DNA from: a virus | Length of the DNA: 32,084 nt | Reading direction: 5' to 3' (one strand) | IMG/VR virus record: IMGVR_UViG_3300032282_006223 | Location: 1 to 32,084 of that record | Part shown: positions 1 through 32,084 of the stretch, piece after piece | Layout: each line of letters starts with the position of its first letter | How positions within the stretch are numbered: the stretch's first letter is position 1 | Translations under genes and position numbers: made by a program | The notes under the pieces: generated by a model | What the model was told of the DNA's origin: nothing | The model's database searches: none | What the model saw: only the letters and a program-made list of their open reading frames with translations

Positions 1-64
1 AAAAGATTTTGGAGAAATGTCTAAAAACGAGATAGACTTATATATGGGAGAATTGAATGGATAA
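1..64 (+). CDS. 3' end of an upstream gene (partial, function unknown)
   Basis: Reading from base 2, an open frame runs in from the left edge and ends with TAA at 62-64, encoding about 20 residues ending in MGELNG. The stop lies 8 bases inside the next gene (ATG at 57), the same tight overlap seen at the other junctions here, which supports it as the true end of the preceding operon gene. Too little sequence is visible to assign a family. An internal ATG at 17 exists but would give only a 15-residue peptide. Confidence 0.4.
   Translation, partial: KDFGEMSKNEIDLYMGELNG
46..50 (+). promoter_or_regulatory. Shine-Dalgarno site of the PD-(D/E)XK nuclease gene
   Basis: GGGAG lies 6 bases before the ATG at 57. 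It is one of the few well-spaced purine-rich sites in the window and supports 57 as the start. Most other genes here have little or no such site. Confidence 0.55.
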
Positions 65-980
65 AAAAGAGGTCTATCTTTCTGCGTCTAGGATAAAAGC
101 TTTAGAGACTTGTTCTTGGTCTTACTATTGTAAATATCATCTTAATGTTCCTGAAGAGTCTAACTCAGGCGCGAAAAGAGGTACAATTTGCCACTTAGTA
201 TTTGAAGTTTTATTAAATCCAAGACATAAGAAGCATCAAAAATTAATTACCTCTAATCAAGATGCTTTTAGTTCTCCAGCTATATATAGATTAGTTTTAA
301 AGAACGCTAAAAGAGAAAGTATTGACAATGATGATGATCTAACTCTTATCAATAAAATGATTGTCGTTGGATTAAATACTGACTTTTATCCAAAGGGAGG
401 TTCAACATTAGAGCCAGAATTCGAATTTAAAATAGAAGGTGATGGGTACAAAGCTAAAGGATTTATTGATCTACCTATTATTTATAAAAAAGATAAAGTA
501 ATTAAAATTAGAGATTATAAATCTAGTAAAGCAAAATTTAAAGGAGATGAATTATCCGCTAATGTGCAGGCTATGCTTTACTCTATCGCCTCACAAAAAT
601 ACTGGCCTGAATATAAACCAAAGGTAGAATTCATCTTTTTAAGATTCCCTAAAGAACCTGTACAGCCTGTTGAATTTAACGAAGATCAATTGAAGGGGTT
701 TGAGTACGCTTTAAAATATGTATATGAAAAGGTAGTAAATTTTTCTGAAAAAGATGCCAAAGAAAATTATGCCGCCGATTGTCAAAAAAGCAAATGGCTT
801 TGTCAGGCAGGAAAGTGGGTTTGCCCTTTCAAAAATCCCTTGTTTTTTTATGGGGTATATGATATAGAAGGGAATCTAGTTAAGACTTTCTTGCACCTCG
901 AAGACGCAAAGAAAAGTAAAATAAACGACTCTTACATAATTAAAAAATTTAAATATGATGGATGCCCTCGCTGGAAGTAA
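57..980 (+). CDS. PD-(D/E)XK superfamily nuclease with four-cysteine (AddB/Cas4-like) Fe-S signature
   Basis: Predicted RecB/Cas4-type DNA exonuclease of 307 aa, probably acting in phage replication or recombination. The core motifs are visible in order: an N-terminal SxSRIKxxETC helix (residues 9-19), GTICH with catalytic-type H46, GFID with D138, DYK at 153-155 (the D-xK pair), and QAMLY at 171-175 (motif QxxxY). Cys19 together with C242, C249 and C256 gives the one-plus-three cysteine arrangement known from AddB and Cas4, where it binds a 4Fe-4S cluster. It overlaps the upstream gene by 8 bases, and its end overlaps the annotated start of the PHP gene. No helicase or Cas1/Cas2 gene is nearby, so a CRISPR role is not supported. 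The family call is firm; polarity and partner are unknown. Confidence 0.8.
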   Translation: MDKKEVYLSASRIKALETCSWSYYCKYHLNVPEESNSGAKRGTICHLVFEVLLNPRHKKHQKLITSNQDAFSSPAIYRLVLKNAKRESIDNDDDLTLINKMIVVGLNTDFYPKGGSTLEPEFEFKIEGDGYKAKGFIDLPIIYKKDKVIKIRDYKSSKAKFKGDELSANVQAMLYSIASQKYWPEYKPKVEFIFLRFPKEPVQPVEFNEDQLKGFEYALKYVYEKVVNFSEKDAKENYAADCQKSKWLCQAGKWVCPFKNPLFFYGVYDIEGNLVKTFLHLEDAKKSKINDSYIIKKFKYDGCPRWK

Positions 981-1737
981 GGTGTTACCCTTTTTTAAAA
1001 GTCATTACAGTATAGGCAAATCTATTCTAACACTTGATAAATTTGGATCTTCAAGTGAAGATGGATCAACTTCGATTATTGATTTAGCTAAAAATAATAA
1101 TCTAAAGCAAGTATTTCTTGTAGAAGAGAACATGACTTCTTTTCTTGATGCTTTTACTAATTTTAACAGTATTAAGATTCCATTTTTTTATGGTCTTAGG
1201 ATAGAGCTATGTCCTGATATAAATGAAAAATCTGAAGAATCAATTAGTAAATCCAGTAAAATTATTATTTTTGCAAAGAATGGACAGGGATATAAAAATC
1301 TAATCAAAATATTCAGCCTAGCCTCCACTGAGGGATTCTATTATGTTCCTAGAATAGATGAAAAGAGTTTGGCATCACTATGGAATGACAATGATTTAGT
1401 TCTTTGCGTTCCATTTTATGATTCTTTTCTCTTTAAGAATGTAATGACTTATTCTATTTGTTGCCCTGAATTAAGTTTTACAAAACCAATTTTTGCCTTA
1501 GAAGACAATAATCTACCATTCGATCAAATTGTAAAAGAAAAAGTAGAAAAATACTGTTCTCATAAGTTTGAGACTATCAATGTAAAGAGTATCTATTATA
1601 ATCTAAAAGAAGATTTTAAAGCGTATTTAACTTTTCGTTGCATCAATAATAGAACCACGTTAAATAAACCGAATTTAGAGCACATGTCTAGCGATGAATT
1701 TTCTTTTGAAAGCTGGAAACAAGCGAATAACCTATGA
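955..1737 (+). CDS. DNA polymerase III alpha subunit, N-terminal PHP domain only (split DnaE)
   Basis: A 260-aa protein resembling roughly the first 260 residues of bacterial DnaE. The opening FFKSHYSIGKSILTLD matches the first PHP strand, GQGYKNLIKIFSLAS matches the DnaE 'N-xGY-NL-LLS-A' helix, and RCINNRTTLNKP near the C-terminus matches the 'R-GTTLDDP' end of the PHP domain. The usual HxH metal ligands are missing (FxK occupies that place) and the TDH position reads VEEN, so PHP nuclease activity is probably lost and the role structural. The polymerase core is in the separate gene at 2339. The annotated ATG overlaps the nuclease gene by 26 bases; a GTG at 982, just past the nuclease stop and preceded by GGAAG, is a reasonable alternative start. 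The stop TGA overlaps the exonuclease ATG (ATGA). Confidence 0.75.
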   Translation: MMDALAGSKVLPFFKSHYSIGKSILTLDKFGSSSEDGSTSIIDLAKNNNLKQVFLVEENMTSFLDAFTNFNSIKIPFFYGLRIELCPDINEKSEESISKSSKIIIFAKNGQGYKNLIKIFSLASTEGFYYVPRIDEKSLASLWNDNDLVLCVPFYDSFLFKNVMTYSICCPELSFTKPIFALEDNNLPFDQIVKEKVEKYCSHKFETINVKSIYYNLKEDFKAYLTFRCINNRTTLNKPNLEHMSSDEFSFESWKQANNL

Positions 1738-2372
1738 TGGAAAACTTACTTAGATTCGATTCTGAAAAAATTTATACTTTTATAGATTTCGAAACAGAAA
1801 ACCTTTGTTTAAATTTCACAAATAATCGACCATGGCAATGTGGTATGATTAAAGTAAAAGGACAAGAAGTTATAGATTCTGCAGATATTTATATAAAATG
1901 GGATAAACCAATAAATGTAAGCAAAGAAGCTGCAGTAATGACTAGATTTGATCCTTATAAATACGCAAAAATAGCAATACATTCCTCAGAAGCCTTTAAA
2001 ATAATTAAAGAATGGCTAGAAAATTGCGATTACATCGGCGGCCATAACGTTTTGAACTTTGATATCTATTTAATAAAAGAATTTTATCAACTCTACAATA
2101 CTAAATGGCAACATCTAGTAGAAAAAGTGATTGATACAAACTGTTTGGCAAAAGGATTAAAATATAATATTCCCTATTCCAAAGATTTAAAACTCATTGA
2201 ATATCAATACAAAATAGTAAATGAGCGCAGGAAAGGGATAAAAACAAACTTGACCAGTCTGGGCAAGGAGTATAACATTGATCACGACTACTCTACCTTG
2301 CATGACGCTTTAAACGATTTACATTTGAATATTAAAATATGGAACAAACTAAAATTCCAAATAGCAATTTAA
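1734..2372 (+). CDS. DEDDh 3'-5' exonuclease (DnaQ/epsilon-like proofreader)
   Basis: Predicted proofreading exonuclease of 212 aa. All DEDDh residues are present: D18 and E20 in FIDFETE (Exo I), D110 in GHNVLNFD (Exo II), and H190 with D195 in HDALND (Exo III). The gene sits between the two halves of the DnaE-like polymerase, overlapping the PHP gene by 4 bases (ATGA) and the polymerase gene by 34 bases, so all three are likely co-translated. With the PHP domain lacking its ligands, this protein is the obvious proofreader of the replicase. No clear beta-clamp-binding QxxLF motif is visible at the C-terminus. The family assignment is strong; physical association with the polymerase is inferred from gene order. 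RNase T-like repair use is an alternative. Confidence 0.85.
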   Translation: MMENLLRFDSEKIYTFIDFETENLCLNFTNNRPWQCGMIKVKGQEVIDSADIYIKWDKPINVSKEAAVMTRFDPYKYAKIAIHSSEAFKIIKEWLENCDYIGGHNVLNFDIYLIKEFYQLYNTKWQHLVEKVIDTNCLAKGLKYNIPYSKDLKLIEYQYKIVNERRKGIKTNLTSLGKEYNIDHDYSTLHDALNDLHLNIKIWNKLKFQIAI

Positions 2373-4927
2373 ATTTCATTAATTCTTTTCAAAAGTATGA
2401 TCTTGGACTTCATGGTCTAAGAATGCCTATCTTTGAAATCGATCAAAGATTCAAAACAAAACTAAATCTTCCTCAAGAAACTTCAAATTTCGAGTTTTTA
2501 AAGGGTCTTGCCAGAGAAGGATTTAAAAGGCTTAATCTTGAAAAAAATAGCGAACTTTATAAAAAATATACAGATCGCGCAAAGTATGAATTAGAAATTC
2601 TTAAAGAATTAGACTTCATTGACTATATTATATTAATTTGGGATGTAGTTAATTATTGTCGCGAGACAAATATTCCAACCGGACCCGGAAGAGGTTCGTG
2701 CGCAGGTTCTTTGATTTTGTTCTTAATCGATGTAACAAAAATTGATCCTATTAAATACGATTTGTTCTTTGAAAGATTTATTTCAAAAGCAAGAGCGAAG
2801 AAAACAGTAATAGATGGAGTGACATATTTTGATGGATCTTTGTTTCCTGATGTTGACCTAGATATCTGCTATTATAACAGGTCAAAAGTTATTTCTTATC
2901 TAGAAGAAAAATTTAAAGGAAAAACCTCAAAAATTCTAACTCTTAACACATTAAGCTCAAAACTTTGTATTAAGGAATCCGGCAAAACAGTCTCTGAAAA
3001 ACAAGAGGCAGAGATGAATGATGTGTCATCTTATATTCCAAAACTATTCGGACAAGTTAAGAGTCTTGAAGATGCGGTAAAAGAATCTGAAAAGTTCGCG
3101 AATTGGACTAAAGATAATGAAAATGTCTTTAAAATAGCTTTAAAGCTTCAAAATTTAATTAAAAATAAAGGCGTCCATCCTTCTGGACTTTTGCTTTCTC
3201 ATTCACGTTTAGAGGATTCTTGTCCAACTGAATTGTCTTCTGACAAGCAGATAGTCTCAAGTTATGAGATGAATAATGTAACGCTTTATAACGTTAAACT
3301 AGATCTGCTTGGTTTAAGAGGCGTTTCTGTCGTAGATGATGTTTGCAAATCACTGGGAATAAAATACGAAGACATTGATGTTAATGATAATTTTATTTAT
3401 CAACAATTACAAGATTTAAGAAATCCTCATGGTCTTTTCCAAATCGAAGCAGAAACTAATTTTAAAGTTTGTCAAAAAGTAAAGCCAAAGAACTTAGAGC
3501 AATTAAGCGGAGTATTGGCGCTAGCAAGACCGGGAGCGCTGCAATTCATCGATCAATATGCGAACTACACTAATAACAATCATTATGAAAGCATTCATCC
3601 TTTCTTTGACGATATTCTTGGCGTTACTGGAGGTGTTTGTTTATATCAAGAGCAATTGATGAAGATGGTGTATAAAGTTGGATTTACACTAGATGAAGCA
3701 GAAATTGTTCGCCGTTGCGTAGGCAAAAAGAAAGTTGAGGAGATGAAGCAATGGGAGCAAAAAATTAAAGATAAGATCACAGAACAAAAACTAGATCCTC
3801 GAATCGGAGAAATCCTATGGAAAATCGCAAATGATTCTGCGAACTATCAATTTAATAAGTCTCATTCTGTAGCTTATGCTGCTCTTGCTGCTATATCTAT
3901 TTATCTAAAGTTTAAGTATCCTCAACAGTTCTTCTTGTCTTTGCTAAAGATGAGTAAGCATGAGCCGGATCCAATCGGAGAAATTTCAAAAATAGAAAAA
4001 GAACTATCTTATTTTAACATCAAGCTTCTGCCACCTCATCTTTTAAAATCAAAAGAAGAATTTTCAATAGAAACAAATAATATTCGTTTCGGACTACTTT
4101 CAGTTAAAGGAATTAGCGAAAAGACTATTAAAGCAGTTAATGAATTTCGAGGAGAGTTTAAAAATAAGTTTGATATTTTTGAAACAGCATCTCAGGTTAG
4201 TCTAAATATAGGAGTTCTTTGCGCTTTGATTCAAGCAGGAGCTTTAGATGGAGATTTTAAACAGTCTAGAAGTAAATTAGTATACGAAGCTCAATTATGG
4301 AATTTATTAACCGAAAGAGAAAAAGTTAACGCTAAATTATTTGCGGAACAATTCGAGTATGATTTAGTTAAAATAATTATGCATCTAACTCAATCAAAAG
4401 ATGCAAAATCTAAACCTTATATTAAGGACTCAAGATTAGATACTTTAAGGAATAAAGCAGAACCATATAAGAAAATTTATGAAATCAATAGTAAATCAGA
4501 AAGTTTTGCTAATTGGTTTTATGAAAATTCTATTATTGGATACAGTGTTAAAAATACTCTACAACAAGTATTTGCTTCTAAGAAAGACGATTTAGTATAT
4601 ATTAAAGATATTGAAAGATTTCCAGAAAAAGATTACGTATCTTTTATTGGAACCATCAAAGAATGCAAAGCCGGAGTCTCTAGAGAAAAGAAAACTAGAT
4701 ACTTTAAAATGCAAATTTCTGACGAAACAGGATCTATTAACACAATGATATTTTCAGAGAATATAGATCACATGCAAGCTCTTAATAATAAAATGCCTGC
4801 CGAAGAGGATATAGTTATTATTATCGGTCAAAAGTTTGGCGATTCTGTTTTTGCCAAGACTGTAGCTATTCAAACTCATAAAGTTTATACAAAATTATCT
4901 CAACTAAAAGCAGAGAAAAATACTTGA
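2339..4927 (+). CDS. DNA polymerase III alpha subunit, polymerase core with HhH and OB domains (split DnaE)
   Basis: Replicative family C polymerase (862 aa) lacking the PHP domain. The N-terminus (about 15-65) corresponds to the DnaE segment just after PHP. The palm shows GPGRGS (115-120), PDVDLD with catalytic-type D171 and D173, and KLDLLGLRG with D322, equivalent to E. coli D401, D403 and D555. GVHPSG at 278-283 is the conserved fingers motif, and LYQEQ and FNKSHSVAYA follow in normal order. About 15 extra residues separate FERF from PDVDLD. The HhH region contains VKGISEKT, and the C-terminus (about 765-845) is OB-fold-like; no tau-binding tail is evident. PHP gene plus this gene total 1122 aa, close to E. 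coli DnaE (1160 aa). The start overlaps the exonuclease gene by 34 bases without a clear ribosome site. Confidence 0.93.
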   Translation: MEQTKIPNSNLNFINSFQKYDLGLHGLRMPIFEIDQRFKTKLNLPQETSNFEFLKGLAREGFKRLNLEKNSELYKKYTDRAKYELEILKELDFIDYIILIWDVVNYCRETNIPTGPGRGSCAGSLILFLIDVTKIDPIKYDLFFERFISKARAKKTVIDGVTYFDGSLFPDVDLDICYYNRSKVISYLEEKFKGKTSKILTLNTLSSKLCIKESGKTVSEKQEAEMNDVSSYIPKLFGQVKSLEDAVKESEKFANWTKDNENVFKIALKLQNLIKNKGVHPSGLLLSHSRLEDSCPTELSSDKQIVSSYEMNNVTLYNVKLDLLGLRGVSVVDDVCKSLGIKYEDIDVNDNFIYQQLQDLRNPHGLFQIEAETNFKVCQKVKPKNLEQLSGVLALARPGALQFIDQYANYTNNNHYESIHPFFDDILGVTGGVCLYQEQLMKMVYKVGFTLDEAEIVRRCVGKKKVEEMKQWEQKIKDKITEQKLDPRIGEILWKIANDSANYQFNKSHSVAYAALAAISIYLKFKYPQQFFLSLLKMSKHEPDPIGEISKIEKELSYFNIKLLPPHLLKSKEEFSIETNNIRFGLLSVKGISEKTIKAVNEFRGEFKNKFDIFETASQVSLNIGVLCALIQAGALDGDFKQSRSKLVYEAQLWNLLTEREKVNAKLFAEQFEYDLVKIIMHLTQSKDAKSKPYIKDSRLDTLRNKAEPYKKIYEINSKSESFANWFYENSIIGYSVKNTLQQVFASKKDDLVYIKDIERFPEKDYVSFIGTIKECKAGVSREKKTRYFKMQISDETGSINTMIFSENIDHMQALNNKMPAEEDIVIIIGQKFGDSVFAKTVAIQTHKVYTKLSQLKAEKNT

Positions 4928-4940
4928 TAAAACAGGTTTT

Positions 4941-4961
4941 TCTGGAGAAAATATATCCAGA
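4941..4961 (+). promoter_or_regulatory. Inverted repeat over the ribosome site and start codon of the ssDNA-binding protein gene
   Basis: TCTGGA (4941-4946) and TCCAGA (4956-4961) are perfect complements around a 9-base AT-rich loop. The left arm contains most of the only Shine-Dalgarno-like sequence (GGAG, 4944-4947), and the right arm includes the A of the ATG. The GGAG-to-ATG spacing (13 bases) is longer than usual. As RNA, the hairpin could mask initiation; T4 gp32 is a precedent for translational autoregulation of a phage SSB. A 6-bp stem in AT-rich DNA could also be chance. Confidence 0.35.
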
Positions 4962-5536
4962 TGAATCTTCAATTCTACAAGGGAAATAAAAAAATCACCG
5001 GTACCGCATGCTCCTTTCAAGCGAAGGGAGCTTCTTTATTTGTAAACTTCATTAAGCAGCATTCTTGGAACGAAGCAAAAAATCTTGGTTCGTTTAGAGA
5101 AAACGCTAAAAATCCTGAAAAGTCTGGAGTAGTTAAGTTTACCCCAACAGAAGCAGCAGGTATTGTAGATGCTATCGACAGAAACGCTGAATATAGTTAT
5201 TATCATACAACAAAGAATGGCAATTCAATGGGTAAGTTTTGCCCTTATATTAGAGAAGGTAAGCAAATTGGATATTCATTTAATGCTACCAAGGAAAACA
5301 AAGGAGATACCGTAAATAAAGTTGGATTTTTAATTGGATTTTCTTTTGCTGAAGCTATTTTAGTTAAGCAGTTTTTACTTAGATTTATCTCTGAATCTTT
5401 TGTAAAGATCGAGGAAAATAAGGAAAATCCTGAAACTCCTGATGCTCAAGAAGTAAAAAAGCCTATTTATAACAAGGTTCAAATTAATCAGTCGCAATCA
5501 GAAGCCGAAGCTCAGGCCGAAGAATTAATCTTCTAA
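4961..5536 (+). CDS. Probable single-stranded DNA-binding protein with SSB-type acidic C-terminal tip
   Basis: A 191-aa protein without an unmistakable family signature. The central part (about 55-140) alternates beta-strand-like stretches and helices: KFTPTEAAGIVDAI, a YYHTT strand, a KFCPYIREGKQIGYSF strand pair, then FSFAEAILVKQFLLRFI. This is reminiscent of PC4/whirly-type ssDNA-binding folds. The C-terminus is low-complexity and acidic and ends EELIF, resembling the SSB tip (acidic residues followed by a hydrophobic dipeptide ending in Phe) that docks partner proteins. Its place between the replicative polymerase and recombination genes fits an SSB. The gene is preceded by a hairpin and overlaps the next gene by one base (TAATG). 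Function is an inference from tail, context and general fold; an unrelated replication accessory protein is possible. Confidence 0.5.
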   Translation: MNLQFYKGNKKITGTACSFQAKGASLFVNFIKQHSWNEAKNLGSFRENAKNPEKSGVVKFTPTEAAGIVDAIDRNAEYSYYHTTKNGNSMGKFCPYIREGKQIGYSFNATKENKGDTVNKVGFLIGFSFAEAILVKQFLLRFISESFVKIEENKENPETPDAQEVKKPIYNKVQINQSQSEAEAQAEELIF

Positions 5537-7443
5537 TGCGTAAGAAAAAGATAGTTATCCAAACTGATTGGTGTTTATCCAAAACAGGATTTGGAAGAGC
5601 AGCGAAGGAACTATTATCGTATTTACATAATACAGGTAAATACGAAGTAGTTCACTATTGTTGCGGAATCCAAAATGGTAATCCTCTTCTTCGCAAGACA
5701 CCTTGGAAAAGTATAGGATCAGTACCGACAGATCAAAATGAAGTCAACAGAATTAATGCTGATCCTTCATTAGCAAGAGATGTTAGTTATGGATCATATT
5801 ATATTGATGAGATAATTAAAACAGAAAAGCCAGACATTTGGATTGGCGCTCAAGATCCGTGGGCTTTTGGTCAATACTATAATAAGAAGTGGTATAAAAA
5901 TATTACTTCTTTATTATGGGTAACTTTAGATTCTCTTCCTATTTATGATGAAGCTTTAAATCAAGCTAAGAATTCTTCCCAATACTGGATATGGAGTGAT
6001 TTTGCGACAAAAGAACTGAATAAAGTTAATATTAACAACGCAAAGACAGTACATGGTCCAGTAAACTATTCTAATTTTGAAGCTTTAAGTGCTTTAAAAA
6101 AGAAAGAGTTACGCGAAAAGTACGGTTTACAAAATTCATTTATAGTAGGATTCGTCTTTAGAAATCAACTTCGTAAATCAGTCCCAAATTTAATAGAAGG
6201 ATTTAGAGATTTTACAAAAAATAATCCATCCGTTAAAAACGCAAAACTTCTTCTTCATACTCATTGGAGCGAAGGTTGGGATATTTTTAAACTAGCAGAT
6301 GAATATAAAGTTTCAAGAGAAGATATTCTAACGACTTATATTTGCAATAAATGCAAGAATTATTTTATATCTTCATTTAAGGGGCAAGAAGTAAAATGTG
6401 GAGTTTGCAATACAGAAAAAAGCTGCTCTACAACAAATACTAATTGTGGCGTTTCTGAAAAGCAATTGTGTGAAATTTATAATTTGATGGATGTTTATTG
6501 CCATCCTTTTACTTCTGGAGGACAAGAGATTCCAATTCAAGAAGCTAAATATTGTGAATTAATAACATTAGTCACTAACTATAGTTGTGGCGAGGATATG
6601 TGCGTTCCAGAGGCTGCTTCTTTAGCTCTTGAATGGTCAGAATATAGAGAACATGGAACACAATTTAGAAAAGCTTCCACTTATCCATCTTCTATCGCTA
6701 AACAATTATTAAAAGTTTATAATATGCCCGATTCTGATAGAAAAGAAATGGGCAGAAAAGCAAGAAAATGGGCTTTGGAAAATTATTCAGTAGAAGTTAT
6801 AGGCAAAATCTTTGAAGAATACTTAGATTCTATTCCATTTACATCTTATGATTTTTCTCTAAAAGAAGAAGAAAAAAATCCTAATGCTGTTATCCCTGAT
6901 ATATCTGATAATTCTAAATGGTTGATTTACTTATATCATCATATATTGAAAATGACTTCAGTTGATGAAAAAGACGAAGGTCATAAGCATTGGATGAAAG
7001 CCTTAGCAGAGGGCAAAACCAGAAAAGACATAGAAGCTTATTTTCGACAAGTAGCCACAGAAGAGAATAAAAAAAATCAAAAAATAGATTTTGAAGATAT
7101 CTTAGGTAAGGATGATAAAGGAAAAAGGCTCCTATTCATAATGCCAGAAAGCATAGGAGATGTATTTTTATCTACATCTTTACTTCCTTCAATAAAAGAA
7201 ACTTATCCAGAATACAATATTTATTTTGCGACTAAAAGAGAAAATTTTGCAATACTAGAAGCTAATCCATATATTTATAAAATTGTTGAGTATATACCTC
7301 AAATGGATAATCTTCTATGGCTTGAAGGCTATGGCAATCACCAAGGATATTTTGAAATAGCATTTCTGCCTTACATCGGAACGCAAAAAATGCTTAACTA
7401 TATTCACAACGGTAAAGATAAAATAACTTTTGATTTAAAATAA
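5536..7443 (+). CDS. Composite glycosyltransferase: GT4 with zinc-ribbon insert, DUF4214-like linker, N-terminal half of GT9
   Basis: A 635-aa multidomain protein. Residues 5-435 form a GT-B fold, GT4-type transferase: KTGFGRAAKELLSYL (16-30) is the N-domain glycine loop, FVFRNQLRKSVPNLIEGF (206-223) the C-domain start, and SGGQEIPIQEA (327-337) the EX7E-like donor motif, of which only the second Glu (E336) is present. Four cysteines (C270, C273, C288, C291) in CxxC pairs form a zinc-ribbon-like insert in the C-domain. Residues about 465-512 (YHHIL...GHKHW...EGKTRKDIEAYF) resemble DUF4214. From 531 on, LLFIMPESIGDVFLSTSLL is the start of a GT9 heptosyltransferase-type domain, stopping after about 105 aa where the second Rossmann domain should begin. 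That half is the next gene. The substrate could be virion protein, host glycan or modified DNA; nothing in the sequence decides. Confidence 0.75.
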   Translation: MRKKKIVIQTDWCLSKTGFGRAAKELLSYLHNTGKYEVVHYCCGIQNGNPLLRKTPWKSIGSVPTDQNEVNRINADPSLARDVSYGSYYIDEIIKTEKPDIWIGAQDPWAFGQYYNKKWYKNITSLLWVTLDSLPIYDEALNQAKNSSQYWIWSDFATKELNKVNINNAKTVHGPVNYSNFEALSALKKKELREKYGLQNSFIVGFVFRNQLRKSVPNLIEGFRDFTKNNPSVKNAKLLLHTHWSEGWDIFKLADEYKVSREDILTTYICNKCKNYFISSFKGQEVKCGVCNTEKSCSTTNTNCGVSEKQLCEIYNLMDVYCHPFTSGGQEIPIQEAKYCELITLVTNYSCGEDMCVPEAASLALEWSEYREHGTQFRKASTYPSSIAKQLLKVYNMPDSDRKEMGRKARKWALENYSVEVIGKIFEEYLDSIPFTSYDFSLKEEEKNPNAVIPDISDNSKWLIYLYHHILKMTSVDEKDEGHKHWMKALAEGKTRKDIEAYFRQVATEENKKNQKIDFEDILGKDDKGKRLLFIMPESIGDVFLSTSLLPSIKETYPEYNIYFATKRENFAILEANPYIYKIVEYIPQMDNLLWLEGYGNHQGYFEIAFLPYIGTQKMLNYIHNGKDKITFDLK

Positions 7444-7444
7444 T

Positions 7445-8605
7445 ATGCATATCTTAGAGCAGTACGCTTTGAATAGCGGCGTTAAAATTAAGCAGCCATT
7501 TATTTACGAAAAGTTTTTTCCATTAACTTTTGATAAGTATATTTCTTTTCATCCTGCAACAAAACCTTCTAAAACTTATGATCTATGGCAAGAAGTTATT
7601 AATTTGATTTTTCCTTATTTAGAAAAAAATAATATCAAGATAATTCAAATAGGAGAAAAAGAAGATAAATCGTATTCTGGAGCGATGAATTTACTTGGTT
7701 TGACAAATATTAATCAAACTGCATATATTTTAAAAAATGCCCTTCTTCATGTCGGAGCTGATAGCTTTCCAACTCATGTCGCTTCCTATTACGATAAGAA
7801 AATCGTTAGTCTTTACTCTAATAATTATATTTCCTGCGTAAAACCGTATTTTGGCAATCCACAAAATCAAATTTTGCTTGAACCCACGAGAACTACAAAA
7901 CCTTGTTTTTCTTTTCATGAAACGCCAAAGACGATAAATAAAATAAAACCTGAAATTATCGCCAAAAATATTTTAAAATTATTAGATATAGAAAATTCTA
8001 TAAATATAGACAGTATTTATTTTGGAATGGAATATAATCAGCCTAAGCTTGAATTAGTTCCAAATATGAACATAGATCCAAGGCAGTATAATTCAACAAA
8101 TATTATAGTGAGAATGGATCTAGAATTTAATGAACAAATATTAAGAAATCAATTAAAAATTTGCGATTGTGTTATTTTCACAGATAAATCGATTGATAAA
8201 CAATTATTAATTGATAATAAAAGTAGAATAGCAAAAATAATCTACGAAATCAAAGAAAATAACGATATAGATTTCGCTAATTTCTTGCAATTTAATAGTA
8301 TTCCATATCAGCTTTTCACGTATTTAAAAGGAGATAGTATAGAAAAAATTAAATTAGATTACATAGATCAAGAACAAATTATAGAAATAAATGCAGATTT
8401 AAAAACAAAAATTAAAACTGAAAATATATATAATTTATTCTATAGATCAAATAAAAAAATTCTAAGCAACGGAAAAATATTTTTAAGCGTAAGCTCTTAT
8501 AAAAAAGATATTTCTGCCGCTCAAAATACAGAAGCGGTAATCGATTGCCCTGAGTTTTGGAAAGAGTTAGAGAATTTCTATATTTTCAGGGTTGACAAAA
8601 ACTAA
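7445..8605 (+). CDS. GT9-type glycosyltransferase, C-terminal half plus unknown C-terminal region
   Basis: A 386-aa protein whose first about 180 residues are the nucleotide-sugar-binding half of a GT9 (ADP-heptose:LPS heptosyltransferase-like) enzyme: ISFHPAT (33-39), IIQIGEKED (66-74), LLGLTNINQTAYILKNA (83-99), and GADSFPTHVAS (104-114), the counterpart of the GT9 'G-DTG-MHLA' motif with H111. It starts one base after the stop of the upstream gene (TAATATG), in a different frame, with no ribosome site, and its N-terminus continues the GT9 alignment where the upstream protein stops. The pair therefore looks like one GT9 split at its interdomain hinge, with coupled translation. Residues about 185-386 match nothing I recognise. 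A recent frameshift cannot be excluded, but both frames are otherwise intact. Confidence 0.65.
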   Translation: MHILEQYALNSGVKIKQPFIYEKFFPLTFDKYISFHPATKPSKTYDLWQEVINLIFPYLEKNNIKIIQIGEKEDKSYSGAMNLLGLTNINQTAYILKNALLHVGADSFPTHVASYYDKKIVSLYSNNYISCVKPYFGNPQNQILLEPTRTTKPCFSFHETPKTINKIKPEIIAKNILKLLDIENSINIDSIYFGMEYNQPKLELVPNMNIDPRQYNSTNIIVRMDLEFNEQILRNQLKICDCVIFTDKSIDKQLLIDNKSRIAKIIYEIKENNDIDFANFLQFNSIPYQLFTYLKGDSIEKIKLDYIDQEQIIEINADLKTKIKTENIYNLFYRSNKKILSNGKIFLSVSSYKKDISAAQNTEAVIDCPEFWKELENFYIFRVDKN

Positions 8606-8619
8606 AAAGTTGATATGGT
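8592..8619 (+). promoter_or_regulatory. Candidate sigma70-type promoter giving a leaderless transcript
   Basis: A perfect TTGACA (8592-8597) is followed after 16 bases by TATGGT (8614-8619) with an extended-minus-10 TG at 8611-8612. Initiation about 7 bases beyond the -10 element would fall on the A of the ATG at 8626. There is no Shine-Dalgarno sequence before that ATG. The element overlaps the 3' end of the upstream gene. Support is consensus matching only. Confidence 0.4.
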
Positions 8620-8625
8620 CTAAGT

Positions 8626-9321
8626 ATGACGAATACTAAAAAAACCGTAAGAAATCAAGACGGCTTAATTGAGGGATTGACCTATCATTTCAATGAAGAT
8701 AATTCTATAAATTGGAGAAAAATGATCAAGCCTGAATTTCTTGTTTCTAATAGAGACAGAACTTCAGAAACAGATATAACAAAATTAGAAGATAAAGATC
8801 TTTTAATTCTGCTTGGAGGAATTAAAGATGTAGCTCAAAAGAGAGGATTCACATCAGTAACTTATGATGTCAAGTGTCCATCTGCAGATTATGTAGTTGC
8901 TACTTGCACAATAGACTGGATTCCTAATTATGAAACAGAAAATAATTCTATTCGTTTTTCGGCTATAGGAGATGCTTCTCCAGCTAACACAAAAGATTTT
9001 GCTAAATACTTTCTTGGGCCGATTGCTGAAAATAGAGCGTTTATTAGGTGTGTTAGAAATTTCTTAAAAATTAATATTGTTGGACAAGACGAGATAGGAA
9101 AATCGAAAAATAACGTAGACGAATCCTCTGATTCTACTCCGATATTTGAACCTAATGCTATACTTGAAAAAGTAATGAAAGAAAAAAATATTTCTTTTTC
9201 CAAGCTTAAAGATAAACTTATTAAAGAAAATTATGCCAACGCTGAAAACTTTGTCAGCGTTTCAGATATTCCAAAGATAAAAATTTTTGAATTAATCGAA
9301 AGAATTCAAAAAATGAAGTAA
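8626..9321 (+). CDS. Candidate Rad52/Erf-like single-strand annealing protein
   Basis: A 231-aa protein. The centre (about 65-150) has a beta-strand-rich stretch (TSVTYDVKCPSADYVVATCT) followed by DASPANTKDFAKYF and AENRAFIRCVRNFLKINIVG. That helix recalls the 'AE-RAL-RALRN-LGI' helix common to Rad52, Erf and related annealing proteins, although no diagnostic catalytic motif exists for these families. The last 45 residues look like a separate small helical domain after a Ser/Asp-rich linker, as in Erf-type proteins. Location after the nuclease, replicase and ssDNA-binding genes suits recombination. The gene ends at 9321, directly abutting the convergent stop at 9322 (TAATTA). The start has a possible promoter and no ribosome site. 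Another DNA-binding role is possible. Confidence 0.45.
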   Translation: MTNTKKTVRNQDGLIEGLTYHFNEDNSINWRKMIKPEFLVSNRDRTSETDITKLEDKDLLILLGGIKDVAQKRGFTSVTYDVKCPSADYVVATCTIDWIPNYETENNSIRFSAIGDASPANTKDFAKYFLGPIAENRAFIRCVRNFLKINIVGQDEIGKSKNNVDESSDSTPIFEPNAILEKVMKEKNISFSKLKDKLIKENYANAENFVSVSDIPKIKIFELIERIQKMK

Positions 9322-12300
9322 TTAAATTCCCATTCCCGGAGAATTAGAACCAGCACTGGCAAGCCCTTGTATTTCTACACTTTTAGAACTTGAAGATCCC
9401 AAGCCTTTGAATAAAGAAGCTTCAGTGTTAATAGCTTCAATTCTAAGTTTTATATATTTAGAATCTTCTGGATCATTAAATACTACATATTCTCCACTGT
9501 GAGGAACTTTTGATGAAAATTCTATATCTATAAATTTTCCATTTTTAGATGGCTTAAATGATGTCAATATTATTTGCTTTCCAATGTATCCAGTTGGATA
9601 CAAAATAGAAGTTTTTACTTGAGCATCTAATAAATTAAAATCTGCGTCAGAACTAGAATAAAATTGAGAATAATTAATTTTAAACTTTTTCTCCTCCATA
9701 AATGAACCAGTAAGAATTATATCTGTTATTCTTGAATAATTATTAGGATTTTGAATTACTAAAAATGGAAAGTCTGTAGTTTCATATATTGATCCATAAT
9801 TAGAAAGTTTAAAGTTTAATTTTTCTCCAACTACAAAATCATTGTTTAAAGGAAAAGTTGTTGATGTAGTATAATAAGCATAATATTTAGAGCCATCATT
9901 TGCTTCAAGCGAATAATTAGTTCCAGAAAACAAAAGAGCACTAGGTGTTCTTTGGATAAATCCATTAGCCGGATTAGAAATAGTAATATTATTGCCTGAC
10001 CAGTAATTTTCTAAAGGGTCATAAGCATTTGTATTTATAACTATACCTGTTACGGATCCAACATAAGGAGGAAGAAAAGAAACTAAAGCTGTTATACTTG
10101 GAGTTCCTCCAGCTCCTGCAGCTAAAGTTACAGAAGGATTAGAAGTATAACCTTTTCCTCCGCTATGAATAATGTATCCCGTTATATTTTGATTAGCAGC
10201 ATTGAGTAAAGTAATAGAAGCTTTTTGTTTTTCTAATTGGAAAACAGTTGGGAAATTTTCTAGTATTCTATCATTAGATTCAGAAAAGAAATCTACTCCA
10301 GTTAGATATCTAACGCCCTCGCCAACAAAAGAAATAACAGATCCATCAAATCCACTGACTTGAGAAGTGCCATCTAATCGATAAGTGAGTCTATTGTTTA
10401 GGTAAGCGTCATTAATTCTAATAGTCGGAATGTAATTAAAGCGGCCTGATACTGGATATATTTCATTTAAGTAAGTAGTCAAATAAAACATTCCAGAAAC
10501 TGGTCTTACATCTTCTACATCTTTTCTATGTACATTCTTTCCAGCGATAGAAGGTGGATAGAATTGTATTTTATTAAAGTCTTTATAAATTAAATTAGAG
10601 TTAACAGAAGAAGTGTCTATATCTATTAAAATTCCGGTCTTAAAATCTGGACGCAAATCTTCAGGATTAGACAAAGGACTTCCTGATTTTCCTATCAACA
10701 AAGTACCTGCGCCAATAAATCTTATTCCTGTGACGTAATTTAAATTAGATCCACTTAAAGTTATTAAAGAATTTATAGATCCTGTTGATATATTAATTCC
10801 TGAATTTAAAATTTTTGGAGCGGAAATAGTTATAGTGTTAAATAATTTATCAGGATCGAAACTATTTCTTTGGAAAAACACTTCTCCACTTCCTATAAAA
10901 CCATCTAAGTTTAAGGAGCCATAATCAGCAAAATTTAAATTTGTACCTATACCAACAGGATCTGTACCGCTATAAATTAAATCAAAATCAGGAAAACTAG
11001 AATAAGAAGCAACAGAAACATTTAGTTGACCCGATAAAACTGAATATCCTGTATAAGGTTGATAGAACCCAGTTCCAGTTAGAGTACTAATATCAATAAT
11101 TGATAAATTCTGCGCAATGATATACTGGCCTGTTTTTTTGGTTAAGTGATTATAGCCGCTAATATATAGATCTCTAGATTGTAAAACATTGGCATTTACT
11201 CCTGTAATTACAATTGGATCTTTTAACATATATCCAGTTGTATTTACTCCTGTAATAGTAGTACTTGGATAGAATATACGAGAATATCCAGCTAGTTCAC
11301 CAGTCGTTCCTGATGTCCCTGAGTAAAAGAATTTAAATGCTGAAGATTTTAAGTCTCTGGGTACTGTAACTGTTACTCCGGTTCCAGAAATACTTGAAAC
11401 ATTTTCAAATTTAACTAAATCATTATTTACTCCTAATCCATAAAATTCTAATCCGCTCAAATTATTTCCAGATAATAAAATTGTATCTCCATAATAAGCT
11501 GAAGAAGGTATAATTTTATTAATTGAAGGATTTAAAAATATTAAGCTTTCTTCACTTAAAACAGAAGTATATGGATTAATTAATCTGATCGGTCCATCTG
11601 TTATATCATAAACATTAGGTATGTAAAAACTTATATTACTTATATCTTGAGAAGCAAATGAATTAATAGTTTTACTCATTCCATCTTGCGAGCCTAATAA
11701 AATAGAAGTAACTGTATTTAAAAATTTTCCAGATACATTTATTAATGATCCGGCCATACCGGTAGTTGGAAAAAATCCATCAATACTTAAATTACCGCTT
11801 CTAATATTAAATCCACTTGGATAAGTATAATTGAAATAATCAGAACTTAGATTTAAAAAATCTCCGCTTTGAGCTAAGTCAGGCATTTTAAACACAATAG
11901 CTTGTTCAAATTCTGAACCGCTATTAACAATATCAAATCCCGTTGCAGCATAGCCACCTACGCTTAAAGTTTTAATGTAATACAGATCAGTGCCGAAACC
12001 AGTTAAATATTCTCCTTGGATAAATTGACCTGAATAACCAGAGCAAAATCCAGTTATAACAGGAGTTTTTAAAAAGGTAAAAGTTTTATCAAATCCTCCA
12101 GTTACCTGAGAATAGCTATTATCTAACAAAATTTTACTTTTTCTAATAGAAGACAAGTTAGGAGTATTAATTCTTAGATATCCAAAATCTCTTATATTGT
12201 CATCGACAAAGCCTACGCTAGCATGTAATAAAAGTTCGGTATCAATATTATTTCTTGCTCTTCTATCTGGTTGAAAATCTTGATCTTGGTATGGATTTTT

Positions 12301-14823
12301 TCTTTGAATATTTATTTCATCTATATATCCATCCCAAAGAGAAGAAACATTATTTGCGCCATCAACACCTACAAAAATCTCAAAATTAGAAAATGGCGTT
12401 ACTTTATCGCTGTTTAAGCTAAAATCTAAGTTTGAATTACCATAATCAAAACCATCTCCCGATAAATTTAAGCCGCTTCCATTTAATAAAATTTTTCCAA
12501 AAATAGAAGAGCTATTTATATAGCTTTTTGATATTGATAAATGGTTCCAATTTTTTTCGATTATTTTTCCTGAAAAAACAGGAGTAAACCCTTCCCAATC
12601 TATTCCAGATACTACCACTTGATCAGCGGTGGCAAATATGTTTATACCACTTTTACTTCCTATAATATATTTATTATCTGATGAGCTTAAAGTCGATGAA
12701 GGCTTAAAATCTAATTCAAAGCAGAATGATTTTCCATAACCTAATGGCTGATTTGGGTATTGACCAGTAATATTAAATTTTAAATAAGTAGATGACGCGC
12801 TTGAAAATGAAAAGGTTTTACCATCATATTTAGAATTAGCATCTAATAAAGAAACAAAATTTTTAAAAATATTTTTTCTTGGCCTATATGTTGATTGATA
12901 AGAATAAGATTCTGGATCTTCTGTAGCATTAACCAAAGAATTTACATTACCAGTATCTTGAAAAACTACTTGAGTATCTGGATAAAAATTATGTCCAAAA
13001 AATTCTATATCTCCGCCTATATAATTTTCTAAGGTTGAAATATTTTTTATAACGGGATCGCTTTTAACAATTTGAAAATTTTCAAAAGTAAAAGTTCTAT
13101 TTCCAACATTTGTTAATGTTAAATCATATATGCCAGGAGCTACATTATTTGTATATGAAATACTTGAACCTGCAGAATTCTTATTTAAACTATTTAAAGT
13201 AAAAGATTGATTTTTTGCTCCAAAATTATAGTCTTCAACATATCCAGTAATATAAGGAATATTACTCAGTTTATTCCTATCGCCTCTAATACTATAATCA
13301 GAAGAATTACCTTGTAAAAATAATAAAGTATTTTGATCATCAAATAATTGAAGCCCAGTATTTGGTAATGAGGAAGAGCTATATCTTCCTATATTAGAAA
13401 TTCTTAATTCATCTAAATAACCTTCAAATTTATTGACTCCAAAAGTGCTTTCTAAACCAGTATATAATCTACCTATATACAAACCAAGACCAGCTTGTAA
13501 TGAATTAGATGTCGCAGAATTTGTTGTAGAACTTTGACTAAATACATTTTTAGTAAATACATGAGTATTAGTTCCAATTCTTGAAATTGAAACTTTTGTC
13601 CAAGTATTTATGGGAGTATTGGAAGTCGCAAATGTACCCATTGATGATCCATCAGCGTAAAAACTCCAGTTCGATGAACTTGCTGGTTTATACAAAAAGA
13701 ATCCAGCGGCATCATTTATTAAATCAACTCTACTTGAAGGAATAGAAATAGGATTTATGAAAAATTCAATAGTAAAATCTCCAGCTCCAATCTTGAAATC
13801 TCCATTTGTCGGACTGTCAGCAACCAAATAAGCACCTCCTGAAAAAAGTAAAGATTTATTATAAACTCCAGTTTCAAAATTTTTAACTCCACTATTTAAA
13901 ATATTTTTAGGTTTACGGAAATTTAAACCACTTAAAGTGATAGAACTAACATTTTCTAAATTTTTTCCTATTATAATATTAGATTCTCCAGAATTACAAT
14001 AATACTTTAAAGCAGAAAATACAGATGGAGCACGTAAAACAGAAATAGCAGTTCTAGAAGTAAAAGAAGTGTTATCTTTTGAGTTTATTACAACGTATCC
14101 ACTATGAGCGCCTTCAGGAACAATACCTGAAATTTTATCTCCATTATTACCTACTCCAGTAAATTTAGCTTCTACAAAGCCAGTAGTTATTCCATCTGTT
14201 GAACTAGTAAAATAAACAGGAAAATAACTTTCATTAACGAATGATGTGCTGAAATTCTTACCACTAATAGTCAGTAAATCTCCCTCGTAAGGTAAATTAT
14301 CACTAAAACCGCTAATAAAAATCCTGCCTAAAAAGTCAAAATTGCTTATAGTATTTACTATTCCACTATTATTATAACCACTAATTCTTATTGGACCTGT
14401 CGTATAACCACTAGGCACTTTAACCATTAATCCACCGCTAGTTTCATTATAAAATATATTCGTGCCTGTTATATTATTGAAAGAAACATAACTTACTCCA
14501 GTTAACGACTTTCCGCTAATAGCTACAAATTCTCCAACTTCTTGGGAAGGCGGAGTAACAGAATCAATTTTTGGAATCGGAAAAAATGAAATTCCGCTTT
14601 TAAACAAAGGATCAGAAACTGATTGACCAGTTATAAAATAAAAATTTACATCTCCATAAGAAATATTTTCTGGAACACTAAATTCTATATATTCAGGAGA
14701 AGCATCATAGTAAGAAAAATCAATAAAACCTTGTCTTGGCACCTCCAAACCGCTTAATGCATATAAACCGAAACCGGTTACACGCATTGTTTGATTTATA
14801 TTTCCTGTATTGTAAGTTGGCAT
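9322..14823 (-). CDS. Large IPT/TIG and LamG-like multidomain phage structural protein
   Basis: An 1833-aa beta-rich protein, probably a virion surface or tail appendage. I see about eight IPT/TIG-like Ig-fold units with the pattern 'P-I-x-x-xP-x-x-x-G-x-x-v-x-ISGk-l-x-x-v': near residues 98, 187, 270, 597, 930, 1010, 1105 and 1335. Two ConA/LamG-like modules lie at about 326-504 (DFTIEFFINP ... GYLDELRISN) and 670-850 (FCFELDFKP ... GYIDEINIQR). Near 1549-1590 is a GGKGYTSNPSVTLAAGAGG segment of the GxGY type also seen in two downstream genes. The C-terminus is Ser/Gly-rich. The start follows the upstream stop by one base (TAATATG on the minus strand), so it is translationally coupled to the IPT/TIG tube-like gene at 14825. 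LamG and TIG domains suggest glycan or surface contact. I see no signal peptide or enzymatic motif. Confidence 0.75.
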   Translation of the reverse strand: MPTYNTGNINQTMRVTGFGLYALSGLEVPRQGFIDFSYYDASPEYIEFSVPENISYGDVNFYFITGQSVSDPLFKSGISFFPIPKIDSVTPPSQEVGEFVAISGKSLTGVSYVSFNNITGTNIFYNETSGGLMVKVPSGYTTGPIRISGYNNSGIVNTISNFDFLGRIFISGFSDNLPYEGDLLTISGKNFSTSFVNESYFPVYFTSSTDGITTGFVEAKFTGVGNNGDKISGIVPEGAHSGYVVINSKDNTSFTSRTAISVLRAPSVFSALKYYCNSGESNIIIGKNLENVSSITLSGLNFRKPKNILNSGVKNFETGVYNKSLLFSGGAYLVADSPTNGDFKIGAGDFTIEFFINPISIPSSRVDLINDAAGFFLYKPASSSNWSFYADGSSMGTFATSNTPINTWTKVSISRIGTNTHVFTKNVFSQSSTTNSATSNSLQAGLGLYIGRLYTGLESTFGVNKFEGYLDELRISNIGRYSSSSLPNTGLQLFDDQNTLLFLQGNSSDYSIRGDRNKLSNIPYITGYVEDYNFGAKNQSFTLNSLNKNSAGSSISYTNNVAPGIYDLTLTNVGNRTFTFENFQIVKSDPVIKNISTLENYIGGDIEFFGHNFYPDTQVVFQDTGNVNSLVNATEDPESYSYQSTYRPRKNIFKNFVSLLDANSKYDGKTFSFSSASSTYLKFNITGQYPNQPLGYGKSFCFELDFKPSSTLSSSDNKYIIGSKSGINIFATADQVVVSGIDWEGFTPVFSGKIIEKNWNHLSISKSYINSSSIFGKILLNGSGLNLSGDGFDYGNSNLDFSLNSDKVTPFSNFEIFVGVDGANNVSSLWDGYIDEINIQRKNPYQDQDFQPDRRARNNIDTELLLHASVGFVDDNIRDFGYLRINTPNLSSIRKSKILLDNSYSQVTGGFDKTFTFLKTPVITGFCSGYSGQFIQGEYLTGFGTDLYYIKTLSVGGYAATGFDIVNSGSEFEQAIVFKMPDLAQSGDFLNLSSDYFNYTYPSGFNIRSGNLSIDGFFPTTGMAGSLINVSGKFLNTVTSILLGSQDGMSKTINSFASQDISNISFYIPNVYDITDGPIRLINPYTSVLSEESLIFLNPSINKIIPSSAYYGDTILLSGNNLSGLEFYGLGVNNDLVKFENVSSISGTGVTVTVPRDLKSSAFKFFYSGTSGTTGELAGYSRIFYPSTTITGVNTTGYMLKDPIVITGVNANVLQSRDLYISGYNHLTKKTGQYIIAQNLSIIDISTLTGTGFYQPYTGYSVLSGQLNVSVASYSSFPDFDLIYSGTDPVGIGTNLNFADYGSLNLDGFIGSGEVFFQRNSFDPDKLFNTITISAPKILNSGINISTGSINSLITLSGSNLNYVTGIRFIGAGTLLIGKSGSPLSNPEDLRPDFKTGILIDIDTSSVNSNLIYKDFNKIQFYPPSIAGKNVHRKDVEDVRPVSGMFYLTTYLNEIYPVSGRFNYIPTIRINDAYLNNRLTYRLDGTSQVSGFDGSVISFVGEGVRYLTGVDFFSESNDRILENFPTVFQLEKQKASITLLNAANQNITGYIIHSGGKGYTSNPSVTLAAGAGGTPSITALVSFLPPYVGSVTGIVINTNAYDPLENYWSGNNITISNPANGFIQRTPSALLFSGTNYSLEANDGSKYYAYYTTSTTFPLNNDFVVGEKLNFKLSNYGSIYETTDFPFLVIQNPNNYSRITDIILTGSFMEEKKFKINYSQFYSSSDADFNLLDAQVKTSILYPTGYIGKQIILTSFKPSKNGKFIDIEFSSKVPHSGEYVVFNDPEDSKYIKLRIEAINTEASLFKGLGSSSSKSVEIQGLASAGSNSPGMGI

Positions 14824-14824
14824 A

Positions 14825-15904
14825 TTATAATGGCTCGAAATATGGAGCTATTCTTATATCGTTTTTAGACACACTTGTTTTAAAATTAAAAATAGATGTA
14901 GATGAAGTTTCTTCTGTTTCTATAACAATATTAGAAGCGCCCTTTAATCCGGCAGGAGCTACTGCAGTAATTAAAATATTCGATGGATTACTAAATGAGG
15001 AGGCTAATAGATTACCGAAGTATACCTTTTTAACATTAATGAAATTGTTTCCATTTATTGTAACTGTACCTCCGGGTAAGATGACTCTAGGAGTAAAGTC
15101 TGTAATAACTGGCTTAAAATGAGAAAAATCTTGTACTAAAGAAAATTCACCTCTTGCATACCCCTGTGAATCTAAAGATATTTTTTTAGAAGATAAAATG
15201 CCAGAAAAAGATAAAGTATCTAATGGATTAGCTCCAGTTAATAAAGAAATAGATAATGAACATGGTATTCCAGAAGCAGGTAAACTTATATCATAATTAT
15301 CTAATATAAAAGATACATTTTGGCTTCTTTTTCCAAAATAAGCTCTACCGTTTTCGTCAAAACTAGTACTTCCTTCCTTAATGTATTTTGTTACTTCTCT
15401 TTGGTACTGATATCTAAATGAAAGAAAGCTATATCCATTAGAATCAAAGCTAGAACCATTAGCATATCCAGATAAATAAAAGTTTGAAAAATTTAATGGC
15501 GTAATTTCATTTTTAACAGACGGCGTAGAAGCAGAGAATGCACCCTTAAGAGGTTCAAAAACTTTTAACTCTAAATCTACTTTGGCTAAAGTATCTGGTG
15601 TACCATCTATTGAATAAGAAGTTACATAACCGCTATTAAAATATAAACCTCCAAAGTTTCCAGAAATGCCTTGTTCAGAATTGGAGCCTAATAGATATTC
15701 TTTAACAAAATCTTTTCCAGTTAAATAATAAGAAACAGAAAATGTAGTATCAGTAGTATCTTCTGGCGCATATGAATAAGAATTTTTCTTAAACTCTTCA
15801 TTGTAAACTGGAGAGTTTTTGGTATCAAGTGACATATTAACATTAGTGGCTAAAATATCTACGCCACTTAAGCTAAATGTACAATTTTTATAATTAAAAA
15901 ACAT
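14825..15904 (-). CDS. Tail-tube-like structural protein with C-terminal IPT/TIG domain (paralogue 3)
   Basis: A 359-aa protein. The first about 260 residues share a layout with the two genes upstream on this strand: a short N-terminal strand pair, a GLYFNSGYVTSYS segment followed by an alternating strand, and a central 'SF-x-YQYQRE-xxKYIKEG' segment before the last strands. This is the pattern of diverged tail tube or tube-associated proteins. Residues about 265-345 are one clear IPT/TIG domain (FKPVITDFTPRVILPGGTV, then INGNNFINVKKVYFGNL), as in Ig-decorated tube proteins. It overlaps neither neighbour: stop and start at 15904/15905 are adjacent, and the next gene starts one base after its stop. 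A strong AGGAG precedes the start. Structural role is likely; the exact position in the tail is unknown. Confidence 0.55.
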   Translation of the reverse strand: MFFNYKNCTFSLSGVDILATNVNMSLDTKNSPVYNEEFKKNSYSYAPEDTTDTTFSVSYYLTGKDFVKEYLLGSNSEQGISGNFGGLYFNSGYVTSYSIDGTPDTLAKVDLELKVFEPLKGAFSASTPSVKNEITPLNFSNFYLSGYANGSSFDSNGYSFLSFRYQYQREVTKYIKEGSTSFDENGRAYFGKRSQNVSFILDNYDISLPASGIPCSLSISLLTGANPLDTLSFSGILSSKKISLDSQGYARGEFSLVQDFSHFKPVITDFTPRVILPGGTVTINGNNFINVKKVYFGNLLASSFSNPSNILITAVAPAGLKGASNIVIETEETSSTSIFNFKTSVSKNDIRIAPYFEPL

Positions 15905-16714
15905 TTAAAAGCTCCTTTTTAATGATATTTTATTTTTAGCAAAATCGTCAATATTATTAGATAAACTAGAAGAATCTATTTTACTTCCTGAAGTATTGAT
16001 ATTAAAAATAGGTTGATTTCCAAAAGTATTTATATAAACAGTAGAATTTTCAGCAGTAGTTAAATTAACATTGGTAAAATTAGAATTAAAATCATCAATT
16101 GTATAATCAAAAGCCTCTTGAGCATTCGTTAAATTAACTTGAGCAGGACGCTGCTTTCCTACTGCATAAATCGGATCCCATCCCACATCTAAAGAATAAC
16201 TAAAATCTAATACATTATAATTTTGATTTGTTAAATTACCAGAGACTCTTGCATTCCAAGAATGAGCTATCCCAGAACCGCTATTTAAATTATTAATAGA
16301 AACTTTATCTAATAAAGAACCAGACAAATTAGAAAAACAAGAAAAACTAGCATTAGCTTGAACTTTTGAGTTAGGAGTTAAGGATAAAGAAAATCTTGAA
16401 GGATAGAATAAACCGCTAATGCCAGCTAGTTTTAATGTTAATGGAATAGAGGATTCTGGAAAGCTATTAGTAAAAACTCCTGTTTTAATATAATCAAAGG
16501 CTTTAAAAATAGGATCATTTATATTAACTAAATAAGCGAAATCTACACTAGCTTCATCAGCTTTAGTTTTTATTACTTGAGATGAATTTTTTCTACCTAA
16601 GACATAAGTAGAATTAATATTTCTATTTACATTAATACTAGCATTTTGCGCCAGAATTACTCCTGACCCAAAATTTGATTGTATGCTGATGTCACATTCA
16701 TTAAAATATTTCAT
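15905..16714 (-). CDS. Tail-tube-like structural protein (paralogue 2)
   Basis: A 269-aa beta-rich protein. It resembles both flanking minus-strand genes in overall plan: an N-terminal CDISIQSNFGSGVILAQNAS region, a SRFSLSLTPNSKVQANASFSC segment (equivalent to 'GYMTSYT...VRANFSIF' in the 16725 gene), and a DFSYSLDVGWDPIYAVGKQ segment (equivalent to 'NLNINRNVAYYVGSD'). The 'R/W-xPIY-xG' feature is common in phage tube-type proteins. No enzymatic motif, signal peptide or membrane segment is visible. It starts 10 bases after the stop of the 16725 gene with AAGG about 8 bases upstream. Similarity among the three proteins was judged by eye, so paralogy is probable rather than proven. Confidence 0.5.
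   Translation of the reverse strand: MKYFNECDISIQSNFGSGVILAQNASINVNRNINSTYVLGRKNSSQVIKTKADEASVDFAYLVNINDPIFKAFDYIKTGVFTNSFPESSIPLTLKLAGISGLFYPSRFSLSLTPNSKVQANASFSCFSNLSGSLLDKVSINNLNSGSGIAHSWNARVSGNLTNQNYNVLDFSYSLDVGWDPIYAVGKQRPAQVNLTNAQEAFDYTIDDFNSNFTNVNLTTAENSTVYINTFGNQPIFNINTSGSKIDSSSLSNNIDDFAKNKISLKRSF
15912..15916 (-). promoter_or_regulatory. Strong Shine-Dalgarno site of the IPT/TIG tube-like gene
   Basis: AGGAG on the minus strand, 7 bases before the ATG at 15904, inside the end of the upstream gene. It is the best ribosome site in the window and may signal high expression compared with the SD-poor neighbours. Confidence 0.55.
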
Positions 16715-16724
16715 CCCTTAAACC

Positions 16725-17543
16725 TTATTTTAGATAGCCTTGATACCTTACTGTTATTCCTACAGGAGAATTTACACTAGCAGAATAATCTTCAGAAAAA
16801 TTGATAAAATAGCATAAAGAATTTGAAAAATCAAAATCAACTGAATTGCCCAAAAAATCTTTCGTTTTAATATAAAAAGTAGGATTATTTTTAATATTAT
16901 AGCTTAAATTACTTAAACTCTGAAGAGTATAATTATCTTGAGCAATATTAAAATCACAATTTACTTCTATAGGATATAATGTTCTTACTGAGAATGGAAC
17001 ATCAGATCCAACATAATACGCAACATTTCTATTAATATTTAAGTTTAAATTAAAGGAAGAAACTCTATTTGTATTAAAATCGCCTATGCCTATATCAATA
17101 GTATTGGTATTTACTAAGCTTGGAGTAGAGGTAGAATTAAAATTCCCATAAGAAGATATAGCTCCAGCATTATTAAATATAGAAAAATTAGCTCTTACAG
17201 TTGGAATTTCTCCTAACTGAGCGCCACAAGTATAAGAAGTCATATAACCACTTTGAAAACCATATAAGATATTAGAGCTGGGATTTTGTTTTTTTGTGAC
17301 AAATCCAAAGTTACCAGAATCTCCAGTGCAGTTATAAAACTCATTATTTGTAGTAAGTAAACTAGTAATTGATAAATTTCCTGCTTTAGGACCTTCTGGC
17401 GTATAAAAACTGCTATTCATCCCCAAAAACTTAACATGCTGAACGGGTAATTGCGTAGAAGCTTGGATGTCTTGAACTCCATGTACTTCATTTTCATTCA
17501 GATAAAAAGATAAGTTTTGTTTATTTAACCTAGAAAAAGCCAT
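16725..17543 (-). CDS. Tail-tube-like structural protein (paralogue 1)
   Basis: A 272-aa beta-rich protein, first gene of the minus-strand structural operon. Features shared with the next two genes are GFQSGYMTSYTCGAQLGEIP followed by VRANFSIF (about 94-123), and SSFNLNLNINRNVAYYVGSD (about 161-180) before a run of alternating polar/hydrophobic strands, ending in SPVGITVRYQGYLK. The repeated plan, size and position beside tail-tip genes suggest a tail tube or tube-terminator-like role. It is separated from the divergent gpM gene by a 57-base spacer that must carry its expression signals. No known-family motif is decisive; a baseplate or tail-associated role is also possible. Confidence 0.5.
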   Translation of the reverse strand: MAFSRLNKQNLSFYLNENEVHGVQDIQASTQLPVQHVKFLGMNSSFYTPEGPKAGNLSITSLLTTNNEFYNCTGDSGNFGFVTKKQNPSSNILYGFQSGYMTSYTCGAQLGEIPTVRANFSIFNNAGAISSYGNFNSTSTPSLVNTNTIDIGIGDFNTNRVSSFNLNLNINRNVAYYVGSDVPFSVRTLYPIEVNCDFNIAQDNYTLQSLSNLSYNIKNNPTFYIKTKDFLGNSVDFDFSNSLCYFINFSEDYSASVNSPVGITVRYQGYLK

Positions 17544-17600
17544 TCTATTTTATTATTTACACAAAAAAGTGTAATATTAAATGGTAAAAGGTAAAAGGAA
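17544..17600. promoter_or_regulatory. Divergent intergenic region between structural operons
   Basis: This 57-base spacer separates the minus-strand tube-like operon from the plus-strand tail-tip operon, so it may hold promoters for both; none matches a consensus convincingly. It contains the inverted repeat TTACAC-A6-GTGTAA (17557-17574) and, before the gpM start, a tandem GGTAAAA repeat (17583-17596). The AAAAGG within it (17586-17591), 9 bases from the ATG at 17601, can serve as ribosome site. Confidence 0.4.
17557..17574. repeat. Inverted repeat TTACAC-N6-GTGTAA
   Basis: A perfect 6-bp inverted repeat with an all-A loop, midway between two divergent operons. It could be an operator for a regulator acting on both operons, or a small hairpin in either 5' leader. 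Confidence 0.45.
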
Positions 17601-18158
17601 ATGTCTACTTCTATTTATGACATAGCTACATGGAGCGCAGGCTCTGCATATAATAAAAATGATATAGTTTATCATTCTAACACAAAAAAATTTTATTATG
17701 CTAAAGCTGGGGTTCCAGCAGGTAATGAACCAAATTATTCTAATATAATTTCAGACTCTGATGCATATTGGGGTGGCTATTTAAGACATCCAATAACACA
17801 AAAAGATTATCCTTATTTTATTTGGAAGTCTTCTTATCAAACGCAAGTAAATTTTGAACCGAAAGTGAATGTTGTTAAATATGGAGATGGATATGAGAAA
17901 AGAGTTAGCGAGCAAATTAACTTTAATTTATTGAATTTCGATTTAAATTTTGAGGGTCTTACTTTGGATGAGATGACTGCTATTTCTCATTTCTTAACGC
18001 TTAGGGCAGCAAAAGCAGCTTTTATATATAAGCCTTCTGCTCCCTATACATTGCCAAGTACTGATGCTAAATTATTTGTATGTAGAAGATGGACTTCAAA
18101 TAATCCATTCTTTAACAATTTTTCTATAAAAGCCTCGTTTGAAGAGGTTCCTGCATAA
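17601..18158 (+). CDS. gpM-like minor tail protein with N-terminal CBM5/12-like module
   Basis: A 185-aa tail-tip protein, longer than lambda gpM (109 aa) because of an added N-terminal module. Residues about 72-185 carry the gpM family signature: FIWKSSYQTQVNFEPKV, then VKYGDGYEKRV (the 'fGDGYeqR' motif, 93-103), ISHFL, and a closing LFVCRRW strand. Residues about 8-58 follow the chitin-binding CBM5/12 pattern 'W-x-Y-xxGD-V-Y-xxxxFYyAkaG-P-xxxP-xxxYW'. First gene of the plus-strand tail-tip operon, directly before gpL, as in lambda. It may attach the tape measure/tube end to the tip complex; the module may bind sugar. The gpL start follows one base after its stop. Confidence 0.85.
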   Translation: MSTSIYDIATWSAGSAYNKNDIVYHSNTKKFYYAKAGVPAGNEPNYSNIISDSDAYWGGYLRHPITQKDYPYFIWKSSYQTQVNFEPKVNVVKYGDGYEKRVSEQINFNLLNFDLNFEGLTLDEMTAISHFLTLRAAKAAFIYKPSAPYTLPSTDAKLFVCRRWTSNNPFFNNFSIKASFEEVPA

Positions 18159-18159
18159 A

Positions 18160-19290
18160 ATGGCTACTCAAGAACAAATAAAAAATTCATCAGCAAAAAT
18201 AAATCAAGAGTTCTTTTCTTTAGAACCATCTTCTATTATTTCATTATTTGAAATTGATTTATCAGATATAGGTTTTGAAGCCAGTAATCAATTTATTATC
18301 AACTTAAGAGATATCCAAATTAGCCTTCCCGGAGGAACAGATATTTTTAATAAAGAATTTAATTATAGAATAATTAGACTACATAATAATTTAAAACTTA
18401 TTAGAAATGTAATTTATTGGAATAATGTTCCATATTTACCAGCCCCTATAAATGTAGAAGGTTTTGAATTAGCATCGAAAGGTGTTTTTCCAAAACCAAA
18501 AGTATCAATAGCTTTTTCAGATGATATGCTTGATGTATTCTCTTTATTTAGAGGGACTATAAATTTTGGAGATTTAATCGGAGCTAAATTTACTAGAAGA
18601 AGAACTTTTGCAAAATTTTTAGATAGCAAAAACTTTTATCAAACTTCTAATTCTAGTGCTCCATTAAGCTCTGACTATGCTTCTATACCAGAAGGTTTTG
18701 ATCCAGATCCTAATTGCGAACTTTCTAAGGATGTTTATTTCTTTGACAGAAAATCTTCTGAGAATAAAAACTCCATCCAATTTGAATTATCTAGTTCAAT
18801 AGATTTAGATAGGGTTAAATTACCAAGAAGAAGAGTATTAAGTTATGTTTGTCCTTGGCAATATAGAGGGGAGGGATGTTTGTATGAATATCAAAGTAGA
18901 CTAAACGAAAATATTCATGGAACTACTACTCCAATTCCAAATAAAAGTGACACTAGTGGAATAATCGCGCCTGCATGTGCAGCAGAAAATGATGAATTAA
19001 TAAAAGATTTAATTACTCCTACATCATTATCTAGTAATCCAAATGAATGGCAGTTAAATAAAACTTACGTAAAAGGAGACGTTGTTTTCATAACTAAAAA
19101 GAATATTAATTTTTACTTTGTAGCGAAAAGTGATGTTCCATTTAATATGGCACCGCCTAATGGAAATTATTGGATTGCCGATCAATGTTCAAAAACGATA
19201 AAAGGATGCAAAATAAGATTTGGAGAAAATAATCCTCTTCCATTTGGGGGATTTTATGGAGTATCAAATTATCAAAGAGGACAAAGATGA
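18160..19290 (+). CDS. gpL-like minor tail protein with Fe-S cysteines and inserted CBM5/12-like module
   Basis: A 376-aa homologue of lambda gpL (232 aa), a tail-tip protein. The C-terminal signature is clear: VCPWQYRGEGCLYE (C231, C240), CSKTIKGCKIRFG (C343, C350), and LPFGGFYG (360-367). The spacings C-x8-C and C-x6-C equal those of lambda gpL, whose four cysteines bind a 4Fe-4S cluster. Between the pairs lie 102 residues instead of about 22, including NEWQLNKTYVKGDVVF ... FYFVAKS ... YWIADQ (about 295-342), a CBM5/12-like pattern as at the gpM N-terminus. The open frame extends upstream to a TTG at 18139 inside gpM, but the ATG at 18160, one base past the gpM stop and after GAAGAGG, is the better start. 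The stop overlaps the next ATG (ATGA). Confidence 0.88.
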   Translation: MATQEQIKNSSAKINQEFFSLEPSSIISLFEIDLSDIGFEASNQFIINLRDIQISLPGGTDIFNKEFNYRIIRLHNNLKLIRNVIYWNNVPYLPAPINVEGFELASKGVFPKPKVSIAFSDDMLDVFSLFRGTINFGDLIGAKFTRRRTFAKFLDSKNFYQTSNSSAPLSSDYASIPEGFDPDPNCELSKDVYFFDRKSSENKNSIQFELSSSIDLDRVKLPRRRVLSYVCPWQYRGEGCLYEYQSRLNENIHGTTTPIPNKSDTSGIIAPACAAENDELIKDLITPTSLSSNPNEWQLNKTYVKGDVVFITKKNINFYFVAKSDVPFNMAPPNGNYWIADQCSKTIKGCKIRFGENNPLPFGGFYGVSNYQRGQR

Positions 19291-20042
19291 TTAGTGATGA
19301 ACTAAAATTAAAAATAAAAAAAGAATCCAACAAATACAGCCCACAGGAATGTTGCGGACTTTTGATTATTAAAGATAGTATTTTAGATTTATTTCCTTGT
19401 CAAAATAATGCTTATGATAAAATAAATGAATTTTCTATAAATCCTAAAGATTATTTAAAAGCGTCACAAAATGGAAAAATTGTTGGAATTTATCATTCTC
19501 ATTGCGTTCAAGAAAATTCTTTTTCTGAATTAGATAAACAAATAAGCCACAAATTAAATCTAAAAAATATCGTTTATATTGAGAAAAAAAACGAATTTGA
19601 AGAATACTCTCCAGAAAATTATTACAGCAAATATATTGATAAAAATTTTGTAATTGGCAACTCTGACTGCCTATCGATTATTGAAGATTATTATAATGAA
19701 GAATTTGGTATTAAAATATTCCATCATGAAAGATCTCATGGATGGGATTTAAACTATAAAAACTTCATTGAAGAAAAGCTTAAAAATATTAATTTAAAAA
19801 ATGAATTTGATCAATTCATAGAAAAAGAAAATTGCATTAAAATTAATTCGATAGAAAGCGCTAAAAAACATGACATTATAATTTTTAAATACTTAGATAA
19901 TTATCCATCCCATTTTGGAATTTATTTAGCAAATGATTATATATTGCATCAACCAAGAGATAGAAAATCATTGATTGAAAAGATGACTAACGCAGAAAAA
20001 AGAAGGATTTACTGTTTCGCAAGGCACAAAGAATTATGCTAA
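19287..20042 (+). CDS. gpK-like tail-tip peptidase, JAMM + NlpC/P60 (copy 1)
   Basis: A 251-aa bifunctional protein of the lambda gpK family. The N-terminal JAB/JAMM metalloprotease-type domain has E21 (QECCGLL), H70 and H72 (YHSH), S80 and D83, an intact HxH-x7-S-x2-D zinc motif. The C-terminal NlpC/P60 domain has C128 in GNSDCLSIIEDYY, H209 in PSHFGIYL, and a second His at 221 (ILHQ), consistent with a Cys-His peptidoglycan hydrolase or tail-processing site. It overlaps gpL by 4 bases and the following paralogue by 7 bases. In lambda-like phages gpK sits between L and I and is needed for tail-tip assembly and probably cell-wall passage. Assignment is strong. Confidence 0.88.
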   Translation: MISDELKLKIKKESNKYSPQECCGLLIIKDSILDLFPCQNNAYDKINEFSINPKDYLKASQNGKIVGIYHSHCVQENSFSELDKQISHKLNLKNIVYIEKKNEFEEYSPENYYSKYIDKNFVIGNSDCLSIIEDYYNEEFGIKIFHHERSHGWDLNYKNFIEEKLKNINLKNEFDQFIEKENCIKINSIESAKKHDIIIFKYLDNYPSHFGIYLANDYILHQPRDRKSLIEKMTNAEKRRIYCFARHKELC

Positions 20043-20776
20043 ATGAAATTTTACAAAATGAAATTATAGCACATGCAGAATCTAGTAGTTATGAAGTCTG
20101 CGGTTTTATAAAAAAAGAAGGCGAAGTTTTTTCCGTAGAGAAGAAAGAGAATTTATTGAATTCAGCCACAGAATTTATCATGGAAGGAGCATTCGAAAAT
20201 ATCTATGCTTATTATCATTCTCATATAAATTATGATCAAATTTCTAAAGCTGACGAAATAGTTTCTGAAAGATTAAAATTACCATGTATTGTTTATAATA
20301 AAAGCACAAAAAAATTTCATCAATATAATCCAAACGGTATAAAAATTAAATATACAGAAAGACCTTTCGTTTTGGGGTTTGCTGATTGTTTATGGCTTGT
20401 AAGAGATTATTACCGTCATGATTTAAATATAAATTTAATATCAGAGCAAGAAATAGCAAAAAATAATGTCTCTGAGGAAGAATATAGTCTTTTGCTTAAA
20501 AATAGATGCGTTAATGAAGCTAATTTATTAAAAAATGAAAATAATTACTTAAAAAGGTACTTCGAATTAAATGGTTTTCATGAGGTATCTAATATGAAAA
20601 AAAACGATATCTTAATATCAAGAACTCAAGAGTATAAATTTCCAATTCATTGCATGATTTATCTTGGTAAAGATGCAGTTTTACACCATCCCGGAGATGG
20701 CATATCTAAAGTCGAAACTCTTTCTAGCCAGAAGAAAAAATGGGTAAAATATATAATGAGACATAATCTATTATGA
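20036..20776 (+). CDS. gpK-like tail-tip peptidase, JAMM + NlpC/P60 (copy 2)
   Basis: A 246-aa second member of the gpK family, directly after copy 1. The JAMM part has E20 (YEVCGF), H61 and H63 (YYHSH), S70 and D73, with the HxH-to-Ser spacing one residue shorter than in copy 1. The NlpC/P60 part has C118 in GFADCLWLVRDYY, H205 in FPIHCMIYL and H217 in VLHHPGDG. The two copies align end to end (FVIGNSDCLSIIEDYY against FVLGFADCLWLVRDYY) but have diverged strongly. Both look catalytically complete, so this is not an obvious pseudogene. Copy 2 overlaps gpI by 4 bases (ATGA). Separate substrates or a heteromeric tip are possible. Confidence 0.85.
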   Translation: MLNEILQNEIIAHAESSSYEVCGFIKKEGEVFSVEKKENLLNSATEFIMEGAFENIYAYYHSHINYDQISKADEIVSERLKLPCIVYNKSTKKFHQYNPNGIKIKYTERPFVLGFADCLWLVRDYYRHDLNINLISEQEIAKNNVSEEEYSLLLKNRCVNEANLLKNENNYLKRYFELNGFHEVSNMKKNDILISRTQEYKFPIHCMIYLGKDAVLHHPGDGISKVETLSSQKKKWVKYIMRHNLL

Positions 20777-21492
20777 CGACTATTACATTACATGGTGAAA
20801 TAGCAAAAGTAACAGGGAGAGAAATTTGGAAACTTAAAATTTCTTCTGTAAAAGAAGCTTTACATGCTATTAATATTTTATGTCAAGGAAAGTTATTAAA
20901 TTATTTAGTAAACGCAAATAAAGAAAGCATTGAATATAAGATATTGGTAAATGAAAAAGAAGTTGAACCTCTAGATGAATCTTATCTTAAAAAACCTGAA
21001 GAAATTGCGACTTCAGAGCTGATGTTAATTAATAAAAATTTAAAAACATTAGATATAGTACCCATTATTAAAGGAGCAGGAGGAGGTGGAGGAGGAAGTC
21101 AAGGAACTAAAGGAACAGTTTCAATAATTTTAGGCGTACTTTTAATTATAGGTGGCGCATTTTTAACTGCAGTCTCTGGACCTCTTGGAGCAGCAGTAAT
21201 AGTAGCAGGTGTCACACTTGTTGTTGCTGGTATTACAATATTAACAATGCAGCCACCTCAATTTGATGACTTTAGAAAAATAGACAATGGTAATGGGGGG
21301 AAACCAAGTTATTTATTTGATGGGCCAACTAATATTTTAGGAGAAGGCGGACCTGTTCCTATCGGATACGGCAGAATGAAAATAGGATCTCAAGCAATTG
21401 AAATTTCTGTATCTAACTATGAAGTTTCTAATAGATTATCTATACCAGAAACAAGATCAAAACTCATTGAATTACAACAACAAAATATTTAA
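20773..21492 (+). CDS. gpI-like tail assembly protein
   Basis: A 239-aa protein of the lambda tail assembly protein I family (lambda gpI 223 aa). The N-terminal about 85 residues form a ubiquitin-like region (TITLHGEIAKVTGREIWKL ... LVNEKEVEP). DIVPIIKGAGGGGGGS then leads to two hydrophobic helical segments (about 117-158) rich in Gly, Ala, Val and Ile, and the C-terminus has GGPVPIGYGRMKIGSQAIEI, which in this family leads into gpJ. Position between the gpK copies and gpJ matches lambda order. It acts in tail-tip assembly together with gpJ. The hydrophobic segments could insert in a membrane or pack in the tip. Confidence 0.85.
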   Translation: MTTITLHGEIAKVTGREIWKLKISSVKEALHAINILCQGKLLNYLVNANKESIEYKILVNEKEVEPLDESYLKKPEEIATSELMLINKNLKTLDIVPIIKGAGGGGGGSQGTKGTVSIILGVLLIIGGAFLTAVSGPLGAAVIVAGVTLVVAGITILTMQPPQFDDFRKIDNGNGGKPSYLFDGPTNILGEGGPVPIGYGRMKIGSQAIEISVSNYEVSNRLSIPETRSKLIELQQQNI

Positions 21493-21494
21493 AA

Positions 21495-24400
21495 ATGAAC
21501 AATTCTGAAGATTTTAAATTTATTAAGGGATTCGGTGGTGGCGGAGGAGGAAATACACCACCTGCGCCAACTCCAGCTTATGAAGATACAGAAGGATTTA
21601 TATATGGCAATGACGTATATAGTGTTTATCAATTTTCAAAAATAAAAGATTTATTATCCGAAGGGCCAATAGAAGGTTTAGTCGAAGGAGAATATCAATA
21701 CAAAGGAAGAGTAGGCGACCTAGGTTATACGGGTGTTATATATAATGAGTATCCATTAGCGATAGGTTCTCAAAGTCAAGTTAAGTTTTTAAGATCTATT
21801 CAATGGAATGAAAGTCCTTTAGTAGACAGTCAAAATAAATTTAATTTTCAGCAAATAAATATAAATTATTCTAAAGGTACAGCGAGAGGTATTACTAATG
21901 CTGACGAAATTGATTCTATTTCTTATATTAGAGGAATAGGAGAAAGATTAAGAGGCCCAAATATTTCAGCCATTTCCGCAGCTGATTTAATAGATTTTCA
22001 AAAAAATTATCGAATTACAAACAAAGAATGCAAAAAGATAAATATAGGCTTCAAAATAGGATCTCTTTATAGGACGTTAAAGTTCCAAGATATTAATAAT
22101 TTTAAAGAAGACAATGAAGTTATATCTGTTAATCAAAATAATAATACTTTTTTACTGAAAAAAGAAGGAAGATTTGATGGAGAAGGCAAGCCTGCAGTAG
22201 AAGATGTTACTGCTGGCGTTGGATCAGTTATTAGATATCAATTTGATATAAGAATAAAAATGTCTCCAGTTTATAAAGATGGATTTTCGTCTAGAGTTCC
22301 TAATGATTTAAGCATACTAACTGAATCACCAATATCAGTAGTTAATAGCGAAAATTTATTATTAACTCCAGAAAATTTAAGTTCTGTTTATAAACTTTCT
22401 TTCAGAGGTAAAATTACTCAAGGATATGTAAAACAAGTAATAATAGATTTTTCAAAAATTTTTAATGGATTAGTTAATGATGATAGTTGGCTAGGTTGGG
22501 ATATAACAATTTTAAAAGAAACGCCCGAAGAAACAAATACCTCTAAGTCATCATTTATATCAGTAGAAAGTATAACAGAAAGATATTCTTCAAGTTTTAG
22601 GTATCCAAATGCTTCAGTAGTGTCTTCAAGTTTTAATGCAGAATATTTTTCTAGAATACCTGAAAGATCATATGATGTTAATTTATTAAAAGTTAAAGTT
22701 CCTTCTAATTATGATCCAATTACAAGAACATACGGAGAAGGAGATACTCTCACTATTAACACTCAAACGGAAATAAATTCCTCTTCAAATTCTAGTTCTC
22801 AATCAATAATTTCAGCAAATAAGTCTGAAGGTTATTCAAATGTTTCTGATTCTACTCCACCGATAACTAATGGATTAATAGCTCGATTTGATTCAACTAA
22901 TTTGTCGGCAGGAACTGTGACAAGTTGGACGAATCTTGGAAGTGATTCCACTATAAAATGTATACTTGGAAATGGTACTTATGCGTCTCCGGGAGGAAGC
23001 TCCAATCAACCAACTAAAGGCTCTGGATCTTCTGATAAAAGTTCAAATGGACAATATGGAGTTTCTTTTACCACTTCTCAAAAAATTAAAATTACATATG
23101 CAGACGCTACTAAACCATTTTGTAATTCTACCAATGATTATACAATTTTTTACGTAGCAAAAAGAGATTCTTCCGCGAGTTCAACAGAAAGAAAATATAT
23201 TTTATATTCTAATTTCGGTCAAACTAGCGCTTGTATATATGGTTTTAACCATAGCGTAGCATTTGGATCATTCAATAAGTCATTTTATCTTGGTCAATTT
23301 ATTGAAAATAATGATCAAAACACTAGTGTCTATGCTGGATATAATTACAATGCTTATGAAAGAGTAGATCTTGAAAATGATTCAAATAGTTATGTTGTTG
23401 GAGCTTCAATAAACAATAAAAGCAAATCCATAACAACTTTTTGGCAAAACTCTGTTTTTTCAAACTCATCTACTTTAAATTGGTCTACTCCACAAGGATT
23501 ATTCATTAATCATGCCTCTGGATACGAAAGTAAATGTACAGTTTTTGAAATATTAATATTCGATAGAAACTTAACTAATAGTGAATCACTCTCTATTAGA
23601 AATTGGTTAAATAAAAAGTGGAATATAACAAAAACAACTAATTTCAGTAATGATTCTTTAACGTTAGATACTTCTTCAATGGTAATCCCAATGAAGACTA
23701 TATGTTATGATGGGCAATTATCTCGATCTAAAGTTAGAGGTCAAATAACAGATGTATCAAGCTTATATGCAAAACCATTTTTCAGTTTACCTAGTAGAAA
23801 AAGGACAGCATTAAATAACACTAATTACACTCCTTGGATTTTAACAAATCAAGGGTTCTGTAGTTTTTATGCTGATACATTTTTAAAATTAAAAGATGGT
23901 ATTAGTGATGGTTCTTATTCTGTTTTTCATAGAGATAATCAATTTAATGTATCGCTAGAAGTTTCAGGCCAAGATATTTATTTAATTTTAACATTACTCA
24001 ATAAAGAGGGAACAAAAAAATTTCCAATTAAAAAATTAATAAGTTCAAAACTTTCAGATTTTCAACAAAATTTACCTAAAAGAATTACCGTTTATTCGAC
24101 GCCGAGAGTTTTTGCGCAAACTTCTGAATATAATCCTCTTTGGTATAGAAAAGATCGACATGGAAGAAATATAGAAGACTTTTTAGCATTGTATAATCCT
24201 TGGAATAATTTAGCTCTTTATTTTAAAGATGGTTGGCCTGAATTAGCGTCAAGCAATAATTTTATTCAATCATTATCAATCAAAGAAAATCAAGAACAAA
24301 ATCCTCAAATAGACACATGCGTACAGAACAATGTAAAATATAAGTCTTGGTCATATGTAGACGGAACAAGAGATCCAAAAAATGGACCATCTTATTCAGT

Positions 24401-27400
24401 TCGCTCAATCTATTTTGACAGAACTTCTTATCCAACTTTGTTGAATTCTCAAATAGTAGTAATGATTGATTTAAATAATGAAATTACATGCGATTTAAAT
24501 ATCGCTAATCATGATAATTACATTAAATATTTAAACAACGAATCTGCTATTTCACAAAAACTAACAAATCAATATAATGCTTATGTTTACGATTCGTTAC
24601 CTCAAACAGAAATAAATAAAATAAATGATTTAACAAATTTCTATGACGCAGGATTCTCAACATTTACAAATCCATCTCGGATTTCTTTAACAGCTAATCA
24701 AAATAGAGTTGTACTTCCTTTTAATCAATTATTTAATACAGCTACTAATTTAGCAGAAAATTTTACTCCATTTAGCTTCATAGATGGAAGCGGGGATTTC
24801 AGAGTTTTTACAGATGAAATATCTAAAGGATTTGGCGGTAAAATACAAGGAACTTGTCAAGCATTAACTGTTGATACTTTAAATATTAATGTTAATGATT
24901 TAGAAGGTGCAAAAAATAAGTATATTTTTTCAGATACTAAATTATCAGTTAAAATGACTTATATTCCCCAAGGTGTGATGAGTTATAAAAATTCTACGGA
25001 TTATTGGGACGGCGAATTTAAAATCGATAAACAATGGACAAATAATCCAGCTTGGTGTTTTTATGATTTATTAACAAATAAAAGATATGGAGCAGGAAAT
25101 TATGTAAGCGAAGATTCTGTAGATAAATGGTCTTTATATAAAATCGCAAAATATTGCGACGAACTTGTTCCTGATGGATTTGGAAATCTTGAGCCTCGTT
25201 TCACTTCTAATGTTTATATACAAAGTCAAGATGAAGCCTTGAAAGTTTTATCTGATATGGCTTCAATTTTTAGAGGTATGTTTTATTACGCAAATGGTTA
25301 TATTTATAGCGTAAATGATATGCCACAAGAAGTTCCTGTATATAATTTTACAAATGCAAATGTAGTAGATGGTAATTTTAATTATGAATCAACTTCTTTA
25401 AAAGATAGAAATACTGCTATCTATATTAGATACATAGACAAAGATAATCTTTATAAACCAGCCGTTGAGTACGTTGAAAACATAGAAGCTGTAAGAAAAT
25501 ATGGTTTTAAAGAAACAGAAATAACTGCATTTGGATGTACCAGCAGAGGACAAGCTCAAAGACTAGGAAGATGGGCATTAGCATCAGAGTATAATGAAAC
25601 TGAAACTGTTGCATTTGAGACAGGCCCAGAAGCCACGATGTTCAGACCCGGAGACGTTATTAAAATTTATGATTATAATAAAAAATATAAGACTGTTGGT
25701 GGCAGATTAAATTCAATTAATCTTTCTGGAATTAATTCCTCGCAAACGACCGGAGTATTATCTTTGGATAGAAAATTAGATTTTGATTTTAACAATTCAA
25801 GACAATATAAATTCTCTATTATTTCTCCAAAATATACTCTTGATCCAAGTATAAGTGGCGCAATTTCAACTAGTTTAGATTATGAAGATTTCAGAAAATC
25901 TTTAACTAATTCTTTTATTATAAATAGTGATAATTTAATAACTGGAGAGAATTATGATTCAATAAAAATAACGGGGCTAACTTCTGTTTTAAATACTGGA
26001 TTAAATGTTTCTGGATTATTGCCATTTACTGGAGGAACTGGATTATCTAGTAAATCAATAATGTGGACATTGGAAAACTCTGGTATTTTAGACGGAACAA
26101 CAGATAGTGATTATGATTTTTATAGAATTTTTAGAGTTCAGGAAGCAAATCAGTCTAACAATTACACTGTGCTAGCTGCGCAAATGTATAATTTGAAGTT
26201 TACTCAAATTGAATCTGGATTAACTTTTACACCTGCTAAAGCTCCATCTGATCCCGCTTATGCTCCTGACTATGCTGTATTCAATATCTCAAGAGAGGGA
26301 GAGCGAGAATGTAAAACAGATTTTGTAAATTTAGATATATATTATAATGCATCTATTAAGAAATCGACAATAGGATTTCGAATATTTATATATCCAGAAT
26401 ATGCGTCTAATTTTAATCCTAATACAAATTTAAATTTTAATTTTATTCCTGTAGAATTAACAACTTCTTATCTTAACACAAAAATTCAAATCAATGATAA
26501 AAATGGCGAAATAAGAATCTATGGCGTAAATATAAACAACGAATGTTCCAGCAGTTATGTCACAGCGACATACAGGGATAATTCTTCTATTACAAGAGTA
26601 GATAACTTTAAAGAATTAGATTATTGCATCATAAATGAAGTTAATTTTCAAAATCAAATACAAAGCTATAATAGAAATGATTTCTTCCCATTTGATTTAA
26701 ATAATCGGAAAAGTAATTTATTATTTAATAATACATTAAATTTTACAAATACAGATTTATATCTAGCTAAATATTATCCTTATAGAATTAAAATCATACC
26801 AGAAAAAGTTAATTCCAAACAAGAATTCATCATAGCATACAATAAATATGTAACTGCAGGATCATATATTTATGAAACAGAAGCAACTCAAGATGGATAT
26901 CTATATTCACACGAAGCTATATCTAAACAAAGAGCAGACAGCAATTCTCATAGAGATTTTTCAATAGCCATAGATAAGTACAGTACATATAATCAAACAT
27001 CTACATCTAATAACTTTAAAGATCCAAGAGGATTTTATCTAATAACGTATGATAACTTAGATTCATCCTTGAAAGATAATTTGAATAATCTATTAAATCA
27101 ACAAAGGTCAATTCAAGGACAGCCTATACAAAATTCTATATCTTTAGTTGCGGATGGATCTAAATATATTTTAAAAGTTTCTTTTGATTTGAATTTAAGT
27201 AATTTTGTTACTGAATTATACTTATTACTAATACCAATAAATCAAACTTTTGAGTTTGGTATTAATAGCATAAACTATACAGAAGATAGAATACCTAAAT
27301 CAATAAACGACAAAAATAATAAAGAAATAGTAGATTCTCATTTTGTGAGAATTGAATATCTAAAGGATAAATTCAATTACGACTCAGCAGCAGACACTTT

Positions 27401-28919
27401 AGGAAAGACATTTAATTTATCAAGTTATAAAGCCCATCTAATAAGTCTTGATATCTTCATGGGAATATGGAATAATGTAAATCAAAATCAAAATATATTC
27501 TCTTATATTTCTAAGAATTTAAGCTCTTCAAATGAAGAAATAAAAACATATCCTATTATTAGCTCCCCAAAAACAATTTCAGCCTTATCTGATAGCGATG
27601 CTAATCTAAGTTTAATTAGCCGTATTGAACAAGCTGGAAACAATTATTTCCATTTGACCCTAAGTAAAGTAAATCTAATAGAAAGCATTTTTAATTCTGA
27701 AGGGGCAAGCGCAATACCAAATGATAAAACTCCCAGTTATTATAAATTAACAAGAAGAAGTATCATTTACAAACCTACAACTGATACTAACCCTACTGAA
27801 AAAGATAATAATATTGTGTCTGATCAATATACGCAATTTTATCCAAAAGTTTCTATAGGAAATAGAGAATTGGCTACAGCACAATCAGCTTCTGATAGCA
27901 ATACAAAAAATAATATTAATGAAATACCATCTAATCGCAGAGCTTATGGATTATATGGTAATAAAATACTATCAGATTCTTTATCGCTAACAACCAGTCA
28001 AAATGCTTCAGAATATCCAAGTTTATTAAATGGAATTTTTCCAGAGACAAGAGAATCAAATATATTAAAATGTTTCAATAATTCAAGCTCTGAAATTCCA
28101 AACAAATATGTCTCTTCAAAACCAGTTCTCAATGATATTCATATTACTCAAGCATCAAACATAGAAGGAGATTCTCCACAATTATTAAATAATTCTTATG
28201 AAGATTTAACAGATTTTAATATATTAAATCAATCAGATGTCCAATATACATTTAAAAATGATTCAAACACAAATGAAGATTATATAGAAGCATTAAAAGA
28301 TCAATTTAATATTATTAATATAACCCCTGATGAAAATTATAAAGATAACAATGGGGTACTCGAAAATATAAAGCACTATTATTCTTATTCTATCGATGCT
28401 CAATATACATATTTAAATTCAAATCAAGCAAATCCCGGAGCAGCTGTATTGGATCAAAACTCGGTAAGTATGTATTGTCAATTAAATTCAAATAATAAAA
28501 ACTATCCCGGTATTCCTTTAATAAATACATGTAAATTAAGATTGAGTATTTTCACTAGTCCTAATGGAGAATTCTTTACAGAACAGCAAATAAAAAATCT
28601 AAAATTTTATATTTATCAAGGTTCATCTTTAATACATCAAGGTACACCAAGCTATACAAAATCAAATGTTGAAGAAGGCGCATTGAGAGGAACGATAATC
28701 ATAGATATTCCAGATAATTTATTAAAACCTCAAAATTATTATACTTATACTGATACTTATACAAACACGACAGTATTAGCTAATCCTTATCTGTATCAAT
28801 TTAAAGATGCTAAAAATCTTGCATTTGCCCACTTATCAGCTAAAAAACAATTAGGAAGATTTCCCAAATATAATTTTCATATCCAATCTTTTGAACTATC
28901 AGCATTAATAACATTCTAA
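21495..28919 (+). CDS. gpJ-like central tail tip / host specificity protein with inserted LamG-like domain
   Basis: A 2474-aa protein, over twice the length of lambda gpJ (1132 aa). The N-terminus (GFGGGGGG, then YSVYQFSKIKDLLSEGPIEG) is the gpJ start motif. Residues about 455-712 form a LamG/ConA-like insertion (NGLIARFDSTNLS ... FEILIFDRNLTNSESLSIR, NWLNKKWN). The conserved gpJ core follows at about 1150-1395: WDGEFKIDKQWTNNPAWC, FYDLLTNKRYGAG, a region equivalent to 'E-RF-xN', FGCTSRGQAQRLGRWALASE, and a FRPGDVIKIYD closing strand. At about 1530-1590 is FRVQEANQSNNYTVLAAQMY, the usual post-core repeat. Residues 1600-2474 are unassigned, beta-rich and Asn/Ser-rich, probably receptor-facing. 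Start follows the gpI stop by two bases without a ribosome site. Confidence 0.88.
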   Translation: MNNSEDFKFIKGFGGGGGGNTPPAPTPAYEDTEGFIYGNDVYSVYQFSKIKDLLSEGPIEGLVEGEYQYKGRVGDLGYTGVIYNEYPLAIGSQSQVKFLRSIQWNESPLVDSQNKFNFQQININYSKGTARGITNADEIDSISYIRGIGERLRGPNISAISAADLIDFQKNYRITNKECKKINIGFKIGSLYRTLKFQDINNFKEDNEVISVNQNNNTFLLKKEGRFDGEGKPAVEDVTAGVGSVIRYQFDIRIKMSPVYKDGFSSRVPNDLSILTESPISVVNSENLLLTPENLSSVYKLSFRGKITQGYVKQVIIDFSKIFNGLVNDDSWLGWDITILKETPEETNTSKSSFISVESITERYSSSFRYPNASVVSSSFNAEYFSRIPERSYDVNLLKVKVPSNYDPITRTYGEGDTLTINTQTEINSSSNSSSQSIISANKSEGYSNVSDSTPPITNGLIARFDSTNLSAGTVTSWTNLGSDSTIKCILGNGTYASPGGSSNQPTKGSGSSDKSSNGQYGVSFTTSQKIKITYADATKPFCNSTNDYTIFYVAKRDSSASSTERKYILYSNFGQTSACIYGFNHSVAFGSFNKSFYLGQFIENNDQNTSVYAGYNYNAYERVDLENDSNSYVVGASINNKSKSITTFWQNSVFSNSSTLNWSTPQGLFINHASGYESKCTVFEILIFDRNLTNSESLSIRNWLNKKWNITKTTNFSNDSLTLDTSSMVIPMKTICYDGQLSRSKVRGQITDVSSLYAKPFFSLPSRKRTALNNTNYTPWILTNQGFCSFYADTFLKLKDGISDGSYSVFHRDNQFNVSLEVSGQDIYLILTLLNKEGTKKFPIKKLISSKLSDFQQNLPKRITVYSTPRVFAQTSEYNPLWYRKDRHGRNIEDFLALYNPWNNLALYFKDGWPELASSNNFIQSLSIKENQEQNPQIDTCVQNNVKYKSWSYVDGTRDPKNGPSYSVRSIYFDRTSYPTLLNSQIVVMIDLNNEITCDLNIANHDNYIKYLNNESAISQKLTNQYNAYVYDSLPQTEINKINDLTNFYDAGFSTFTNPSRISLTANQNRVVLPFNQLFNTATNLAENFTPFSFIDGSGDFRVFTDEISKGFGGKIQGTCQALTVDTLNINVNDLEGAKNKYIFSDTKLSVKMTYIPQGVMSYKNSTDYWDGEFKIDKQWTNNPAWCFYDLLTNKRYGAGNYVSEDSVDKWSLYKIAKYCDELVPDGFGNLEPRFTSNVYIQSQDEALKVLSDMASIFRGMFYYANGYIYSVNDMPQEVPVYNFTNANVVDGNFNYESTSLKDRNTAIYIRYIDKDNLYKPAVEYVENIEAVRKYGFKETEITAFGCTSRGQAQRLGRWALASEYNETETVAFETGPEATMFRPGDVIKIYDYNKKYKTVGGRLNSINLSGINSSQTTGVLSLDRKLDFDFNNSRQYKFSIISPKYTLDPSISGAISTSLDYEDFRKSLTNSFIINSDNLITGENYDSIKITGLTSVLNTGLNVSGLLPFTGGTGLSSKSIMWTLENSGILDGTTDSDYDFYRIFRVQEANQSNNYTVLAAQMYNLKFTQIESGLTFTPAKAPSDPAYAPDYAVFNISREGERECKTDFVNLDIYYNASIKKSTIGFRIFIYPEYASNFNPNTNLNFNFIPVELTTSYLNTKIQINDKNGEIRIYGVNINNECSSSYVTATYRDNSSITRVDNFKELDYCIINEVNFQNQIQSYNRNDFFPFDLNNRKSNLLFNNTLNFTNTDLYLAKYYPYRIKIIPEKVNSKQEFIIAYNKYVTAGSYIYETEATQDGYLYSHEAISKQRADSNSHRDFSIAIDKYSTYNQTSTSNNFKDPRGFYLITYDNLDSSLKDNLNNLLNQQRSIQGQPIQNSISLVADGSKYILKVSFDLNLSNFVTELYLLLIPINQTFEFGINSINYTEDRIPKSINDKNNKEIVDSHFVRIEYLKDKFNYDSAADTLGKTFNLSSYKAHLISLDIFMGIWNNVNQNQNIFSYISKNLSSSNEEIKTYPIISSPKTISALSDSDANLSLISRIEQAGNNYFHLTLSKVNLIESIFNSEGASAIPNDKTPSYYKLTRRSIIYKPTTDTNPTEKDNNIVSDQYTQFYPKVSIGNRELATAQSASDSNTKNNINEIPSNRRAYGLYGNKILSDSLSLTTSQNASEYPSLLNGIFPETRESNILKCFNNSSSEIPNKYVSSKPVLNDIHITQASNIEGDSPQLLNNSYEDLTDFNILNQSDVQYTFKNDSNTNEDYIEALKDQFNIINITPDENYKDNNGVLENIKHYYSYSIDAQYTYLNSNQANPGAAVLDQNSVSMYCQLNSNNKNYPGIPLINTCKLRLSIFTSPNGEFFTEQQIKNLKFYIYQGSSLIHQGTPSYTKSNVEEGALRGTIIIDIPDNLLKPQNYYTYTDTYTNTTVLANPYLYQFKDAKNLAFAHLSAKKQLGRFPKYNFHIQSFELSALITF

Positions 28920-28920
28920 A

Positions 28921-29622
28921 ATGAATACAAATCATTATATTATATATTTTGTCAATGGAACACACAAGCATGTTGAAACTTCATTAGATTTAAATGATTT
29001 AGATAATTTGTCAAAAATTAATATAGACTATCACAACTTTGATTATTTAATAAAAGTAGATAAGAAATTTAATAAAAATTTATTAAACTTTAAAAAATTT
29101 CTACCTGATGGCAATGAAGTCTGGAAAAAAGAAAAATTAATAAATTTCAAAATTCAAAATTTTCTTGAAAAGCGAAGAGTCTTATTTGAAAAATTAGACA
29201 CTCAATTTTTAATATCTCTTGAAACACCTAATAATATTCAGACAGAAATTATCAAAAAAAATAAACTCTTTTTAAGAGAATTATCTTGCAGATCAGAACT
29301 TCATAACATACACGATTGTGAAAAGATATTTAAATTTAATGCTTTTTATAATCTAACCCATATAGAAATATTAGATGCAGGATATGGATGTTCAGATAGA
29401 GTGCCTACAGTATTTATTTCTGACCCACCTGAAACAAAAAATAATTTTGGTATTAAGGCTACCGCTACAGCTATAGTTGGCTCCAAAGGGGAGCTTTTAA
29501 AAATAACAGTGCAAAGACTCGGTAGCGGCTATATATCTTTACCAGAAATTAAAATATCAGGTTATGAATCTGAAAACGCAAAACACCCTATATTAAAACC
29601 TATTGTTGAGAATATAATATAA
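28921..29622 (+). CDS. Tail accessory protein with GxGY repeat domain
   Basis: A 233-aa protein starting one base after the gpJ stop (TAAAATG). Residues about 82-122 (EKRRVLFEKLDTQFLISLE ... KNKLFLRELS) loosely follow the 'R-xLL-xxDW-xL ... YRq-LRd' pattern of small phage tail assembly chaperones, but the key Trp and the YRQ motif are degenerate. Residues about 147-214 contain two GxGY-type units (ILDAGYGCSDRVPTVFIS and VQRLGSGYISLPEIKIS) linked by ATATAIVGSKGELLKI, a beta-strand repeat seen in several phage tail proteins and shared with two other proteins here. Probable role is a tail fibre or tip accessory or chaperone for the gpJ C-terminus; family identity is uncertain. Confidence 0.45.
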   Translation: MNTNHYIIYFVNGTHKHVETSLDLNDLDNLSKINIDYHNFDYLIKVDKKFNKNLLNFKKFLPDGNEVWKKEKLINFKIQNFLEKRRVLFEKLDTQFLISLETPNNIQTEIIKKNKLFLRELSCRSELHNIHDCEKIFKFNAFYNLTHIEILDAGYGCSDRVPTVFISDPPETKNNFGIKATATAIVGSKGELLKITVQRLGSGYISLPEIKISGYESENAKHPILKPIVENII

Positions 29623-29624
29623 AG

Positions 29625-30455
29625 ATGAATGATTTTTTATTCTCTTATGGAGAAGAATTTTTTTATTCTAATAATTTATCAGATTGGTCAAGCTTAAACG
29701 CAGGATCAAAAGTTAATATATTAGAAGACTCAGAAGAATATACAGTAGTTAAAAATGACATAATTCATTTTAATAAAAAGTTCACTATTAAAGATAAAAA
29801 TACTATAACAATAAATAATTGCAGCAAAGAAACTGTACTAGCGGGAGATACTCTAACTTTTGAATTTGATTATTATTCTTTAGTATTAATAAATGAAATT
29901 CTAGAAAAAGGACAAGGCTATAGGGTGGGTGATATAGTGAAATTAGAAGAAAATAGTTTATTCAGCAAAGTTATAAATGAAAAAGATTGCGCTAAATTTA
30001 TTATTAAAAAAATAGACACACTCGGTGGTATATTAGAAATTGAACAGATAAGCCAAGGTATTTACATAAATGATTTTAGTGATGGATCATTAGAAAGCCA
30101 GCATGGTAAAGGGGCTAAACTTAGTTTCTTTTTAAAGAAATCAAATAAAAAACTAAAGTCCTTTTTTACTATTATCAATGTCAATCAGAATAATAATGAA
30201 ATAAATATTACAACTGAAGAAAATATCGACATTAATTTAAAGCAAGGAGATTTCTCTGCGTCTCGACATAGAATAACGGTTAATAAAAAAATTGCTAAAA
30301 ATAACTTTTATCAGCCTTTTTTTTTGGTAGGCAGAGAAACTTCGCATCTTAAGTTAAAGTTTGCTAATAAAGATAATTTTACTCAAATATATAATTATAA
30401 TCTTCTATTAATAGATAAAGAATTGCATCAATTAAGATCTTCCACTAGCAAGTAG
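29625..30455 (+). CDS. Putative tail structural protein with GxGY motif, last gene of the tip operon
   Basis: A 276-aa beta-rich protein of unknown family. The N-terminal part (about 1-85) alternates short strands around LNAGSKVNILEDSEEYTVV and KKFTIKDKNTITINNC. At about 90-107 is INEILEKGQGYRVGDIVKLE, the GxGY-xxGD-xv motif found in the neighbouring protein and in the 1833-aa structural protein, followed by IIKKIDTLGGILEIEQIS, the usual 'v-G-l-xI-v-x-G' partner. No catalytic motif, membrane segment or signal peptide is visible. The start lies two bases after the upstream stop (TAAAGATG). Its 3' end overlaps the convergent tape measure gene by 24 bases, and it is the only gene here clearly ending in TAG. 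Confidence 0.45.
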   Translation: MNDFLFSYGEEFFYSNNLSDWSSLNAGSKVNILEDSEEYTVVKNDIIHFNKKFTIKDKNTITINNCSKETVLAGDTLTFEFDYYSLVLINEILEKGQGYRVGDIVKLEENSLFSKVINEKDCAKFIIKKIDTLGGILEIEQISQGIYINDFSDGSLESQHGKGAKLSFFLKKSNKKLKSFFTIINVNQNNNEINITTEENIDINLKQGDFSASRHRITVNKKIAKNNFYQPFFLVGRETSHLKLKFANKDNFTQIYNYNLLLIDKELHQLRSSTSK

Positions 30456-32084
30456 TCCACCCGGTCTCTTCTGCTCTACAATAACTTCTAAGACTTTACC
30501 TTTTAAGATTTCGGCTAGTTTAGCATTATTTTGTAATTGGTTATTTTGATTTTGATTATTCTGATTTTGATTTTGAGTATTAGTTTCTACTGAAGCATTT
30601 GTTTCTGAGCCCGTTACATTTACTGAAATATTATTGACGATTGACATGCCACCAGATTGGTCAGAACCATTAATTTGACGAGAAGCAGCTCCTCCAGACT
30701 CTGCTTGGGTAACGTCATTTCCTTTAGAAATTGTATCATTTAAAGAGTTAATTGCAACTAACAATGCTTGAAGTGCTTCATTATCTGAATAATTTTGTCC
30801 ACTATTTCTAGTGCTTGTAGTAATAGAACCATTACTATTTGGAACTAATCCGCCATCAGCAAATTTAGGAATAGAACCATTATTCAATTGGTTCATGAAG
30901 TTCGTGCCATAATTTCTTACAGCTTTCTGACTCATTACATATTCTCCACCCATTAAAAGAGCGGGGATATTATCTTTATTTGAACCGCCACCAGCAAATT
31001 TTCTAACATATCCACCCATAGCGAATCCTGTACTTCCTCCTCCGGTAGGTGTATTCCCTCCACCGCCTCCTCCACCACCTCCTCCGCTACTAGGAGTTGC
31101 TGCTGCCGCTATACCCCCAGCAACGATTTGTGTACCTGCAGCAATTAAACCTTGAGTAAATATACCATTAACTTTCTTTTTAAAATCGTCTAATGCTTTT
31201 TGAATACCTCTATTATAGTCATCTCTTTCTATCAAATATTGTTCTAACTTATCATATCTTTCTTGTCTTATTTTATTTTGAGGGTTATTTTCATCTGTTA
31301 ATGCAAATGCAGATAAACGAGGATCAACTCTAAATTCTCCAGAAGTTGGTCTTTCTGGATCATTATAAACAAATTCATTTTGCAAAGGACCTAAGCTAAA
31401 CGATCCACCGCCTGCTCGTTTAGGAATTATTCCTTGATTTAATTGACTCAAGAATCCTTCGCCATATTTATTTACTGAACTCTTACGGATTACAAATTCG
31501 CCGCCATTCATCATGGTTGGAATATCATCTCTAACTCCTGAGCCTCCTGTAACTAATCCACCGCTATTATAGCCTCTAATAAATCCAGAAGAAGTCATTA
31601 GACCTCCTTTGGAGCCAAAATAACTTCTAGCTCCTTTTTCTACAGCACCAAAAGCAGCATCAACTAATTGACCCGTGGCTCTATCTGTTAATTTATTTAA
31701 TAAAGATTCAAATAAATCAGCAAAAGCTTGTCGTAAAGATTTAGTTCCCTTTATAGCTTCACTAAATGCACTTCCTATACCTGATTTAAAATCAGCTACA
31801 AACATCTTTAAAGTTTCACCAGTATCTCTAGCGAAATCAGCTTGATTATAAGTAGTTCCTTCTTTTAATATATTTCCTACATCAACTCGTCCTTGACGAG
31901 CATTAGCTTCAATAGCTGATTCATAAATAGCACCTTTTTCAGATCTAAACATTAAATCTCCTAAACGAGAAGTTTCAAATACTCTAATTTGTTCTTTAGC
32001 TTTATCTAAAGATAATGTTATTTTTTCAACTTGATCTGCATATTCTAATTCTAATTCTTTTTGCCTAGCTAATTTTTCATTACC
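30432..32084 (-). CDS. Tape measure protein, C-terminal part (5' end beyond window)
   Basis: The frame is open to the right edge, so 550 residues are visible and the true start lies outside. The Met at 31952 is internal: the frame upstream of it encodes a charged helical stretch (EKLARQKELELEYADQVEK) typical of a tape measure coiled coil. TMP-type signatures follow: FADLFESLLNKLTDRATG, then two copies of a Gly-rich cassette 'GG-V-xGG-xxDdIPaxmxGGEfVi-xxaV-xyG-xfm-xqLN-G-IPK' (about 31400-31620 and 30855-31030), a ten-Gly linker (about 31065), an Asn/Gln-rich segment (NQNQNNQNQNN), and the terminal VEQKRPGGLLASGRS found in many TMPs. This protein sets tail length. It is on the opposite strand to the tip operon and convergent with it, unlike lambda, where H directly precedes M. 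Confidence 0.85.
   Translation of the reverse strand, partial: GNEKLARQKELELEYADQVEKITLSLDKAKEQIRVFETSRLGDLMFRSEKGAIYESAIEANARQGRVDVGNILKEGTTYNQADFARDTGETLKMFVADFKSGIGSAFSEAIKGTKSLRQAFADLFESLLNKLTDRATGQLVDAAFGAVEKGARSYFGSKGGLMTSSGFIRGYNSGGLVTGGSGVRDDIPTMMNGGEFVIRKSSVNKYGEGFLSQLNQGIIPKRAGGGSFSLGPLQNEFVYNDPERPTSGEFRVDPRLSAFALTDENNPQNKIRQERYDKLEQYLIERDDYNRGIQKALDDFKKKVNGIFTQGLIAAGTQIVAGGIAAAATPSSGGGGGGGGGGNTPTGGGSTGFAMGGYVRKFAGGGSNKDNIPALLMGGEYVMSQKAVRNYGTNFMNQLNNGSIPKFADGGLVPNSNGSITTSTRNSGQNYSDNEALQALLVAINSLNDTISKGNDVTQAESGGAASRQINGSDQSGGMSIVNNISVNVTGSETNASVETNTQNQNQNNQNQNNQLQNNAKLAEILKGKVLEVIVEQKRPGGLLASGRS
30853..31035 (-). repeat. TMP internal repeat, copy 2
   Basis: Encodes the cassette from FAMGGYVRKF to NGSIPKFADGG, about 60 residues, lying after the poly-Gly linker. 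It aligns with copy 1 in the same order of conserved residues, indicating an internal duplication. Confidence 0.6.
31400..31625 (-). repeat. TMP internal repeat, copy 1
   Basis: Encodes the cassette from GGLMTSSGFIRG to QGIIPKRAGG, about 65 residues. Core residues shared with copy 2 are GG-V, D-IP-(M/L)-M-GGE-V, NKYG/RNYG, and QLN-G-IPK. Confidence 0.6.

What the first reader, a model, noticed from the sequence alone, without database searches (positions are those of the whole stretch)
955..4927. Replicative DnaE split into PHP and polymerase genes with a DEDDh exonuclease gene between
The two polymerase pieces (260 + 862 aa) join to about normal DnaE length. The break falls between the DnaE 'GTTLDDP...' end of PHP and the 'ERCN-L' segment before the palm, and the interposed gene has all DEDDh residues. 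The genes overlap by 4 and 34 bases, so co-translation of a three-protein replicase is likely. PolC also carries an exonuclease associated with its PHP domain, but within one polypeptide, so this looks like a gene-level parallel. I do not know whether it has been described.
Basis: partly seen in the sequence, partly recalled or inferred. Interest (0 to 1): 0.72.

Follow-up and report, generated by a model that had tools for sequence, protein, structure and literature searches.

The report
Phage replicase built from three genes
A large, uncultured group of water-borne phages makes its main DNA-copying enzyme from three separate genes (a worn-out nuclease domain, an error-correcting nuclease and the polymerase) where almost all known relatives use one or two, so a domain thought to be a fixed part of this enzyme has become a free-standing subunit.

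Summary
Window 955-4927 encodes a stand-alone PHP domain (260 aa), a DEDDh 3'-5' exonuclease (212 aa) and a PHP-less DnaE polymerase core (862 aa), overlapping by 4 and 34 bases. It is no local accident: all 132 distinct related loci that hold both PHP and POL have EXO between them, none fused. In nine long relatives (118-203 kb) these are the only PHP, EXO and DnaE found, with no family A or B polymerase. Catalytic residues of EXO and POL are essentially invariant. All PHP metal ligands are lost, whereas at least 77 of 80 of the nearest intact phage DnaEs keep the PHP HxH motif and have no such exonuclease gene nearby. An active PHP thus seems to have been traded for a DEDDh proofreader. AlphaFold models of read-through chains place PHP on POL as in ordinary DnaE, and PHP with EXO as a rigid pair. 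Best reading: a three-subunit C-family replicase in which an inactive PHP bridges exonuclease and polymerase. It works like E. coli alpha-epsilon and PolC, but with PHP as its own subunit. PHP/Pol splits also exist in Gordonia Terapin-like phages (active-type PHP, no exonuclease between). No published description was found in the papers held.

The parts
57..980 (+). PD-(D/E)XK (RecB/Cas4-like) nuclease gene, conserved upstream neighbour; not part of the polymerase
   Evidence: Pfam PDDEXK_1 2.3e-19; same place in nearly all relatives whose upstream flank is held
955..1737 (+). Stand-alone PHP domain of DnaE, catalytically dead
   Evidence: Pfam PHP 6.8e-12; matches Taq alpha 49-251; metal ligands absent in 141 sequences
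1734..2372 (+). DEDDh 3'-5' exonuclease, probable proofreading subunit
   Evidence: Pfam RNase_T 2.5e-9; DEDDh conserved in 138 sequences; best PDB sequence relative the PolC exonuclease 2p1j; fold match of the relative's EXO to epsilon 2ido, TMt 0.82
2339..4927 (+). PHP-less DnaE polymerase core: palm, thumb, fingers, HhH, OB fold
   Evidence: Pfam DNA_pol3_alpha, finger, HHH_6; catalytic Asp 173, 175, 322 invariant in 119 sequences
4961..5536 (+). Conserved downstream gene of unknown function (191 aa)
   Evidence: no Pfam, PHROG or NCBIfam match; follows POL in most relatives

Best explanation
The three genes encode one replicase. POL is a DnaE-type (family C) polymerase without its N-terminal PHP domain. 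The PHP gene product is that missing domain, made as a separate protein; it has lost all its metal ligands and acts as a structural bridge. It is inferred to bind POL where the PHP domain of an ordinary DnaE sits, and to hold the DEDDh exonuclease, which proofreads. Ancestrally, an intact DnaE with an active PHP nuclease was broken at the PHP/polymerase border, an exonuclease gene settled in the break, and PHP activity decayed because proofreading had been replaced. Shown: gene content and order, conservation, active-site states, single copy, clade structure. Inferred from models: assembly. Inferred from family knowledge: the activities. The order of the evolutionary steps is a guess.
For: Order PHP-EXO-POL in 132 of 132 distinct loci, never fused, EXO never missing; the other 20 loci are cut by contig ends except L180, whose POL lies several kb further down on the same strand. 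118 full-length POLs fall in 26 clusters at 68% identity. Nine long genomes: one PHP, one EXO, one DnaE, no PolA or PolB. DEDDh conserved in 138 (one gap at D195); POL catalytic Asp in 119/119; no PHP metal ligands in 141. Nearest intact phage DnaEs: about 1095 aa, PHP in the same ORF, HxH kept in at least 77 of 80, no family EXO within the up to 6 kb held on each side. Loss of PHP ligands goes with a separate exonuclease in bacteria (PMC3666897). AlphaFold, PHP-linker-EXO-linker-POL(1-529) of L048: pLDDT 80, pTM 0.76, only linkers disordered; TMt 0.66 against E. coli alpha (2hnh, 910 aa), above the 0.58 that POL alone could reach, so PHP must share the canonical placement. PHP-linker-EXO alone: pTM 0.75 with a 120-residue disordered linker, against about 0.47 that I estimate for two unoriented domains.
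Against: No biochemistry. The complex was modelled as read-through single chains of a relative (L048), not as separate chains, and no negative-control pair was run; the pTM argument is my own arithmetic. In many relatives the genes are separated by other genes, so co-translation is not general. EXO has no C-terminal tail like that by which epsilon binds PHP. Host or unrecognised phage proteins may also take part; no beta clamp was found (PF02767).
Confidence: 0.8

Rival explanations
1. The exonuclease is not the proofreader but serves another task (repair, primer removal, host DNA degradation) and lies between the pieces only because the operon holds replication genes.
For: In many relatives unrelated genes (for example a cupin) also sit between PHP and EXO. 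The exonuclease family is broad: RNase T, ExoI and TREX-like folds match too.
Against: EXO is never missing in 132 loci; PHP is dead throughout, leaving no other recognised proofreader beside the polymerase; best sequence relatives are PolC and epsilon exonucleases; the PHP-EXO model is rigid.
Confidence: 0.1
2. PHP no longer binds POL and has a new role alone, for example as a regulator or exonuclease partner; POL works without it.
For: Split genes; variable spacing; catalytic residues lost.
Against: PHP is kept wherever POL is, in single copy; the model places it in the canonical DnaE position; PHP regions near 1-30 and 210-230 are predicted with more confidence when POL is present.
Confidence: 0.06
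3. The pieces are rejoined into one polypeptide by protein trans-splicing or frameshifting.
For: Related POL genes are fractured by split inteins at another site; cyanobacterial DnaE is split by an intein (PMC3919608).
Against: No intein-like sequence at the PHP C-terminus, EXO ends or POL N-terminus; in relatives the genes can be hundreds of bases or more apart with other genes between.
Confidence: 0.02
4. Sequencing or assembly error, or a decaying gene.
For: Single environmental contig.
Against: Same arrangement in 132 distinct loci with invariant active sites.
Confidence: 0.01

Closest known systems
E. coli Pol III core (DnaE alpha + DnaQ epsilon)
   Same: DnaE-type polymerase, inactive PHP, separate DEDDh exonuclease; epsilon binds the PHP domain (PMC3666897, PMC3919608)
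   Different: PHP is part of alpha; dnaQ lies elsewhere; epsilon has a C-terminal PHP-binding tail that EXO lacks
PolC (Gram-positive replicase)
   Same: PHP, DEDDh exonuclease and polymerase belong together; EXO's best PDB sequence match is the PolC-type exonuclease 2p1j
   Different: PolC is one polypeptide with the exonuclease inside PHP; POL here is DnaE-type
Gordonia Terapin-like phages, e.g. Madi gp64/gp65
   Same: PHP and polymerase are two adjacent genes, both deposited as DnaE-like DNA polymerase III
   Different: PHP keeps HxH (HTHTTFS), no exonuclease between, and its polymerase falls outside the family clade
Intact phage DnaE, e.g. Moorella phage MTATph1 and the approx. 1095-aa IMG/VR group
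   Same: homologous polymerase; in MTATph1 a gene annotated CRISPR/Cas system associated protein lies just upstream
   Different: one gene with active-type PHP, no family exonuclease nearby
Split-intein DnaE of cyanobacteria
   Same: DnaE encoded in pieces
   Different: broken in the fingers and rejoined by trans-splicing; no intein in the window

Membership tests
C-family polymerase, DnaE type | three catalytic aspartates of the palm | tested here: met
   D173, D175, D322 in 119/119
C-family polymerase, DnaE type | best profile match DnaE rather than PolC | tested here: met
   NCBIfam PRK05673 450.8 bits, no PolC-type model listed for POL; PDB Taq and E. coli DnaE far above PolC
C-family polymerase, DnaE type | PHP domain at the N-terminus of the same polypeptide | tested here: not met
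   PHP is a separate ORF in the window and all relatives
DnaQ-like DEDDh exonuclease | D-x-E, D, H-x4-D motif | tested here: met
   conserved in 138 sequences, one gap at the last D
DnaQ-like DEDDh exonuclease | 3'-5' exonuclease activity | not testable with these tools
   needs an assay
E. coli-type epsilon | C-terminal PHP-binding tail after the exonuclease domain | tested here: not met
   136 of 138 family ORFs stop exactly at the end of the profile, the other two 1-2 residues later
Active PHP nuclease | ligand motif HHDHEH[C/H]DH | tested here: not met
   HxH, DH, E, YH, C and DxH positions all replaced in the alignment (motif from PMC12926913)
PolC | single polypeptide with exonuclease inside PHP | tested here: not met
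   three ORFs
Three-subunit complex | physical association of PHP, EXO and POL | tested here: inconclusive
   confident single-chain models; no separate-chain model, no experiment

The most novel reading that the evidence does not exclude
A widespread phage clade carries a replicase class in which PHP is an obligatory free-standing, non-enzymatic subunit forming a PHP-exonuclease proofreading module that docks on the polymerase from outside, so that proofreading could in principle be exchanged or controlled by subunit supply.
Probability: 0.45. Interest if true: 0.75.

Novelty: new variant of a known kind. Interest (0 to 1): 0.62.

Why it matters
The PHP domain is described as present in all C-family polymerases and as a stabilising scaffold (PMC3666897), yet its role is hard to test because it cannot be removed cleanly. 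Here nature has separated it. A purified PHP, EXO and POL set would show directly what PHP contributes to activity, stability and proofreading. The clade also records one route by which an intrinsic PHP proofreader was replaced by a DEDDh exonuclease, and shows that C-family replicases are common in aquatic phages with large genomes, against the older view that only a handful of phages have them (PMC3919608).

Tried and rejected
Assembly error or decay: rejected by 132 loci with invariant active sites. Intein at the PHP/POL break: no intein-like sequence. Second, intact DnaE or other polymerase elsewhere: none in nine long genomes (which are not proven complete). An isolated phage with this arrangement: none in 50,697 phage records; EXO of the window had no tblastn match, and a distant relative's EXO found only weak matches to Microbacterium phage DnaQ-like proteins. 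Near-identity DNA search: no match. PHP relatives in bacterial genome assemblies: nine MAG contigs from unrelated phyla, all with the PHP-EXO-POL set, best read as phage contigs in bins. One apparent exception, L180 without POL next to EXO, was followed: POL lies several kb downstream after inserted genes on the other strand. EXO placement against epsilon or PolC could not be read because Foldseek aligns in sequence order and coordinates are not given. Papers: no description of a separate PHP subunit with exonuclease in the library held; Kazlauskas and Venclovas 2011 is not held.

Full report
What is there. The window is a 32,084-base virus record from IMG/VR with lambda-like tail genes. At 955-4927 lie three overlapping genes on the + strand: PHP (260 aa), a DEDDh exonuclease EXO (212 aa) and POL (862 aa). 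Domain searches confirm each. Profile matches to solved DnaE structures show that PHP and POL together cover one DnaE from the PHP domain to the OB fold, with the break at the PHP/palm border. A PD-(D/E)XK nuclease gene lies upstream and an unknown gene plus two glycosyltransferase-like genes downstream.

Is it conserved. Of 152 loci with distinct sequences, 132 hold PHP and POL, and all 132 have EXO between them; no two of the three are fused. Of the other 20 loci, 19 are cut by a contig end; in the last (L180) POL lies several kb further down on the same strand, behind inserted genes. The 118 full-length POLs fall into 26 clusters at 68% identity, so this is not one strain seen many times. 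Spacing varies: 58 of 139 PHP-EXO and 51 of 137 EXO-POL gaps are 20 bases or less. The other gaps often hold further genes, most often a small acidic protein between EXO and POL (70 loci) and variable cargo, including a cupin, between PHP and EXO. The overlaps seen in the window are therefore not the conserved feature; the order is.

Single copy. Nine long relatives (118-203 kb) each have exactly one PHP, one EXO and one DnaE, a DnaB-type helicase, no family A or B polymerase and no recognisable beta clamp. Their completeness is not known. The general Pfam RNase_T model found EXO in only three of nine; the family profile found it in all nine.

Active sites. EXO's DEDDh residues are present in 138 sequences (one gap at the last D); POL's three aspartates in 119/119. 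In PHP the ligand positions of the active-site motif are all replaced across 141 sequences. In contrast, the nearest intact phage DnaEs (80 IMG/VR loci) carry PHP in the same ORF and keep HxH in 74 by pattern and three more by eye (L254, L258, L262); one (L319) has lost it, one (L253) is truncated and one (L257) carries an N-terminal exonuclease fusion and was not scored. None has an ORF matching the EXO profile in the flanks held. The family forms one side of a fully supported branch (SH-aLRT 100) on a long stem; the rooting is by midpoint only and cellular sampling is thin. The Gordonia Terapin-like split lies outside it, so the PHP/Pol border has probably been broken at least twice.

Structure. 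In relative L048 the three genes are in one frame, so a chain read through the stops gives PHP-linker-EXO-linker-POL(1-529), 1200 aa. With a 76-row alignment AlphaFold2 gave mean pLDDT 80 and pTM 0.76; only the two linkers were disordered. Foldseek found DnaE structures first; the TM-score normalised on E. coli alpha 2hnh (910 residues) is 0.66. POL(1-529) alone could give at most 529/910 = 0.58, so PHP must be superposed too: PHP is predicted in its ordinary DnaE place although it is a separate protein. A PHP-linker-EXO chain without POL gave pTM 0.75 with a 120-residue disordered linker. I estimate that two domains without a fixed orientation would give about 0.47 at this length. PHP segments around residues 1-30 and 210-230 are less confident without POL, which fits a POL interface. 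Limits: single-chain construction, a relative rather than the window proteins, no negative control, no coordinates to inspect.

How it most likely works. POL copies DNA; dead PHP completes the polymerase fold and carries EXO; EXO removes mismatched 3' ends. This is the division of labour of E. coli alpha-epsilon, in which loss of PHP ligands goes with a separate exonuclease (PMC3666897), but with PHP cut loose. EXO lacks the epsilon tail, so the contact must differ in detail. A plausible history is fission of a PHP-active DnaE, arrival of an exonuclease gene in the break and decay of PHP catalysis; the order of steps is not shown.

Known or new. Separate proofreaders, exonucleases fused to DnaE (PMC12926913) and PolC's built-in exonuclease are known. 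PHP/Pol splits exist unremarked in deposited Gordonia phage genomes. I found no report of a free-standing PHP subunit with an exonuclease gene between PHP and polymerase; the paper library held is incomplete, so this is absence in what I could search.

Noticed in passing
L027 9480-9895; L066 10957-12245; L044 10894-11832; L227 about 10100-10547; L241 10108-10534: In five relatives POL is fractured a second time by a split-intein-like element between FNK and SHS (window POL K507/S508), a few residues from the cyanobacterial DnaE intein site as I recall it. N-inteins begin with Cys (seen in four), C-inteins end in SN before Ser. In L066 about 890 bases separate the halves; in L044 the N-part tail looks like an HNH/NUMOD endonuclease (by eye). 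These replicases would come from four genes.
   Followed up: partly
between EXO and POL in about 70 related loci, e.g. L175 8403: A conserved small acidic protein of about 73-112 aa is encoded between EXO and POL in many relatives but not in the window; no family match. A possible fourth replicase component.
   Followed up: partly
between PHP and EXO in relatives, e.g. L168 7753, L051 3656, L140 6152; and EXO-POL in L180: The gaps are slots for variable cargo genes, including a cupin; in L180 a block of several kb on the other strand separates EXO from POL.
   Followed up: partly
L257 5194-9588: A phage ORF of 1465 aa with a DEDDh-looking exonuclease fused in front of DnaE.
   Followed up: no
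L074 (Alicyclobacillus phage KKP_3916) 6911-13525: A DnaE homologue in at least four ORFs, all annotated hypothetical; probably introns or inteins.
   Followed up: no
window 19287-20042 and 20036-20776: Tandem, 29% identical copies of a lambda gpK-like JAB/NlpC-P60 tail protein; Pfam finds the JAB domain only in the first.
   Followed up: partly
window 5536-8605: Two glycosyltransferase-like genes (group 1 and family 9) follow the replicase; the first is conserved behind POL in most relatives.
   Followed up: no
window 30432-32084, - strand: A long ORF running off the window end with weak tape-measure-like PHROG matches, on the strand opposite to the tail genes.
   Followed up: no
L239-L247: Family loci turn up in MAGs labelled Woesebacteria, Lokiarchaeota, Verrucomicrobiales, Flavobacteriaceae and others, probably binned phage contigs; the three Flavobacteriales MAGs hint at one host group.
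   Followed up: no
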